A DNA stretch of 64,000 nt, from the NCBI RefSeq assembly GCF_002368415.1, contig NZ_AP018290.1, forward strand, positions 5,035,614 through 5,099,613, given 5' to 3'. Source of the DNA: Calothrix sp. NIES-4105. Lineage in GTDB: Bacteria > Cyanobacteriota > Cyanobacteriia > Cyanobacteriales > Nostocaceae. This document shows, one piece after another, positions 1 to 64,000 of the stretch. The position numbers were made by a program, and so were the translations under genes. Numbering within the stretch: the first letter of the stretch is position 1; each line of letters begins with the position of its first letter. The notes beneath the pieces were generated by a model, which ran no database searches, was not told the DNA's origin, and worked only from the letters and a program-made list of their open reading frames with translations.

Positions 1-613
1 CGCCACGACCTCCACGCCAATCTTTTTTACTCGGTCCATCTACAGTGGGTTGAGTGGCTGTCATTGCGTGGACTGTCGTCATTAACCCTTCGGCTAATCC
101 AAAGTTATCATGAATAACTTTAGCGATAGGCGCCAGACAGTTTGTAGTGCAGCTAGCATTAGAAACAACTGTATGCTTCGCTGGGTCAAATAAGTTATGG
201 TTTACACCAACCACGAAAGTTTGAACTCTTTCGGGTTCTTTAGTGGGAGCAGATATAATTACCCGCTTTGCACCTGCTTTAATATGGTTTGCAGCACCTT
301 CGTAATCGGTGAATAAACCAGTAGATTCAACTACGTAATCGGCGCCTAATTTACCCCAAGGCAACTCAGCAGGATTACGTACCGAAACACACGGGATAAA
401 ATGACCATCAACCACAATGCCATCAGGCTTTGCTTCGACTGTACCCTTATACATCCCGTGGGTTGAATCGTACTTTAATAAATATGCCAGGTTATCAGGT
501 GGTACTAAGTCATTAATACCCACAAACTCAATTTCTGGGTTACTAATACCCGCGCGAAACACCAACCGACCAATACGTCCAAACCCGTTAATACCAACTT
601 TCAACTTAGCCAA
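1..613 (-). CDS. gap1: Glyceraldehyde-3-phosphate dehydrogenase, Gap1 type (3' end cut by window edge)
   Basis: Catalyses NAD-linked oxidation of glyceraldehyde 3-phosphate to 1,3-bisphosphoglycerate in the cytoplasm. Translating the minus strand from 613 gives 204 codons beginning (M)[15 protein letters not shown], the Rossmann start of the family, and reaching the catalytic Cys in [12 protein letters not shown] around residue 150. The acidic GINDL segment after the second strand fits the glycolytic NAD-preferring Gap1 rather than the dual-cofactor Calvin-cycle Gap2, which usually lacks it. The start appears to be TTG at 611-613, supported by AAGGAG seven bases upstream. The C-terminal third lies outside the window. 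Co-directional with xfp, whose product glyceraldehyde 3-phosphate is its substrate. Confidence 0.93.
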
Positions 614-769
614 GCGTTATCTCCTTCTGCCGCCATGCAAAACATTCCAAGATTAAGGATGCAGCTGATTTGCTTTTAGTTCAGTCGCGGTTAAGTCAGA
701 CTGTTCTTAATTAATGGTGACAGTACCATTGGGATAAAGCTAATTTGATGGATTTGTTTTAAGATTTCT

Positions 770-840
770 GGCAACGGATGCAGCGGATGTAACGGATGAT
801 TTGTGTATAACATCCGTTACATCCGTTCATATCCGTTGCC
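770..840. terminator. Large hairpin between xfp and gap1
   Basis: Two roughly 29-base arms (770-798 and 811-840) built from repeated ACGGATG words are near-perfect inverted complements around a 12-base loop. The outer arm touches the xfp stop codon. It sits in the 3' UTR of xfp and could terminate or stabilise the transcript, or attenuate readthrough into gap1. No clear T-tract follows on the minus strand. The same CGGATGTAACGGATG words occur again near 61925-61950, so it also belongs to a dispersed repeat family. Confidence 0.5.
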
Positions 841-3257
841 TAACTGCCCTCGTGTCCAACATTAGTGCTGGCGCCTATATCTTCCCATTTCCAGTCTCGA
901 ACTTCGGGCATGTCCTCACCGTACTTGGTAATGTACAGGTTGTGTTCGATGAGTTTGTCTTGCAGCATTTGCTTGATATATGCTGCGTTGCTACCTAAAT
1001 GGGGTACGCGGTTGATAACGTCTATGGCTAAATGGAAGCGGTCTAGGTCGTTCAACACTACCATGTCGAATGGTGTCGTTGTTGTTCCTTCTTCTTTGTA
1101 ACCACGAACATGCAAGTTATTGTGGTTGGTGCGACGGTAGGTAAGACGGTGAATTAACCAAGGATAACCGTGATATGCGAAGATAATTGGTTTGTTAGTG
1201 GTAAATATTGCGTCAAAGTCTTTGTCTGATAGTCCATGCGGGTGTTCGGTAGGCGATTGAAGTTTCATCAGGTCTACTATATTTACTACCCGCACTTTTA
1301 ATTCTGGTAATTCCCGACGCAATATGTCTACTGCTGCTAGTGTTTCTAATGTTGGTATATCTCCTGCACATGCCATTACTACATCGGGTTCGCTACCTTT
1401 ATCGTTACTTGCCCATTCCCAAATTCCAATTCCTTTGGTGCAGTGTTTAATTGCTGCATCCATATTTAGGTATTGCAACGCTGGCTGTTTACCTGCCACA
1501 ATTACATTTACATAGTGGCGACTTTGCAAGCAGTGGTCTGTGACTGATAAGAGAGTATTGGCATCTGGTGGTAAATATACGCGAATTACTTCGGGTTTCT
1601 TATTTACCACATGGTCGATAAAACCTGGGTCTTGGTGCGAAAACCCGTTATGGTCTTGGCGCCATACGTGTGAAGTTAAAAGATAATTAAGTGAAGGTAC
1701 TGGTCGGCGCCAGGGAATATCCAAAGTTGTTTTTAACCACTTGGCGTGTTGGTTAAACATGGAGTCAATAATATGGATAAACGCTTCATAACACGAGAAA
1801 AACCCGTGACGACCTGTAAGTAAATATCCTTCTAACCATCCCTGGCAAGTATGCTCACTCAAAATTTCCATAACTCGACCATCTGGAGCAAGATGTTCGT
1901 CTTCAGGTATACGGGGAGCATTCCAAGTTCTATTGGTAACTTCAAATACTGCGTCTAAACGATTCGATTGCGTTTCATCGGGACCAAAGATTCTGAAATT
2001 ACGGCTTTCTTGATTCAATTTCATTATGTCTCTGAGGAATTTACCAGTTACCTTGGTAGCTTCGCCAACAACGCTACCTGGTTTAGGCACATCAACCGCG
2101 TACTCTTCAAATTCGGGCATTCGTAAAGGACGCATTAACACACCACCATTAGTATGTGGGTTATCGCCCATGCGTCGCTGGAGAGTTGGCGCCAGTTGTG
2201 CGAGTTCAGGAATAAATTTACCGTTTTCGTCAAAGAGTTCTTCAGGTTTATAACTCTTCATCCATTGTTCGAGAAGTTTGAGATGTTCAGGGTTGCTTTT
2301 TAATTCACCAAATGGTACTTGGTGCGAACGCCAAAAATCTTCTGTTTTCTTGCCGTCAACTTCTTTCGGTCCCGTCCATCCTTTGGGACTTCGCAAGATA
2401 ATCATTGGGTATTGAGGACGCTTCGTAAACCCATGCACGCGCGCTTCTCTTTGAATACCTTTAATTTCTTCTACCACGGTTTCCAAAGTTGCTGCCATTT
2501 GTTGGTGCATTAGTGTTGGATCAGAACCTTCGACGAAGTAAGGTTTATATCCATAACCAACAAATAAACTTTCTAATTCTGAATCTTCAAGACGCGCTAG
2601 TACTGTTGGATTAGCAATTTTATAACCATTTAGGTGCAGAATAGGTAATACGGCGCCATCATTTACAGGGTTAAGAAACTTATTCGAGTGCCAGCTAGTT
2701 GCAAGCGGTCCAGTTTCAGCTTCTCCATCACCAACAACACAGGCAACTAATAAATCAGGATTATCAAATGCGGCGCCGTAGGCATGAGATAATGCATAAC
2801 CAAGTTCCCCACCTTCATGTATTGAACCTGGAGTTTCTGGCGCCACGTGACTAGGAATACCACCAGGAAACGAAAATTGCTTGAATAAGCGCTTCATTCC
2901 TTCAGTATCTTGGGAAATATTCGGATAATATTCGCTATAAGTGCCTTCAAGATAAGTATTTGCCACTAACCCAGGTCCACCATGTCCTGGCCCAGCTATG
3001 TAAATAGTACTTTGGTCGTACTTTTTGATGATTCTATTTAGATGAACGTAAATAAAGTTTAAACCAGGAGTGGTGCCCCAATGCCCTAAAAGCCTTGGTT
3101 TAACATGTTCAATCTTTAAAGGTTCCTTCAGAAGCGGGTTATCTAAAAGGTATATTTGTCCTACGGATAGATAATTAGCCGCGCGCCAATAAGCGTTAAT
3201 TAAATGCAGTTCTTCGTCAGTTAACGGTCTTTGTTCGGTCGAAATTGCTATAGTCAT
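840..3257 (-). CDS. xfp: Phosphoketolase (xylulose-5-phosphate/fructose-6-phosphate)
   Basis: Thiamine-diphosphate enzyme that splits xylulose 5-phosphate or fructose 6-phosphate with phosphate, giving acetyl phosphate plus glyceraldehyde 3-phosphate or erythrose 4-phosphate. Visible hallmarks are [17 protein letters not shown] at the N-terminus, [23 protein letters not shown], the TPP/Mg motif GDGEAETGP, and the C-terminal [14 protein letters not shown] segment. Length is 805 residues from ATG 3257, typical for the family. The frame is open 15 codons further to a TTG at 3302, but the ATG has AGGTG at suitable spacing and family similarity starts just after it. gap1 follows in the same direction, so the pair forms a route from pentose phosphates to acetyl phosphate and lower glycolysis. 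Confidence 0.96.
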
Positions 3258-3651
3258 GATTACACCTGGTAGCAAACCGATTGGACTAATTTGTTCTGGC
3301 AAACAAGTATTATTGTTCTATTACTTTAATGATTGGTTAAAAACCATTTAAAAGCAGGAATAATTATAGTTGCTAGCCTTTCCCAACGTTAGCAAAGCAT
3401 TTACGAACAAAACTCTTATTTAACTATTATTTTAACCAAGTATAAGTTTATAAATAATAATTAGATCTATCTATAAAATTTTATAGAGATACCTCAAAAA
3501 ATCTATCTCTAGACAGAGGTTAAAAAAATTAGATTTTCCTAGTAGTAGTCAATACGACAATCTTCAACACTTATCAAAGTAAACCCGGTTTCTCGATACA
3601 ACGAGTTATTCAGTTGAGGCGATGAGTGGAATTTTAACAAAATTTGTAATT
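3258..3651. other. AT-rich intergenic region upstream of xfp
   Basis: Very AT-rich, with no open frame of useful length and no RNA gene that I recognise. It must hold the xfp promoter, and the downstream DUF5615 gene ends at 3652. A short stretch around 3565-3640 resembles eroded coding or repeat sequence but cannot be assigned. Confidence 0.4.
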
Positions 3652-3990
3652 TTACAATGTACTTATTTCCACAATTGCCTCACCTTGTCTTAATTGTTCT
3701 AACGCTGTAGGAAAAGTAGCTGTTAACAGTTGCTGTAAATTACGATTAGTTACATTCCCACATGTTAACCAGAGAATTTGGGGTGGTGTACCCAAACGAC
3801 AGACCAAATCAACAAAATCGCTATCTTTTGTCATAATTACATTTCCAGGGATTTGAGCCGCCTCAAAAATGACAGTATCTAAAGCGTCACGCAATCCTAA
3901 GTCTTTTAATGATTGAGCATTCACATTGAACGTGCTACTTAACCAACCTGCCAGTGTTGGTGGCAATTGAGCATCAATCCAAATATTCAT
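3652..3990 (-). CDS. DUF5615 PIN-like toxin (VapC45-type)
   Basis: A 112-residue protein beginning MNIWIDAQLPPTLAGWL, the signature start of DUF5615 PIN-like proteins; the Asp after IWI is the first acidic position. A second acidic patch is MTKDSDFVDL in the middle, as in PIN-type nucleases. Its ATG overlaps the stop of the DUF433 gene by four bases, so the two are translationally coupled in the order antitoxin then toxin. By family it is expected to be an RNase-like toxin controlled by its DUF433 partner; the RNA target cannot be read from sequence. Confidence 0.8.
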   Translation of the reverse strand: MNIWIDAQLPPTLAGWLSSTFNVNAQSLKDLGLRDALDTVIFEAAQIPGNVIMTKDSDFVDLVCRLGTPPQILWLTCGNVTNRNLQQLLTATFPTALEQLRQGEAIVEISTL

Positions 3991-4211
3991 GCAACTAATC
4001 TCGGAAACTCAGTACGTTTAGCTGCAAACAGAAGACAAGCTTGAATATCCTCTGGCTCAAGGTCAGGAAAGTCTTCTAAAATCTCTGTAGTACTTACGTT
4101 CTCAGATAACATTTCCAAAATATCGCTGACTCTAATTCTCATTCCTCTAATGCAGGGGCGCCCACCACATTGACCAGGAGTTTGTGTAATACGGGATAGC
4201 AAGTTATTCAT
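3987..4211 (-). CDS. DUF433 antitoxin
   Basis: A 74-residue protein with the DUF433 core GQCGGRPCIRGMRIRVSDIL followed by a helical segment ending in PDLEPEDIQACLLFAA. DUF433 proteins are small helix-turn-helix-like antitoxins that pair with DUF5615 toxins, exactly the arrangement here with a four-base overlap. It probably both neutralises the toxin and represses the shared promoter in the AT-rich gap 4212-4300. That gap also separates it from the divergent broken gene at 4301. Confidence 0.82.
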   Translation of the reverse strand: MNNLLSRITQTPGQCGGRPCIRGMRIRVSDILEMLSENVSTTEILEDFPDLEPEDIQACLLFAAKRTEFPRLVA

Positions 4212-4300
4212 AAATAGTAAACTTTAATCAATCAACAATAAGTACTTAATTATCTATTCTAAGTTAAAATAGCAAAATAAATCAACGAAGTTAATCATCA

Positions 4301-4936
4301 ATGCCAACTACTCTAGCAGTTACAGAAGCACTTACTTCATTAAATGAAGCTGAGTCTACATTCAACCTTTGTCGTAGTGCAGATGCTGATTTTTTTAATG
4401 AATGGTTAGATTTGCCATAAGTTAATGCTGAGGAAAAACAGGCTTTAGACCGCATCAAGAATAGTTATCTATATAATAGTGCAGACGGCGCCCTTACGGA
4501 AGCAACGGTAAATTTATTACTTATTTCCCCATTATTATATTTAGCAGGTTTTTGTGACCCAGCGTTTAAACTCAGAGCAGAAAAATCAGTTGATATTTCA
4601 GCAACAGAAGGTAATAAAGTGTACAAAGGTCGGATTGATGGTTTAATTCTACAAAATCAATTATGGCTGCTTTTAATAGAATCAAAACAAGCAAAATTTT
4701 CATTTTAAATCGCTATTCCTCAAGCTTTAGCTTACATGGCAGCTAACCCTAATCAAGATAAACCAACATTTGGTTTAGTCACTAACGGTGATAACTTTTT
4801 GTTTATAAAACTGCAAAAAGGCAAATCTAACTTATATGATTTCTCTACAGATTTTTCTATCTTTGCCCGTCCTGGGAATGAATTGTACCAGGTTTTAAGC
4901 TTAATGAAAAAATTACGTGATTTTATAAGTTTGTAA
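4301..4936 (+). pseudogene. Broken endonuclease-like gene with two in-frame TAA stops
   Basis: One continuous reading frame from ATG 4301 to TAA 4934-4936 (about 211 codons) is interrupted by TAA at 4418-4420 and again at 4706-4708, with no frameshift. The pieces read as one protein: an N-terminal acidic helical part, a middle with LRAEKSVDIS and LLLIESKQAKFSF, and a C-terminal QALAYMAANPNQDKPTFG. This resembles a cyanobacterial family annotated as small restriction-endonuclease (type I R subunit-like) proteins; the D...E-S-K arrangement fits a PD-(D/E)xK nuclease core. Each stop is one substitution from CAA or GAA. A pseudogene is most likely; readthrough is possible but unsupported. Confidence 0.75.
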
Positions 4937-4940
4937 GGTT

Positions 4941-5066
4941 GCCAATGGCGACCCTACCTCACATCTTGCACCTTCTCAACAAGGGTAAGGTGGGCAGTGC
5001 CCACCCTACGCAAAAATAAGCATTACAGGCTCTTTTATTCGATTGGAAGCTCGTGGTGCAAGATGT
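4941..5066. repeat. MITE-like palindromic repeat
   Basis: A perfect 12-bp inverted repeat, ACATCTTGCACC at 4961-4972 and GGTGCAAGATGT at 5055-5066, encloses an inner 17-bp palindrome GGTGGGCAGTGCCCACC at 4989-5005. The inner palindrome recurs at 17610-17626. The leading GCCAATGGCGACC at 4941 also appears inverted in the repeats at 30470 and 30575. This is a non-coding mobile or structural repeat. Confidence 0.7.
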
Positions 5067-5153
5067 CAGCTACTTTTAAATACTTTTTATTTTACGCCGC
5101 TATTCTAGAATTAAAGTATTTCATACTTTTCATATAAGTTTATAAATTTATTA

Positions 5154-5783
5154 TTAATCATTAAGTTCTAACAATCCCTCTGGAGGAGTAATTTCCGCGC
5201 ATTTATTTTCTATATCTACAACAGGAACTATCTCTTTCACAAAAGGAATTAAAATCGTTTTTGCTTTTTCATTATCTTTATTATCTAATTCAACCTCAAG
5301 CAAATCATTACCAGCCGGAATAAGATTAACAACTGTGCCGATAAATTCCCCTGACATAAAAACTTTTAATCCAACTAAGTCTAAAATATGATATTCGTCC
5401 TCGCCTAATTCGGGACGGTCATCTTCAGACACTAATAACTTGCAACCACGCATGTCCTCAGCTTGATTACGATTTTGTATTCCTTCTAATTCTATAATAT
5501 ATAGATTTTTACCTTCTAAATATTTGCCTGAAATTAATTCTATCGGTTCTGGTTGTGTAGAACCTGGACGTAATAACCAACGGGCGCCAGGTACTTCAAA
5601 GCGTTCAGGAAAATCGGTATCAGGATACACTCGCATTTCACCATGTAGTCCTTGTGCAGCGACAATAGTACCTATTTCTAACCAACCATCGGGGATAGGG
5701 GGAGGTGGAATAATGGGGGAAGAGGGAGTGGAAGGTTGATTTTGACTTTCCTTTTTTCCTTCTTTCTTAATTTGCTTCTCCAT
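5154..5783 (-). CDS. rimM: Ribosome maturation factor RimM
   Basis: Assists assembly of the 30S head domain through binding of ribosomal protein S19. The N-terminal barrel begins GWLEIGTIVAAQGLHGEMRV at about residue 33, and the C-terminal PRC-barrel contains YHILDLVGLKVF and IPFVKEIVPVVDIENK. At 209 residues it exceeds typical RimM (about 170-180) because of a charged, proline-rich N-terminal tail (KKEGKKE...PPPPIPDG). That tail looks low-complexity and may be repeat-derived. An alternative shorter start is not obvious, since no ATG lies between residue 1 and the conserved core. Confidence 0.95.
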   Translation of the reverse strand: MEKQIKKEGKKESQNQPSTPSSPIIPPPPIPDGWLEIGTIVAAQGLHGEMRVYPDTDFPERFEVPGARWLLRPGSTQPEPIELISGKYLEGKNLYIIELEGIQNRNQAEDMRGCKLLVSEDDRPELGEDEYHILDLVGLKVFMSGEFIGTVVNLIPAGNDLLEVELDNKDNEKAKTILIPFVKEIVPVVDIENKCAEITPPEGLLELND

Positions 5784-5786
5784 ATT

Positions 5787-5872
5787 TCTTTACTTTGTGT
5801 TCTTTGTGTTCTTTGTGGTTTATATCATTAATATGTTGGGTAACGAAGCGCCGCTCCACCCAACCTACGTTT
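5787..5872. repeat. TTTGTGTTC repeat and TTGGGT...ACCCAA hairpin
   Basis: Between avtA and rimM lies a run of TTTGTGTTC/TTTGTGG words (about 5790-5818), a family seen again at 19517, 20350, 30365, 43630, 56720 and 59405. It is followed by a TTGGGTaacg...cACCCAACCTACG inverted repeat (about 5834-5870), a family also present at 8480 and 43560. Confidence 0.6.
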
Positions 5873-5877
5873 TATTA

Positions 5878-7179
5878 TTAAACGTTTACGGTGGCGCCAC
5901 GATAAACCTCAAGAGCCATCTTAGCCAACCGCTGCATTGCCACAGCTATTTCTTCATCGCTACCAGTTAGACTAATTCGTAAACACTCTTGTTTGTGTTT
6001 CCACTCCTCACGCAAACCAGGGAAGAAGCTGCTACCAGGAACAGCAATGACACCTACTTTCTTTAATTCTTGGTAAAATTCCCAGTCGGTCATTGGCAAA
6101 TCTTTCAACCATAGCCAAGCAAAAATGGCGCCTTCACCACGATGCAAGAACCAAGGTAAATCATTTGGCATTGCTTCATCCAAAGCACTTTCTAGTACAT
6201 TAAACTTATTTTGATAGAACGAACGAATTACAGTTTCTGAAATGGAAGCTAAGGCGCCAGAATTAATTGCCCGTGCTGCGATAGCTTGTCCATAGCGGGA
6301 AGCGTGAATACAAGCATTAGTTTGGAAACATTCTAATACGTTTATTACTTCCTCATCACCAATAGCAATACCAATACGTTCTCCAGGCAATCCAGCTTTT
6401 GATAAACTCATACAGTGGATAACATTGCCACCAAATAACGGTGTCATCTCAGTAAAATTTAATGCTGGGAATGGGGGAGCATACGCAGAGTCCACCATCA
6501 CTGGTACATTATACGGCGCCGCGAGTGCAGCTATTTTGCTAACTTCTTCATCACTAAGCACATTGCCTGTGGGGTTACAGGGACGTGAGAAAATAACACA
6601 ACCTGTATTTTCGTCTATTGAGAGTTGACTAAAGTCGGGACGGTATTTAAATCTATGTGCTGCGTCATCTATATCTAAAGTTGGTTTATAAGCTATTAAT
6701 GATTCTGGAGTTAATGCGACACCTCCATAGCCAGTGTAGTCAGGACTGAGAGGTAGGACTATATATTTTAAATCCCCCTCTGCCCTGCCTTGATAAGGGG
6801 GGGTGTAGCCACCGAATGCATTTGCAGCGTAGAAATATAAAGATTGACTACCAGGAGTTATGAGAATGTTACGGTCGGTAAGGTTTAGGTTGTAGCGTTT
6901 ATTAAAGTCGTTTACAACAGCTTCGATAAGTGGTGCGTAACCTTGACTTGAACCGTAGCGGCAAACAACTTCGCCGTATTCGGAACTAGCTAGTAAATCA
7001 GCGGTACAATCACGCCATAGTTTCTCAACTTGAGGCAATATTAACGGATTTCCAGCACTTAAGTTAATAAATTGCTGTCCTGCACCCGCGCGCAATGTTT
7101 CGATAATGTCCTTCATAATAGCTCGAACGCCTGTGAGGTTGGACATTTGGGCGCCGATTTTAGTAAGTGCAGGATTCAT
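5878..7179 (-). CDS. avtA: Valine-pyruvate aminotransferase (class I/II PLP aminotransferase)
   Basis: PLP-dependent transamination between alanine/pyruvate and branched-chain amino/oxo acids. The PLP lysine is in SLSKAGLPGERIG, with SRPCNPTGNVLS and DSAYAPPFP ahead of it. The conserved start is MNPALTKIGAQMSNLTGVRAIM at 7179. The open frame reaches 7308, but that extension would overlap the divergent gene at 7282 and looks unrelated, so I trimmed it. Result: 433 residues, close to the E. coli enzyme. An in-frame insert YTPPYQGRAEGDLK after NAFGG is encoded by an intergenic-type palindromic repeat (see 6770-6806). Confidence 0.9.
   Translation of the reverse strand: MNPALTKIGAQMSNLTGVRAIMKDIIETLRAGAGQQFINLSAGNPLILPQVEKLWRDCTADLLASSEYGEVVCRYGSSQGYAPLIEAVVNDFNKRYNLNLTDRNILITPGSQSLYFYAANAFGGYTPPYQGRAEGDLKYIVLPLSPDYTGYGGVALTPESLIAYKPTLDIDDAAHRFKYRPDFSQLSIDENTGCVIFSRPCNPTGNVLSDEEVSKIAALAAPYNVPVMVDSAYAPPFPALNFTEMTPLFGGNVIHCMSLSKAGLPGERIGIAIGDEEVINVLECFQTNACIHASRYGQAIAARAINSGALASISETVIRSFYQNKFNVLESALDEAMPNDLPWFLHRGEGAIFAWLWLKDLPMTDWEFYQELKKVGVIAVPGSSFFPGLREEWKHKQECLRISLTGSDEEIAVAMQRLAKMALEVYRGATVNV
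6770..6806. repeat. AATCCCCCT...AGGGGGG repeat captured inside avtA
   Basis: The sequence AATCCCCCTCTGCCC, a short spacer, then AAGGGGGGTG forms an inverted repeat of the same family as 47023-47102 and 24209-24254. Here it is read in frame through avtA, encoding about a dozen extra residues in a loop. Confidence 0.6.
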
Positions 7180-7272
7180 AAGCCGCAAACAATTAAAATA
7201 AGTGATGGATCGAGTAATTCTATATCTTAGAATATTAAACTCAATTACAGTCCATAACGCAGCAGTAGGTAA

Positions 7273-8391
<1,119 letters not shown>

Positions 8392-8479
8392 TTTCCATTC
8401 AATTAGTTGCCCTAATTAATAGGGACTGCTCCATTTTAGACTCTGGCTGTGTAAAGCGGCAATAAGTAATTAATATATA

Positions 8480-8516
8480 TGTAGGTTGGTGTACGCAATG
8501 CGTAACCCAACAAAGT
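8480..8516. repeat. GTAGGTTGG...TAACCCAAC dispersed repeat
   Basis: GTAGGTTGGTGTACGC and GCGTAACCCAACAAA form a short inverted repeat just upstream of the DUF4174 gene. It is the same family as the elements near 5834 and 43560. It lies in the leader of the downstream gene, so it may contribute secondary structure to that mRNA. Confidence 0.5.
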
Positions 8517-8534
8517 CCATATAAATTAACTACG

Positions 8535-9005
8535 ATGAAGAAAATTACTCTCATTGCCTCAGCTATCATATCTTTAATGGCGCCAGTTACCCAAGTAAAC
8601 CTATCTCAAGCATCTATTCACATGTCCGAATTTAATTTAGCGTCACATCAATGGAGAAACCGCATCTTACTAGTGTTTGCACCGAATAGTCAAAATGTAA
8701 GCTATCAGCAACAAGTACAGTTATTTAAACAGCATCAACAAGGTTTAAATGAGCGAGATTTACTTTTAGTTACAGTCTTAGAGCAAGGTACAAGCTATAG
8801 TAACGAACAGGCAATAGATACAGCGTCTGCGGCAAAATTGCGTCAAAAGTTCAAGATTAGTGATAATGATTTTCGTGTTATCTTAGTTGGCAAAGATGGT
8901 GGTGCAAAACGCCAAGATTCTAATGTCGTTCAAGCAGAAACTATTTTTCGTGAAATAGATGCTATGCCAATGCGACAGCAAGAAATGCGGCAAAAACCTG
9001 AATGA
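8535..9005 (+). CDS. DUF4174 exported protein
   Basis: A 156-residue protein with an N-terminal signal-like segment (MKKITLIASAIISLMAPVT) followed by the DUF4174 fold. Characteristic strings are WRNRILLVFAP, NERDLLLVTVLEQG, FRVILVGKDGG and the near-terminal IDAMPMRQQEMR. DUF4174 proteins look like degenerate thioredoxin-fold proteins, and no CxxC is present here, so a redox role is not supported. The function is unknown; export to the periplasm is inferred from the leader. Its last codons overlap the ATG of the next gene (ATGA), suggesting co-transcription. Confidence 0.82.
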   Translation: MKKITLIASAIISLMAPVTQVNLSQASIHMSEFNLASHQWRNRILLVFAPNSQNVSYQQQVQLFKQHQQGLNERDLLLVTVLEQGTSYSNEQAIDTASAAKLRQKFKISDNDFRVILVGKDGGAKRQDSNVVQAETIFREIDAMPMRQQEMRQKPE

Positions 9006-9586
9006 TGAATGATGATATTTATTTGGTTGACTACATGTTTGACACCTTTCCTCAACTTGAAACACAAAACTTAATATTAAGAGAAATTAAGTCATCTGAT
9101 GCTGAGGCAATATTTGCCTTTTTTTCAGACCCAGAGGTTTTGCAGTATCATGATGCCGAGCCGTTTAGAAACGTTGAACGCGCGCATCGGTTGATTAATA
9201 CTTGGAATGAGCGTTTTGTAACTAGACAAGGTATTCGTTGGGGAATAGCTAGAAAAAGCGAAAATATTATTATTGGCACCTGTGGTTATCGTCTCTGGGG
9301 TAAACCAATGTTCTGCGCTGAGTTAGGATATGAGCTTTCAAAACCAGACTGGCGAAAAGGTATAATGACCGAAGCGCTCTTAAGTATAATTGGATTTGCG
9401 TTTGACAAGATGGAATTAAACCGCATTGAAGCTACCGTGATGTTAGATAATAATGCTTCGATGAGTTTGCTCTCAAAATTAGGTTTTATAGAAGAAGGTA
9501 TTTTGAGAGACTTTGGTTACTGGAAGTTTGAATTTCACGATTTAAAGTTATTCTCGCTTTTAAGAAGAGATATCCACATACAATAA
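9002..9586 (+). CDS. GNAT N-acetyltransferase (RimJ/RimL-like)
   Basis: A 194-residue acetyltransferase. It opens with LETQNLILREIKSSDAEAIFAFFSD, the RimJ/RimL-type start. The acetyl-CoA-binding region is ELGYELSKPDWRKGIMTEAL, and the end carries the typical NNASMSLLSKLGFIEEGILRD. By family it may acetylate a ribosomal protein or a small amine; the substrate cannot be told. The start at 9002 overlaps the DUF4174 stop by four bases; an internal ATG at codon 12 (MFDTFPQ) is also possible. Confidence 0.88.
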   Translation: MMNDDIYLVDYMFDTFPQLETQNLILREIKSSDAEAIFAFFSDPEVLQYHDAEPFRNVERAHRLINTWNERFVTRQGIRWGIARKSENIIIGTCGYRLWGKPMFCAELGYELSKPDWRKGIMTEALLSIIGFAFDKMELNRIEATVMLDNNASMSLLSKLGFIEEGILRDFGYWKFEFHDLKLFSLLRRDIHIQ

Positions 9587-9976
9587 ATTTATTATAAATT
9601 TACAATAATATTCCGGACGCATGTGAATATTGTTAGAAATATAGATAATTTCAGCACGCAACCTATATGTCAAAAATACTACAACTGAATTCAGTTGAGT
9701 GTAAATGAATGCAAGAACAAGCTTGATAAATGACTTTTTAAGAACTATAATAGGCGAACTATATACTTAAATTATTACTAAGTAATTCTCAGGACTGTGT
9801 CGCTATGGAATTTCCTAGGGTGAAGATCTTAAACTTAAAGGAGTGTTTGAGCGTTTAGATTTCAGTTGCGACCTTGGTATAAAAACCTAAAACATATTGA
9901 AATTTTAAGATAAATGCTATACTCTTGTTCCGAATTGCCTACGTAAAAATTCTGTGTTTTGAGGAATACGGACGCT
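9587..9976. other. Intergenic region before the pentapeptide genes
   Basis: About 390 bases, AT-rich, with no open frame worth calling. The last 80 bases carry the promoter-like elements listed separately. No tRNA or other RNA gene was recognised. Confidence 0.4.
9897..9923 (+). promoter_or_regulatory. Candidate sigma-70 promoter for pentapeptide gene
   Basis: TTGAAA at 9897-9902 and an extended -10 TGCTATACT ending at 9923 are separated by 15-16 bases. They lie about 55 bases upstream of the pentapeptide-repeat start codon. This is inferred from consensus only. Confidence 0.4.
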
Positions 9977-11317
9977 ATGTCTGCAAGTAAGACAGACGCT
10001 TTGAAAAATAAGTTAACAGCGTTTGCAGTAGTTTTTACTGCTGCACCAATGTTGTTTTTCTTGATTTTTTCGCAAACTCGACACCTGTCGGAACGCCAAA
10101 AAATCGAATCCATGAACCAAGCATTCACAACTAGCGCAACATATTTTTTAGGGTTAGCGGTGTTTGCTAATGCTTATTATGCACGATTACAAGCCTCGGC
10201 GATGCAGAGAAACGCAATTGCATCTGAAAAAAGGAACCAACAATTAGTGTCGGATGCTCAAATTGCTCAGGAACGCTTAGTTACAGACCGTTTGATGACA
10301 GCAATTACGCAGCTTGGACATGATAACGTTGCTACACGCACAGGCGCCATTTATGTTTTAGAGGGAGTTGCTAACGAATCAGAAAAGTCATATTGGACGG
10401 TTATGGAGATTTTGACGGCATTCGTGCGCGAAAATGCTCCTATCAATTACGAACTCGAAGATGGTAATCACGAATTGCTTCGTGTGCGTACCGATATTCA
10501 AGCAGCTTTAAATGTAATTGGCAGACGTGACATACAAAAAGACCGAACTCACTGTAAGCTCAACCTTCGCAATACCGATATTCGATGCGCGGACTTGCGT
10601 AAAGCGAATTTACAGCACCTTGACTTGCGCGGTTCTTATTTATGTCATGCTGATTTGCGAGGTGCTGATTTAGCTTTGGCAGACCTTGATAATTGTAACT
10701 TTGCTGGTTCCATATTGTTTGAAGCTAACCTGCACAAAGCCAACTTGCGCTCTTGCAACTTGCAAGCTGCAAATTTGAATCGAGCTTGGATATGCGGCGC
10801 CAATTTACAAGCTGCGAACTTAGAACGTGCGTCTTTACGTGGCGCCAATATGTCGGGTGCAAATTTGTATAAAGCGAATTTGCAGTTTGCGAATTTGAAG
10901 GTCGCGAACTTGTCGAGGGCAAAACTGTTCTTAGCGAACTTGCAAGGTGCAAAACTTGGCAAAGCAAATTTACATAACACCGGGTTGATAGGCGCCAATT
11001 TGTGCGGGGCAAATTTAAATGGAGCCAATTTGACAAAAGTAAATTTAAATGCGGCAAGATTGCATGAAAGCGAAGCTTTTTTTGCAAACTTTACGAATGC
11101 TAGCTTGCAAGAAACTGACTTGTACAGAGCGAATTTAATGGGTAGCAACTTTCAAAAAGCTGTTTTCCATGAAACTAACCTTTGTGGTGCAAACCTGATG
11201 GGAGTAAATTTAGAAGGCGCCAGCTTTAATAACGTTAGATGGGATGGAGCTAATTTAAGCGGCGCCAAAATGAGCGAATTTGAGCCACACCAGCAGGCAA
11301 TAGCTGTAGCTGAATAA
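9977..11317 (+). CDS. Membrane-anchored pentapeptide-repeat protein, copy 1
   Basis: A 446-residue protein. Two hydrophobic segments occur near the N-terminus (AFAVVFTAAPMLFFLIF and TYFLGLAVFANAYY). A conserved helical module follows, with QLGHDNVATRTGAIYVLE, YWTVMEILTAFVREN and TDIQAALNVIGRRD. From about residue 180 there are some 50 pentapeptide A(D/N)Lxx repeats predicted to form a right-handed quadrilateral beta-helix. The two helices would hold the helix on the membrane. The start is ATG 9977; the frame opens at TTG 9959, six codons earlier. Many repeats use GGC-GCC-AAT, so the genome palindrome GGCGCC coincides with the Gly-Ala-Asn core. Function unknown; paralogous to the next gene. 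Confidence 0.88.
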   Translation: MSASKTDALKNKLTAFAVVFTAAPMLFFLIFSQTRHLSERQKIESMNQAFTTSATYFLGLAVFANAYYARLQASAMQRNAIASEKRNQQLVSDAQIAQERLVTDRLMTAITQLGHDNVATRTGAIYVLEGVANESEKSYWTVMEILTAFVRENAPINYELEDGNHELLRVRTDIQAALNVIGRRDIQKDRTHCKLNLRNTDIRCADLRKANLQHLDLRGSYLCHADLRGADLALADLDNCNFAGSILFEANLHKANLRSCNLQAANLNRAWICGANLQAANLERASLRGANMSGANLYKANLQFANLKVANLSRAKLFLANLQGAKLGKANLHNTGLIGANLCGANLNGANLTKVNLNAARLHESEAFFANFTNASLQETDLYRANLMGSNFQKAVFHETNLCGANLMGVNLEGASFNNVRWDGANLSGAKMSEFEPHQQAIAVAE

Positions 11318-11628
11318 AAATAATAGTACTGTCATCACAGGGTCTCTACCAAACCCTATATAAGTATAGGTAACACACAGTCGCACCACTCCGTGCTTAT
11401 AAATTGAAATTGACAATCAAATTTATAATTATATTTAAAATTAATTTTAACTTCTTAAAAAAACTAATATATATTTTTTATATTAAAATTTGCTGTACAA
11501 ATGATACATAGTTTACTTTTTAAAATAAAATATTTAGTTACGTAATTGTACGTATACATATTTGATAGAAAGTTTATAGACTATTTACAGTAATGCCTAT
11601 TAGGCTATTTATATAGGTAAATCACCTT
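11318..11628. other. AT-rich intergenic region between pentapeptide genes
   Basis: Strongly AT-rich spacer, with no credible frame on either strand. It probably contains a separate promoter for the second paralogue, because the gap is too long for close coupling. Confidence 0.4.
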
Positions 11629-12993
11629 ATGTTTCTTGTAAATATTCCTACTGATGTGGCAAAAGTGAAGTTGGTGTGGCAACTAATAACCGGTTTATTC
11701 ACGTTAATAATAAGTTTGGTTGTGCTGCTAATACTTGACGACCAAAGTTTTGTAATCGAACAAAAAATAGAATATACAACACATTTATTAACGGCAGTAG
11801 CAACAATTGTAGGTTTAGGAATAATCTCTTATAACATTCATTACACAAGAATGCTTGTTAAAGAAATACAAGAGAAACATAGTAATGATAGTAATATGTC
11901 ATCTACAAAACTACAACTGTTAGAAAAACTCATAGAAAATCAAGATATTAAAATTGAAGTTAGCTATACAAACTCAGGTGATGATAAAATACCAAAAGAC
12001 TTTTATCAAGCAGTAGAGCAACTTGGAAGTGATATAGCATCTTCACGGTTAGGAGCAATATATACTCTTGAACAAATTGCTAAAGATTATCCTAGTAAAC
12101 AATGGACTATTATGGAAACTTTAGCAGCATTTATTCGGGAAAATGTGCCTTATGAACAGAGCGATGAGGACTTAGACGACGAGAGTATCGAAGAATTAGT
12201 TTTATTACCAACCGACATACAAGCTGCTTTAACCGTCATTGCGCGACGTGATGTTAGTAAAGAATCTGCCAATCAAAAATTAGATTTGCGCTACGTTGAT
12301 ATAACAGGTGCTGATCTAAGTGGCGCCAACTTACAAAATGCTGACTTTACAGGTTCTTGTTTGCAGGGTTGTTTATTTATGCAGGCAAATTTACAAGCAG
12401 TAGATTTTTCGGAAGTCGATATGCAATCAAGTGTACTGTACGAAGCTAATTTAACAGAAGCACTGTTTTATGAAGCTAACCTACAAGCGGCAGTCTTACC
12501 AAAAGCCAACCTTAGCAAAGCCGTTTTTTATCAAGCAAACTTGCATCTTGCTACACTGTACGACGCTAATTTAACTGAGGCAATTTTTTATCAAGCTTTC
12601 TTAGAAGGCGCCAACCTTAGTGATGCGAATTTAAAACTTGCCAATCTTGAAGGATGTAATATTTCACATGCCAACTTAATAGGAGCTAATTTGCAAGGAG
12701 CAAACCTCATCGGCGCCAATTTACAAAATGCGTCTCTAAGCACAGCTTGTTTAACTGAAGCAATACTATTTGAAGCATCATTATCAAAAGCAAACCTCTA
12801 TAATGCAAACCTAACCCATGCAAACCTAGTAGGCGCCAATCTTACTGGCACAATTTTACAAGATGCCGACCTCAGTGGCGCCGACCTCAGCCGAGTTCAA
12901 AATTTAGAACAACAACAACTAGAACTAGCGCAAGGCAATACCACCACCACCCTACCACAACACCTAACACCACCTACAACCTGGGCAAAATAA
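11629..12993 (+). CDS. Membrane-anchored pentapeptide-repeat protein, copy 2
   Basis: A 454-residue paralogue of the preceding gene with the same plan. Two N-terminal hydrophobic helices (LITGLFTLIISLVVLLIL and THLLTAVATIVGLGIISY) are followed by the shared module (EQLGSDIASSRLGAIYTLE, WTIMETLAAFIREN, LPTDIQAALTVIARRD). A pentapeptide beta-helix runs from about residue 225 to 430, and the end is Gln/Thr/Pro-rich. The linker between membrane and module is longer and acidic compared with copy 1. The module before the repeats is the best conserved part between the two, suggesting that it, not the helix, sets the specific partner. Confidence 0.88.
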   Translation: MFLVNIPTDVAKVKLVWQLITGLFTLIISLVVLLILDDQSFVIEQKIEYTTHLLTAVATIVGLGIISYNIHYTRMLVKEIQEKHSNDSNMSSTKLQLLEKLIENQDIKIEVSYTNSGDDKIPKDFYQAVEQLGSDIASSRLGAIYTLEQIAKDYPSKQWTIMETLAAFIRENVPYEQSDEDLDDESIEELVLLPTDIQAALTVIARRDVSKESANQKLDLRYVDITGADLSGANLQNADFTGSCLQGCLFMQANLQAVDFSEVDMQSSVLYEANLTEALFYEANLQAAVLPKANLSKAVFYQANLHLATLYDANLTEAIFYQAFLEGANLSDANLKLANLEGCNISHANLIGANLQGANLIGANLQNASLSTACLTEAILFEASLSKANLYNANLTHANLVGANLTGTILQDADLSGADLSRVQNLEQQQLELAQGNTTTTLPQHLTPPTTWAK

Positions 12994-13032
12994 CCACAAG
13001 ACGGATACATAAAGTGAGTTACCTTGTTAAAC

Positions 13033-13058
13033 TACCCTCGGTAATAGAATCGAGGGTA
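13033..13058. terminator. Hairpin between pentapeptide gene and gst
   Basis: TACCCTCG (13033-13040) and CGAGGGTA (13051-13058) form a perfect 8-bp stem with a 10-base loop, followed by ATTTATC. It lies 40 bases after the pentapeptide stop and 7 bases before the gst ATG. It could be a terminator, or a structure near the gst ribosome-binding site. Confidence 0.45.
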
Positions 13059-13463
13059 ATTTATCATGATTGACCTATACACATTTACTACCCCCAACGG
13101 ACGTAAACCCTCAATAATGCTAGAAGAACTAGGGCTTCCTTACAACGTCCACAAAATTGACATTACCAAAAACGATCAATTTACACCCGAATATATAGCC
13201 ATAAATCCCAATAGTAAAATACCCGCAATTATCGACCAAGAAACCGGAATTACAGTATTTGAATCAGGCGCCATCCTAATGTACTTAGCAGAGAAAACAG
13301 GAAAACTGCTGCCAAGTGACCAAAAAAGCAAATATCAGGTTATTGAATGGTTAATGTTTCAGATGGGGTCAGTTGGCCCAATGTTTGGACATTTTAACTA
13401 ATTGAAAAATAACGGTATATATCGGACAATATCTGTATAAACCAGACAGAACAAATAGTTGAT

Positions 13464-14060
13464 ATGTACTTGTCGCCCAAGGAAGCATCCGAAAAATATA
13501 ACATCCACCCCAAAACTCTATCACGCTTGGCAGATAAAGGCGTGATCGAGTTTATTTTAATGCCTGGTAGTAACCACAGAAGATATAAAGTTAGTTCTAT
13601 AGAGAAGCATATCGGTTTAAATCAAAGCACAAAAAAGACAGTATTGTACGCACGAGTATCAACATCAAGCCAGAAAGATGATTTAAATACACAACTTGTT
13701 TATCTACAATCCAAGTATCCAGGTAACGAATGCATAAGCGAAATCGGCTCAGGGATGAATTTTAAAAGAAAAAAATTTATTCAATTAATAGAGCGCGTGC
13801 TTAAATATGAAGTCTCCCTAATAGTTGTGGCATATCCCGACCGATTGGTTCGTTTTGGATTTGACTTCTTTGAGTGGTTATGTAAACTACACGAATGCGA
13901 AATTATAGTATTAAATAACTCAAAACTCAGCCCCCATCAAGAGTTGATGCAAGATTTTATGTCGATAATGCATTGTTTTAGTAGTAAGCTCTACTTTTTG
14001 AGAAAATATGAAAAAAAAATAGAGAAAGAGTACATTGATACACTATATAAAATAGACTAA
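13464..14060 (+). CDS. tnpA: IS607-type serine recombinase TnpA
   Basis: A 198-residue recombinase. It has an N-terminal MerR-like helix-turn-helix (LSPKEASEKYNIHPKTLSRL, then HRRYKVSSIEKHI), followed by a resolvase domain with the catalytic serine in LYARVSTSSQKDDL and the conserved VVAYPDRLVRFGFDFFEWL. The DNA-binding domain preceding the catalytic domain is the IS607 arrangement, the reverse of classical resolvases. It appears intact and is the likely mover of the element. Confidence 0.92.
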   Translation: MYLSPKEASEKYNIHPKTLSRLADKGVIEFILMPGSNHRRYKVSSIEKHIGLNQSTKKTVLYARVSTSSQKDDLNTQLVYLQSKYPGNECISEIGSGMNFKRKKFIQLIERVLKYEVSLIVVAYPDRLVRFGFDFFEWLCKLHECEIIVLNNSKLSPHQELMQDFMSIMHCFSSKLYFLRKYEKKIEKEYIDTLYKID

Positions 14061-14104
14061 ATAGGATATATTAGACAAATGTTGCAAAACAGGAGGTGAT
14101 AAAC

Positions 14105-15502
14105 GTGGCACTAGCCAAAGTAAAAGGGAAGCGCATAGAAACCAAGACGCAAAGAAGCAAACTAATACGACAAGGCGCATTTATCGAAGATACAGTGCGT
14201 GTGTATCGTGAATCAATAGCATTTTATATTCAGGTCATAAATCAGCATCCTTTTGGGATAGATTTAAGCCGTGATGAAATGCGTAAATATTATGATGAAT
14301 TAACACTTGGAGAAAATGCAAAATATCCTTTTACTACCTTGGATATGCCACGTGATTTGAGATGGGATGTGCTTGCCACGGCAGTGGGGCATTACCGCTC
14401 TTGGTCTAGTAATTACAATAAATGGGAGGTAAGTCAAGCGAAGCGCGCGGCACGTGCAAAGAAAAAGAATAAAGAACATAGACCGCATAAAGCCCCAACT
14501 TTACCAACTGAAGTAAAAGACTCTCCTACCTATTACAAATACAGTATGTATAAGGATGATTCAGGTTTCGATGTGTTGCTTAAAGTTCGAGTTGGTAATG
14601 GCTGGGGATGGGTAAAATTTAGTTATTTCTCGTATGATTATAACGAAAAAGATAACGATGGTAACAGTTTCTGGATAAAAGGATGTCCAACAATTGTATT
14701 TAAACAAGATGGTACATGTTGGATAAACTGGACGGTTGAGAGATATCATGTTGCAACGGGAGGAGTAAAAGCGCAAGCTAACGAGCGTATTTGTGCAGTA
14801 GATATTGATTTAGACGGTGATTCAATTTGTGTGCTATCCGTACTTGAACCGGACGTAAACGGGGAAGTAATCGAAGTAGCGAGACACTTCGTAAAAGGAC
14901 ATAATTCTCACGTCAGACGCAGGAAGTCGGATTTGAATCGGATAGCTAAAAAGATGAACCAAACCAAAGTTATAAGTAAAGGTTTTGCACGTACCATATA
15001 CGAAAAAATAACTCGTAGGGAAGTAAGTGTTGGTTGGCGTATTGCATCACAAATTGCCAAGTTCGCCCATGAACATCATTGCCACGTAATTGTATTTGAA
15101 TACTTGGTTAACTTACGTCCTGAAAAAGGAAGATTTTCTAAGCGTTCAAATCAGAAACGTGCGTATTGGTTAAAGAGTAAAATTTTCCATAAATCTGTCC
15201 ATATTGCGCGGACTAAATATAATATATTATCGACACGAGTTAGCCCGAAAGATACGTCAAGATACAATGCTTATACTGGGGAAGAAGTCTTTAGGACAGA
15301 TAGCGAAATAGTGATGCAATTTGCTTTCCATAGTCGCGAAAACTGGGAATCCTGCATGGAGTCAGAAGGGTATCATCCCGGAAAATACGCAATTACTCCT
15401 TCACTAAACGTTGTCCATTCAGGATTAAATGCTGCTAGAAACATAGGTATGAAATTCTATCAGCGTTATGACAATAAAAATCTTGTCCTTGTAAAAGGGT
15501 GA
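14105..15502 (+). CDS. tnpB: IS607-associated TnpB-like protein
   Basis: A 465-residue protein. The start chosen is GTG 14105, placed six bases after a perfect AGGAGGTGA (14091-14099). RuvC-like motifs are CAVDIDLDGDSICVLSVL (first Asp), HVIVFEYLVNL (Glu) and HSGLNAARNIGMKF (third motif). In canonical TnpB the third motif has Asp before NAA and is preceded by a CxxC zinc ribbon. Here the residues before NAA are S-G-L, and the segment that should carry the cysteines (SRYNAYTGEEVF...) has none in CxxC spacing. It is therefore a divergent or possibly nuclease-dead TnpB relative. If active, it would be an RNA-guided nuclease protecting the element at its donor site. Confidence 0.8.
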   Translation: MALAKVKGKRIETKTQRSKLIRQGAFIEDTVRVYRESIAFYIQVINQHPFGIDLSRDEMRKYYDELTLGENAKYPFTTLDMPRDLRWDVLATAVGHYRSWSSNYNKWEVSQAKRAARAKKKNKEHRPHKAPTLPTEVKDSPTYYKYSMYKDDSGFDVLLKVRVGNGWGWVKFSYFSYDYNEKDNDGNSFWIKGCPTIVFKQDGTCWINWTVERYHVATGGVKAQANERICAVDIDLDGDSICVLSVLEPDVNGEVIEVARHFVKGHNSHVRRRKSDLNRIAKKMNQTKVISKGFARTIYEKITRREVSVGWRIASQIAKFAHEHHCHVIVFEYLVNLRPEKGRFSKRSNQKRAYWLKSKIFHKSVHIARTKYNILSTRVSPKDTSRYNAYTGEEVFRTDSEIVMQFAFHSRENWESCMESEGYHPGKYAITPSLNVVHSGLNAARNIGMKFYQRYDNKNLVLVKG

Positions 15503-15708
15503 GTCGAGCATTCGCTACACGCGAAGCGTCTCGTCCCTATGTGTAGAAGGGAGATAATTCGCTTACTAATTGACTAATCGCTGTTTAATGAGAACAGTAT
15601 TTTATTGGTAACTTGTTACACAAGTGATACCATGATTAGCCGGACAGAGGCGAACCAAAAATGTAAGGAAAAGTCGGGTTGTCCAATTTGTCCCGTTTTC
15701 CGCCTACA
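15503..15708 (+). ncRNA. Element right end; candidate omega (guide) RNA region
   Basis: About 206 bases between the tnpB stop and the right junction. In IS605/IS607 elements with functional TnpB, the guide RNA is encoded here and its guide reads across the right end into the flank, here gst sequence from 15709. Inverted words (for example GCGAAGCGTCTCG) give local structure. No experimental or covariance evidence is available, and the TnpB motifs are unusual. Confidence 0.3.
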
Positions 15709-16000
15709 CAACTCAACCATTTTAAAAAATTCGCAAAAGAAAAAATCCCTTATGCTATCGAACGCTACGAAAAAGAAACCCTTCGTTTATATAGTGTCCT
15801 AGATAAACAACTCAGCAATAACGAATATATATGTGGCGAATATTCAATTGCCGACATCGCCACATACCCTTGGGTAGCAACTTCTGAATTTCAAGGCTTA
15901 ACACTAGATAATCATCCCCACCTGAAACACTGGGTGGAAAGACTTGAACAGCGTCCAGCAGTACAACGCGGCATGAATGTACCGTAAAGGCGCCCCTAAC

Positions 16001-16138
16001 AACCATCCTCAACAGTAAGGGCGGGTTAACCAACCATCCTCAACAGTAAGGGCGGGTTAACCAACCATCCTCAACAGTAAGGGCGGGTTAACCAACCATC
16101 CTCAACAGTAAGGGCGGGTTAACCAACCATCCTCAACA
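16001..16138. repeat. 31-bp tandem repeat, four full copies plus a partial
   Basis: AACCATCCTCAACAGTAAGG continuing with GCGGGTTAACC repeats with exact 31-base period at 16001, 16032, 16063 and 16094, then a truncated copy at 16125. Copies look identical by eye, so the expansion is recent. It lies just downstream of the broken gst. It has no spacers, so it is not a CRISPR array. Confidence 0.9.
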
Positions 16139-16417
16139 TAAACACACAATTCATATAAACCCGCCCCTTTGCCCACCTGCCCATCCTACCCAGTAGCTCT
16201 ACCTAACCAACATGAGGCGCCACTTCTACCACTCATCCAGGTGTTCTACATGAATTGATATATAAAAGACTTGGAGATATCAACTTTGCATGGTCAAATA
16301 AAAATGACGTTGAAGTTATAGCGCAGTTTCCTCATGGTTAGCAATGATTTTAGACGATTTGCATAACCGTGGTAAACTGCGCCTAATTAATCAATAAGAC
16401 ATATTAATTATTTGACC
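16139..16417. other. Intergenic region upstream of the amino-acid transporter
   Basis: Contains an open stretch 16234-16341 (HPGVLHELIYKRLGDINFAW... ending at TAG) with no start codon, probably a gene fragment of unknown family. It also contains the leader of the transporter operon. Confidence 0.35.
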
Positions 16418-17599
16418 ATGAAAAAAGTTATTACTAATACAATATTATTTGCTACTGGTGCTTTGCTTGTCACGGGTTGTGCTGGTGGAAACGCTGGTGG
16501 AAGCTCTTCCATTCCCATTGGTATTGGTTTTGCTCAAACTAGCAATGTGGCATTACTCGGTCAAGATGGAATAAATGGAGTCAAGATAGCGGAAAAGTAT
16601 TTCAATGATAAAGGTGGTATAAACGGCACGCCTATCAAATTAGTATATCAAGATACAGGTGGAGATGAGCAAGGCGCCATCAATGCCTTTCAAGCGTTAA
16701 TTAATAAAGATAGAGTTGTAGGTATTGTTGGCCCAACGTTATCGCAACAAGCATTTAGTGCAAGTCCAATAGCAGACCGTGCGAAAGTGCCTGTTATTGG
16801 AGCATCTAATACAGCTAAAGGTATTCCAGAAATTGGTGATTATGTAGCGCGCGTTTCTGCACCTGTATCAACAGTGGCGCCGAATGCACTTAAAGTAGCA
16901 TTAAAGCAAAACCCGAATATTAAGAGAGTCGCAGTCTTCTTTGCACAAAACGACGCATTTAACAAGTCAGAGACAGAAATTTTTCAAAAAGCTGTTTTGG
17001 ATGCTGGTTTAGAAATAGTTACAGTGCAAAAGTTTCAAACGACTGATAATGACTTTCAGGCACAAGCTACAAGTGCAATTAACGCCAAACCTGATTTAGT
17101 AATTATATCGGGACTAGCAGCTGATGGAGGTAATGTAGTTCGGCAATTACGTGAACTAGGCTATAAAGGTTTAATTGTTGGTGGAAACGGGTTTAATACA
17201 TCTAATATATTTAAAGTTTGTCAGGCTTTGTGCGACGGTGTGATGATAGCGCAAGCTTACAGTCCAGAACACCCTGGAGAAATTAATAAGACATTTCGTC
17301 AAGCGTACAAGAGCCAGTTTAAAACCGAACCACCGCAATTTAGCGCTCAGGCTTTTACAGCAGTCCAAGTTTTTGTCGAAGCGTTGCAAGCTTTGGATAA
17401 AAAGACAAAAATTAGTAGCTTGCAACTTCCACAACTGCGAACTGAGTTAAATAAGCAGTTGTTAACAGGTAAATATAACACTCCACTAGGCGAGATATCA
17501 TTTACACCCAAAGGGGAAGTAGTACAAAAAGACTTTTACGTCGCGCAAATCAAAATGGAGAAGGGCGGCAGTACAGGTAAATTTGCCTTTCTTAAATAG
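16418..17599 (+). CDS. livK: Branched-chain/neutral amino-acid ABC transporter, substrate-binding lipoprotein
   Basis: A 393-residue periplasmic binding protein. The lipobox LLVTGC at about residues 15-20 predicts lipid anchoring after signal peptidase II cleavage. The body has the LivJ/LivK fold signatures: GINGVKIAEKYFNDKGGINGTPI, DTGGDEQGAINAFQALI, GIVGPTLSQQAFSASPIADR and PVIGASNTA. The start is ATG 16418; a TTG two codons earlier extends the frame but lacks merit. It is first gene of a five-gene operon. Cyanobacterial relatives bind neutral or branched amino acids rather than urea, whose binding protein is longer. Confidence 0.9.
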   Translation: MKKVITNTILFATGALLVTGCAGGNAGGSSSIPIGIGFAQTSNVALLGQDGINGVKIAEKYFNDKGGINGTPIKLVYQDTGGDEQGAINAFQALINKDRVVGIVGPTLSQQAFSASPIADRAKVPVIGASNTAKGIPEIGDYVARVSAPVSTVAPNALKVALKQNPNIKRVAVFFAQNDAFNKSETEIFQKAVLDAGLEIVTVQKFQTTDNDFQAQATSAINAKPDLVIISGLAADGGNVVRQLRELGYKGLIVGGNGFNTSNIFKVCQALCDGVMIAQAYSPEHPGEINKTFRQAYKSQFKTEPPQFSAQAFTAVQVFVEALQALDKKTKISSLQLPQLRTELNKQLLTGKYNTPLGEISFTPKGEVVQKDFYVAQIKMEKGGSTGKFAFLK

Positions 17600-17609
17600 A
17601 TTAACGTAT

Positions 17610-17626
17610 GGTGGGCAGTGCCCACC
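17610..17626. repeat. GGTGGGCAGTGCCCACC palindrome
   Basis: A 17-base palindrome with one central base, identical to 4989-5005. It lies in the 60-base gap between livK and livH. It could trim transcription or stabilise livK mRNA, a common way to make more binding protein than permease. Confidence 0.6.
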
Positions 17627-17659
17627 GTACTTCGCCGCACCTACTTTAACATAAATAAA

Positions 17660-18607
17660 ATGCTGACATTATTTTTCCAACAACTTCTAAACGGATTATC
17701 AATTGGTAGTACGTATGCAATTTTTGCATTAGGCTACACTCTTGTCTATTCTATTTTAGGAATTATAAATTTATCCCACGGCGCCGTTTTTACTTTGGGT
17801 GCATATTTTACCTATGCGCTAATGGGGGGTGCGTTTGGGTTTAGTGGAGTACTGGCAAATACAACATTTCCTTTTGGTTTACCGTTCGCTTTTGCTTTGA
17901 TACTAAGTAGCACTTTGGCAGGACTCGTTGGAGTAGCTATTGAAAGAGTAGCGTTTTTACCGTTACGACGCAGAAGTTCTGACCCATTGTTGACGGTAGT
18001 TTCTAGTTTGGGTGTTGGTTTAGTTATAGTCAACTTAATTCAATATTTAGTAGGCGCCGAGAATTATAACTTTCCTGCAGATACCTATGGAAACTTACCC
18101 TCAGCTATTAACTTTGGCACAGTTGAAAACCCAATTCCAATTCGCACTGTCCAAATAGTTATTTTTGTCGTCTCAGTGTTAATTGTAGCGCTTTTGACTT
18201 ATTTTATTAATAGTACTAAGTATGGAAAAGCGATGCAGGCAATTGCTGAAGACCCAACTACAGCAAGTTTACTAGGAATCAACTCCGACCAATTTATAAT
18301 ACTAACGTTTTTTATTAGTAGTTTTTTAGCTGGTATGGCAGGGAGTTTACTTGCTTCAAGTGTAAGTATTGCAGGCCCATATTTTGGAATTGCTTTTGGT
18401 TTACGAGGTTTAGCAGTAATTGTTTTAGGAGGTTTGGGCAGTATTCCCGGTGCTGTCGTCGGAGGTTTTTTGATTGGTATTATTGAGGCATTTGTACCAG
18501 GGCAGTTTTCTGGCTATAAAGATGCTGTTGCGTTTGGTATTTTATTCATCATGCTATTGGTGCGACCACAAGGTTTATTAGGACGCAAGTTTATTCAAAA
18601 AGTTTGA
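17660..18607 (+). CDS. livH: Branched-chain amino-acid ABC transporter permease LivH
   Basis: A 315-residue inner-membrane permease with about eight hydrophobic segments. It starts MLTLFFQQLLNGLSIGSTYA and carries the family motif GYTLVYSILGIINLSHGAV. The C-terminal half has GLRGLAVIVLGGLGSIPGAVVGG, the cytoplasmic coupling region. The ATG at 17660 is preferred; the frame is open from 17618 but that part is translated palindromic repeat. It pairs with LivM three bases downstream to form the translocation channel. Confidence 0.92.
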   Translation: MLTLFFQQLLNGLSIGSTYAIFALGYTLVYSILGIINLSHGAVFTLGAYFTYALMGGAFGFSGVLANTTFPFGLPFAFALILSSTLAGLVGVAIERVAFLPLRRRSSDPLLTVVSSLGVGLVIVNLIQYLVGAENYNFPADTYGNLPSAINFGTVENPIPIRTVQIVIFVVSVLIVALLTYFINSTKYGKAMQAIAEDPTTASLLGINSDQFIILTFFISSFLAGMAGSLLASSVSIAGPYFGIAFGLRGLAVIVLGGLGSIPGAVVGGFLIGIIEAFVPGQFSGYKDAVAFGILFIMLLVRPQGLLGRKFIQKV

Positions 18608-18610
18608 GAT

Positions 18611-19555
18611 ATGGCTGAATTTTTTAATACTTATGGTTCGTTGATAGTCTCGATGGTGTTAGGCGCCTTACTCGGATTATCATTATATTTACCTTTGATG
18701 GCAGGACAGTTATCGCTGGCGAGTCCTGGTTTTTATGCGCTAGGTGGATATATTGCGGCAATTTTATCGACGACTGTTTTTAATACGGGCGCCGGATTTC
18801 CTGTATATTTGCTTCTACTTGAGATGGTAATTGCTGGTGTAGTGTCGGGGTTGTTAGGGGTAGCTGTGGGTATTCCTGCTTTGCGGTTGCGAGGTATTTA
18901 TTTGGCTATTGCGACTATTGCGCTTGTAGAAGTACTGCGGGTGTTAGCGCTTAATTTAGATATTACAGGTGGCGCCGTTGGTATTTTTAATATTCCTCAA
19001 CCTTTTTCAAGTCAAATTGAGTATTTATGGGTTGCTTTGCCTTTGTTAGTTGTAGCAATGGTATTAATTTATCGTTTGGAACGAGTACGTGTAGGTAAAG
19101 CATTAATTGCAATTCGCGAAGATGAGCTAGCTGCGGGGTCAATGGGTATCAATCCGACTTACTATAAGGTATTGGCTTTTACTTTAGGGACAATATTAGC
19201 CGGTGTTGTTGGTGCTATTAGCGCTCATTTCCTTAATACTTGGAACGCGCGTCAGGGTACTTTTGATGCGAGTATTATTTATTTGACTTTTGTGTTGATT
19301 GGTGGTTCGAGGACTTTTTTGGGGTCGGTGGTTGGTGGGATGGTGTTTACTGCTTTGCCGGAGGTGTTGAGGGGGTTGGCTGATACGGGTGGTTTGCCTG
19401 TTTGGTTGGCTCAGTTTTTACGCGATGGTCGGTTGATTATTTTTGGGGTGTTAATTGTTGTGGGGACTATATTTTTTCCGCAAGGGTTGGTGACTCCAAG
19501 GGTTTTTGGAAGAATGAACCACAAAGGCACAAAGGACACAAAGAAAAGAGTATGA
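18611..19555 (+). CDS. livM: Branched-chain amino-acid ABC transporter permease LivM
   Basis: A 314-residue permease with [28 protein letters not shown] at the start, [19 protein letters not shown] in the middle and [15 protein letters not shown] near the end. It starts four bases after livH stops and overlaps livG by four bases (ATGA). The last residues ([12 protein letters not shown]) are encoded by an intergenic-type repeat, AACCACAAAGGCACAAAGG at 19517, that has been read into the gene end. Confidence 0.92.
19517..19543. repeat. Left arm of a 27-bp inverted repeat flanking livG
   Basis: AACCACAAAGGCACAAAGG plus ACACAAAG is the exact reverse complement of 20350-20376. It encodes the livM C-terminus and sits directly before the livG start. 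Confidence 0.85.
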
Positions 19556-20319
19556 GTGATATTATTTTGGAGTCACAGTCGTTGACGCGCCGTTTTGGTG
19601 GTTTAGTGGCGGTTAACAATGTTTCGTTTTCTGTGTATGAGCATGAAATATTTGGGCTAATTGGTCCAAATGGCGCCGGCAAGACTACTTTATTTAATTT
19701 GATTACTGGTTTGATTTCTCCTTCAGATGGTAAATTAGTTTATAAGGGGGCAGTGGTATCTCAGAAAAAGCCTCATGAGATTGCATCGTTAGGTATTGCC
19801 CGAACTTTTCAGAACATCCGTTTGTTTGGTGAGCTTTCCGCTTTAGAAAATGTCGTTATTGGTAGACATTTACATACTAAGAGTGGAATATTTACAGGTG
19901 TGTTTGGAATACCACCAGCACCTAAAGAAGAAATTCAAAGCAAGCAAAAAGCTTTAGAGTTACTCGAACTAGTAGGTTTACATGAGCGCGCGTATGAAAG
20001 TGCAAAAAACTTTCCATACGGTGACCAACGTCGTCTAGAAATAGCGCGCGCACTAGCACTCGAACCAGAAATACTCCTACTTGATGAACCAGCAGCAGGA
20101 ATGAACCCCAGCGAAAAACAACAACTGAGCGACTTTATCCGGCAAATACGTAACACATTCAACCTAACCATTATCCTTATCGAACACCACGTCCCCCTAG
20201 TCATGGGACTATGTTCACGTATAGCCGTATTAAACTTCGGTCAACTAATAGCACTAGACAAACCAGACATAGTAAGAAACAACCCAGCCGTCATCGAAGC
20301 CTACCTAGGAAACGAATAA
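19552..20319 (+). CDS. livG: Branched-chain amino-acid ABC transporter ATPase LivG
   Basis: A 255-residue ABC ATPase. Walker A is GPNGAGKTT, the signature region [15 protein letters not shown], Walker [14 protein letters not shown], and the switch His is in LIEHHVPLV. The signature PYGDQRR in place of LSGGQ is typical of LivG. The start ATG 19552 overlaps the livM stop; the longer frame from 19402 is livM in another register. Its upstream AAAGAG lies just past the 27-bp repeat, so the repeat boundary may influence initiation. Confidence 0.93.
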
Positions 20320-20349
20320 CCCTCTCTTCCTTCCTTTCTTTCTTTCTTC

Positions 20350-20376
20350 CTTTGTGTCCTTTGTGCCTTTGTGGTT
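20350..20376. repeat. Right arm of a 27-bp inverted repeat flanking livG
   Basis: Perfect reverse complement of 19517-19543, in the gap between livG and livF and preceded by a CTTTCTTTC-rich run (20330-20349). Together the arms bracket livG. Confidence 0.85.
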
Positions 20377-20389
20377 CATTAAATAATAT

Positions 20390-21106
20390 ATGAATACTAT
20401 TACAATCCTAGAAACAAAAAACCTCTGTGTAAACTACTCCGGCATCCAAGCCCTAAAAAACATCAACTTATATATAAACAGCGGCGAAGTAGTCACCCTA
20501 ATAGGCGCCAACGGAGCCGGAAAAACAACCACCTTACGAGCCATCTCCAAAATCATCAATATAAAGAGCGGCGAAATAATCTACTCAGGACGCAACATAG
20601 TCCGGCGCCCACCTCACGAAATCGTACAATTAGGTATAGCCCATTCCCCCGAAGGACGACGAGTCTTAGCACGACAAACCGTATACGATAACTTATTACT
20701 AGGCGCCTTCATTCACAACAACAAAGCCAATATCCAAACAGATATAAAACATCAATTTGAATTATTTCCAAGACTAGCCGAACGTCGTAACCAACTAGCA
20801 GGAACCCTCAGCGGAGGAGAACAGCAAATGCTAGCCATTGCGCGCGCACTAATGAGTAGACCCAAACTATTATTACTCGACGAACCCAGCTTAGGATTGG
20901 CGCCAGCAATAGTCAAAGAAATCTTTACAATTATCCAAAATCTACGTGAAACAGGTGTAACTATTTTACTTGTCGAACAAAACGCCAATCTAGCTCTACA
21001 AATAGCCGACAGAGGATATGTACTAGAGGCAGGTAGTATAACATTAACAGGCGCCGCATCAGAATTAATTACAGATGAACGTGTGATGAAAGCTTACTTA
21101 GGTTAA
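20390..21106 (+). CDS. livF: Branched-chain amino-acid ABC transporter ATPase LivF
   Basis: A 238-residue ABC ATPase. Walker A is GANGAGKTT, the signature LSGGEQQMLAIARAL, and Walker B LLLLDEPSLGLAP. HSPEGRRVLARQTVYDNLLLGA is characteristic of LivF. It is the last gene of the operon and completes the transporter (binding protein, two permeases, two ATPases). Its stop shares TTAA with the stop of the convergent P450 gene. Confidence 0.93.
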   Translation: MNTITILETKNLCVNYSGIQALKNINLYINSGEVVTLIGANGAGKTTTLRAISKIINIKSGEIIYSGRNIVRRPPHEIVQLGIAHSPEGRRVLARQTVYDNLLLGAFIHNNKANIQTDIKHQFELFPRLAERRNQLAGTLSGGEQQMLAIARALMSRPKLLLLDEPSLGLAPAIVKEIFTIIQNLRETGVTILLVEQNANLALQIADRGYVLEAGSITLTGAASELITDERVMKAYLG

Positions 21107-22305
21107 ACAGGTGTAAATTTAATGTGGAGATTTTTTAAACCACGAGCAAAAAATCCATATTCTTCAGGCAATTCATCATTGACAAACTGCATATTTTGCA
21201 TACTATCTAATAATAAGTTTGTTGCAATAATTACTTCTTCTCTTGCCAATTTTGTACCAATACAAAAATGTTTTCCTCCACCAAAAGCAAGATGATTTGC
21301 GGCGCCCGAAAATGCTCGATTCACGTCTAAATCCTGGCGAAAAATGTTAAAATTATCAGGCTCAGAATATTTGCGAGGGTCGCGATTAGCAGCAGCGATT
21401 AATCCGATTACCATTGAATTTGCAGGAATAGTGCCACCTGTCATTTTTACATCTTCAAGCGTCAAACGCATCAACCACTGTATAGGAGGTGAATAACGTA
21501 GCGTTTCTGTAAAAGCTCTCTCAACTAGACTGCGGTCTGCAAGAACTTTTTGTAACTGTTCTCGGTTTACAATCAAATTTCTAAACATTAAAGCTAGTGC
21601 TTTATCTGTCGTTTCTCCACCTGCACCAAACAATAACATTGCCAGCGATGTAATTTCGTCATCAGTTAACTTGATACCGTCTATTTCAGCTATACATAAG
21701 CTAGATAGTAAATCATCTTCTGAATTTTGCTGTTTTCGCTTAATAATTGGCACCAAGTAAGCTTGAAACTCTTTACTAGATTGTAAACCAGCCGCAGTTA
21801 CATCTGGATTTTTTGATAAATTTGAAAGAAAATTGCTGATATCTATACACCATTTCTTTAGGAGTGGCATATCGTCCTTCGGTAAACCAAGTATAGTTCT
21901 GATTACGTTAAGAGGATAAATACTAGTGAACTCTTCAACTAGTTCCACTTCTCCTCTGCTGCTAAATTTACTCAGTAAATCTCTACCATTTTCTTCAATT
22001 AGTGGCAAAAACTTTTCGTTTAACTTGTAACTGCCAAGCGCTTGTATCACTAAATTACGATTTGTTGCATGTTGTCTGCCGTCCATTTGTACCATCGTTC
22101 GACCATACACTGGTTCAAACTGCGCTTCTGCATGACGACTGGAAAATGCAGGGTCTTTAAACGCGCGCTCTACATCTTCGTAACGACTAACTACATAACT
22201 GTTAGTAGCTTCATGAAAAAACAACGGATAATTCTCACGTATATTTTCATACAACTGGTAGGGAGATTTATCAAACTCAGCTGAGAGGATATTAGGCGCC
22301 TGCAT
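21103..22305 (-). CDS. Cytochrome P450
   Basis: A 400-residue soluble P450 of the bacterial type. The heme-ligand loop is FGGGKHFCIGTKLA with the axial Cys, the K-helix is ETLRYSPP, and the I-helix is LLFGAGGETTDKAL for oxygen activation. It catalyses an NAD(P)H-dependent monooxygenation using a separate ferredoxin and reductase; the substrate is unknown. No tailoring or biosynthetic neighbours are present, only the convergent amino-acid transporter, so secondary metabolism is not indicated by context. Confidence 0.92.
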   Translation of the reverse strand: MQAPNILSAEFDKSPYQLYENIRENYPLFFHEATNSYVVSRYEDVERAFKDPAFSSRHAEAQFEPVYGRTMVQMDGRQHATNRNLVIQALGSYKLNEKFLPLIEENGRDLLSKFSSRGEVELVEEFTSIYPLNVIRTILGLPKDDMPLLKKWCIDISNFLSNLSKNPDVTAAGLQSSKEFQAYLVPIIKRKQQNSEDDLLSSLCIAEIDGIKLTDDEITSLAMLLFGAGGETTDKALALMFRNLIVNREQLQKVLADRSLVERAFTETLRYSPPIQWLMRLTLEDVKMTGGTIPANSMVIGLIAAANRDPRKYSEPDNFNIFRQDLDVNRAFSGAANHLAFGGGKHFCIGTKLAREEVIIATNLLLDSMQNMQFVNDELPEEYGFFARGLKNLHIKFTPV

Positions 22306-22337
22306 ATTTTAACTTTGTGGTTTAACGAGATTCCCTA

Positions 22338-22370
22338 AGATTCCCGACTTCTTAAAGAAGTTGAGAATCT
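22338..22370. repeat. AGATTCCCGACTTCTT hairpin repeat
   Basis: AGATTCCCGACTTCTT and AAGAAGTTGAGAATCT form a 16-bp stem with two mismatches and almost no loop, in the divergent promoter region between the P450 and the giant kinase. It resembles a dispersed cyanobacterial palindrome. Confidence 0.55.
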
Positions 22371-22481
22371 GAACTGAACGAACATTTTTACATAAAAACT
22401 GTTGAAAATACTGATAACTTTCACTCACTTTTTGGGAACTCTATAGTGTAAAGAATTATTTTGCAAGTCTCAGGTGAAATT

Positions 22482-25400
22482 ATGCTGCCCATAGCAATTC
22501 CTGGTTATGAAATTACCGAAGTCATCCGTGAAGGCTTAAATACAGTCATATACCGAGGTATGTCTAATCAACAGCAAGTTATTCTTAAAGTTTTGAAAGC
22601 AGAATATCCTAGTTTAGAACAAATTACTCGCCTCAAGCACGAATATAAAGTTACAGAAAATCTTGATTTAGATGGAGTCGTCAAAGTTTACGGTTTAGAA
22701 ACGTACCAAAACCGTTTAATTTTAGTTGCAGAAGACTTTGGTGGTATTTCCCTCAAGGAATTTTTAACTTCATACAAATCAGAAAAAACATCTTTGATTA
22801 TCTTTCTCAGCATCGCTGTACAGTTAGCGCAAGGACTAGTATCGCTACACAAAAACCAAATTATTCACAAAGACATCAAACCAGCTAATATCATTATCAA
22901 CCCTCAAACAAGACAAGTAAAACTAACAGACTTCAGTATTGCGAGTCGTCTTAGTCAAGAAACTGCGTGTTTGACAAACCCAAACCAATTAGAGGGAACT
23001 CTTGCATATGCGTCTCCTGAGCAAACGGGGAGAATGAATCGGTCAGTAGATTTTCGTAGTGATTTTTACTCATTGGGTGTAACTTTTTATGAAATGCTTA
23101 CAGGTCAGTTACCGTTTATTAGCAATGACCCCTTGGAATTAGTACATTGCCATCTTGCCAAACAACCAACTCCAATTCAGGAATTAAATTTAGAAGTTCC
23201 GACAGTTTTGGTAGAAATTGTGAGTAAACTGATGGAAAAAAATGCTGAAGACCGCTATCAAAGCGCCGAAGGGCTTTTGGCAGATTTGCAGCAGTGTTTA
23301 TTGGAGTTAAAACAAGGTAAAATTACTTGCTTTATACCAGGAGAATATGATAAAGCTTCTCGACTACTTATTTCTCAAAAACTCTACGGACGAGAAAAGC
23401 AGGTAGAAATTTTGCTTGAAGCTTTTGAACGGGTAAGCAATGGTAAATTTGAACTAGTAGTGGTGGGTGGTTATTCTGGAATTGGCAAAACAGCATTAAT
23501 TAACGAAATTCTCCGAGGGTTAACTCATCGCAAAGGATACTTTGCCTGTGGAAAGTTCGACCAATTTCAGCGTAATGTTCCTCTTGCTGCTTCAATACAA
23601 GCTCATCGAGATTTAATACGTCAACTTTTGACCGAAAGTGAGGAGCATTTACAGTATTGGAGAGAAAAGTTTATTGCCGCAAGTGGCGCCAACGCTCAAC
23701 TCATCATTAATATTATTCCAGAACTGGAGCTAATTATAGGCGCCCAACCACCTGTAGTAGAATTAGGGGCAATCGAAACAGCTAACCGTTTAAATCAAAC
23801 ATTCCAACAGTTTTCTCAAGTTTTTCAAAGTTCCAATCATCCGGTAGTGTTATTTTTGGATGATTTGCAATGGGCAGATATAGCTTCACTGCAAGCGTTA
23901 CAAACGTTTATGAGTGATTCGACAAATTCTTATTGCCTTGTTATTGCTGCTTATCGCGATAACGAAGTGAGTTCTACCCATCCTTTTATGCAAACGGTAG
24001 AAGCAATTCGTCATACTAAAGCAAAAATTAGTGAAATTAAGCTCACACCATTATTGCTTGATGATGTCACGCAACTAGTAGCTGATACACTACGCGCGTC
24101 AATAGATGTTACGTCTTTAGCAAGCTTGTTATTTGAGAAAACCCAAGGAAACCCTTTTTTCTTAACGCAGTTACTCAAGTCGTTGTATGATTCGGGGTTG
24201 CTGTGGTTTAAGACCCCCCTTTCATCCCCTCTACAGGGAGGACAGAGGGGAGTATGGCAGTGGGATTTAGAGAAAATTCATAAACTTGGTGCAACTGATA
24301 ACGTTGTTGAGTTGATGATTAATAAAATTCATAAACTTGCGGCGCCAACACAAAAGATATTACAATTAGCTGCGTGTATTGGTAACAAGTTCGATTTAGA
24401 AACCCTAGCTACAGTAGCACAACAGTCATACTCATCAGTTGCTGAGGATTTATGGTCAGCGCTCACCGTAGGTTTAATTGTACCTGTAGGAAATAATTAC
24501 CGTTTGCCACAGGTATTTGGCGCCCAAGAAATAGCAGAAGTTATTCAGGCTAAAAATATTGAATATAGTTTCTTGCATGACCGGGTACAGCAAGCAGCTT
24601 ATGCGCTAATTACAGAAGACCAAAAACAAGCTACTCATCTGAAAATTGGAAGATTGCTACTACAAAAGTTTTTCATTGTTTCATCAACAGAAGAACTAGA
24701 AGCCCAAGTTTTTAATATTGTTAATCATTTAAATATTGGGATTGATTTAATACTAGAATCATCGGAAAAAACTGAGTTAGTAAAACTCAATTTAATTGCA
24801 GTGCAAAAAGCGAAAGCGTCAGCAGCGTATGATGCTGCATTAAAGTATTGCTGTACTAGTTTATCATTGTTATCAGATGAGAGTTGGCAAACCAACTATG
24901 ATTTAACCTTGGCATTGCACGAAAAAGCAACCGAAGCAGCATATTTCTGTCGTGAATTTGAGCAAATGCAAAAATTTGGTGAAATTGTTAAACAAAATGC
25001 TCAAACTACGCTTGATAAAGTCAAAGTTTATTATTTTTACATTCTCGCCTATATTGCTCAGAAACAACTGCCCGAATCAATAGCTATCGGATTAGAAATT
25101 TTGGAATTGTTGGGAATGCTTTTTCCTAACTCACCAACTGAAGCTGACATTCAGCAAGCATTAACAGAGACAATCTTGTTAGCTCCAAAATCAGGAATTG
25201 CGTCACTAATTGATTTACCATTAATGACTAATCCTAAATCATTAGCAATTTTACAAATATTAGATGCGATTAGTTCAACAACTTATTTCCTCAACCCTCC
25301 ATTGTACACACTTACAACTTTGGCAATGGTGAAATTATCAATGCACGATGGTAATACACCTCTATCCCCAGTTATCTATAGTCAATACGGCTGTATTCTT

Positions 25401-27875
25401 AATGCTATTATAAACGATATAGAATCAACTTATCAGCTTGGAAATTTAGCATTAAATCTACTGAATACTTTAGCTGACCAGACCTATGCTCCTAAAACTC
25501 TATTTATTACAGCGACTTTTTCAACACATTGGAAATCTCATTTTAGTGAGAGTTTAGCACTGTTTAACCTTGGAGGACAAAAAGCTTTATTAGTTGGAGA
25601 CTTTGAATACGGCGCCTGGAATTATGTCTATGAATGTCGTACATCGCTTTTAATAGGCAAGCCACTTAGTGAGGTAATGGACAAAATTTCAATTTTCAAA
25701 GCAGAAATTCAAAAAAATCAACAGCAAGTTTCTTTAAATCATATTGAAATGCTAGAGCAGATGGTTATTAATTTGATGCAAGAGAGTAATAACCCATCTT
25801 GTTTAATTGGTGATGTATACAATGAAGAAAAATCATTAGTTGACTATTATAACATTCAAGACGGATTTTCGCTTGTAACTTTGCATCTGTACAAGCTGAC
25901 TTTGAGTTTCCTTTTTGACTTATATGAGCAAGCTATTGAAAATGTAGAGAAATCAGTCGATTACTTAGCTGCTGCATCTGCAATAGATATTGCTCAATTT
26001 TACCTTTACTCTTCACTTTCATATTTAGCACTTTATACTTATGTCAATGCTGCACAGCAAAATCAATACATACAAATAGTTGGAGCAAACCAGGCAAAAA
26101 TGCAAGAATGGGCACATCATGCGCCGATGAATTATTTACACAAGTTTCAATTAGTAGAAGCAGAAAAATGTCGGGTATTAGGACAAATTCAGCAAGCAAT
26201 GGATTTATATGATTTAGCAATTCAAGGTGCATCAGAAAACAATTATATTCAAGAATTAGCGCTAAGTAACGAACTTGCTGCTAAATTCTATATGTCTTTA
26301 GGTAAGAAAAAAATTGCTAAAGTATATATGGGTGAAGCTCATTACTACTATACGAAATGGGGGGCAAATACCAAAGTCAAGCATTTGGAAAAACGCTATT
26401 CAGATTTAATTACTTATAACCAAGAAATAGTAAATACCAATTCGACAATCACTACTATATCAGCAAAAACTCAAACAGCGACTAGTACATCTAGTCATAG
26501 TGAATTATTAGACTTTGCCACTGTTATCAAAGTATCCGAAGCTATCCAAAGTGAAATTAACTTAGAAAATTTACCTTGCACCCTTCTGCATATTATATCG
26601 GAAAACGCAGGCGCCCAAAAAGGTTGTTTAATTTTAGAGAAAAATAATCATTTATATATTGAGGCAATTCAAAATAATCAAAGCAAGCGTATATCCATAC
26701 CTGTTGAAAGTTCTGAAGATGTACCAATCTCTTTGATTAACTATGTAGCGAGAATTCAAGACGCTATAGTCATAAATCATGCAACTCTTGAAAAAATTTG
26801 TCAAAATGACCCTTACATTATTAGCCAAGAACCCAAATCAATACTATGCACACCAATTCTCACGCAGCGTAAATTAATCGGTGTACTCTATCTTGAAAAT
26901 AATTTAACTTATAATGCATTTACACCCGCGCGGTTACAATTATTAAAAATTCTAACATCTCAAGCCGCAATTGCAATTAAAAATGCTCGTCTTTATCATC
27001 GCGCGCAAGAAAAATCCAATGATTTAGAACAAGCACTGCTTAAACTCCAGCAAACTCAAAGTCAACTCGTACACACAGAAAAAATTTCATCTCTAGGACA
27101 AATGGTTGCAGGGGTAGCGCATGAAGTCAACAACCCTGTAGGATTTATTAATGGGAACTTAGCTCACGTAAATCAGTATGTTGATGACTTAGTAAACCTA
27201 CTAAATTTATATCAAAAACACTTACCATCACCACCAGCCGAAATTGAAGAAGAAATAGAAACAATAGATTTAGAGTACCTTCTAGAAGATTTGCCCAAGA
27301 TGATTTCTTCAATGAAATTAGGCACAACACGCATTAAAGAGATAATGCAATCACTGCGTAACTTTTCTCGTAATGACGGAGATGATAAACGCGCGGTTGA
27401 CATTCACGAGGGTATCGAAGCAACTTTAATGATATTATCTCATAAACTAAAAGCTAAACCCGAACGTCCAGCAATTGAAATAATCAAAAATTATAGTGAC
27501 TTACCACCAGTTGACTGCTTTCCAGGACAACTCAACCAAGTATTTATGAACCTGATAGCAAACGCAATTGACGCATTAGAAGAGACAAATCAAGGTAAGA
27601 GCTATCAACAAATCAATAATCAAATTACCATCACCACAACAGCAAAAAACGGGTGGGTAACAATAAGCATAGCAGATAACGGTATGGGAATGGCAGAAGA
27701 AATAAAGCAAAAACTATTTAATGCATTCTTCACCACAAAACCAGAAGGTAAAGGCACAGGTTTAGGACTTTCTATCAGCCACAAAATCGTAGTCGAAAAG
27801 CACAATGGTAAATTATATTGTGAGTCACTACCTGGAAAAGGAACAAAATTCATTATTGAAATTCCACTAGGTTAG
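22482..27875 (+). CDS. Giant Ser/Thr kinase - AAA ATPase - GAF - histidine kinase
   Basis: A 1797-residue cytoplasmic signalling hybrid. The N-terminal protein kinase (about 1-265) has IHKDIKPANIII and TDFSIASRL, where the usual DFG is DFS, and SPEQTGRMNR. An AAA-type ATPase has Walker A GGYSGIGKTA near 330 and FLDDLQWAD. A long helical region that looks like repeats follows, to about 1320. A GAF domain lies at about 1340-1500, then a histidine kinase with H-box GVAHEVNNP (His about 1547), N-box NAIDAL and G-box GTGLGLSIS (about 1756). The start is ATG 22482 after AGGTGA; TTG 22461 is an alternative. It belongs to the cyanobacterial HstK-like group. No response regulator is adjacent. Confidence 0.92.
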   Translation: MLPIAIPGYEITEVIREGLNTVIYRGMSNQQQVILKVLKAEYPSLEQITRLKHEYKVTENLDLDGVVKVYGLETYQNRLILVAEDFGGISLKEFLTSYKSEKTSLIIFLSIAVQLAQGLVSLHKNQIIHKDIKPANIIINPQTRQVKLTDFSIASRLSQETACLTNPNQLEGTLAYASPEQTGRMNRSVDFRSDFYSLGVTFYEMLTGQLPFISNDPLELVHCHLAKQPTPIQELNLEVPTVLVEIVSKLMEKNAEDRYQSAEGLLADLQQCLLELKQGKITCFIPGEYDKASRLLISQKLYGREKQVEILLEAFERVSNGKFELVVVGGYSGIGKTALINEILRGLTHRKGYFACGKFDQFQRNVPLAASIQAHRDLIRQLLTESEEHLQYWREKFIAASGANAQLIINIIPELELIIGAQPPVVELGAIETANRLNQTFQQFSQVFQSSNHPVVLFLDDLQWADIASLQALQTFMSDSTNSYCLVIAAYRDNEVSSTHPFMQTVEAIRHTKAKISEIKLTPLLLDDVTQLVADTLRASIDVTSLASLLFEKTQGNPFFLTQLLKSLYDSGLLWFKTPLSSPLQGGQRGVWQWDLEKIHKLGATDNVVELMINKIHKLAAPTQKILQLAACIGNKFDLETLATVAQQSYSSVAEDLWSALTVGLIVPVGNNYRLPQVFGAQEIAEVIQAKNIEYSFLHDRVQQAAYALITEDQKQATHLKIGRLLLQKFFIVSSTEELEAQVFNIVNHLNIGIDLILESSEKTELVKLNLIAVQKAKASAAYDAALKYCCTSLSLLSDESWQTNYDLTLALHEKATEAAYFCREFEQMQKFGEIVKQNAQTTLDKVKVYYFYILAYIAQKQLPESIAIGLEILELLGMLFPNSPTEADIQQALTETILLAPKSGIASLIDLPLMTNPKSLAILQILDAISSTTYFLNPPLYTLTTLAMVKLSMHDGNTPLSPVIYSQYGCILNAIINDIESTYQLGNLALNLLNTLADQTYAPKTLFITATFSTHWKSHFSESLALFNLGGQKALLVGDFEYGAWNYVYECRTSLLIGKPLSEVMDKISIFKAEIQKNQQQVSLNHIEMLEQMVINLMQESNNPSCLIGDVYNEEKSLVDYYNIQDGFSLVTLHLYKLTLSFLFDLYEQAIENVEKSVDYLAAASAIDIAQFYLYSSLSYLALYTYVNAAQQNQYIQIVGANQAKMQEWAHHAPMNYLHKFQLVEAEKCRVLGQIQQAMDLYDLAIQGASENNYIQELALSNELAAKFYMSLGKKKIAKVYMGEAHYYYTKWGANTKVKHLEKRYSDLITYNQEIVNTNSTITTISAKTQTATSTSSHSELLDFATVIKVSEAIQSEINLENLPCTLLHIISENAGAQKGCLILEKNNHLYIEAIQNNQSKRISIPVESSEDVPISLINYVARIQDAIVINHATLEKICQNDPYIISQEPKSILCTPILTQRKLIGVLYLENNLTYNAFTPARLQLLKILTSQAAIAIKNARLYHRAQEKSNDLEQALLKLQQTQSQLVHTEKISSLGQMVAGVAHEVNNPVGFINGNLAHVNQYVDDLVNLLNLYQKHLPSPPAEIEEEIETIDLEYLLEDLPKMISSMKLGTTRIKEIMQSLRNFSRNDGDDKRAVDIHEGIEATLMILSHKLKAKPERPAIEIIKNYSDLPPVDCFPGQLNQVFMNLIANAIDALEETNQGKSYQQINNQITITTTAKNGWVTISIADNGMGMAEEIKQKLFNAFFTTKPEGKGTGLGLSISHKIVVEKHNGKLYCESLPGKGTKFIIEIPLG
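24209..24254. repeat. CCCCTCTG repeat captured inside the kinase gene
   Basis: AGACCCCCCTTTCATCCCCT, a spacer and GGACAGAGGGGAGT form an inverted repeat of the 6770 and 47023 family. It is translated in frame as KTPLSSPLQGGQRGV between the ATPase core and the helical region. Confidence 0.6.
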
Positions 27876-27912
27876 GAACAGGAACCTAAACACAGCAAAA
27901 ATGTTTTATCAT

Positions 27913-28022
27913 TAGTAGTATTCTGGTAGGTTCGTAGTTGTTGCTCTAGCCCTCTAAATTCATGTTTTTGAAGCGCTGAAGCGCTACTACGTACTTATTA
28001 AAACTATTGACACAGACTACTA
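27913..28022. repeat. MITE-like element, family A
   Basis: Its right end CTACTACGTACTTATTAAAA continuing to TTGACACAGACTACTA is the inverse of the left end of the element at 47940 (TAGTAGTCTGTGTCA...). The left end is more degenerate. It sits six bases from the stop codon of the next minus-strand gene, at the edge of the HIP1-type block. Confidence 0.6.
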
Positions 28023-28027
28023 CCTCC

Positions 28028-29395
28028 TCAGTACTCTTGACTCAACCACCGACGATACAACTCACACCGGATCTTCACCTGCCCGGACTGCACCTTGATC
28101 AACCCCATGTGATTTAACTGAAAGAGTTCTAATGACTTGAGGTAAACTGGTTCTTGTGCTGTGATGATGGCTTTAAGGGTAGTTGCTAAGGTTGTTTGCT
28201 TTTTCAGGGTAGATAACTGGCGTTGCAAATGATGGTAAAATGGGCTGCTAATGGTCAGGGCTGAATCCAACAGTTCATCTAGCGTCGTAGGCGTGCGAGC
28301 GATATGATAAAGTGCCACCCGCACCAGATAAGGGTGTCCTCCTACTTGAAACATCAATTTTTCGACCTCAGCCTTTGTCCAGTTGAGCCGATGCGAATCA
28401 ATTAGGGTTTTCACCTGAGCGGCGTTAAACTCTGGCAGTTCGATGGAAATGCCGACATTAAACGGCGATTGGTTAATGTGAAGGGGAACGTAAGCTTCCG
28501 TAGAATGCACCAGAATTAGCCGCAGGGTTTGCCACAATTCACTGTTCTTGGCATCTTCATACCAGGCTCGCAGCAGGGTAAAAAAGCCATCGGCGGTTGC
28601 CGGATAGGCAAATAGGGTATCTACTTCATCCAATGCCAACACTAGTGATTGCTGACATTGCGGTAACAGGTAATTTTCAAAGTAGTCTTTGCAACTCGTT
28701 TTACTGCCAAATATGTCATCCCAATAGTCGGCTAACTGCAAGGGAAGTTTCAGCGCATGGCTAACTCTGGCACAAAACCATTGTAGGAAGCGATTAAGAT
28801 CTTGCAGAATGGCAGTATCTACCAGTTGCAGATTGAGCAAAACAGTGGAATATCCCTGTTGTTCGGCGTCGTTCAAGATACGAATTAGTAACGAGGTTTT
28901 ACCCATTTGCCGGGGTGCGCGGATACGCAGCAGCGCTCCAGGTTGGCTGATCGCTTGATAACAGCTAGATTCTATTGGCGGGCGATCGCAATACAGGGTT
29001 GAGGTAAGTTTGACAGGTCCATCAGGAAATTCCAGTGATGGTAATACAGATGTTGTTGCATTGAGACAAGCAGAAGATCGGACTGACTTCACGGCAGACA
29101 AATCTTTGTAGCGACGCTCAATAACAGAGCGAAAGTTTTTTTTGCCTACCTGTTCATTTAGGATTTCAGACAGCAGTTCCCACAGGGCAGCCCCAATCGT
29201 TTTAATATAAGGTTCAGACCAGCAAGTACCTTTAGATATGTCCTCATAGGTTTCTCCAGTCCAGACTCCCTGAACGATCGCTACCTGCAAGTTGTTTAAA
29301 TGCTTACCTGTTTTAGCAAAAACCAGGCAATCGGTTACAGTAATTGCTGTTTCTAAATTAAACGATAAAGGTACACAAGGCTCAATAGGCTTCAT
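28028..29395 (-). CDS. HTH (vMAP-type) plus AAA-like ATPase regulator
   Basis: A 455-residue protein. The N-terminal 90 residues (AKTGKHLNNLQVAIVQGVW, then TYEDISKGTCWSEPYIKTIG and a helical end KKNFRSVIERRY) match the helix-turn-helix domain found in vWA-MoxR-associated and AAA-like cyanobacterial proteins. The ATPase domain has P-loop RAPRQMGKTSLL and Walker B LVLALDEVDTL, as in the AAA-like family that also forms the N-terminus of the WD40 protein at 39596. The C-terminus resembles a winged helix (LFQLNHMGLIKVQSG). It is likely a signal-responsive ATPase switch; the target is unknown. Its coding DNA contains CGATCG words and no GGCGCC, unlike most of the window. Confidence 0.82.
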   Translation of the reverse strand: MKPIEPCVPLSFNLETAITVTDCLVFAKTGKHLNNLQVAIVQGVWTGETYEDISKGTCWSEPYIKTIGAALWELLSEILNEQVGKKNFRSVIERRYKDLSAVKSVRSSACLNATTSVLPSLEFPDGPVKLTSTLYCDRPPIESSCYQAISQPGALLRIRAPRQMGKTSLLIRILNDAEQQGYSTVLLNLQLVDTAILQDLNRFLQWFCARVSHALKLPLQLADYWDDIFGSKTSCKDYFENYLLPQCQQSLVLALDEVDTLFAYPATADGFFTLLRAWYEDAKNSELWQTLRLILVHSTEAYVPLHINQSPFNVGISIELPEFNAAQVKTLIDSHRLNWTKAEVEKLMFQVGGHPYLVRVALYHIARTPTTLDELLDSALTISSPFYHHLQRQLSTLKKQTTLATTLKAIITAQEPVYLKSLELFQLNHMGLIKVQSGQVKIRCELYRRWLSQEY

Positions 29396-29514
29396 TAAAC
29401 TTGATCAATCTTGGCTGTGGATTTGTTTGTTTGGAAAGTTCTGATAAATGAAGCTTTGACAGCTTGACTTCGATCTGCTCAATTTCAAAGCTTTTCATTC
29501 AACACTGAACTATT

Positions 29515-29604
29515 TCAATGCACCTCATCAGGAGTGCGATAATCCATCGCTTGATGTGGGCTGTTTATATTATACCAGGCGCAAACAAAAATTACTGAAT
29601 TGAA
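29515..29604 (-). pseudogene. IS3-like transposase OrfB C-terminal fragment
   Basis: On the minus strand the sequence reads WYNINSPHQAMDYRTPDEVH followed by TGA at 29515-29517. This is the characteristic end of IS3-family DDE transposases (rPHqALdyrTPaev). Upstream residues FNSVIFVCA fade into non-coding DNA. Only about 30 codons survive, with no terminal repeats recognised. It marks past IS activity beside the accessory block. Confidence 0.8.
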
Positions 29605-30430
29605 ATTTCCTTGTGTGTGACTTGGGGTAGCTCCTAACTTGCACATTCTAAAATCCTATATCTAGCAAGGGTTTCAGAAAAATGTGCGTTCTTCCATATT
29701 AACTTACGCTTTTGCGGCGCCAGTCGGAGGCTTACCGGAATGCACCTAACGTGTAAACCTGTACAAAGCGAATTAGAGAGGATAAAAGTATAACTACAAT
29801 ATAAATTTTTATTCACGTAGAAAAATAAATATTTGTAACATTTTTCTACGTATTAATACGTAGTTGGTGCTAAACTTTTGATTTGATAATGGCGCCGTTG
29901 ATGCGCGAAAATTACATACAAAAGTACTACTAAAAATGAGTGGTAATGAACTTTATTTGCATTGTGGCGCCAAAACATGAGAAAAAGGGCGTTGAAATAT
30001 TACGTAATTCAGCAAGAAAAATGGTTTCAATTCTTAGGCACGGGATAAAATAAGCGTTTACACTTTGCTGTCATTGATGCCTGTAATGTTACGAAATTAA
30101 CGACCGAATCTGTCAACAAAACCCTCACGCGCGCTGGTACTGTGCGTATGTTCTGCAATAGTACATTTGCTTTTGGTGAGAAAGATTACTATAATTTAAC
30201 CCTGAGCAAATTACCTAACATTCTTCAATGCGCCCTCCGCACCATCGAAAATGCCGATGCGTGAAGGCTACAAGTCTTTTCATGAAGAGTGGAATTTTTC
30301 CGTGGCATCACACACCCTACCGCGCTTAACGACAGGCGCCTAATGAGCGAACTCTCTTAACTCAAGTACTCTGTGTACTCTATGTCTCTGTGGTAAAAAA
30401 TATATTACACCAAAACTTATGACATGAACT
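29605..30430. other. Gene debris region
   Basis: About 825 bases without an intact gene. An open stretch from about 30047 to 30264 on the plus strand (FAVIDACNVTKLTTESVNKT... LPNILQCALRTIENADA) ends in TGA and lacks a start; I do not recognise it. Four GGCGCC sites occur here, so this part is native-type DNA between two HIP1-type genes. A CTCTGTGTACTC-type repeat lies at about 30368-30395. A further MITE-like right end (CACCAAAACTTATGACATGA) lies at 30408-30435. Confidence 0.45.
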
Positions 30431-30645
30431 ACTAGTGGTCTGTGTCAAAAGTTTTGGTGTGTTGATAGTAAGGTCGCCATTGGCAACCATACAATTGTAC
30501 GCTTATACAGCACCCCAAAATTAATGACATAGACCACTAGTGGTTCGTGTCAAAAGTTTTGGTATGTTGATAGTAAGGTCGCCATTGGCAACCATACAAT
30601 TGTACGCTTATACAGCACCCCAGAATTAATAACACAGACCACTAG
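30431..30645. repeat. Two tandem 105-bp MITE-like units
   Basis: Units start at 30431 and 30536 with ACTAGTGGT and the array ends in ACCACTAG at about 30645, exactly 105 bases apart. Each carries inverted ends TAGTGGTCTGTGTCAAAAG and AATTAATGACATAGACCACTA and an inner CAATTGTACGC. The ends match the family at 27913 and 47940, while the interiors differ. The last unit stops 10 bases from the stop of the RTX gene. Confidence 0.85.
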
Positions 30646-30654
30646 GGTCAAACA

Positions 30655-33600
30655 CTAAAACACGAAATTGTTGGGGTTATTAAAAGTGCCAGTACTTGCT
30701 AAGTTCACCGTGATAAAAGGTCTGAAGATGTCGTTGCCTGTGAGGCCATCAGCATCAATTAGCACGCTGAAATTTCTGGAACTACTACCCGGGACAACTT
30801 TCACATAGCCATCATCTATGGCGTTAGTGCCGTTGTAGCCTCCTGGTACTAGGCTGTCGAGCAGTTGAGTGAAAACAATCTTGTCCTTACCCACTTTAAA
30901 ATCTGTAATTGTGTCCCCGCTGTCGTTGATGTTGGTATAAACAAATTCGTCATTACCGCCATTACCTGTCAGGGTATCTGCACCACCTAAACCGACGATG
31001 CGCTCGCTCTGGTTAGTGCCAGTTAAAACATCACGTCCTGGTGTGCCAATAATTTCATTCTGCTGTTTGGCATTGATAATTTTTACGTCAAAGACATCTT
31101 GACTACTTGCGTTAAAAGTGTCTGTTGCTGTTAATTTTAGGCTCAGAATGCCAACATCACTCTTGGTTGGTGTACCACTAAATGTCCGTTTAGCTGCATC
31201 GAATTTGAGCCAATTTGGTAAAGGATTGCCATTAGCTGAGGTTGCTGTATAGTTGAGACTATCACCAGGGTCTACATCCTTGAAGGTGTTGGCATCGAAG
31301 GTGAAGCTAAAGGTTTCCTTTGCTGTGGCTGTTTGGTCAGCGATCGCATTTTCTAGAGTGGGTGCTGTATTGGTAATCGGAACTATAATCACTGGTGGGA
31401 CAGAACCGCCACTTGCTATCGGAGCATTGCCATTGTTAAGGGTGAGGGCTTTCTCAAAGAACAATCCATCTTGATCGGCTGTCCTCACTCGCACACTGTA
31501 ACTGGGTTTTGTGGCTAAATCCGATGTGTTACTGATGATCAGCTTATTATCTGTAATCGTAAAGGCGCTGTTGTCATCTGCACCTGACCCATTCACCAAG
31601 CTATAGGTAAAAATGTCATTTGTATTCGGGTCATTAGTGGTGAACGTTCCAATTACCGTGTTCGCTGCAACATTTTGGTCAATGCTTGTGCTGCTGACGG
31701 CTATATTAGTGGGCGTTTTATTGACGTTAAATGAGAGGATTTTTTCAAAGGTCAGTCCCCCTTGATCCTTCGTTTGCACTCGCAGGCTGTAACTTAATTT
31801 ATCACTCAGAGCAGGAGAACTATTAATTTGCAACTGGTTGCCATTGATACTAAATACCCCATTATCTGTTGAGCCAGGACCATCAACGAGGCTATAGGTA
31901 AACGTGTTATTGGTATCAGGATCGGTACTGCTCAAAGTGCTAATAACAGTATTCGCTGCAATATTTTCATTGATCGCCGTTGTGCTAAGAGCGATATCTG
32001 TGGGGGCTTCGTTGATTTCATTCACCCCAACACTCAAGGCTTTCTCAAAAAATAAGCCGCCTTGGTCTGTTGTCCTAACTCGCAGATTGTAACTCGATTT
32101 GGTTGCCAGATTTGGAGAGGTATTAATCTGTAGTTGATTGCCAACAATGGTAAAGGCACTGTTATCTTCTGCACCCGTTCCCGTAACTAAGGTATAGGTA
32201 AAGGGATTGCCCGGATCTGGGTCGGTTGTGGAGAACATGCCGACAATTGTATTGGCAGGAACCTTTTCATCAACACTCAGGGCGCTGAGGGCTAAATTAG
32301 TTGGTGCTTCGTTGGCATCTGTGACGAGAACATTGACAGTTTGAGAGGCACTTAAGACTCCATCAAAGGCGGTCACAATCAGGTCATAAATGTTATTGCC
32401 GCCATTGTCCGCAGGGGCATTATAGCTAGGAGGCGTTTTAAACGTCACAGCCCCAGTACCGCTGTTGATATTAAACAGATTACTATCTGTTCCCGACAAG
32501 CTATAGGTCAGGGTCGTTCCGGCATCTGGGTCTGTAGCTGTAGCGGTATAAACTGTACCTGTGCCTTTTTCGGCAAAGGTCACTAACCCCAATTTCTCAA
32601 TTTTAAGATTATCGACTGCTGAAATTCCATAACTGCCAAAGTTGAGATAGTTGTTGGTGTATCCCCCGTTACCTTTGACGTATTTGTAGATCAAGGTTGT
32701 ATCGGCATAAACATAAAGATTGGTTTGTCCCACGCCATCAAAGGGATTTCCATCCGTGGGGTCAGTAGCAATCAGGGTAAAGGGATAGAGTGTAGCATTA
32801 TTGCCAGTTCCGCCCCAATTTTTATAGGTACCAGTTACATCTTGGCTACCGTCAAAAGCTTGAATTCCTCCATTACCACGGAAGAGAATCCCAAAATGGG
32901 GAACGCTACTGTTGACAAAGCTACCTTTATCAGCAGCAGATAATCCCAGATTTAGACTAGCCCATAGGGTTTGGTCAGGTAAGTTTGTTGAGTTTGGCGC
33001 TAAATTGAAGCTAATTTTCAGCCCACCTTGGGAAGTAGCTGTGTTGAAGTTGTAATCTAGAGCAGCCGTTCCGCCATAAGCAGTCAGCAGATAGTTACCA
33101 GAATCTATGCCAGCGGTGGGATTACCAACTTGAGCATTCCCAGACCGAACCCAATTAACGTTGGTAGGCAAAGAACCGCCTCGGCGCCCGATGAGATTGT
33201 AATTAAGGTCGTTGGTTGAGGGAGTCCTCGCAGCCAAGAAGTTATCGGTGAGGAGGGCAAAGGTGGGGGCTTCGTTACGGTTAGCAACGTTAAGCGTTAA
33301 AGCTTTTTCAAAAGATAATCCACCTTGGTCGATGGTTTTGACCCGAATGCTGTAACTTGATTTAGCTTCAAGGTTGGGAGAGGCGTTGATTTTCAGTTGA
33401 TTGCCACTAATTGTAAACAAGGAATTATCAGTTGAACCAGTGCCAGTCACAAGCGAGTAGGCAAAGGTATTGTTGAGATCGGGGTCGGTAGTGTTTAAAG
33501 TTCCAATAATCCCATCGGCAGGAATATTTTCATTAATGCCACTCGTATTCAGGAAAATGTCTGTGGGGACTTCATTGAGGTTGGTAACATTAATGGTGAA

Positions 33601-36600
33601 GACCTTCTGATAGCTTAAGCCATTTTTATCAGTAGTTTGGACGCGAATGCTGTTGCTGGGTTTTGTGATAGCGTTGGTGGCTGCGGTATTGATTTTAAGT
33701 TGATTGCCACTGATGGTAAAAGCTGCATTATCGTTTGAGCCTGTACCATTAACAAGGGTATAGGTGAAGGTATCGCCCAAATCTCCGTCGGTGCTGCTTA
33801 AGGTTCCCACTAATGTGCCGATTGCAGATTTTTCAACGATTGCCGTCGAACTTAAAGAGATGTCCTTCGGTGCTTCATCATTATTAACATTGGTGACGCT
33901 AACACTATAGGTTTTATCCGTTTCCAAATTCCCATCGCTGGCGGTAACGATCAGGTCGTAAACGTTATCCCCATCAAGGTCTTGAGGCGCTTCATAGTTG
34001 GGAGCATTTTTAAAGGTAACAACTCCCGTAGTGCTATTGATGTTAAATAGGCCACTATCAAACCCAGGAGCAAGGCTATAGCTAATGGCAGACCCCTCTG
34101 GATCTCTCGCCGCAGCAGTAAAAACGCTTCCTGTGCTATTTTCAGCAAAGTTAATGATACCTGTACCGAGGTTGAGTTGTTGAATGCTGATATTATCTAC
34201 CCCTGAACGCCAGAGACTGCCGAAATTTAGGTAGTTATCGCTATAACCGCCATTTCCTTTGATATAGCTATAGATCAGCGAGCCATTGGCAAAGACACCG
34301 ATATTTGTTTGACCAACGCCATTGAAAGGATTATTATCTGTGGGGTCAGTGAGTACTACCGAGAAGGGGTACAATGTTGCATCATTACCTGTGCCTCCCC
34401 ATTGGTTGTTGGGGTTAGTGACGAGATTGGCGCTGGTGATATCGGTGTTGCCATCAAAGGCTTGAATCCCTCCATTACCACGGAAGAGAATGCCAAAGTG
34501 CGCCACATTTGCATTGACGATCGTATTCTTATTAGCAGCCGATAGACCGAGACTGAAACTACCCCACACACTTTGATCGACATTATTTGTGGGATTTGGG
34601 GCTAGACTAAAATTGATTTTCAATCCCCCCTTGGCGATCGTGCCATTGAAGTTGCGATCGAGAGCAGCCGTTCCGCGATCGGCGACGAGGAGATACTTCC
34701 CTGAATCAATCCCCGCCGTCTTGTTACCAACTTGAGCATTGACACTACCAACCCAGTTTGTGGTTTTCAATGTGCCTGTTTGTCGAGTGGCTATCTCATA
34801 ATTCAAGTTAGAAGTAGTGGGGTTGGTGGTCGTTGTAAAACTGTCAGATAAAAGGTTGACAACCGTATTACTGAGATTAAGGTTTTCAATCGCCAGGTTA
34901 TCGATACCTGAACGGTAGTTACTTCCGAAATTGATATAGTTGTCCTTATAACCCCCATTGCCCTTCACATAGCTGTAGACAAGAGAGCCATTAGCATAGA
35001 CATCTATATTAGTTTGACCAACACCATCAAAAGGATTATTGTCAGTGGGGTCTGTGAGTAAAACGTCAAACGCTTGCAGAGTTGCATCATTGCCACTGCT
35101 ACCCCATTTATTAGTAGCATTTGCGACAAGATTAGCACTGGTGATATCTATGTTACCGTCAAAAGCTTGAATGCCGCCATTACCTCGAAATAAAATGCCA
35201 AAGTGCGGTAAATTGTCTGTAATGTAGGCTGTTTTGTTAGCCGCAGATAACCCCAAGCTGAAACTGCCCCAAACGGCTGGATCTGCACCACTTATACCTA
35301 TGGGATTCGGGGCCATATCAAAACTGATTCTTAGCCCGCCGCGAGACGTTGTACCATTCAAGTTATAGTCTAGGGCAGCATTTCCACCGTCGGCAAGCAG
35401 TAGATAGTTTCCTGAATCAATAGGAGTTGTACCAGTGTTTCCAACCTGGGCGTTAACCCTGCCAACCCAGTTTTTCGTTTCTTGGGGGCCAGTTTGTCGC
35501 GCCGCTAGGTTGTAATTGAGATTGGTTGTATTCGGATTGCTTGTGGCTGTAAAATTGTCAGTCAGCAAGGCGAAGGTGGGGAAGCCCAGGTTTTTCACCT
35601 GATAAGCACCGTTTGCAAACTGTAGCTTTTCAATCCCTTGGAAAGTGTCTGTGCCATCATCACCGTTACTCGTCACCGTATCCCTAATTTGGATCAGCCC
35701 GCTTAATAATCTATGGATTTTATAATCGCTATAGTTACCGCTATAGATGGCCGTATCATTCCCGGCGCCTCCTTTAAGGATATCATTGCCAGCTCCACCT
35801 GTTAGAGTATCATCGCCCTCTTCACCCAAAAGGGTATCATCACCATTCCCGCCAGTTATAGTGTCATTGCCTTTCCAGCCTTGAATCAGATCCTTGCCAT
35901 CACCGCCATCAAGGATATCGTTGCCATCCCCCGCATCAAGGACATCGTTCCCTGCTCCGCCGTAGAGCTTGTTGTTGCCCTGTCCGCCATCTAGGAAATC
36001 ATCACCGTCATTCCCGTAGAGGATATCATCTCCGCCTAAGCCATAAACTTGGTCATTGCCACTCGTTCCCGGATAGTTATTGTTGGCACTATTAAGATAA
36101 GTTCCCGACTTGTTCAGCGTGGTTTGAAGGAACGCGGTAAATATTTCCTTCTCTCCCCCAGTTTGGAGAAGGGTTTTTAGATCCGGTGAAGCAGCTTTTA
36201 GGGCTGTATTCAGTTCATTAGTTAAATTTGTCTTAACATTAACTGTTCCTTCCACACCTAGCTCTTTGGAACCAAAGATTATCACGCCCTGGCCTGCCGC
36301 CACCGCTGCTGCGGTAAGGACAACCGAAACAGGCCCAGCAGTGCTCGCAATTGCACTAAAAGCTGCACCGATCGTAAACCCCCCTGCTGATAGGGCAGTT
36401 GTCCCACTAGCAGCAGTACTTATAATAGCTGAATAAGCAACAGAGCTTATACCAGGGAGAGACAAGAGAACACTTCCTTGAGCAACCGCTGTTGTTGCCA
36501 ATATCGCGGTCCCTACAGCAGAGTATGTTACGACCGCAAGTGTACCGGTTGCCAGCCCAGCCCCTACGATTGTTGCAGCCACTTGCCCGGCGCTTGCTCC

Positions 36601-38805
36601 CGATGCTTGTAAATATTGAAAGGTTGTGGAAGCATCAAGTAAATTTTGTTGATAGCGGGCAAGCCCTTTACTCGTCGTTTCTGAAGCAACTTGACCTTGA
36701 GGACTCAGGCTCAATTCTCTATAATAATCTGCTTTAGCATCCCGACGAACATCAGGCGGGCTGGACACTGAAAAAAAAGAGCCTATACCCCTACGCGGCG
36801 CGGAATAGTTGGGAAAGCCAAAACCTTGAGGGGTTTGATAGGTATCAGCGTTTTGTTCCCAATCTTCATATCGATCCAAAGCCAGCCGCTTCTCTTGAAT
36901 GCGATTCAACCGGATTCGATCTGCCAGGAAAGATAATGCACCTTTTTCTGTATCAGTTTTTTCTGCCTCAGGTTTGTTAATAGCCTGCAACAATAAACCG
37001 AAAAGGGTAGAGCGGACTGTGGTCAAATCATTAGACGAAGCCAAGTTTTTTGCCTGTGCCGCAAGAGCTTCAAAGGATCGATCAGCGACATAAGTACCTA
37101 TTGGCGAAAAAAGCCCAATACCAGAGTCATCATTAACAATGGAATTGTCACTGTTTATCAAATCACTAGCGATGTATTCGGCATTAACCACCACTACCTT
37201 GAAGTCATTAACAGAATTAGTGATAAACTTAGTGTTAGTATCAAAGAGAACCAGATCACCTGTAGAGCCTATAACCATGTCCTGGGGAGAGCTAACGGTA
37301 GTGGGTGTTGTTGCCTGAGGGCTTTTCTTTAAAGCAATATTGAGTTCGGTTCCATTGAAGCTAACGGTTTGATCGGCATCTGTGACAACGGGAGCATTGA
37401 CAAAATACTTAAGGGTGCCATCACTGCTTCCGGCAATCACATCTACAGCACCATCTCCGTTCAAGTCCCCTAAAGTTGGACTGATATAAGTTCCGCCATT
37501 AATTCCATAGAAAAGACTATCGCTTTGGCGCGTAAAGAGGGGATTTGTGGGACTTCCTGTATTTCTGTAGTAAGTAAGACTGCCATTCCTTTCACCAACG
37601 AGTAAATCGAAGTCGCCATCGTTATCTACATCGAATAACGTGGGAAAAGCCCTTGCACCTACAGCTGCACTATTGAAGGGGTTGGCTGTCCCTGTTTGGG
37701 CAATATATCTGGGGCTGGTGGCACTGCCTGTATTTTTGTAGTATTTGAGGTTGCCTTCCCAGTCGCCCACAACTAAGTCTCGATCGCCATCGCCATCGAG
37801 ATCGGCGAAGGCAGGACTGCTTAAAAGACCGACATCAATACTGTTAAAGGGGTTGGCTGTCCCTGTTTGGGCAACATAACTGGGGTTTGTGGCACTGCCT
37901 GTATTTTTGTAGTATTTGAGGGTGCCATCTGCCGAACCTGCAATCAGGTCTAGGTCGTTATCTCCGTCAATATCGACTAGGGCGGGACTGCTCAAATCCC
38001 CCACATCAATACCATTAAAGGGATTAGCATTCACAGTGATAACTCTAGGAAAGGTTAAGCCCGTGTTTTGGAGTGGGACAAATATAGTTATATTTGTGCT
38101 AGTAGCCCCTTGTTCAGCATAGGTAAGCCCAGTATCACTTTCATAGTTTTGGAATGAAGCGATCGTCCCGTCACTCTTGCCCACAATTATATCCAAGCGA
38201 CCATCGCCATTGATATCGGCGAAGACGGGTTTACTAAAGTTGCCCACATCAACTGTACCAAGCGGATTAGCATCGCCTGTTTTCGCCACATAGTTACGGA
38301 TGCCAACACCAAGCGAAACAGCAGTCTCCACGGATACAGGCTGACCTTCTACAGTAATTGTGGCTGAGTCATTCTGAGATTGGATGGCTTGAATTTGCTC
38401 TGAAGTAAACGAGACACCGCGCACCAGGTCTGAAAATAATTCCCCTTCATCCCCTTGGCTATCCTTGGTGTTAATGCGTGCATCAATGCTGTGACCAATT
38501 TCTTCCAGAAGCACAGCCACAATTTGAGACTCAGAAGCAGTGTCTAAAAACGATTGGGATAGATAAATAGTATTGTTAGAACTGGCATAAGCTCCAGCAA
38601 TACCCTCCATGCCAGTTTTCAAGATTTGGATGGGCGGTAGCTGGTTAAAGTTACGGTTCTGCCATTGGCGCCTCAAATCTTTGACAAGAGCTGAATTATA
38701 TTGGCTGCCAAAAGTTCTATTGAAGTCTTGCCAGAAATTTTTTGAGTTAGCAAAATCAGCTAAAAGGTCAAATACTGTATTGAGTTGAACAAATGCAAAA
38801 GACAT
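30655..38805 (-). CDS. Giant secreted RTX protein with FG-GAP, lectin-like and cadherin-like repeats
   Basis: A 2716-residue protein, probably exported by a type I system. Order: an N-terminal domain with VLLEEIGHSIDARIN (about 104), similar to cyanobacterial metalloprotease-like leaders but lacking a full HExxH; five FG-GAP/VCBS repeats (about 172-472) with DINGDGRLD-type calcium loops; a hydrophobic Ala/Gly-rich stretch (about 750-890); RTX nonapeptides GGxGxDxLx (about 918-1012). Three roughly 230-residue jellyroll-like units follow (1075, 1315 and 1853), each with HFGILFRGNGGIQAFDG and VYSYVKGNGGY, interspersed with many cadherin-like repeats. A He-PIG-type Ig domain (PNWLKFDAAKRTFSGTPT) precedes a terminal RTX block (about 2582) and a C-terminal secretion region. 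Likely an adhesin or sheath protein. No ABC/HlyD exporter is adjacent. Confidence 0.88.
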   Translation of the reverse strand: MSFAFVQLNTVFDLLADFANSKNFWQDFNRTFGSQYNSALVKDLRRQWQNRNFNQLPPIQILKTGMEGIAGAYASSNNTIYLSQSFLDTASESQIVAVLLEEIGHSIDARINTKDSQGDEGELFSDLVRGVSFTSEQIQAIQSQNDSATITVEGQPVSVETAVSLGVGIRNYVAKTGDANPLGTVDVGNFSKPVFADINGDGRLDIIVGKSDGTIASFQNYESDTGLTYAEQGATSTNITIFVPLQNTGLTFPRVITVNANPFNGIDVGDLSSPALVDIDGDNDLDLIAGSADGTLKYYKNTGSATNPSYVAQTGTANPFNSIDVGLLSSPAFADLDGDGDRDLVVGDWEGNLKYYKNTGSATSPRYIAQTGTANPFNSAAVGARAFPTLFDVDNDGDFDLLVGERNGSLTYYRNTGSPTNPLFTRQSDSLFYGINGGTYISPTLGDLNGDGAVDVIAGSSDGTLKYFVNAPVVTDADQTVSFNGTELNIALKKSPQATTPTTVSSPQDMVIGSTGDLVLFDTNTKFITNSVNDFKVVVVNAEYIASDLINSDNSIVNDDSGIGLFSPIGTYVADRSFEALAAQAKNLASSNDLTTVRSTLFGLLLQAINKPEAEKTDTEKGALSFLADRIRLNRIQEKRLALDRYEDWEQNADTYQTPQGFGFPNYSAPRRGIGSFFSVSSPPDVRRDAKADYYRELSLSPQGQVASETTSKGLARYQQNLLDASTTFQYLQASGASAGQVAATIVGAGLATGTLAVVTYSAVGTAILATTAVAQGSVLLSLPGISSVAYSAIISTAASGTTALSAGGFTIGAAFSAIASTAGPVSVVLTAAAVAAGQGVIIFGSKELGVEGTVNVKTNLTNELNTALKAASPDLKTLLQTGGEKEIFTAFLQTTLNKSGTYLNSANNNYPGTSGNDQVYGLGGDDILYGNDGDDFLDGGQGNNKLYGGAGNDVLDAGDGNDILDGGDGKDLIQGWKGNDTITGGNGDDTLLGEEGDDTLTGGAGNDILKGGAGNDTAIYSGNYSDYKIHRLLSGLIQIRDTVTSNGDDGTDTFQGIEKLQFANGAYQVKNLGFPTFALLTDNFTATSNPNTTNLNYNLAARQTGPQETKNWVGRVNAQVGNTGTTPIDSGNYLLLADGGNAALDYNLNGTTSRGGLRISFDMAPNPIGISGADPAVWGSFSLGLSAANKTAYITDNLPHFGILFRGNGGIQAFDGNIDITSANLVANATNKWGSSGNDATLQAFDVLLTDPTDNNPFDGVGQTNIDVYANGSLVYSYVKGNGGYKDNYINFGSNYRSGIDNLAIENLNLSNTVVNLLSDSFTTTTNPTTSNLNYEIATRQTGTLKTTNWVGSVNAQVGNKTAGIDSGKYLLVADRGTAALDRNFNGTIAKGGLKINFSLAPNPTNNVDQSVWGSFSLGLSAANKNTIVNANVAHFGILFRGNGGIQAFDGNTDITSANLVTNPNNQWGGTGNDATLYPFSVVLTDPTDNNPFNGVGQTNIGVFANGSLIYSYIKGNGGYSDNYLNFGSLWRSGVDNISIQQLNLGTGIINFAENSTGSVFTAAARDPEGSAISYSLAPGFDSGLFNINSTTGVVTFKNAPNYEAPQDLDGDNVYDLIVTASDGNLETDKTYSVSVTNVNNDEAPKDISLSSTAIVEKSAIGTLVGTLSSTDGDLGDTFTYTLVNGTGSNDNAAFTISGNQLKINTAATNAITKPSNSIRVQTTDKNGLSYQKVFTINVTNLNEVPTDIFLNTSGINENIPADGIIGTLNTTDPDLNNTFAYSLVTGTGSTDNSLFTISGNQLKINASPNLEAKSSYSIRVKTIDQGGLSFEKALTLNVANRNEAPTFALLTDNFLAARTPSTNDLNYNLIGRRGGSLPTNVNWVRSGNAQVGNPTAGIDSGNYLLTAYGGTAALDYNFNTATSQGGLKISFNLAPNSTNLPDQTLWASLNLGLSAADKGSFVNSSVPHFGILFRGNGGIQAFDGSQDVTGTYKNWGGTGNNATLYPFTLIATDPTDGNPFDGVGQTNLYVYADTTLIYKYVKGNGGYTNNYLNFGSYGISAVDNLKIEKLGLVTFAEKGTGTVYTATATDPDAGTTLTYSLSGTDSNLFNINSGTGAVTFKTPPSYNAPADNGGNNIYDLIVTAFDGVLSASQTVNVLVTDANEAPTNLALSALSVDEKVPANTIVGMFSTTDPDPGNPFTYTLVTGTGAEDNSAFTIVGNQLQINTSPNLATKSSYNLRVRTTDQGGLFFEKALSVGVNEINEAPTDIALSTTAINENIAANTVISTLSSTDPDTNNTFTYSLVDGPGSTDNGVFSINGNQLQINSSPALSDKLSYSLRVQTKDQGGLTFEKILSFNVNKTPTNIAVSSTSIDQNVAANTVIGTFTTNDPNTNDIFTYSLVNGSGADDNSAFTITDNKLIISNTSDLATKPSYSVRVRTADQDGLFFEKALTLNNGNAPIASGGSVPPVIIVPITNTAPTLENAIADQTATAKETFSFTFDANTFKDVDPGDSLNYTATSANGNPLPNWLKFDAAKRTFSGTPTKSDVGILSLKLTATDTFNASSQDVFDVKIINAKQQNEIIGTPGRDVLTGTNQSERIVGLGGADTLTGNGGNDEFVYTNINDSGDTITDFKVGKDKIVFTQLLDSLVPGGYNGTNAIDDGYVKVVPGSSSRNFSVLIDADGLTGNDIFRPFITVNLASTGTFNNPNNFVF

Positions 38806-39595
38806 AGTGATTTTTCCTAAGTATGATAAAATTAGCCAAGAGGATGCACGAGTCTCTGTTGCTGTCGTTATCTGTCGGCATTGACAGCGATGTAGTAGGG
38901 TTAACTATAATCAGCGCAAAAGCTTTTATCTCTAATTTGTGATTCTAAGCAGAGGAAAAATAGAAATCAGGGTGATTCAGGAATATACAGCACCGCAGCG
39001 TGTTCATGCGGTACATGTAGAGACGTTACATGTAACGTCTCGAAGCGGGTTTTGGGCATCATGTGTGTACCTCCGGAACCTGAAATATGCTGTAAAAATA
39101 GGATAGGTAACGTAATTGACAAGGGATTGAACTTTAGCAAATCCCAATGACAATTGAGGAATAGGAAAGATGGTAAGCCGAGGCTGAATTAAATTAAATA
39201 GGATAACAGGTTGAACGATTAAACGGCTGAACGACGCTCTCTAAAGCTCCCTGAAATGCTTTCAGTGTTTTTACTGTCTTATTATCATCTCATGAGACAA
39301 ATAATAGAGGAATAAGAAAAAGTATTGATTTTTGATTTTGTAAGTATGGTTATTTTTATATTTCTGCCTACTTTTTTGATTACTGACAACTAAAAAGTAT
39401 CATTTAGTAGTATTTTGCCTATCCTAGAGAACAATCCACAGCAAAGTGCTGTTAGCGGTAGCTCGGCGCCATCGCCGCGTGCTGAGTAGAAACCCAGTTG
39501 ACACGCTTTGGCGCCGCTATAAGCCTAACCAAAAAATTTAGGATAAAACCGTTACGCGCGTGAACCAAAATTGTCACGCCAGAAAATCTACTGGC
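38806..39595. other. Intergenic region between the RTX and WD40 genes
   Basis: About 790 bases with no credible gene. It contains the 22-bp palindrome listed at 39020-39041, AT-rich stretches and, near 39464-39515, two native-type GGCGCC sites. The RTX promoter must be in the first part. Confidence 0.4.
39020..39041. repeat. GAGACGTTACATGTAACGTCTC palindrome core
   Basis: A perfect 22-base palindrome centred on ACATGT, preceded by TGTA. It is related to the AGACGCAATTAATTGCGTCT palindrome captured inside the sensor kinase gene at 55548. Dispersed-repeat type; a regulatory role on the RTX gene is possible but unsupported. Confidence 0.75.
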
Positions 39596-42500
39596 TTAAG
39601 AATTGCCTTTGCACAACCCCGCGTCTTTTTTTGCCTCTGGATTGGTTCGCAGATAATCTCGTACCCAATCACAACCAATCTGTTCTAGTCGATTGATATC
39701 AACTGCTTGTTGCAAATTCCAGATAATCGCACTCTTATCCCAACTGCTGGATGTTAACCACCGCCCATCTTGGCTAAAGGCTAACCCAAAAACAACATCT
39801 TGATGGGCTTTTAGGGTTGCCAATAAGGTGCCGTCTAGTTTCCAGAGCTTGATAGTGCGATCGCGGCTCCCGGATGCGACCGTTTTGCCATCTGGGCTGA
39901 AAGCTACCGCGTAGACTTTGCTGCTATGACCTTTGAAGGTACGAAGGAGTTTCCCCTCCACTGTCCAGAGTTTGATCGTGCGATCGTGACTCCCTGATAC
40001 AATGAGTTTGCCATCTGGGCTAAAGGCGAGATCCTGTACTTCCGCTTTATGCCCTGTAAAAGTGCGAATCAAGCTGCCATCAAGATGCCAAAGTTTAATA
40101 GTGCCATCATGACTGCTGGTGGCAATCTGCCTTCCATCTGGACTAAAGCGGATGCGGCTGATACCATTTTGATGTCCGGTTAGGGTAGTAACTAGGCTCC
40201 CGTCTAACTTCCAGAGTCGAGCCACATCTTGTATTGTGTTGCCTGCTGCTAACAGTTGACCATCAGGGCTAAACTCAACGGTACTACCTTCGGCTGATGG
40301 CTGCTCGTTTTGGCGCAGATCGATGGTTCCAGTTGGCTCTTGGAGCGAAAATGTCTTTAACTGCATACCATTGGCTTGCCAGAGGTGAATAATGCCAGTG
40401 CCATCGCTAGAAGCCAGACGTTGACCATCGGGATGAAAAGCAACTCCATTGGCGATCGCTTTATGTCCCCGAAAGGTGGTGAGTAAGCGACCATCCCGCG
40501 TCCACAGTCTCACTGTCTGATCCCAACTGGCCGAGGCAACGCGCTCACTGTCGGGGCTAAACGCCACCTGCAAAATCTGCGCCTGATGTCCCAAAAGACG
40601 GGTCAACACTGGGTTGTGCAATTGCCAAAGTTTGACTAAATTGTTAGAACCAGAAGAGGCAAGCTGCTTTCCATCCGAGGTAAACTCCACTCTCCAAGCA
40701 GCATCTCCCTGCTTCAATGTTAATAACAATGTACCATCTCGTCGCCACACCTTCACTGTTTGATCCGCACTTGCGGAAGCCAGTAGTTGTCCATCTGGAC
40801 TAAAGCTAATGCCAAAAATGTCAGTAGTATGTGCCGCCAAAGTCTGCATCAGGCGACCATCTCGATGCCAGAGTTTCATTACCCCATGCCTATCTCCAGA
40901 AGCTAGCAGTTGCCCCGAAGGACTAAAGCTTACCACATTAACTTGTCCCTGATGCCCTACTAACGTTTTGATTAAGCGTCCATCGCTACTCCAAAGCTTG
41001 ACGGTGCGATCTCCGCTGGCAGAAGCAATTGTCTGTCCATCCTTGCTAAAATCCACACCCCAGACCACATTCTCATGCCCCTTGAGGCTGCAAACCAGGC
41101 GACCTTTCAGATCCAAGAGTTTGACGGTGCGATCTTCACTTGCGACCGCAATTGACTGACCATCGGGGCTAAAGGTAAGCTTGAATAAGAGAATCTGCCT
41201 CTGTGAATCAGGCTGCTTCCAAGTCCAAAGCAGCCGTCCGTCCCGTCTCCAAAGTTTCACTTCTCCTGCTTGAGTGGATGCAGCCAGGAATTGACCATTA
41301 GGGCTGAAAACCACGTCATAAACCCAATCACTGTTATTTAAAGTCTTCAATAACCTGCCATCTGCCGCCCAAAGTTTGATGGTCTTGTCGCGGCTACCTG
41401 TGGCAATTTGTTGCCCATCTGGGCTAAAAACCACACTGTACACATACTCCTGATGCCCAACCAAACGGTTAAATTCCATAGCGCCATATACTGCTTGCCG
41501 TAGCACTTCTTCGACTTGGGCGCTCGTGGCAGGATTGACGCTGCTTAATCGCTGCAATTGCTGTTTGGCTCGCAGTGCTTCAAGAAGAGCATCCAGGCGC
41601 CGATCAGAGGCAAACAAGGCTTCAGAACTGCGGGAGAGGGCTTGAATTTCACTCACTTTCGCGGTTTGATATTGCCAGAAAGTCGTTAACCCCAAACCCA
41701 ATACCACGATCAATGCCAGACTGATTACCCCTAACAAGTATCGTTGCAGTCGAGCCGTTTTTTTCTCCTGCACTAAGCGGGCTTCGATTTCCCTTGTGCG
41801 GGCAGCTTCTAAGGCTTGCTGTTGTTCTCGTTTCTCTAGCGCATGGGAAGCTGCTAAAAACTGATAATCCTGATCGCCAATTTGTTTGCCCTCTGCCCAG
41901 ACCTCGGCATCTCTCAAAGCCTGTCCTTGCAGCAACCGTGATTCGTCTAATCGTTCGGAACTCAGCCAGTCCCTTAGATTAATAGCATAAGGTCGCAGAT
42001 TTGTCAATAATTGCTCCACCCATTCAAAGTTAAATACCTCTGCATAGATGGGGTTGCGAACTCGCAAGTAGCCCTGCTCCTTGACGACTAAGCCCGATAG
42101 CAGTAACTCGGTTTGTTCGGGGCTGTTGTCGATGGGAACAGTTTTACCCCGTACATCTAAAATCTGCTGATATAAACCTAGCAAGCGTCCGGATTGCTGT
42201 TCGTCATATAGCAGACGATGGGCGATAGTTCGCAAATGTTCTGGTTCATCTTGGAGTTCCCAGTAGTCGATCAAGCGCGATCTCACTAGGGTTTCTAACC
42301 AACTTGCTTCTTGTCCTGTAGGAATGGCGATCGTGCTATCCTGCCAAGCATTCAGCACCAATTGACAAAGCTTTTGGGTTAAAAAGGGTTGTCCATTTGT
42401 CCACTCTAAAATGTGACGCAGCATGATTTCCGGTTGGTTCACTGTTAAGCGCAAACCGGGAAGCAACGGCAAGGCTTCAGGCAACCGAAATCCTTGTAAG

Positions 42501-43117
42501 TCGATCGCCCGTCCAATATTAAAAGGTGTCCGACTTTTGTCCGCAATTAGATCGCTAGGCGTGGCTACCCCCAACAGCGTGAAGGTGAGCCGTTGATAAA
42601 TTGGTTCTTCCACCCGCTGATTATAACAGGCACGAATCAACGCAAAAAAGTCATCAATGGGAAAGTCTAATCCCAGGACACTATCAATTTCATCAATAAA
42701 AATGACTACAGGTTGCTGAATTTCAATCAGTAAAACTGTTGCCAAAAAATCATTAAAGCGTTTTACAGGGGAGAGATGCGATCGTTCTCGCCACCAGGTT
42801 CGCAAATTTACCCCAAGCCGGAAGCTGCTAACAATACTTTGTAAGACTGAGGCATACCACTGTTCGGATGTCATCTGTTGACTACCAATGGTTGTCATAT
42901 CAATCGCGCCCGATCGCATACTCTCAGCTTGCAGGCGATCCATGATCCTCACTCGCAGGCTAGACTTCCCCATCTGTCTTGCATTCAGCACATAGCAAAA
43001 CTCTCCCTTTAGCAATGCCTGATATAATTCATCATCCGCCTGTCGTTTAACATAACTGGGCGCAGTTACAGGAAGGCTACCACCTGCTTGATATTTATAA
43101 AGAGATGGACTGGACAT
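39596..43117 (-). CDS. AAA-like ATPase with 14 WD40 repeats
   Basis: A 1173-residue protein. The N-terminal AAA-like domain has P-loop NARQMGKSSLRVRI and Walker B VVIFIDEIDSVL, then TNGQPFLTQKLCQL and a helical region. One transmembrane helix (YLLGVISLALIVVLGLGL, about 465) follows a coiled Glu/Gln-rich stretch. From about residue 555 there are 14 WD40 repeats of the VxFSPDGxxxASxSxDxTxKLW type, enough for two seven-bladed propellers. The helix would place ATPase and propellers on opposite sides of the membrane unless it inserts otherwise. It shares the ATPase family with the gene at 28028. CGATCG words are frequent in its DNA. It is probably a STAND-like signalling scaffold. Confidence 0.9.
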   Translation of the reverse strand: MSSPSLYKYQAGGSLPVTAPSYVKRQADDELYQALLKGEFCYVLNARQMGKSSLRVRIMDRLQAESMRSGAIDMTTIGSQQMTSEQWYASVLQSIVSSFRLGVNLRTWWRERSHLSPVKRFNDFLATVLLIEIQQPVVIFIDEIDSVLGLDFPIDDFFALIRACYNQRVEEPIYQRLTFTLLGVATPSDLIADKSRTPFNIGRAIDLQGFRLPEALPLLPGLRLTVNQPEIMLRHILEWTNGQPFLTQKLCQLVLNAWQDSTIAIPTGQEASWLETLVRSRLIDYWELQDEPEHLRTIAHRLLYDEQQSGRLLGLYQQILDVRGKTVPIDNSPEQTELLLSGLVVKEQGYLRVRNPIYAEVFNFEWVEQLLTNLRPYAINLRDWLSSERLDESRLLQGQALRDAEVWAEGKQIGDQDYQFLAASHALEKREQQQALEAARTREIEARLVQEKKTARLQRYLLGVISLALIVVLGLGLTTFWQYQTAKVSEIQALSRSSEALFASDRRLDALLEALRAKQQLQRLSSVNPATSAQVEEVLRQAVYGAMEFNRLVGHQEYVYSVVFSPDGQQIATGSRDKTIKLWAADGRLLKTLNNSDWVYDVVFSPNGQFLAASTQAGEVKLWRRDGRLLWTWKQPDSQRQILLFKLTFSPDGQSIAVASEDRTVKLLDLKGRLVCSLKGHENVVWGVDFSKDGQTIASASGDRTVKLWSSDGRLIKTLVGHQGQVNVVSFSPSGQLLASGDRHGVMKLWHRDGRLMQTLAAHTTDIFGISFSPDGQLLASASADQTVKVWRRDGTLLLTLKQGDAAWRVEFTSDGKQLASSGSNNLVKLWQLHNPVLTRLLGHQAQILQVAFSPDSERVASASWDQTVRLWTRDGRLLTTFRGHKAIANGVAFHPDGQRLASSDGTGIIHLWQANGMQLKTFSLQEPTGTIDLRQNEQPSAEGSTVEFSPDGQLLAAGNTIQDVARLWKLDGSLVTTLTGHQNGISRIRFSPDGRQIATSSHDGTIKLWHLDGSLIRTFTGHKAEVQDLAFSPDGKLIVSGSHDRTIKLWTVEGKLLRTFKGHSSKVYAVAFSPDGKTVASGSRDRTIKLWKLDGTLLATLKAHQDVVFGLAFSQDGRWLTSSSWDKSAIIWNLQQAVDINRLEQIGCDWVRDYLRTNPEAKKDAGLCKGNS

Positions 43118-43172
43118 TAAGTTGCTCGGGGTAAACTAAACTTACTTAAATATATGCAGGTTTGAATTAAAA

Positions 43173-43295
43173 GTGCTGGAAGTTGAAATAACAGAGTTAA
43201 AAATTGCGGATTATGAAGAAGTGATAACTGTTTGGGAAAATAGTCAAGGTGTACGTTTACGCTCCGGCTGCAAGAACGCTTGCTTTTGCTTCTGA
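43173..43295 (+). pseudogene. GNAT acetyltransferase N-terminal fragment
   Basis: GTG 43173 begins MLEVEITELKIADYEEVITV continuing WENSQGVRL, a typical GNAT opening. It then runs into CGCTCCGGCTGCAAGAACGC-type repeat sequence and stops at 43293-43295. Only the first helix and strand survive, so this is a remnant disrupted by a repeat. Confidence 0.6.
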
Positions 43296-43311
43296 AACTA
43301 CATATTTCTGA

Positions 43312-43425
43312 GGTTTGAGTACTTATGCAGTTTTAAGACCTGATGATAAAAATAATCATTATTCTGTTGAGAAGTTAAAGCAATTTGTTGAACAAAAACG
43401 GCGCCAGAATTTAGAACCATCATAA
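43312..43425 (+). pseudogene. C-terminal gene fragment of unknown family
   Basis: An open stretch ending at TAA 43423-43425 reads YAVLRPDDKNNHYSVEKLKQ then FVEQKRRQNLEPS. It has no start codon and follows the acetyltransferase fragment. It is probably the tail of another lost gene; the family is not recognised. Confidence 0.4.
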
Positions 43426-43892
43426 ACCTCAAGGTAGTGCATACCTCGACTTTATCAACTTAAGTTCTAAACAATATCCGCTCATTATGTGGCAGCCCTA
43501 AATAATATAGGGCTGATCACCTCGTAGTTGGCGCCCCAAAACCTTACCCTTGTTGAGCATTTGTTGGGTTACGTTTCTCCACCCAACCTATAATCTATAA
43601 ATTTTGATAAGTTTTTAATAATTCTTCCTCTGTGTACTCTGTGCCTCTGTGGTAAAGAAAAATAACATAGGCACAGGCGTACAATTGTATGTTGGCACTG
43701 CCCACCTTACTACTAACCTACAATCAAATTTCTGTAGGGTTAGTTCGGTTTACCGTACAAAAAAGACAAATGGCACCGTGAGGTAAGAGCGCAAAATTTG
43801 TCTAGCCCCTTAAACGCTTAACATAACGAAACATGTCATGATAGATATTTCACACCTCGCGTTTATCCTCGCACTCGCTGGAAATAGAGTGA
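43426..43892. other. Repeat-rich intergenic region
   Basis: Contains a TTGGGTTACG...ACCCAACCTATAA inverted repeat (about 43563-43592), a CTCTGTGTACTCTGTGCCTC run (about 43631) and a half copy of the GGCACTGCCCACC palindrome (about 43694). There is no coding frame of note. The promoter of the phosphatase-glucokinase pair should lie near its right end. Confidence 0.45.
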
Positions 43893-44540
43893 ATGTCTCA
43901 GATAATTTGGATTGCTAGACACGCTAACCGTCTAGACTTTGTAAACCCCGATTGGTTTCTTACTGCTGAACGTCGTTATGACCCACCACTTAGTGAAGAT
44001 GGGTTTATTCAAGCAAAACAGCTAGCAAGTCGTCTTAAAGGCGAAAAAATTCATCATATTTTTGTATCACCGTTTTTGCGAACCGTGCAAACAGCACATG
44101 CTATTGCTGAAGTACTTAATTTACCAATTAAATTAGAGACGGGGTTGAGCGAATGGCTAAATCCTGATTGGATGGATGAGGAACCACAACTCCACCCGAT
44201 TCGCGAATTGGTCAAATTTTATCCCCGTATCGATACTAGCTACACACCTATCATTGCTGCTAGATATCCGGAGACACGAGCGCAAGTTCGTGCGCGCGCT
44301 GGACAAACTGCCAGATGTTTGGCTACTGAGTACTCTCCAGAAAATATACTGTTAGTGGCACATGGTGCATCAGTCAACGGTGCTGTACTAGGAATTGCAG
44401 GAGAATCAATTTACCAAGCTGAAAAAGTTAGGTTGTGTAGCTTGTTTAAACTCGTTCGTCAGCACCCTGAATGGTGGATCGAGCTAAAAGGAGACACATC
44501 GCACTTGACTGAGGTGGAAGAAATGGTTCGATTTAATTAG
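43893..44540 (+). CDS. Histidine phosphatase family protein (phosphoglycerate mutase-like)
   Basis: A 215-residue member of the histidine phosphatase superfamily. The phospho-acceptor His is in IWIARHANRLD (RHA in place of RHG), the supporting Arg in SPFLRTVQTAHAIAEVL, and the second catalytic His in LLVAHGASVNGAVLG. Substrates in this family range from phosphosugars to phosphoproteins; cofactor-dependent glycolytic mutase is unlikely given the divergent first motif and shorter length. Only 19 bases separate it from glk, so the two are probably co-transcribed and the substrate may be a sugar phosphate. Confidence 0.87.
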   Translation: MSQIIWIARHANRLDFVNPDWFLTAERRYDPPLSEDGFIQAKQLASRLKGEKIHHIFVSPFLRTVQTAHAIAEVLNLPIKLETGLSEWLNPDWMDEEPQLHPIRELVKFYPRIDTSYTPIIAARYPETRAQVRARAGQTARCLATEYSPENILLVAHGASVNGAVLGIAGESIYQAEKVRLCSLFKLVRQHPEWWIELKGDTSHLTEVEEMVRFN

Positions 44541-44559
44541 TTGCGTTCTTCAAATAATT

Positions 44560-45585
44560 ATGACTTTATTACTAGCAGGCGATATCGGCGGAACGAAGAC
44601 AATTTTACGATTGGTTGATGTAACCAAAGAATCATCATTACGAACTGTGTACGAGAATACTTACCGTAGCGGTGATTTTGTTGATTTAGTACCGATGGTC
44701 AAAGAGTTTCTACGCGATGCCAATTCTGACCACCCACAAAAAGCATGTTTTGGTATAGCTGGACCTGTTGTTGGTGATACCGCGAAATTAACTAATCTAG
44801 CTTGGTATCTTGATTGTGGGCGCCTCCAGGTGGAGCTTAATATACCTCAAGTAGCTCTAATTAACGATTTTGCCGCCGTTGGTTATGGGATTTTAGGGCT
44901 AGAAAGTCAAGATTTGTGTACTCTACAAGCTGGTACACCCCGTGATGATGCCCCAATTGCCATTATTGGTGCCGGTACAGGTTTGGGGCAAGGTTTTTTA
45001 ATCAAGCAAGGACAAGATTATTATGTGTATCCTTCGGAAGGGGGACACGCGGACTTTGCACCACGAACAGAATTAGAGTTTCAATTATTAAAGTATCTAC
45101 TTGATAAACACGATATTCAACGGGTTTCTGTTGAACGTGTTGTATCTGGTTTGGGTATTGTCTCGATTTATCAATTTTTGAGAGACCGTAAAATTGCTAC
45201 TGAGTCTCCTGATATTGCACAAGTCGTTCGCGCGTGGGAACAACTTGCAGGACAACAAGAAAAAAGTGTAGACCCAGGTGCTGCTATTGGTAGTGCAGCA
45301 CTTAGTAAAAGTGATGATTTGTCCGAACAGACAATGCGGTTGTTTGTGGAAGCTTACGGCGCCGAAGCTGGAAATCTCGCATTAAAGCTTTTACCATACG
45401 GAGGATTATATATTGCAGGTGGTATTGCCCCTAAGATTCTTCCACTTATTGAATCATCCGACTTTCTATTGCATTTCACTCAAAAAGGACGAATGCGAAG
45501 CATTTTAGAAGACATACCTGTAAAAGTTATTCTGAATCAAAACGTTGGGCTAATTGGCGCCGCTATTTGTGCGGAAAGGTTATAG
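44560..45585 (+). CDS. glk: Glucokinase
   Basis: Phosphorylates glucose to glucose 6-phosphate with ATP in the cytoplasm, feeding glycolysis and the oxidative pentose phosphate pathway. At 341 residues it matches bacterial Glk. The phosphate-binding loop is LLAGDIGGTKT, the catalytic Asp is in LINDFAAVGYGI, and ATP/glucose contacts are in IIGAGTGLGQGF and SEGGHADFAPR. LYIAGGIAPKI closes the adenosine pocket. It follows the histidine phosphatase in an apparent two-gene unit. Confidence 0.96.
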   Translation: MTLLLAGDIGGTKTILRLVDVTKESSLRTVYENTYRSGDFVDLVPMVKEFLRDANSDHPQKACFGIAGPVVGDTAKLTNLAWYLDCGRLQVELNIPQVALINDFAAVGYGILGLESQDLCTLQAGTPRDDAPIAIIGAGTGLGQGFLIKQGQDYYVYPSEGGHADFAPRTELEFQLLKYLLDKHDIQRVSVERVVSGLGIVSIYQFLRDRKIATESPDIAQVVRAWEQLAGQQEKSVDPGAAIGSAALSKSDDLSEQTMRLFVEAYGAEAGNLALKLLPYGGLYIAGGIAPKILPLIESSDFLLHFTQKGRMRSILEDIPVKVILNQNVGLIGAAICAERL

Positions 45586-45605
45586 GTGAGTTATAACAGA
45601 TTGGC

Positions 45606-46286
45606 ATGTACGTGATATTAACATCACTAATAGCCAAATCTATGACATTAGCAGCTTTTAGCCAACTAACTATTAAAAATAAAATTCGGGTTCTACCATT
45701 TTTGACCGTAACCTTAGTTTTAGCGCTCGCTACAACCGTAGAAACAACCGTAGCAGCACGAAATGAACGTCAACCATCAGTACCAAAACCTAATCCATCG
45801 GAACTAGAAAAATTTCGATGGAAGGTATTTACTCCTTCTGATGGACGTTTTAGTGTTTTAATGCCGGGTCAACCAAAGGTAACATCCCAGACCCAAAGAA
45901 CATTTATGGGAGAAATTAACCTACAGATGTTTATTGCCCAACCTCCCAGACAAGAAGTTGCTTATGTAGTCACATTTAACGACTTCCCCCACAGCTACGG
46001 ACAAATGGCAAACTCCGAAGAAGTACTGAAAAATGCCCAAGAAATGGCATTAAAGACAACCAAAAGCAATCTTCTAAACCAAAAAACTATTCGCAGTTCC
46101 AACGGACACCCAGGAAGAGAAATCGAATACATCAACGCTGGTGGTAAGATTACCAGGAACCGCTTGTATTTTGCAGAAGGGCGCCTGTATCAAGTCATGG
46201 TCATCACCACTAAAAGACAGCGAAACTTTTTAACCAAAAGTATTACTGGATTTTTAAATTCGTTCAACGTCGTTCTACAGAAATAA
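45606..46286 (+). CDS. Conserved exported protein of unknown function
   Basis: A 226-residue protein with a hydrophobic leader (PFLTVTLVLALATTV) and a probable cleavage near TVAA. The mature part holds FTPSDGRFSVLMPGQPKVTS, then GREIEYINAGGKITRNRLYF and a helical end. The pattern FSV-MPG-P with later R-x-Y-x-x-GRLYQV resembles a PsbP/Mog1-like alpha-beta fold common in cyanobacterial exported proteins; this is inference. ATG 45606 is used; ATG 45642 would give a shorter leader. It lies 20 bases after glk, possibly in the same transcript. Confidence 0.7.
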   Translation: MYVILTSLIAKSMTLAAFSQLTIKNKIRVLPFLTVTLVLALATTVETTVAARNERQPSVPKPNPSELEKFRWKVFTPSDGRFSVLMPGQPKVTSQTQRTFMGEINLQMFIAQPPRQEVAYVVTFNDFPHSYGQMANSEEVLKNAQEMALKTTKSNLLNQKTIRSSNGHPGREIEYINAGGKITRNRLYFAEGRLYQVMVITTKRQRNFLTKSITGFLNSFNVVLQK

Positions 46287-46586
46287 TATTTCTCCTTCTT
46301 AATCATTAAAACCTGGTTGATACATAGATTCTTTGTAGTAACCGGGTTAAAGAAGTCAATGAAAATAATACTTATAAATCGACAATCTTAAGAAAAGGTT
46401 AAAATAACTACTTAGCATGTAATATTATTTTCACAGACTCTATAATCATCAGATACTGCAGCAAAAATACATTTTTTCTTACTTTCTGAAATCGAGAAGA
46501 GTACAAATAATTTATTATTGAGATTAATTTTCGATAACTCACATTGGTAAGAAGCTGTAGTTGGTCAATTTCAAGCTTAGAAGCAT
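46287..46586. other. Intergenic region before the lipoprotein gene
   Basis: AT-rich. A weak inverted repeat (TTAAAACCTGGTT...AACCGGGTTAA, about 46305-46347) just after the exported-protein gene may act as a terminator. Nothing else was recognised. Confidence 0.4.
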
Positions 46587-47021
46587 ATGATTCGTTTTCA
46601 TGTTCATAAAACACTTGCCGCATTGAGTCTGAGTGCGATGTTACTAGCTGGTTGTAACAATGCAGAACAAGCGGGTACTCAAGCACCACCCACAGCAAAC
46701 CCAGCTTCAAAAGTGGAATCAAATTCTTCTACTGGTTCTTCTTCAAATACTGGAGCTTTATTGAGTGTAGTAAGCAAAACCAAAGCTGCTGTAAATAAAG
46801 GAGACTTTGCGGAGGCCAAAAAGGAATTTGACGGGTTTGAAAATGCTTGGGAAAAAGTCGAAGATGGTATCAAAGCTAAATCGCGCGATAAATATAATGC
46901 AATAGAGAAAAATGCCGACCAAATAGAAGACACATTGAAAGCTTCTAAACCAAGTAAAGAAAAATTATCTACAGCATTGCAGTCACTAGAAAAAGACATC
47001 AATGCTGTTCCTAAGTCATAA
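46587..47021 (+). CDS. Helical lipoprotein
   Basis: A 144-residue lipoprotein. The leader ends in the lipobox AMLLAGC (Cys about residue 23). It is followed by a Ser/Thr/Pro-rich linker and a compact all-helical domain: SVVSKTKAAVNKGDFAEAKK, FDGFENAWEKVEDGIK, KYNAIEKNADQIEDTL. This helical pattern resembles the DUF4363 or imelysin/EfeO-like helix pairs that sometimes accompany iron-permease proteins. No metal ligands are obvious, so only the fold resemblance is suggested. Predicted to be membrane-anchored on the periplasmic side. Confidence 0.7.
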   Translation: MIRFHVHKTLAALSLSAMLLAGCNNAEQAGTQAPPTANPASKVESNSSTGSSSNTGALLSVVSKTKAAVNKGDFAEAKKEFDGFENAWEKVEDGIKAKSRDKYNAIEKNADQIEDTLKASKPSKEKLSTALQSLEKDINAVPKS

Positions 47022-47022
47022 A

Positions 47023-47102
47023 AAATCCCCCCTAACCCCCCTTATTAAAGGGGGAACAACATGAGTTTCTTAGCCCCCTGAAGGAGCGAGGGTTGGAGGG
47101 AT
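47023..47102. repeat. AATCCCCCCTAACC hairpin repeat
   Basis: AATCCCCCCTAACCCCC pairs imperfectly with GGTTGGAGGGATT, with inner CCTTATTAAAGGGGG. It starts directly after the lipoprotein stop and may act as its terminator. Same family as the repeats captured in avtA and the giant kinase. Confidence 0.7.
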
Positions 47103-47293
47103 TAATATTTATATTAATCAGATTATAACCATTATTATCTAGTATCTATAAAATCTTTCACCTTCAGGCTATCTACCCAATATTAAATCGATTAGCATTA
47201 ATTGCTTTATTAATAACTGGTTTAAGTATGTCAGGCGTTTTTCGTAGTAAAAATAATAAGCGTACAGAAACTTGATTAGGTCAAAGTAAAAAC

Positions 47294-47650
47294 ATGGCAT
47301 CTATTTCAAAAGAAGAACTTCAACACTATCGCGCGCAGTTATCTGAGTACCCGGATGCGGGCGCCAAAAAGGCACTCGATACAGTTGAGAAATATAATGG
47401 TGATCTCAATGCTGCATTCGCTGAGTTGTCCGAACAAGATGGAGAAACTCAATTTCGAGCAGTTGATTTGGAAGAGTTAGCAATAAGATGCCGTGAAACT
47501 GTGTGTAGTCAGCCAGCAGAAGATTTTTTAGGCTTATTGAATCTAGTGGCAGGATTTCTGCCTCCACCTATTTCTTTGGCTGTTCCGGTGACTTTATATA
47601 TACTTAAGATTGGTATTAGGAATTACTGTCAATCGCCAAAACCTGCTTAG
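47294..47650 (+). CDS. Conserved cyanobacterial hypothetical protein
   Basis: A 118-residue protein. The first half is helical (ISKEELQHYRAQLSEYPDAG, then LDTVEKYNGDLNAAFAELSE) and looks like a UBA-like or similar three-helix unit. A linker LAIRCRETVC follows, then a hydrophobic C-terminal stretch (FLGLLNLVAGFLPPPISLAVPVTLYILKIG) that could be a membrane-associated hairpin. I recognise it only as a type of protein seen in filamentous cyanobacteria; the function is unknown. The 65-bp tandem array begins 23 bases downstream. Confidence 0.65.
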   Translation: MASISKEELQHYRAQLSEYPDAGAKKALDTVEKYNGDLNAAFAELSEQDGETQFRAVDLEELAIRCRETVCSQPAEDFLGLLNLVAGFLPPPISLAVPVTLYILKIGIRNYCQSPKPA

Positions 47651-47672
47651 AAACTTTAAATTTTTTCTAATC

Positions 47673-47911
47673 CTGAGCGCAGTACTACCTGTTTGCGTTA
47701 ACCAGTAGTACTAATTGGCGCCGTTTTGATGGTAATTCTGAGCGTAGTACTACCTGTTTGCGTTAACCAGTAGTACCAATTGGCGCCGTTTTAACGATAA
47801 TTCTGAGCGCAGTACTACCTGTTTGCGTTAACCAGTAGTACTAATTGGCGCCGTTTTGATGATAATTCTGAGCGTAGTACTACCTGTTTGCGTTAACCAG
47901 TAGTACTAATT
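47673..47911. repeat. 65-bp tandem repeat, four copies, with internal hairpin
   Basis: Copies begin CTGAGCG at 47673, 47738, 47803 and 47868, exactly 65 bases apart; the last is truncated. Each contains AGTACTAC-CTG...CAG-TAGTACT, a 10-bp stem with one bulged C and an 11-base loop. The first three also carry one GGCGCC. Copies 1 and 3 read GAGCGCAG, and copies 2 and 4 GAGCGTAG, so the array probably grew as a doubled 130-bp unit. Confidence 0.9.
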
Positions 47912-47939
47912 TTTTCTTGATAAGAGAGACTACATATGT

Positions 47940-48060
47940 CTAGTAGTCTGTGTCATTAATTGTGGTAGGTACGTAGTAGCGCGGAGAGCGCACGAAAATT
48001 TAGAGGGCTAAAGCCCTACTACGTACCTAACACCCCAAATTTTATGACATGAACCAGTAG
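47940..48060. repeat. MITE-like element, family A
   Basis: Ends TAGTAGTCTGTGTCATTAAT and TTATGACATGAACCAGTAG are imperfect inverted repeats. Inside them TAGGTACGTAGTAG and CTACTACGTACCTA are perfectly inverted. The core holds two small palindromes, GCGCGGAGAGCGC and AGGGCTAAAGCCCT. There is no coding capacity. It is related to the elements at 27913 and 30431. Confidence 0.85.
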
Positions 48061-48079
48061 TCTCTACAACATTTTGATT

Positions 48080-49408
48080 TCAACGAGGGGTAAAATTGTA
48101 GGCTTCTTGCTTTTCGGGTCGTGTGGATTGTGATGGATTATACCCATCATTTCGGGCACGGCGCCGTAAGTCACCAACGTCAGGAGAAGCGTTGACTGCA
48201 TCTTCGACTCGAATTTGCCCGGTTAACATTAAGTCGCATAGTGCGTAGTTCATAACCTGCATTCCATCCGAAGTACTGTCTTCCATAAGTTGGTAAGCTT
48301 GCATGTCCTCACCTTTGAGCAAGAAATCTTGCATTGTAGGAGTGTTGAGCAGTATTTCCATTGCGGCAACTCTTCTAGCGTCGGTTGATTGAAGTAACTG
48401 CTGTGCAACAACGGCAACTAGCGAATCAACGATTTGAACCCGCATTGCAGCTTGTTCGTCAGGGTTATAGATATTTAGTAATCTGTTAATAACAGTTATT
48501 GCGTTTTTGGTATGCAATGTTCCTAAAACTAAATGCCCTGTTTGTGCTGCTTTTAAGGCAGTATCTACAGTTATGCGGTCGCGCATTTCCCCAATTAAAA
48601 TTACATCTGGGTCTTCACGCAGTACTGACCGTAGCGCATCGTGAAATTCGTAGGTGTGCAATCCAACTTCGCGCTGGGTAATTAAACATTTTTGCGAAGT
48701 GTGGACGTATTCAATCGGGTCTTCAATCGTAATAATATGTTTTTGCGCCGTTTCATTGAGAAAGCGAATCATTGACGCGATTGTGGTCGATTTACCTGAA
48801 CCCGTTGGACCTGTAACTAAAATTAAACCCTGTTTTTTAGTAATAATGTCTTTGAGAACTGCTGGTAAGCGCAAGCTATCAATTGAAGGTACTTCCAAGG
48901 TAATTAACCGCAGCACCATCGCTCCACCTGTCAGGGTTTCAAAACAATTGACTCGACAGCGCAAAAAGCCAGGATAAAAAATTCCTGTATCGAGTTCTTT
49001 TGTTTCGGTAAACCGTTGTCGCTGTGATGGAGTAAGTATTTCGGTCAAATAAGCTTCAAAACCTTGAGGTGTAACTATTTCACCCTTGCTGTAAATCACC
49101 ATTTGACCCCGAATCCGAAATCGTGGTACTTCTCCAACACGAATGTGTATATCTGAAGCTTGTTGGGCATGAGCATCGCGTACCATTTGTTGAATGGTAA
49201 GGCATTTAATTACTGGCCCAATTACTTGCAGTAAATTTGGTGGTGGTGGAGGTGAGCATTGCGTTGCCAAGGACAGTCGCTTCGGTGTGCTTGAACTTTG
49301 TTCCGGTTCAGAAGCGCGCTTACCCATTAGGGTTTGACCCGTTGTGGCAGTTGCGGGTAGATGCTCTAGTTTTGGATTTTGTAACGGGGACGTTGTAGAT
49401 TCGTCCAT
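48080..49408 (-). CDS. pilT: PilT-type type IV pilus retraction ATPase
   Basis: A 442-residue secretion-superfamily ATPase. Walker A is GPTGSGKSTT, the Asp box is ITIEDPIEYVH, Walker B is DVILIGEMRD, and the His box is AAQTGHLVLGTLHTKNA, with DIHIRVGEVPRFRIRG in the N-terminal PAS-like domain. AIRNLIRE-type PilT arrangement motifs are not seen, so it may be a PilT2-like paralogue. It carries a Pro/Ser-rich N-terminal extension of about 75 residues, longer than usual. The start at ATG 49408 has AAAGGA seven bases upstream; a 15-codon longer frame exists. No other pilus genes are nearby. Confidence 0.88.
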   Translation of the reverse strand: MDESTTSPLQNPKLEHLPATATTGQTLMGKRASEPEQSSSTPKRLSLATQCSPPPPPNLLQVIGPVIKCLTIQQMVRDAHAQQASDIHIRVGEVPRFRIRGQMVIYSKGEIVTPQGFEAYLTEILTPSQRQRFTETKELDTGIFYPGFLRCRVNCFETLTGGAMVLRLITLEVPSIDSLRLPAVLKDIITKKQGLILVTGPTGSGKSTTIASMIRFLNETAQKHIITIEDPIEYVHTSQKCLITQREVGLHTYEFHDALRSVLREDPDVILIGEMRDRITVDTALKAAQTGHLVLGTLHTKNAITVINRLLNIYNPDEQAAMRVQIVDSLVAVVAQQLLQSTDARRVAAMEILLNTPTMQDFLLKGEDMQAYQLMEDSTSDGMQVMNYALCDLMLTGQIRVEDAVNASPDVGDLRRRARNDGYNPSQSTRPEKQEAYNFTPR

Positions 49409-49731
49409 GACTGCGTCCTTTCGCCGATTGCAGGTTATAACATATTGGTTCAATCTAGAAAGTTATATATTTATACCGTAATATTACTGGTATAAAAATA
49501 TTTTTTGTCTCTAGATTGACCGTAAACTTACGGTCTTGTTACTACTGTTAATGTACACCTATCTTAGTTAATATCTACAGTTCATAACTCATCTTTACAG
49601 TGATTTCATTAAATAGCATGGTTAGTGTGAACTATTTGTGTTGGTAGGTTAATCTAGAGTAGAACTATGCGCGTAGTTGATGGTGTTCTAACAATGAATG
49701 TAACTTTTATTACCTTTATAAATATTTATAT
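49409..49731. promoter_or_regulatory. Divergent promoter region with ACCGTAA inverted repeats
   Basis: This 323-base gap separates divergent pilT and the DUF58 gene. GACCGTAA-AC-TTACGGTC at 49518-49535 is a perfect 8-bp-arm inverted repeat. About 40 bases away, ATACC-GTAATATTAC-T-GGTAT at 49473-49493 contains another ACCGTAA half site. Two dyads sharing a half-site word in a divergent promoter suggest an operator. The regulator is unknown, and the rest of the gap is featureless. Confidence 0.4.
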
Positions 49732-50904
49732 ATGAGAGTTATTAATTATTTTGAAACTCGTGCTTGTGCCCCTGCTTATAGCGGTTGGGTGTTGAGTGGA
49801 ATCACGATTTGTTTTTTTGGGGCTGCAATTAACACGATGGCTGGCTGGTTATATGTTATCAGCGGTGTAAGTTGTGCGCTGCTCTTTATAGCTGCTGTTT
49901 TACCTGCTAAATCGATAAAATCCTTATCTATCAGGCGCCGTTCGATTCAACCAGTAACAGCAGGTGATGATTTAGTAATAGAGTTTGAAATTACGAATCA
50001 ATCAAAACAACCTGTAACTATGTTGAGTGTAGAAGATGTACTACCGTATGCGCTCAAAAAGCAATCGCCCCATTCGAATCAACATGCGATAAATATAATC
50101 GATACGCTCGATAGTTACTCGTTATCGTACTGCATAAACGTTCAACATCGGGGTTTATACCGTTGGCATACAGTTGAATTTAGAAGTGGGGCCCCATTTG
50201 GATTGTTTTGGACGAAGCGCGCGCGTTCAAGTCCAGCCATAGCAATTGTTTACCCGCAGGTCTTACCACTTAAAACTTGTCCGTTAATTGATGAAATTGG
50301 TTTAGATTCTAGTTGCAGAGGCAACCCACAGGGGAATCCTTATGTAGCAGCAACAGAAGGACTCGTGCGGTCTTTACGTCCTTATCACGTTGGTGACCCA
50401 ATTCGATTAGTACATTGGCGTACTAGTGCCCGTTATGGCGAACTACGAGTGCGCGAGTTTGAGACAATAAGGAGTGGACAAGATATTATTATCGCCCTAG
50501 ATAGCAAAGGCGAGTGGGATGAAGAAAACTTTGAGCAAGCAGTAATTGCCGCTGCATCGCTGTACTTTTACGCGACTCGTCAACAAATGAATGTACAACT
50601 GTGGACAGAGTATACAGGTTTAGTAAAAGGCGAACATTCGGTACTTGAAACTCTCGCAGCAACTACACCACTACAAGACCACGTAAATAGCACTAAAGTG
50701 CTACCAAAGCTACCAATCATTTGGTTAACGCAAAACCCTGTAACACTTTCTTCAATCACCAATGGCAGTCGTTGGTTACTATGGCAACCCAAATCTAATC
50801 GCGCGTGCGAGATCGTAAATCAAAATACGCCAGGTATAATTTTGAACCAAGATGAACAGCTACAACTTCAATTACAGAGGCAAATAACTGCTAACTATAA
50901 CTAA
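49732..50904 (+). CDS. DUF58 domain membrane protein
   Basis: A 390-residue protein. Two N-terminal transmembrane helices (SGWVLSGITICFFGAAI and LYVISGVSCALLFIAAVL) are followed by a soluble beta-rich segment and the DUF58 core LRPYHVGDPIRLVHWRTSAR, then YGELRVREFE and a vWA-like stretch DIIIALDSKGEWD. DUF58 proteins usually accompany a MoxR AAA+ ATPase and a transglutaminase-like membrane protein; neither is in the neighbourhood, so this is a solitary copy. The role in envelope processing is inferred from the family only. Confidence 0.85.
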   Translation: MRVINYFETRACAPAYSGWVLSGITICFFGAAINTMAGWLYVISGVSCALLFIAAVLPAKSIKSLSIRRRSIQPVTAGDDLVIEFEITNQSKQPVTMLSVEDVLPYALKKQSPHSNQHAINIIDTLDSYSLSYCINVQHRGLYRWHTVEFRSGAPFGLFWTKRARSSPAIAIVYPQVLPLKTCPLIDEIGLDSSCRGNPQGNPYVAATEGLVRSLRPYHVGDPIRLVHWRTSARYGELRVREFETIRSGQDIIIALDSKGEWDEENFEQAVIAAASLYFYATRQQMNVQLWTEYTGLVKGEHSVLETLAATTPLQDHVNSTKVLPKLPIIWLTQNPVTLSSITNGSRWLLWQPKSNRACEIVNQNTPGIILNQDEQLQLQLQRQITANYN

Positions 50905-50994
50905 CAACCATAATTAACAGATGTAACTGACGAGATTCTGTGTTTTGTCAAAGTGTTATCATACTCAAATAAAACTCGTCATTCCACTTGTCCT

Positions 50995-51369
50995 ATGATT
51001 GCATCAGACGCATCAGAAGTTAATTTAAAGTCCAGCGATAAGAATCTTGAAGCAATGCGCCATTTTTCAGAGCAGTATGCAAAGCGCACTGGTACTTACT
51101 TCTGTTCCGAACCTTCGGTTACTGCTGTTGTAATTGAAGGACTTGCTAAACACAAAGATGAACTAGGGGCGCCTTTATGCCCTTGTCGGCACTACGAAGA
51201 CAAAGAAGCTGAAGTCGCAGCAACTTTCTGGAACTGCCCCTGTGTGCCAATGCGCGAACGCAAAGAATGTCACTGCATGTTATTTCTTACCCCAGACAAC
51301 GAGTTTGCAGGTGATAAACAAGATATCTCGCTCGAAACTATTAAAGAAGTAAGGGATAGCATGGCGTGA
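50995..51369 (+). CDS. ftrC: Ferredoxin-thioredoxin reductase, catalytic chain
   Basis: Passes electrons from photosynthetically reduced ferredoxin to thioredoxin through a 4Fe-4S cluster and active-site disulfide. All the expected cysteines are visible: YFCSEPSVT, APLCPCRHYEDKEAEV, WNCPCVPMRERKECHC. The conserved start is ATG 50995 (MIASDASEV); the frame opens 14 codons earlier without family similarity. At 124 residues it is slightly long at the N-terminus for the chain. The variable chain is encoded elsewhere. It overlaps the DUF309 gene by four bases (GTGA). Confidence 0.95.
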   Translation: MIASDASEVNLKSSDKNLEAMRHFSEQYAKRTGTYFCSEPSVTAVVIEGLAKHKDELGAPLCPCRHYEDKEAEVAATFWNCPCVPMRERKECHCMLFLTPDNEFAGDKQDISLETIKEVRDSMA

Positions 51370-51761
51370 GCGAAGAAATGCCTCAATCATATTGGCAAGG
51401 TGTAGAACAGTTCAATACTGGGCAGTTCTACGCTTGCCATGACACTTTAGAGGCTTTATGGATAGAAGCCCTAGAGCCAGAAAAAAGTTTCTACCAAGGT
51501 ATATTGCAAGTCGCTGTTGCTTTATACCATTTGGGCAACGGTAACTTACGCGGCGCCACAATTTTACTCGGAGAGGGTACTAACCGCTTGCGACGTTACC
51601 CATCAGTTTTTGCTGGCATTGATGTAGATGAATTTTTAGAGCAAAGTGTTGGTTTGCTAAAAATACTACAACATACTAATGCGGAAACGATTATTAATCT
51701 CAAACTTGGTGAAGATGAAAGGTTTCCAATACCAAAAATAATAATCAGTGCTGAGTGCTGA
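51366..51761 (+). CDS. DUF309 protein
   Basis: A 131-residue helical protein with the DUF309 signature GVEQFNTGQFYACHDTLEAL followed by YQGILQVAVALYHLGNGNLR. The conserved His-Asp-x-Leu-Glu resembles a metal-binding or small-ligand site; function is unknown for the family. GTG 51366 overlaps the ftrC stop, so the two are co-translated, tying this family to ferredoxin-thioredoxin reductase in this organism. Confidence 0.87.
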   Translation: MSEEMPQSYWQGVEQFNTGQFYACHDTLEALWIEALEPEKSFYQGILQVAVALYHLGNGNLRGATILLGEGTNRLRRYPSVFAGIDVDEFLEQSVGLLKILQHTNAETIINLKLGEDERFPIPKIIISAEC

Positions 51762-51835
51762 ACTCATTACTATTAAAGATTTTTGCGTTAAGTTAAGAGT
51801 ATACAGTCGCACTTTTAATTAAAATATCAAAGCAT

Positions 51836-52009
51836 ATGGACGTACAAACTCTCAAACAACGCATTGTTGCCGTTGAAACTAAGCGAGAATACCTGCTGCA
51901 ACTTCTTGAACAGCCTAATTTAGGAGCATTGAGAGTTGATGTTAATCAAGCTTTGGAAGAAATGGATGACTTAATAGATGAATATAGACGTACCTTTCCA
52001 CAAGGTTGA
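51836..52009 (+). CDS. Small acidic helical protein, 57 residues
   Basis: ATG 51836 to TGA 52009 encodes MDVQTLKQRIVAVETKREYL continuing to DLIDEYRRTFPQG. The composition (regular Leu spacing, many Glu/Arg) suggests an alpha-helical or coiled-coil peptide. The frame is compact, with a strong hairpin 28 bases downstream, which supports a real gene. I do not know the family. It may be in the ftrC-DUF309 transcript, as only 74 bases separate them. Confidence 0.6.
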   Translation: MDVQTLKQRIVAVETKREYLLQLLEQPNLGALRVDVNQALEEMDDLIDEYRRTFPQG

Positions 52010-52036
52010 AACATTTGAGAGGTGATACATTAAAAT

Positions 52037-52077
52037 AGCGTCGGTACTTCTATTCCAACAAGGAAAGTACCGACGCT
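52037..52077. terminator. Strong 13-bp hairpin
   Basis: AGCGTCGGTACTT (52037-52049) and AAGTACCGACGCT (52065-52077) are perfectly complementary around a 15-base loop. It lies between the small gene (plus) and the response regulator (minus, ending at 52157), so it may terminate from either side. No T-tract is present. Confidence 0.6.
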
Positions 52078-52156
52078 GTTGCCAAGAGAACTAGTAGATG
52101 TAATACTCTTGACAGAGAGAATATTAAATTTAACTTATTTGTATGCATCGCATAAT

Positions 52157-52564
52157 CTAAGCTGCTTCGTGATTTCCGCTTCCTAATTCCCGAACTAAAG
52201 CGATTAATTCAGTTGTAGGCACATCCTTTTTACAGAAAACATCCCAACGACCCATGTCGTGAACACCTACATTTTTAGCATCTTCTACAGAGGAGTAGGC
52301 GATGATTTGGGTATCAGGAGCAATATCTTTAATTTTACCCGATGCTGTCCAACCATCCATAACTGGCATTTGTAAATCCAGTACTATTACGTCGGGTTTG
52401 TGGCGTTTTACCATATCAACAGCTTCTTGGCCATTGGTTGCTAAACCAACGACTTGCATATTTTTTTGACAAGACAGAACCATTTGCAGGGTCATACGAG
52501 TTAGTTCGTGGTCGTCGGCGACTAACACCCGCAGCGTAGAAGGCTTACAGGACAACATTAACAT
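52157..52564 (-). CDS. Receiver-only response regulator
   Basis: A 135-residue single-domain CheY-like protein. The acidic pocket is in VLVADDHELTRM, the phospho-acceptor Asp in PDVIVLDLQMPVMDG (about residue 60), the switch Ser in IIAYSSVEDA, and the Lys in DVFCKKDVPTTELI. It has no output domain, so it acts by protein contact or in a phosphorelay. The strings fit NarL-type receivers without the HTH. The nearest kinases are the sensor kinase at 55168 and the giant kinase at 22482; pairing cannot be judged. Confidence 0.9.
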   Translation of the reverse strand: MLMLSCKPSTLRVLVADDHELTRMTLQMVLSCQKNMQVVGLATNGQEAVDMVKRHKPDVIVLDLQMPVMDGWTASGKIKDIAPDTQIIAYSSVEDAKNVGVHDMGRWDVFCKKDVPTTELIALVRELGSGNHEAA

Positions 52565-52814
52565 CCAATTTAATGAACGGATAATAAAATATAACCCTTA
52601 CAGTTTAAAGGAACATTCACTTCTTACAACTCTATCTAATGGGTGAATAAATGGTGAATACAAACTATCACCATTGATATTTAAGTTAAACACTTTTGGG
52701 ATATTTGGAGACATTTGCAATTTTGATAATTATTATCAAAGTTTAATTATTTTTCATAATTTACTCAATTATTTAAAATTAACGTTAAGAAAAAATATCA
52801 GAGATAACAAAAAA

Positions 52815-55016
52815 TTAACTACGGACAGTACTTATCGGTTCCAGGTTTGGGATAACTGTAGTTGAACCTAACGCCATTGCCATTAAGGCTTGTTGCGAGT
52901 TGGAATCTGGACAATCATCTCCTGGGCGCCGCTGAATATAGGTACCATCTGATTGTAGTTCCCAAGCCAAACGGTTATCGGCAAGCATGATTCCCAATAT
53001 CTCTTGCAAATCTTTAGCAATATCAACATCTTGAATTGGAGTAATTGCTTCAACGCGACGGTCTAAATTACGTGGCATCCAATCTGCACTACCAATAAAT
53101 ATTTCTTCCTGTCCATTATTATAAAAATAATAAATGCGAGAATGTTCCAAAAAGTTACCAACAATACTAATAACGCGAAGATTCTCACTAATATCTTTCA
53201 AACCAGGACGTAAACAGCAAATACCCCGAATTATTAAATCAATCTGTACTCCCGCGCGCGATGCTTCATACAAGGTAGCAATAATTTCTGGGTCAACAAG
53301 CGAATTCATTTTCGCAACGATACGTCCAGATAAACCGTTATGAGCATTTTCGATTTCACGACGAATTAGAGTTAAAAAACGGTCGCGCATATTGACAGGA
53401 GCAACGAGTAACTGTCTATAAGATTTTTGTCGCGAGTAACCAGTTAAGTAATTATATAAATCAGTTAAATCGGCGCCTAACTCATCACGACAGCTAAATA
53501 ATCCTAAATCAGTATATAAACGCGCGGTTTTATGATTGTAGTTGCCTGTACCAATATGTACATAACGACGAATACGGTCTTTCTCACGTCGCACAACTAA
53601 TATAGTTTTACAATGCGTTTTTAAGCCAACTAAACCGTAAACGACGTGTACTCCCACACTTTCTAGGCGCCGTGCCCAATATATATTATTCTCCTCATCA
53701 AAACGTGCCTTAAGTTCAACAAGCACCGACACTTGCTTACCATTTTCAGCGGCAGCAATTAAAGCATTTACAATTGGTGAATCACCAGAAGTGCGGTAAA
53801 GAGTCATTTTAATTGCTAACACATCTGGGTCTTGTGCAGCACTAGAAATAAATTTAACTACAGATGCTGAGAAAGATTGATAGGGGTGGTGAACTAATAT
53901 ATCGCGCTCACGAATTACAGTAAAAATATCTTTACCGTCATCGGTATCGTGTACTTGGGGGTTACTGAGATTTGGTTCGCGAATACGTTGTAATCTTGTA
54001 GGTACCACTCCCTGCCAAGGACGGTTTTTGTGTTCTCTTAACGGTAATGACATAAAATACATCAAATCGCGTAAACCTAGTAAACCTTCAACTTCGTAAC
54101 AATCAATCTCATCTAATTCTAAATCTTGTAAAAGTCGTAAACGTACAGCAGAAGGTGTTTGAGACTGAATTTCTAAACGTACTGGGTTTCCACCGACACG
54201 ACGTTTCCGCAATTCTTGTTCGATAGCAATTAACAGGTCATCAGCTTCATCTTCTTCGACTTCTAAATCAGCATCGCGCGTAATACGGAAAGTGTGATAT
54301 TCCTGAATATTCATTCCTGGAAATAAAGATTCCAAGTTATGAGCAATAGCTTGTTCTAACGGTATACCCGTCCAATGTGCCCCTTTACCATTGTGAGTCA
54401 TTCCTAACTCTGGAGGTAGGGCTAAAAATCGTGGTAAGACTTTGGGAACTTTGACGCGCGCAAAAAATTCTTCTTCGGTGTCTGGGTTTTTGACAACAAC
54501 AGCTAAGTTCAAACTGAGATTAGAAATATAGGGAAATGGATGCGAAGGGTCAACAGCCAAAGGTGTAATTACAGGAAATATCTGTTCTTCAAAGTAATTA
54601 TCAAGATAAGTACGCTGTTTTTCGTTTAACTCAATATAATCAACTAAATAAATACCGTTTTGTGCTAGCTGTGGTCGTAGAACTTTCTCGAAATGTTGAT
54701 GTTGCTGAACAACCAAAGGACGTAATGAAAGGCTAATATCATCTAACTGTTGCTGTGGAGTTCTTCCATCGACTCCTAACTGAGTAACCTTTGCTTCTAC
54801 CTGCTGCATTAGTACAGCAACCCTTACCATAAAGAATTCATCCAAGTTAGAACTAAATATTGCCATGAATTTAAGCCGTTCTAACAGAGGAGTACGTGGG
54901 TCAAGTGCTTCATGCAACACACGGTTATTGAATTCCAACCAACTTAGCTCGCGACTGATGAAATATTGCGGATCTCTGAGATTGAGAGGTGATAAACTTT
55001 TCTTTGCTTTTGCCAT
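52815..55016 (-). CDS. ppk1: Polyphosphate kinase 1
   Basis: Reversibly transfers the terminal phosphate of ATP to polyphosphate. A 733-residue enzyme with the N-terminal NRELSWLEF-type motif (FISRELSWLEFNNRVLHEAL), FSSNLDEFFMVRVA, the region SFSASVVKFISSAAQDPDV, and the autophosphorylated His in RYVHIGTGNYNHKTARLYTD. The C-terminal PLD-like domain ends in IGSADWMPRNLDRRVE. Full length and apparently intact. It is divergent from the sensor kinase at 55168, but no PhoBR signature is visible nearby. Confidence 0.96.
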   Translation of the reverse strand: MAKAKKSLSPLNLRDPQYFISRELSWLEFNNRVLHEALDPRTPLLERLKFMAIFSSNLDEFFMVRVAVLMQQVEAKVTQLGVDGRTPQQQLDDISLSLRPLVVQQHQHFEKVLRPQLAQNGIYLVDYIELNEKQRTYLDNYFEEQIFPVITPLAVDPSHPFPYISNLSLNLAVVVKNPDTEEEFFARVKVPKVLPRFLALPPELGMTHNGKGAHWTGIPLEQAIAHNLESLFPGMNIQEYHTFRITRDADLEVEEDEADDLLIAIEQELRKRRVGGNPVRLEIQSQTPSAVRLRLLQDLELDEIDCYEVEGLLGLRDLMYFMSLPLREHKNRPWQGVVPTRLQRIREPNLSNPQVHDTDDGKDIFTVIRERDILVHHPYQSFSASVVKFISSAAQDPDVLAIKMTLYRTSGDSPIVNALIAAAENGKQVSVLVELKARFDEENNIYWARRLESVGVHVVYGLVGLKTHCKTILVVRREKDRIRRYVHIGTGNYNHKTARLYTDLGLFSCRDELGADLTDLYNYLTGYSRQKSYRQLLVAPVNMRDRFLTLIRREIENAHNGLSGRIVAKMNSLVDPEIIATLYEASRAGVQIDLIIRGICCLRPGLKDISENLRVISIVGNFLEHSRIYYFYNNGQEEIFIGSADWMPRNLDRRVEAITPIQDVDIAKDLQEILGIMLADNRLAWELQSDGTYIQRRPGDDCPDSNSQQALMAMALGSTTVIPNLEPISTVRS

Positions 55017-55167
55017 AATGCACTTTAAACGCCCACTTCCTTCAAAATGAATCTAGGAATATTCTATATTAGAAGCTTCATACCGCGTAAATCTCTTACG
55101 ACAGAACTCTACTGTCATTAGCACTGAAGTGCTAATACAAATATTTAGTACTTTAGTCCTATTATAA

Positions 55168-56652
55168 ATGTTTCAAGCAACTCGTCGGCGCCTAGCGTTA
55201 TGGTACACCTCAATTACAGCCGTATTACTCTTACTGTTTGCAAGTGGGGTATATTTATATGTTCGGAGTACATTAGTTGAACGTGTTGATGATACCTTGA
55301 ACCATGTGGTCGAAGTTGTCGAACGCGCGTTAGTAATTGAGCGAGTAAATCCTCAAAAAAAGGAATACCGTGTAAATATCGAAGCGAGTTTTCGCAATAA
55401 TGACAATTCTGTCGAAGATGACCGCATTGACATTGAATGGTTTAGTCCAACAGGAGAACTACTTTGGACAACGTTCCCCGAACCAATAAATATTCCTATT
55501 CATGCAAACCGTAACGGTGAAACTGTTCGTGTTAGTGAGTCGTGTAGAGACGCAATTAATTGCGTCTGTACGAGTGAGTCGTGTGAAGAAAAAAGTAACT
55601 CCTCATTCCTAACTCCTAACTCCTCACTATTATTGCGTCAAGTTACCGACCGTGTAGAAATTGGGCGCCAAGTTTTAGGATATTTACGTGTAAGTCACCC
55701 TTGGTTTGAAGTGTCAAAACCGAGTCGGCAATTAATGTTTGATTTGGCTTTAGGAACTGGTTTAATGGTACTTTCGGTTGCTTACTGCGGTTGGTTTCTC
55801 TCTGGAAAAGCAATGGAACCTGTGAATGAGTCTTACCAGCGTTTGAAACAGTTTACCGCAGATGCTTCCCATGAGTTGCGAAGTCCTATTGCATTAATTC
55901 AAACTAATGTGCAGGTAGCGCTATCTGATTTAGAATCTAATTTACAAGTAAACGAGACAAACGGCGCCGTCAAGTCGCAGTATAAAAAACAATTAAAAAT
56001 TATCGAGAAACTCACACAGCGTTTAGGTAAACTAGTCAATGATTTACTATTCCTCGCGCGTCAAGATAGCGGTATTAGTAAAGATATATTTTCATCATGC
56101 CCACTCGACGCTTTATTAATGGAAGTAGTCGAAGAACAACAGTTGTTTGCAAAAGAGAAAGAAATCGCGCTTTCATTGACATTAATTGACCCCCCACAAA
56201 CAGAAATAGACCCAGAATTGCTTGACAATTGGTTTACACTAAATGGCGATTGGAGTCAATTAGTACGATTATTTACTAACTTAATAGGTAATGCCTTACG
56301 TTACACTCCATCTAATGGAATAGTAAAAGTAGAATTAACACGTATCGAATCTATTTACCGAGTATCAGGACTGCGTTATTTGACTCCACTATTAAAAGTA
56401 AAAATCAGTGACACAGGTATCGGTATTCCTACGGAAGCCATACCAAAATTATTTGACCGCTTCTATCGAATAGACCCAGCGCGCGCGCATAACCAGAGTG
56501 AAATTACAGAAAAAGCAACTGGTTCAGGTTTAGGTTTAGCTATTGCCCAAGCTATAGTCGAACTCCACCAAGGTCAAATTCAAGTTGAAAGCACAGTAGG
56601 CAAAGGTACAACATTTATCGTTACATTACCTATAGTACAGGGTGGCGAATAG
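55168..56652 (+). CDS. Membrane sensor histidine kinase
   Basis: A 494-residue sensor. Transmembrane helices occur at about residues 10-33 (ALWYTSITAVLLLLFASGVYL) and about 190-212 (LALGTGLMVLSVAYCGWFL), enclosing a periplasmic domain of about 155 residues. The kinase has H-box FTADASHELRSPIAL (His about 236), an N-box region, ISDTGIGIP and GSGLGLAIA. The periplasmic domain contains an in-frame stretch CRDAINCVCTSESCEEKSNS encoded by palindromic and CTCCTAACT-type repeats, which probably forms a flexible loop. No OmpR-type regulator is adjacent, so its partner is elsewhere. Confidence 0.9.
   Translation: MFQATRRRLALWYTSITAVLLLLFASGVYLYVRSTLVERVDDTLNHVVEVVERALVIERVNPQKKEYRVNIEASFRNNDNSVEDDRIDIEWFSPTGELLWTTFPEPINIPIHANRNGETVRVSESCRDAINCVCTSESCEEKSNSSFLTPNSSLLLRQVTDRVEIGRQVLGYLRVSHPWFEVSKPSRQLMFDLALGTGLMVLSVAYCGWFLSGKAMEPVNESYQRLKQFTADASHELRSPIALIQTNVQVALSDLESNLQVNETNGAVKSQYKKQLKIIEKLTQRLGKLVNDLLFLARQDSGISKDIFSSCPLDALLMEVVEEQQLFAKEKEIALSLTLIDPPQTEIDPELLDNWFTLNGDWSQLVRLFTNLIGNALRYTPSNGIVKVELTRIESIYRVSGLRYLTPLLKVKISDTGIGIPTEAIPKLFDRFYRIDPARAHNQSEITEKATGSGLGLAIAQAIVELHQGQIQVESTVGKGTTFIVTLPIVQGGE
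55548..55627. repeat. Two intergenic-type repeats captured inside the sensor kinase gene
   Basis: The perfect 20-base palindrome AGACGCAATTAATTGCGTCT (55548-55567) is followed by CTCCTAACT-type tandem words (about 55599-55627). Both are open in the kinase frame. Confidence 0.75.
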
Positions 56653-56659
56653 TGATCTA

Positions 56660-56755
56660 TGTGATTAATTTTATGTGATTAATTTTAGGAGTAGGCGCTA
56701 ATTGTAAACCTCTCTAACCCTTGTCTCGGTGTCTCTGTGTCTCTGTGGTAAAAAT
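56660..56755. repeat. Direct repeat and CTCTGTGT-type repeat
   Basis: TATGTGATTAATTTTA occurs twice in tandem from about 56660, followed by GGTGTCTCTGTGTCTCTGTGG at about 56724-56747, of the same family as the runs at 30368 and 43631. It lies between the sensor kinase and the VapC gene. Confidence 0.6.
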
Positions 56756-56841
56756 ATGCAATCATTTTCTCAATTTCGGAAGCTAGAAAGCACCGTACCA
56801 CCGTACCTCTATTTAAGAGTAAATAATGCACGGCAATCTTA

Positions 56842-57228
56842 CTACCACAGTCGCCGAACTTCATAAGCATCAAATGCAACATCTGATCCAATGATAGGTA
56901 AATCTTCTAACATTGCCTGAACAATAATAAGTCTGTCAAATGGGTCGCCATGATGCGGGGGTAATGTTGCAACGGCAATTAAGTGATTTGTCTTAATATC
57001 AAGCAATTCAATATTATTCAAACTTAGCTGTCGTTTAATAAATATATCAAATGGAGTATCAAAAGTTAATTTACGGATGCTGTGCTTGATTGCCATCTCC
57101 CAGACACTTGCTTTACTCAGAACAACTTCATTATTTCCGTCATTGATAAGTAATTTTGCGGTACTACTAAATTTGCTATTATTTGTTACATACCAAATAA
57201 ATGTGTGTGTATCTAGCAACAATTTCAT
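56842..57228 (-). CDS. vapC: PIN-domain toxin (VapC/PhdDoc-neighbour type)
   Basis: A 128-residue PIN nuclease. The acidic triad is visible in LLLDTHTFIWYV (Asp 5), SKASVWEMAIK (Glu about 44) and HHGDPFDRLIIVQA (two Asp about 92-96), with a later IIGSDVAFDAYEVR. Predicted to cleave a structured RNA such as tRNA. Its ATG overlaps the stop of the upstream antitoxin by one base (TAATG), giving coupled translation. Confidence 0.92.
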   Translation of the reverse strand: MKLLLDTHTFIWYVTNNSKFSSTAKLLINDGNNEVVLSKASVWEMAIKHSIRKLTFDTPFDIFIKRQLSLNNIELLDIKTNHLIAVATLPPHHGDPFDRLIIVQAMLEDLPIIGSDVAFDAYEVRRLW

Positions 57229-57470
57229 TACATATATTCCTTAAATTCTTCTAACGGTTCATCAAAGTCATCCGACATCCAAACCGAACCTTCTGCGCTA
57301 CCTGGTTGACGATTGCGCTTTACACTTTGTGTAACTGGAGTTAATTTTACAACGGGCAGGTTATCCTTGATAATAACTATTTCTTCACCTGTAAGGGCTG
57401 CATCAATAAACTGAGCTAGCTTTTCGGATGCTTCTGTAACAGAGATTTGCAGCATAACAGTTGCACTCAT
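57228..57470 (-). CDS. Phd/YefM-type antitoxin
   Basis: An 80-residue antitoxin. The N-terminal part MLQISVTEASEKLAQFIDAA then GEEIVIIKDNLPVVKLTPV is the Phd/YefM DNA-binding fold, and the acidic C-terminal tail (SDDFDEPLEEFKEYM) is expected to block the toxin active site. The start at 57470 is used; the internal Met at 57455 matches the conserved family start and is an alternative. It pairs with the PIN toxin. Confidence 0.9.
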   Translation of the reverse strand: MSATVMLQISVTEASEKLAQFIDAALTGEEIVIIKDNLPVVKLTPVTQSVKRNRQPGSAEGSVWMSDDFDEPLEEFKEYM

Positions 57471-57572
57471 TGAGATTACAATTTTTATTTTAGCTTTTTA
57501 GCCGAAAGAAGGAATGAACGGCACCCTTGAGCGTTGTATCATATATCTTCTGCCTGTGGTTTCTCTGTAAAA

Positions 57573-59360
57573 ATGCGACACGAACCGAAACGTAAATCCT
57601 CGGCGCCATCATTAAGACGGGTGCTAAAAATCTTAAGTGTCTATCGCTTGCTAGTGCTAGGCGCCATCACTAGTTTACTGCTGCTAATTACAATCAATGC
57701 TATAACTCCGCAGCTTTTTCGCTGGGGAATTGACCAAGGTATCGCAAAGGGTAATCTAGATGTTATATTCAAGTGCGCGCTGTTTTTAGTTTTAGCAGCA
57801 ATTGGACGAGGATTATCTAGCTTTGGGCAGAGTTTTTTCGCAGAGTCAACTTCGCAAAATGTTGCTTACAATCTACGCAATCAAGTTTTTACTCAAACTC
57901 AGTATTTGAGTCAAGCTTACTATAACCGCACTACAAGTGGACAGTTACTAACGCGCGTTACCACCGATATAGATCAAATCCGCACTTTTGTTGGTACTAG
58001 CTTACTACAAATATTTAGCGGGCTAATTACTTTAATTACGAGTGCTTCAATTTTACTTGTAATGAATTGGAAGTTAGCACTCATTACGCTAATTTCAATA
58101 CCCGCAGCAGGGTTTGTGCTGGGACGCTTCTTTAAGAATAACTCGCACTTATTTAGATTAGTTCAAGCACAGCTAGCAAACTTGAATAGTGTTCTCGAAG
58201 AAAATTTGTTCGGTGTGCGGGTAGTTAAAGCATTTGTACGCGAACAATCGGAAGTATCAAGGTATACAGCACTCAATGGTGAGTTATTAAAGTTGAACAT
58301 GAAGACTGTAAGGGTGCTGCGGAATGTTTTCCCAGTTTTGTTTTTACTAGGTAACTTTATTACTTTAGCAGTTTTAGGATTTGGTGGCGCCGAAGTAATC
58401 AATAGACAATTATCTTTAGGTGAGCTAGTTGCATTTAATTCGTATTTAGCATTTATTCTCCAACCAGTGCTGCAAATAGGTTTTGCATCTGGAGTTATTG
58501 CCCAAGCATCAGCTTCAGCAACGCGGGTATATGAAGTTATTGATACACAAGTAGATATTCACAACCGTGCGAATTCTATTACTTTAGAAACATGTGCGGG
58601 TAAAATAGAATTTGATAACGTCGATTTTCGTTATCCAGAAGCAAATACTGACGCGCTTAAAAAAGTTTCATTTACAATCAAACCGGGTGAATTTGCGGCT
58701 ATTGTTGGGATGACGGGAACGGGCAAAAGCACAATTGTTAATTTAATACCCCGTTTCTATGATGTCACGTCAGGCACCATAAGAATAGATGGATACGATG
58801 TACGTGACTTAGCGGTTGATAGTTTACGCTCTCATGTTGGTGTCGTTTTCCAAGATGCAACTTTATTTTCAGGAACTATCCGCGATAATATTGCTTATGC
58901 TGTACCAGAGGCGCCTATAGAAAAAATAATCGAAGCGGCAAAATTTGCAGCTATTGATGATTTTATTAGTAGTTTACCAGATGGTTATAACACAGTCGTA
59001 GGAGAACGCGGTATTGGTTTATCAGGGGGACAAAAACAGCGAATAGCTATTGCACGAACTTTACTTACCAACTTTAGCATCTTAATTCTTGATGATAGTA
59101 CTTCTGCTGTCGATGCGAAAACAGCAACGTTAATTCAATCTGCTTTAAATGATTTAATGCAACGGCGCCATTGTACAGTAATAATGGTTGCTCAACGACT
59201 CAGCAGTATCCGCAATGCCGACCGCATATTACTTATTGATAAAGGTAAGTTAGTCGCGCAAGGTACGCACGAAGAGTTATTAGGAAATCAACTATATAGA
59301 GCTATTTTAGCTTCACAACAGAAACAAGCAGCCTTGGAAAATACCAAAGTCGTTCATTAA
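57573..59360 (+). CDS. ABC exporter half-transporter with degenerate ATP site
   Basis: A 595-residue type IV ABC exporter, with six transmembrane helices then an ATPase. Walker A is GMTGTGKSTI, the Q-loop is VVFQDATLFSG, the signature is intact LSGGQKQRIAIARTLL, Walker B is ILILDDSTSAVD, and the switch region is VAQRLSS. The catalytic Glu after Walker B is Asp, and the switch His is Gln. This is the pattern of the degenerate half in heterodimeric exporters such as TM287/288 or BmrCD. A canonical partner is therefore expected but is not adjacent. The start is ATG 57573; the open frame from TTG 57534 adds 13 residues without support. The substrate is unknown. Confidence 0.92.
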   Translation: MRHEPKRKSSAPSLRRVLKILSVYRLLVLGAITSLLLLITINAITPQLFRWGIDQGIAKGNLDVIFKCALFLVLAAIGRGLSSFGQSFFAESTSQNVAYNLRNQVFTQTQYLSQAYYNRTTSGQLLTRVTTDIDQIRTFVGTSLLQIFSGLITLITSASILLVMNWKLALITLISIPAAGFVLGRFFKNNSHLFRLVQAQLANLNSVLEENLFGVRVVKAFVREQSEVSRYTALNGELLKLNMKTVRVLRNVFPVLFLLGNFITLAVLGFGGAEVINRQLSLGELVAFNSYLAFILQPVLQIGFASGVIAQASASATRVYEVIDTQVDIHNRANSITLETCAGKIEFDNVDFRYPEANTDALKKVSFTIKPGEFAAIVGMTGTGKSTIVNLIPRFYDVTSGTIRIDGYDVRDLAVDSLRSHVGVVFQDATLFSGTIRDNIAYAVPEAPIEKIIEAAKFAAIDDFISSLPDGYNTVVGERGIGLSGGQKQRIAIARTLLTNFSILILDDSTSAVDAKTATLIQSALNDLMQRRHCTVIMVAQRLSSIRNADRILLIDKGKLVAQGTHEELLGNQLYRAILASQQKQAALENTKVVH

Positions 59361-59445
59361 GATGTAGCATAGGCTTATAGCCTGTTCAGTATATATAATT
59401 ATTTTTACCACAGAGACTTCTAGGACACAGAGAAAAGAGTTTAAA

Positions 59446-61872
59446 TTAGGGTACTACCGACTGCATTACATTTACCACTCCCGTTAGCTTACTCAACCGT
59501 TGTGGTACAAAGTCGTATGGGTTGGCGCCTATAATTTGTGACATATAGCAATCAGAAACTGCTAATAAAAACCCTTTGATTGTATCTTGCCCCGACGCTT
59601 TAACCAAATCGTCTGCTTTTTTTAAAAATCCTGAACGCCATTTGCCGTCATTGTTGCCGTATATATCTATAATATGTAAACCTGCTAAGTATTCAGCTAA
59701 AGGGTCGAGGCCAAACCTAATTTTATCTTTTGCCGAACCTACTGTTTGAATTAGATGCAGACGATTTTCTAGGTAGTCGAGGCGCCTGTCTACATAATCA
59801 GGGTTTATAGTTGATAAAGCAGTTACAGCATCCGTGCGTGAAGTTGTTGCTGGTTGATAATTACGCTGCAAACATTGCCAAGCTATAGCTTTTGCATCTT
59901 GATGTATAGTTCTATCGTCTAATTTATCACTAGCGACATCGCGATTTAATTCGTTCAGATAACCTAGCATTAAATTTGGTACCGTCTGCGGAATATCATA
60001 TACGATTTGCGTTTCAACATTCGCAATTAGTTGTTCGGCATATAATTTTGCTAGTAATACCGTAATATTACGGTGACTGACCATTAAAGACAAACGATTA
60101 CAAGCATCAAAAAATTCTTGGTCTGTGAATTTATCACGCTTACCACGCTGCATCAAATAAGCTTCCATAAATGATGAAAGCTTGTTTGCTTCAATTCGTA
60201 ATGGTTTAATTGTAGTTTTATTAACTCGTCCTAGCTTTTCTTCTAAGCGTGAAGTAATTACTAGTGCATTAACTGGAAAATCTGGTGAGTCTGGTTGTAA
60301 TGCTTCGCGGGTGGTTGTGTTCAATTCAGAAAAACGGTCTACTATTACTAAGATACGTTGTTTTCGTAACAGCTTAACTAGCAATTCCTCGCATATTGGT
60401 TCTGGTTCATCTATTAATGCTTGTAACTGTCCGCGAATAGCTTCTTTCAATGATGACTTTCCATCTACCGTGCGAAAATCTTCTTCTAACAGCACAGGTA
60501 ACATTAGATGTTGACACAAACATTTATCAGCAATATCACTCATTGCCCAATTAGCAACTTGACAAGCTAAACTGGTTTTACCAATTCCACCTTCGCCTGA
60601 TATTATCAAGCAACTACGCTGTTTGGAAAAAGTCGCACGCAAATTATCTGGCGCCAATTGTGCTATGGTATTGCCATCCAAAACAACAGGAATGGGAATA
60701 TAAGTATTGCGATTACTCACAGTATCTTTTTTAGGAAACTGTTCGCGCGCATCATCAACATATTTATTTACCCAAGCATCAAGTACTTTGGGATGATAAT
60801 GAAACCACCCAACGAATAACACATACCGTAAAGGTACATTAATACTAATAAATGGTAATGAAAAATCAGTGTAAGGCTTAAGAGCATTATTAATTTTTAA
60901 TAACCATATCGGTTTGACTCGTAGCAATGTAAACCACAGAGTCGGCAGTAAAGTTATATATGCCGCAATACCCAATAGTAACTTGTGCTTGAGAAGCCAT
61001 TCCACAACTCTATCAAATAACCGAGTTTCTTTCTCAGATTTTAAAGCTTCTAACGGGCGCCGAATTCTTGCGCTGTCAATTTCGGTAAAATTTTCCTTAT
61101 GTTCTTCTATAACTTTAATAACTTGCTCAAAATCAGTAATAATCTTCGTTAATTTCGGACTTGGTAATTTATCAGCAACATCCTGATAGGCGCCAATAAT
61201 ACCACCTAACCCTTTTGCAGCCCCATACCTCACATAGTATTCGCTATCATTTAACAACCCAATCATATCTTTTACAGCAGAAGTTGCTTCAGTTCCCATT
61301 GCACCTAAAGCTAAAGCGGCATTTTTACGAACGCGCGGATTATTATCTTTAAGTGCATTTATTAAAGATGGAACAGCGACTTTAGCATCTGCACCTATTC
61401 GTCTTAATGCTGAAGCTGCATAAATCCGAACGTACAGTTCTTTATCTTGTAACGCTACCATTAAAGCAGGAACCGCTGGTTTTGCTTGTATACCAATGGC
61501 GCCTAACGCTAATACAGCATACATTCGTACTTGAGCATCTTGGTCTTGCAAAGCTTTTGTTAGTGCTGGAACTCCAGATGCAGCTTCGGCACCCATATCT
61601 CCCAACACCCAAGCCGCACGCCATCGTATATTACAATCGGAATTATTTAAAGTTTCTATCAGTGTGGGTACTGCTCCTGAACCAATACTCACAAGTGCAT
61701 CATGCGCTTCCAAACGAACACGCGCGTTATTATCAATTAATTTTTCAACAATAGGAGCAATTTTGGCATCTATGGTAACTTGTGCCCAGCTATTGCCAGT
61801 CCACAGCAGGAACACCATCAGGCACAAAATAGCCAGTTTTAGCATTTTGGTTATTAAAGCGGTGATGTTCAC
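59446..61872 (-). CDS. Signal peptide - HEAT repeats - transmembrane - NACHT ATPase
   Basis: An 808-residue protein. Residues 1-30 form a signal-like segment (LAILCLMVFLLWTGNSWAQ). About six HEAT repeats follow (30-220) of the RWRAAWVLGDMGAEA type, then an acidic/helical linker. A transmembrane helix is at about 294-316 (LLLGIAAYITLLPTLWFTLL). A NACHT/STAND ATPase has Walker A ISGEGGIGKTSLAC (about 424) and Walker B ILVIVDRFSEL. A helical C-terminal region has the NACHT-like FGLDPLAEYLAGLH. If the leader is cleaved or acts as an anchor, the HEAT array is periplasmic and the ATPase cytoplasmic, a receptor-like layout. No effector domain is evident; function unknown. Confidence 0.85.
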   Translation of the reverse strand: MNITALITKMLKLAILCLMVFLLWTGNSWAQVTIDAKIAPIVEKLIDNNARVRLEAHDALVSIGSGAVPTLIETLNNSDCNIRWRAAWVLGDMGAEAASGVPALTKALQDQDAQVRMYAVLALGAIGIQAKPAVPALMVALQDKELYVRIYAASALRRIGADAKVAVPSLINALKDNNPRVRKNAALALGAMGTEATSAVKDMIGLLNDSEYYVRYGAAKGLGGIIGAYQDVADKLPSPKLTKIITDFEQVIKVIEEHKENFTEIDSARIRRPLEALKSEKETRLFDRVVEWLLKHKLLLGIAAYITLLPTLWFTLLRVKPIWLLKINNALKPYTDFSLPFISINVPLRYVLFVGWFHYHPKVLDAWVNKYVDDAREQFPKKDTVSNRNTYIPIPVVLDGNTIAQLAPDNLRATFSKQRSCLIISGEGGIGKTSLACQVANWAMSDIADKCLCQHLMLPVLLEEDFRTVDGKSSLKEAIRGQLQALIDEPEPICEELLVKLLRKQRILVIVDRFSELNTTTREALQPDSPDFPVNALVITSRLEEKLGRVNKTTIKPLRIEANKLSSFMEAYLMQRGKRDKFTDQEFFDACNRLSLMVSHRNITVLLAKLYAEQLIANVETQIVYDIPQTVPNLMLGYLNELNRDVASDKLDDRTIHQDAKAIAWQCLQRNYQPATTSRTDAVTALSTINPDYVDRRLDYLENRLHLIQTVGSAKDKIRFGLDPLAEYLAGLHIIDIYGNNDGKWRSGFLKKADDLVKASGQDTIKGFLLAVSDCYMSQIIGANPYDFVPQRLSKLTGVVNVMQSVVP

Positions 61873-62272
61873 TGCTATTCGCTCCGTTGCTTTACTGTAT
61901 CTATTTTACTCTAGGCGCCAGGTGGGCAACGGATGTAACGGATGTAACGAATGATTTTGTTGCCTTGGAGGCGCCGTAAGTTAATGGCTTTTTCCAGTAA
62001 TAGCACGTTATCAGCTTGTGGCAGATTTTGAGCATCAAACCTGCTCCCATATCTAAACTACCTTTAATATCCTGAGTGTAAACCAAGCAATAGGTTCGTA
62101 TCCGCCAAATATTTCTTGCAGTTTGAGCTTGCTCAAATTGTACTGACTGAGTAAGTGCGAACTGCTGCATCTACGGTTGCGCTCTTTTAAACCTATGTAA
62201 TTCTATGCACAAGTGCTTAAAACCAACAATAGGGAGACTTTGAGCGCGGAGGTCTTTTGAATATGAGGGCTA
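61873..62272. other. Intergenic region with repeat and unassigned open stretch
   Basis: Contains the CGGATGTAACGGATGTAACG words (about 61930) related to the hairpin at 770. On the minus strand there is an open stretch 62170-61901 (FALTQSVQFEQAQTARNIWR, then IRTYCLVYTQDIKGSLDMG). I do not recognise it, and its tail is translated repeat, so it is not called as a gene. Confidence 0.35.
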
Positions 62273-63651
62273 TCAAGTAGCTGCACCGTACCACCCGTAG
62301 GCGACGTTTGCCGTAGCTTGCGGTGCGCTCGTAGAGTTACTCCTTACCTGTTTTTTACCGCCAGAATACCATTTGTGACGATTAAAACCGCCAACAATGT
62401 TTATCTTGCGTCCAAACCTTTTCCACGCATCCGGCTTCAAGCAATCCTCTGGTTTCTTAAAGAAAGTTGCATGGTACGCTGGGTTCGCTTTTCTGTTCTA
62501 TTCTGCCCGCGCCTAGCTATCACCAATGCCGCAGCGCAACCAGAATTGAGACTATACATTGCCGTATACTTTGTAACCCCTATTACACTAGTATAACTGG
62601 CATCGACTTTTAATAATTCAATTCCAAATTTGTTGCAACGCCTTTCAAGCATTTCGTTGAACTTTGAATAAGGCATATTTGAAAGCATCCTTGCATATTT
62701 TGCACCCTTTTCTTTCATCGATGCTTTCTTTTTTTCAAAATCTAAATCTTCAATAACTATTGGTACTTGATAAAATTCTGCAAGTCTAACAAGCTCTGCA
62801 CAAGCTTTACCAATTATATCTTCTGTTTGGTTAGAGCGTTTATCTTGAACGTTAATTTTAATCGAGCCATGACGTTTTAAATTTCCATGACGGTCTATCA
62901 CTGCCCAGTCTACTGAAGCGGGATTAAAATCAATACCCAAAGCACCTTTTTCTAATGATGTAATATTCGGTTTTTTGGGCGCGTCAATTGTTGCATTCAA
63001 ATAATATTTACCAGAGCGGATGACAAAACGATAAGTTACAGGTTGCAAGCTTGCAGTGCGCGATTCTTTTCTAACATTACCTTTTTTATCTTTACGGGTT
63101 ACAGTTTTGATTACAGGTACAATAGCTGATTTTAACCAATCCAAACCATGAGGAAAATTTACACTCCTCATCACTACTTTTTCGCCGTACTTTTGTTTGA
63201 AACACGGAGATACAGTAATAGTCAAAGTTTGTGTTTCAATGTCATATCTGACAAGCTGATTACCAGTAGCAAAAGCTGCCGCACCTTCATAATATATGAT
63301 ATGCGACCGTGCAGAGCGCCAGTCACTAAGCCAATCTCTATGGTCAGCGTAACCGTTTTTTTCTAAACGGAACTGGGCACCAAATAATTTCTTTGTACCA
63401 AAAGCAACGTGATATTTACCTTGCTCGCGGTCAATTTTTAGCTTTATAATTACCGATTCCAGGTGCTGAATTTTATTACGCTTGAAATTAATTGACCGTT
63501 TGAAACGGTGGCAATACTGAATATTATTATTTTTTTCAGCTTTTTTTCGCTTGGCTTCAAGTTTTTTAATGCTGCGTTTTATACCTTGAATTGCTGAATA
63601 GTTATCATACACCTGCACCATATTTCTGGTAACTAACGCGCTCGTATCCAA
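62273..63651 (-). pseudogene. tnpB: IS605-type tnpB with a C-terminal frameshift
   Basis: The main frame (63651 to 62437, 404 codons) has RuvC motifs GALGIDFNPASVDWAVID and VPIVIEDLDFEKKK and the segment VDASYTSVIGVTKYTAMYSL. After ARRGQNRTEK it degenerates and stops at 62437. The adjacent frame continues as ANPAYHATFFKKPEDCLKPD and AWKRFGRKINIVGGFNRHKW to TGA at 62273-62275, which reads as genuine protein. Restoring one A in the GAAAAG run near 62489-62492 would join them. The N-terminus also looks short: it begins at a TTG and lacks the usual TnpB opening. There is no tnpA beside it. Probably a decayed solitary element. Confidence 0.75.
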
Positions 63652-64000
63652 CCATAATACTAGAAATACTTGGCTTTCAATTATGCCATGTGAATTACTC
63701 TCAAGAGGCGCTCCGGTAGGGTGATGAATCGTTTGAAGCTTTCAAAAAGGCTTTAACCATGACCGCAGGTGCTCGGATTGCAGGGTCGTAAATTAATTAT
63801 ACCGTTTATTTATTAGTTGTTTGTCACAAATAAATATGTTGTGGGCACTACTCGCTCAGACACCGCGTCAGAAATAGCAGTTTGCGTTGGTGTATATCAA
63901 GTAAATTGATACAGCACTTAAGCGCACGCATGGCATAAAGAGAAGCATTGCCAATTGCTCGTGGGAGTAAACGTACATTAACTGTAAACTATATGGCGAG
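63652..64000. other. Region upstream of tnpB, no gene recognised
   Basis: The tnpB frame stays open on the minus strand to about 63757 without an ATG. The remainder shows no credible coding frame, RNA gene or inverted repeat that would mark the element end. The window ends here. Confidence 0.35.

Follow-up and report, generated by a model that had tools for sequence, protein, structure and literature searches.

Why should three neighbouring genes of Calothrix sp. NIES-4105 repeat one palindrome when the DNA around them repeats another? By exact count, all 17 CGATCG sites of the window (the whole 64-kb stretch of DNA analysed here) and all four of its HIP1 sites (GCGATCGC) lie inside three genes, which hold four of the 98 GGCGCC sites (at 33183, 35764, 38667 and 41596) and 61 of the 78 GATC sites. 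These genes, and the xfp gene of the same window, are as follows:

840-3302: xfp, with Pfam XFP domains; seven GGCGCC.
28028..29395, minus strand: gene 1, an AAA_35 (AAA-like) ATPase of 455 aa (Pfam AAA_35, E 1.5e-139); seven GATC, two CGATCG, one GCGATCGC, no GGCGCC.
30655..38805, minus strand: gene 2, a surface-type protein of 2716 aa with FG-GAP, RTX calcium-binding, cadherin and Ig-like repeats (Pfam); 31 GATC, eight CGATCG, one GCGATCGC, three GGCGCC.
39596..43117, minus strand: gene 3, an AAA_35 ATPase of 1173 aa with C-terminal WD40 repeats (Pfam); 23 GATC, seven CGATCG, two GCGATCGC, one GGCGCC.

The exact counts agree with those made by eye in the preliminary description, which had seen a GGCGCC-rich window free of CGATCG outside the three genes and had put about 17 CGATCG, four GCGATCGC and four GGCGCC inside them; its figure of six GGCGCC for xfp has to be raised to seven. 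Under a null model of even scatter over the window, the probability that all 17 CGATCG fall in the genes is 1.8e-12, that at most four of the 98 GGCGCC do so 3.7e-6, and that at least 61 of the 78 GATC do so 1.0e-27; the motif switch is thus confirmed as real, chance being excluded under even scatter. The strongest contrast, sharper than the switch between CGATCG and GGCGCC, is the avoidance of GATC outside the block, where 15 sites occur against 173 expected (0.31 per kb), compared with 61 against 50 expected (4.7 per kb) inside the three genes. The latter are also richer in GC (45.4-48.5%) than the rest, with a GC3 of 0.42-0.46 as opposed to 0.23-0.39 in the 28 other tabulated ORFs.

The difference in motif density extends to the genome, as sampled at 700-kb intervals along the main contig, in sixteen stretches of 20 kb each: GGCGCC occurs 493 times in 320 kb (1.54/kb, 31 times the zero-order expectation) and CGATCG at 0.031/kb. 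GATC, whose avoidance the preliminary description had missed, stands at 0.52/kb in the same stretches, and three of their 160 two-kb bins hold six or more. In the whole host genome TGGCGCCA is found 2259 times, against 0 for the reversed control, and HIP1 125 times in 12.04 Mb. GGCGCC is, in other words, vastly over-represented genome-wide, and HIP1 is scarce though common in kin. GGCGCC is also conserved beyond its surroundings. Measured as 2C/(A+B) between native window DNA and congeners, its conservation is 0.88 for G002 (28 common; 32 and 32), 0.88 for G003, 0.91 for G004 (few sites) and 0.79 for G001 (23 common; 31 and 27); in the same order of genomes, the other 3G3C hexamers, some of which overlap GGCGCC, give 0.62, 0.60, 0.53 and 0.60, and identical 6-mers make up 0.54, 0.56, 0.50 and 0.35 of positions. 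A mild scarcity of GGCGCC one-off sites in native DNA (272 in 320 kb, where 398 were expected) was dropped as an argument, some control palindromes being scarcer still.

Behind the contrast at the block is a genus-wide change, all seven congeneric genomes analysed being HIP1-poor and GGCGCC-rich. Among 41 genomes, HIP1 reaches at least 203 per Mb in 33 and about 36 or fewer in eight, namely the seven congeners and G031 (the line between rich and poor was drawn by the author), and TGGCGCCA stands at 166-219 per Mb in 7/7 congeners and at about 51 or fewer in the 34 others. At E<=1e-60, a DmtC-like methyltransferase is present in exactly the 33 HIP1-rich genomes, with no match in the seven congeners or G031 (weaker matches and remnants fall outside this cut-off), and a HindV-like methyltransferase in exactly the seven GGCGCC-rich genomes and none of the 34 others. 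Fisher's p is 1e-8 for DmtC-like/HIP1 and 4e-8 for HindV-like/TGGCGCCA, uncorrected for kinship; since the seven congeners are one genus, this agreement of enzyme and palindrome represents few evolutionary events. The host HindV-like enzyme shares 54.5% identity with the product of a plasmid gene whose annotation is modification methylase HindV, and HindV recognises GRCGYC; the specificity of the DmtC-like enzyme, assigned from its distribution among genomes, is probably CGATCG. Of the 17 PF00145 matches in the host genome, the 12 listed entered the methyltransferase clustering, as did the seven listed of the nine in G001. A truncated DmtC-like gene was sought in seven further stretches and 12 own loci; they hold nothing close, the best own match reaching about 34% along most of the gene.

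GGCGCC was described by Elhai (2015; PMC4390886) as an alternative HIP in Calothrix PCC 7103 and D253, an account drawing on a single genome plus 19 kb from another strain, in which GATC stood at 16% of expected, the CGATCG methyltransferase gene was broken by a deletion and two GRCGYC-type methyltransferases were found. As in that Calothrix, HIP1 has been lost in the present host, GGCGCC is hugely over-represented and GATC is strongly avoided; unlike in that account, the trait is here seen in 7/7 genomes analysed of the genus, and the agreement of enzyme and palindrome is complete over 41 genomes.

Where, then, did the three genes come from? Almost certainly, they were transferred from HIP1-rich Nostocales. 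The preliminary description had proposed such a source, and the proposal is upheld by the nearest relative found, by the trees of genes 1 and 3 and by an empty congener site. That relative is Nostoc sp. FACHB-973, whose contig136 carries the same three genes, adjacent to one another, at 84-89% DNA identity. Gene 1 is 84% identical to its L054:9551-10981, and gene 3 is 89% identical to L054:11079-14594 and equally (89%) to Desmonostoc L051/L052. Gene 2 matches L054 at 86-87% over window positions 31405-37082 and 37293-38929 (84.3% over 2678 aligned codons), in a frame that stays open there for 2852 codons and continues past the locus end; for its 3' end (30655-31364) the match is with Desmonostoc L053, at 77%. 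Native window DNA is 65-79% identical to FACHB-973 over the 11 aligned pieces of at least 100 bp, shorter matches being left out. The dS to FACHB-973 is 0.54 +/- 0.06 for gene 1, 0.36 +/- 0.02 for gene 2 and 0.36 +/- 0.03 for gene 3, and six native genes have a dS of 0.19-0.56 to G002 and 0.58-1.02 to G001.

In trees of chosen homologues, gene 1 joins FACHB-973 (100/99) and gene 3 joins a clade of FACHB-973 and Desmonostoc (100/100), the congener copies included (three for gene 1, two for gene 3) being placed elsewhere; the repetitive and domain-shuffled gene 2 was left out of this analysis. At E<=1e-140, gene 1 has matches in only four of 217 family genomes, its own copy among them, and none in six congeners. 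The closest relatives found for the block belong to another lineage. A point on the other side is that the density of HIP1 is lower in the three genes (0.31/kb) than in the FACHB-973 contig (0.60/kb) or the Desmonostoc stretches (1.03/kb), though the aligned FACHB-973 genes hold only six HIP1 against four in the host. Octamer frequencies, including those of high-frequency octamers, have been used to flag transferred cyanobacterial genes in the work of Elhai, Liu and Taton (2012; PMC3497702); the present case differs from what is presented there in having a near donor relative, an empty site and a host palindrome that is different rather than scarcer.

The empty site comes from a comparison with G002, G001 and G003 (G004 was read without the left flank, and G005 and G006 lie outside the comparison). 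The interval and its surroundings are:

22461..27875, plus strand: native left flank, a kinase/AAA/GAF/histidine-kinase gene of GGCGCC type (six GGCGCC, no GATC).
27913..43176: whole inserted interval, 15.26 kb, defined against the empty site of G002; borders approximate.
43177..43261, plus strand: native right border stub of about 28 codons, 94% identical to G002 L058:6819-6735, where the reading frame continues.
43893..46286, plus strand: native right flank of GGCGCC type, with histidine phosphatase, glucokinase (both by Pfam) and one more ORF.

In G002, the counterparts of window positions 27912 and 43177 are L058 6995 and 6819, with 175 bp between them; the site is likewise empty in G001 (132 bp), and in G003 the block is missing within the 20 kb read, so that its presence is sporadic. 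The right flank keeps 81-87% identity and a common gene order in all four congeners searched. No 8-mer, direct or inverted, is common to 27881-28060 and 43091-43300 as a target-site duplication might be, and no mobility gene was found at the block borders, the only candidate being a doubtful transposase fragment inside; hence the interval is classed as an acquired block and not as an integrative element.

Between and beside the genes lie the following stretches:

27921..28023: host dispersed repeat adjoining the 3' end of gene 1, with at least seven further own-genome copies among the matches listed.
29396..30654: spacer that separates gene 1 from gene 2; four GGCGCC, all within dispersed-repeat fragments.
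29515..29655, minus strand: candidate remnant of the C-terminal part of an rve-type transposase (Pfam rve_3, a weak hit at E 0.007 that misses the cut-off).
38806..39595: spacer that separates gene 2 from gene 3; two GGCGCC (39465, 39510).

The GGCGCC sites reported earlier for these spacers are all in place (29716, 29891, 29966, 30335, 39465 and 39510), but what the preliminary description called native spacers contain dispersed repeats that the host has in common with its congeners, and these hold four of four GGCGCC in the first spacer and none of two in the second. In the second, 38982-39110 is such a repeat, the remainder of 38806..39595 is without a match among those listed, and both GGCGCC of the spacer fall outside every repeat listed. 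In the first, 71 bp of the transposase candidate match Desmonostoc L051:1845-1914, upstream of the gene-3 homologue, at 81.7%, and the congeners carry several copies of the piece 29741-30082, which also adjoins a transposase on a plasmid of Calothrix PCC 7716, with no second own-genome copy among the matches listed.

Very likely, then, the block is a Nostoc-type cassette island that occupies a single native spacer, has since undergone reordering and taken up host repeats between its genes, and is seen through the difference in palindromes. That the three genes arrived in one event is also likely, if slightly less so. They would have moved together as one cassette into one intergenic spacer of a Calothrix-lineage chromosome, there to be rearranged and to receive dispersed repeats of the host lineage. 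The donor family keeps HIP1 together with a DmtC-like m5C methyltransferase; the host genus, with neither that enzyme nor HIP1 and with GATC avoided, maintains GGCGCC together with HindV-like m5C methyltransferases. The path from methyltransferase to palindrome may run through the methyl-directed repair model of Elhai. The three genes stand out because the donor and host lineages repeat different palindromes.

The preliminary description had raised import gene by gene into native spacers as a possibility. Three separate transfers out of a single Nostocales donor or more than one, each into a spacer flanked by native repeats, would account for the repeats between the genes and for an arrangement (genes 3, 2, 1 on one strand) unlike that of FACHB-973, in which genes 1 and 3 point the same way with 86 bp between them, gene 2 is divergent, no GGCGCC occurs in 21.6 kb and recombinase-like genes adjoin. 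Homology to FACHB-973 breaks off no more than 10 bases from either end of gene 3. Gene 3 is also the only one of the three with a close orthologue in Desmonostoc, which means that the genes can travel apart, and the higher dS of gene 1 would to some extent allow it a history of its own. Yet the three best relatives are adjacent on one contig of one genome, all three genes share a single interval, unoccupied in congeners, and dS is the same for gene 2 as for gene 3; adjacency in FACHB-973 and absence at the site in two congeners favour one cassette, so separate import is unlikely, even if the difference in order and strand requires rearrangements or a differently arranged donor. A second-hand route is given equally little credit: the block would have entered a different GGCGCC-type Calothrix, gained GGCGCC-bearing repeats there and only then reached this host, as the distribution of 29741-30082 might suggest. 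Against this, the six congeners hold no high-identity copies (genes 1 and 3 at most 54% among the matches listed; gene 2 only in short pieces among them, the best 72% over 138 aa), and the other spacer repeats do have own-genome copies among the matches listed.

Native genes exempt from the motif rule through their composition, with no transfer at all, are scarcely credible: the genes are indeed GC-richer and two are repetitive, but the congener homologues included in the trees sit elsewhere there, the site is empty in congeners and their identity to Nostoc is at congener level. An assembly artefact or contamination by Nostoc DNA deserves as little belief; no evidence in its support was found, and the block, which has syntenic native DNA on either side within an 11-Mb contig (one of 8 in the assembly), includes host repeats and is 10-16% divergent from the closest Nostoc found.

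Is the imported block now being altered by its host? The block may be early in rewriting, with CGATCG going down, GGCGCC up and GATC unchanged, though the changes are not significant. Compared with FACHB-973, three CGATCG are host-only and 10 relative-only (p 0.09), the most lost of 64 palindromic hexamers; GGCGCC stands at four against none (p 0.125), the second most gained after GATATC (six against one), and GATC at 22 against 25. Other imports offer a comparison. The prospect, raised in the preliminary description as a point against transfer, that many HIP1-type blocks are spread evenly over the genome holds in part: of ten stretches chosen for HIP1 clustering from the first places listed, two are sharp islands matching cyanobacterial plasmids, and eight are mixed, intermediate or native-like. 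The two islands, normal in GATC, match plasmids of Nostoc HK-01 (87.7%, 41% of query) and Trichormus variabilis (89.3%, 32%). They do not cleanly replicate the pattern of the block, for that at 376-384 kb has CGATCG at five against three, HIP1 at two against one and no GGCGCC, and that at 865-888 kb has CGATCG at four against seven, HIP1 at none against six and GGCGCC at one against none (counted over hits with 78% identity or more and a length of 200 bases or more, two of them on one and the same plasmid stretch). Pooled over block and islands, and counted without outgroup polarisation, host-only and relative-only sites are 12 and 20 for CGATCG (p 0.22), three and 10 for HIP1 (p 0.09), five and none for GGCGCC (p 0.06) and 42 and 46 for GATC (p 0.75). 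Given these non-significant values, the unclean replication and the unpolarised changes, it is possible but somewhat doubtful that DNA of HIP1 lineages is rewritten in this host, where the CGATCG methyltransferase would be lacking and GRCGYC-type enzymes present, CGATCG and HIP1 decaying and GGCGCC appearing, with GATC not removed at first.

Were this true, the resident methyltransferase would impose palindrome identity on any incoming DNA, islands could be dated by their palindrome state, GATC avoidance would be a slower, separate process, and the genome would amount to a natural experiment in the spread of palindrome 'dialects'. Why one palindrome fills cyanobacterial genomes is a long-standing open question. 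With GGCGCC in place of HIP1 throughout a genus and two methyltransferases in step, a one-strain exception becomes a comparative system; because palindrome change in foreign DNA can be watched after its arrival, the competing ideas of biased mismatch repair, selection and restriction avoidance become directly testable on imported blocks with known relatives.

The inserted block (window 27913-43176) of Calothrix sp. NIES-4105 carries three genes, described here from their Pfam domains:

28028-29395, minus strand: gene 1, an AAA_35 ATPase of 455 aa
30655-38805, minus strand: gene 2, a surface-type protein of 2716 aa with FG-GAP, RTX, cadherin and Ig-like repeats
39596-43117, minus strand: gene 3, an AAA_35 ATPase with WD40 repeats

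Judging from these domains, genes 1 and 3 would be signalling ATPases and gene 2 a surface or adhesion protein.

The preliminary description had counted CGATCG and GGCGCC by eye, and exact counts confirm the contrast it drew between the three genes and the rest of the window, save that xfp holds seven GGCGCC rather than six. The contrast is sharper for GATC, left uncounted there: by exact count, 61 of the 78 window sites lie inside the three genes (4.7 per kb), and beyond the block the density is 0.31 per kb (15 observed vs 173 expected there). In sixteen 20-kb stretches sampled at intervals on the main contig, the native state of the host is 1.54 GGCGCC, 0.031 CGATCG and 0.52 GATC per kb, and these stretches resemble the window DNA surrounding the block in all three motifs. 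GGCC is strongly avoided too, with 17 sites in the 64-kb window, 62 observed vs 431 expected in 320 kb of host samples, and 8 observed vs 37 expected within the three genes.

The switch of palindrome extends to the whole genus. Among 41 genomes, HIP1 reaches at least 203 per Mb in 33 and about 36 per Mb or fewer in 8, namely the seven of the host genus and G031, while TGGCGCCA stands at 166-219 per Mb in those seven and at about 51 or fewer in the others. A DmtC-like m5C methyltransferase (E<=1e-60) occurs in exactly the 33 HIP1-rich genomes and a HindV-like one in exactly the seven of the host genus, a match that, the genomes not being independent, is a strong description but of few events. 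The HindV name comes from a single plasmid annotation at 54.5% identity; the putative specificity of the enzyme is GRCGYC. The DmtC assignment is based on the distribution over the 41 genomes, together with the near-complete overlap reported between the occurrence of CGATCG enzymes and that of HIP1 (Elhai 2015, PMC4390886). Native GGCGCC is conserved more than its surroundings: 0.88 with the congener G002, which identical plasmid coordinates point to as Calothrix sp. PCC 7716, and 0.79 with the congener G001, against 0.62 and 0.60 for other 3G3C hexamers, identical 6-mers making up 0.54 and 0.35 of positions, respectively. The distant G031 is HIP1-poor (134 sites in 3.7 Mb), has only 46 TGGCGCCA and lacks a DmtC-like methyltransferase; here the enzyme is absent without a GGCGCC-type replacement. 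PF00145 m5C methyltransferase matches number 9-17 per genome in the host genus vs 2-6 in eight of the nine further family genomes surveyed (the ninth, G012, has 10), counts in which some matches are halves of one gene and the host-genus genomes are mostly larger.

Import of the three genes from a HIP1-rich cyanobacterium, as proposed in the preliminary description, is supported by identity, dS and trees. When 60 related genomes were searched, all three genes had their best non-self match in Desmonostoc vinosum HA7617-LM4, a metagenome assembly; a scan of genome contigs with gene 3 found a closer relative, Nostoc sp. FACHB-973, on whose contig136 the three genes adjoin one another, the end of gene 1 lying 86 bp ahead of gene 3. 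DNA identity to FACHB-973 is 84% for gene 1, 89% for gene 3 and 86-87% in blast pieces for gene 2 (84.3% across 2678 aligned codons), the homologue of which has a differing 3' end that passes beyond the fetched stretch. These figures leave out the matches in which WD40 repeats of gene 3 (window 39964-40148) align out of register with Desmonostoc locus L052 and with contig136, as repeat units would. The dS to FACHB-973 is 0.54 for gene 1 (bootstrap sd 0.06) and 0.36 for both gene 2 (sd 0.02) and gene 3 (sd 0.03); for comparison, six native genes give 0.19-0.56 to G002 and 0.58-1.02 to G001. Native DNA at 43893-63651 matches FACHB-973 in 11 pieces of 65-79% only (at least 100 bp each), and G002 at 82-87% in long matches. 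Gene 1 groups with FACHB-973 (support 100/99; 22 chosen sequences), apart from three congener copies, and gene 3 with FACHB-973 and Desmonostoc (100/100; 16 chosen sequences), apart from two. At E<=1e-140, gene 1 has matches in 4 of 217 family genomes, the host included.

The neighbours of the cluster on contig136 (genes for a resolvase, an AAA protein and a protein weakly matching a Mu-type transposase, plus an integrase-like fragment) would offer a plausible vehicle. The Desmonostoc orthologue of gene 3 is split at two contig ends (L051:1-126, L052:1-128) having a common 21-base string, the window matches overlapping by 7 bases at the break, as if an insertion element sat within the gene.

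Entry gene by gene into native spacers, as had also been suggested, is not supported, though it keeps a low probability, for one native spacer is empty in congeners and the genes stand side by side in FACHB-973. Between the left flank (up to 27912) and the right flank (43177 onwards), G002 has 175 bp and G001 132 bp; therefore, a single native spacer took in 15.26 kb. The comparison covered G001-G004 of the six congeners: G003 too lacks the block in the 20 kb read, and the G004 sequence does not reach the left flank. Among the matches listed, the spacer between genes 1 and 2 consists mostly of repeats found elsewhere in the host or congeners, which hold all four of its GGCGCC; that between genes 2 and 3 has one such repeat, with both GGCGCC outside it. 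No target duplication was seen at the block borders. Window 43177-43261 is a stub: the reading frame runs on in G002, but the rest of it is absent in the host, and a deletion may thus have occurred at the right border.

Relative to FACHB-973, the block has 17 CGATCG vs 24, 4 HIP1 vs 6, 4 GGCGCC vs none, and an unchanged GATC (60 vs 62); among 64 palindromes, CGATCG is the most lost and GGCGCC the second most gained. The direction fits the repair model of Elhai but rewriting is not established: no individual test was significant, one of two further islands tested shows no such signal, and pooled p was 0.06 for GGCGCC, 0.09 for HIP1, 0.22 for CGATCG and 0.75 for GATC.

Ten 20-kb stretches where HIP1 sites cluster, picked from the first places among the matches listed, yielded two sharp GATC-normal islands, both matching Nostocales plasmids best; the remaining eight are mixed, intermediate or native-like. 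The island at 376-384 kb of the main contig is HIP1-rich, has no GGCGCC, and matches a Nostoc sp. HK-01 plasmid (87.7% over 41% of query; alcohol dehydrogenase, PfpI protease and aldo/keto reductase genes). The larger one, at 866-886 kb, holds 31 CGATCG and 13 GGCGCC, matches Trichormus variabilis plasmid C (pieces at 89.3% over 32% of query) as well as plasmids of other cyanobacteria, and is possibly further along in rewriting.

The kind of phenomenon is already known. In Calothrix PCC 7103 and D253, GGCGCC is reported to replace HIP1, and PCC 7103 to have 16% of the expected GATC, two enzymes for GRCGYC and a disrupted gene for the CGATCG enzyme (Elhai 2015, PMC4390886); transferred genes are reported to be detectable from octamers (Elhai, Liu and Taton 2012, PMC3497702). 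Among the open-licence papers listed, judged from their titles and abstract openings, none deals with a genus-wide palindrome switch or a comparable import. The present analysis adds the extent of the switch across the genus, with enzymes distributed to match, a close relative of the donor together with an empty site, and a host genome whose islands make a usable test bed.
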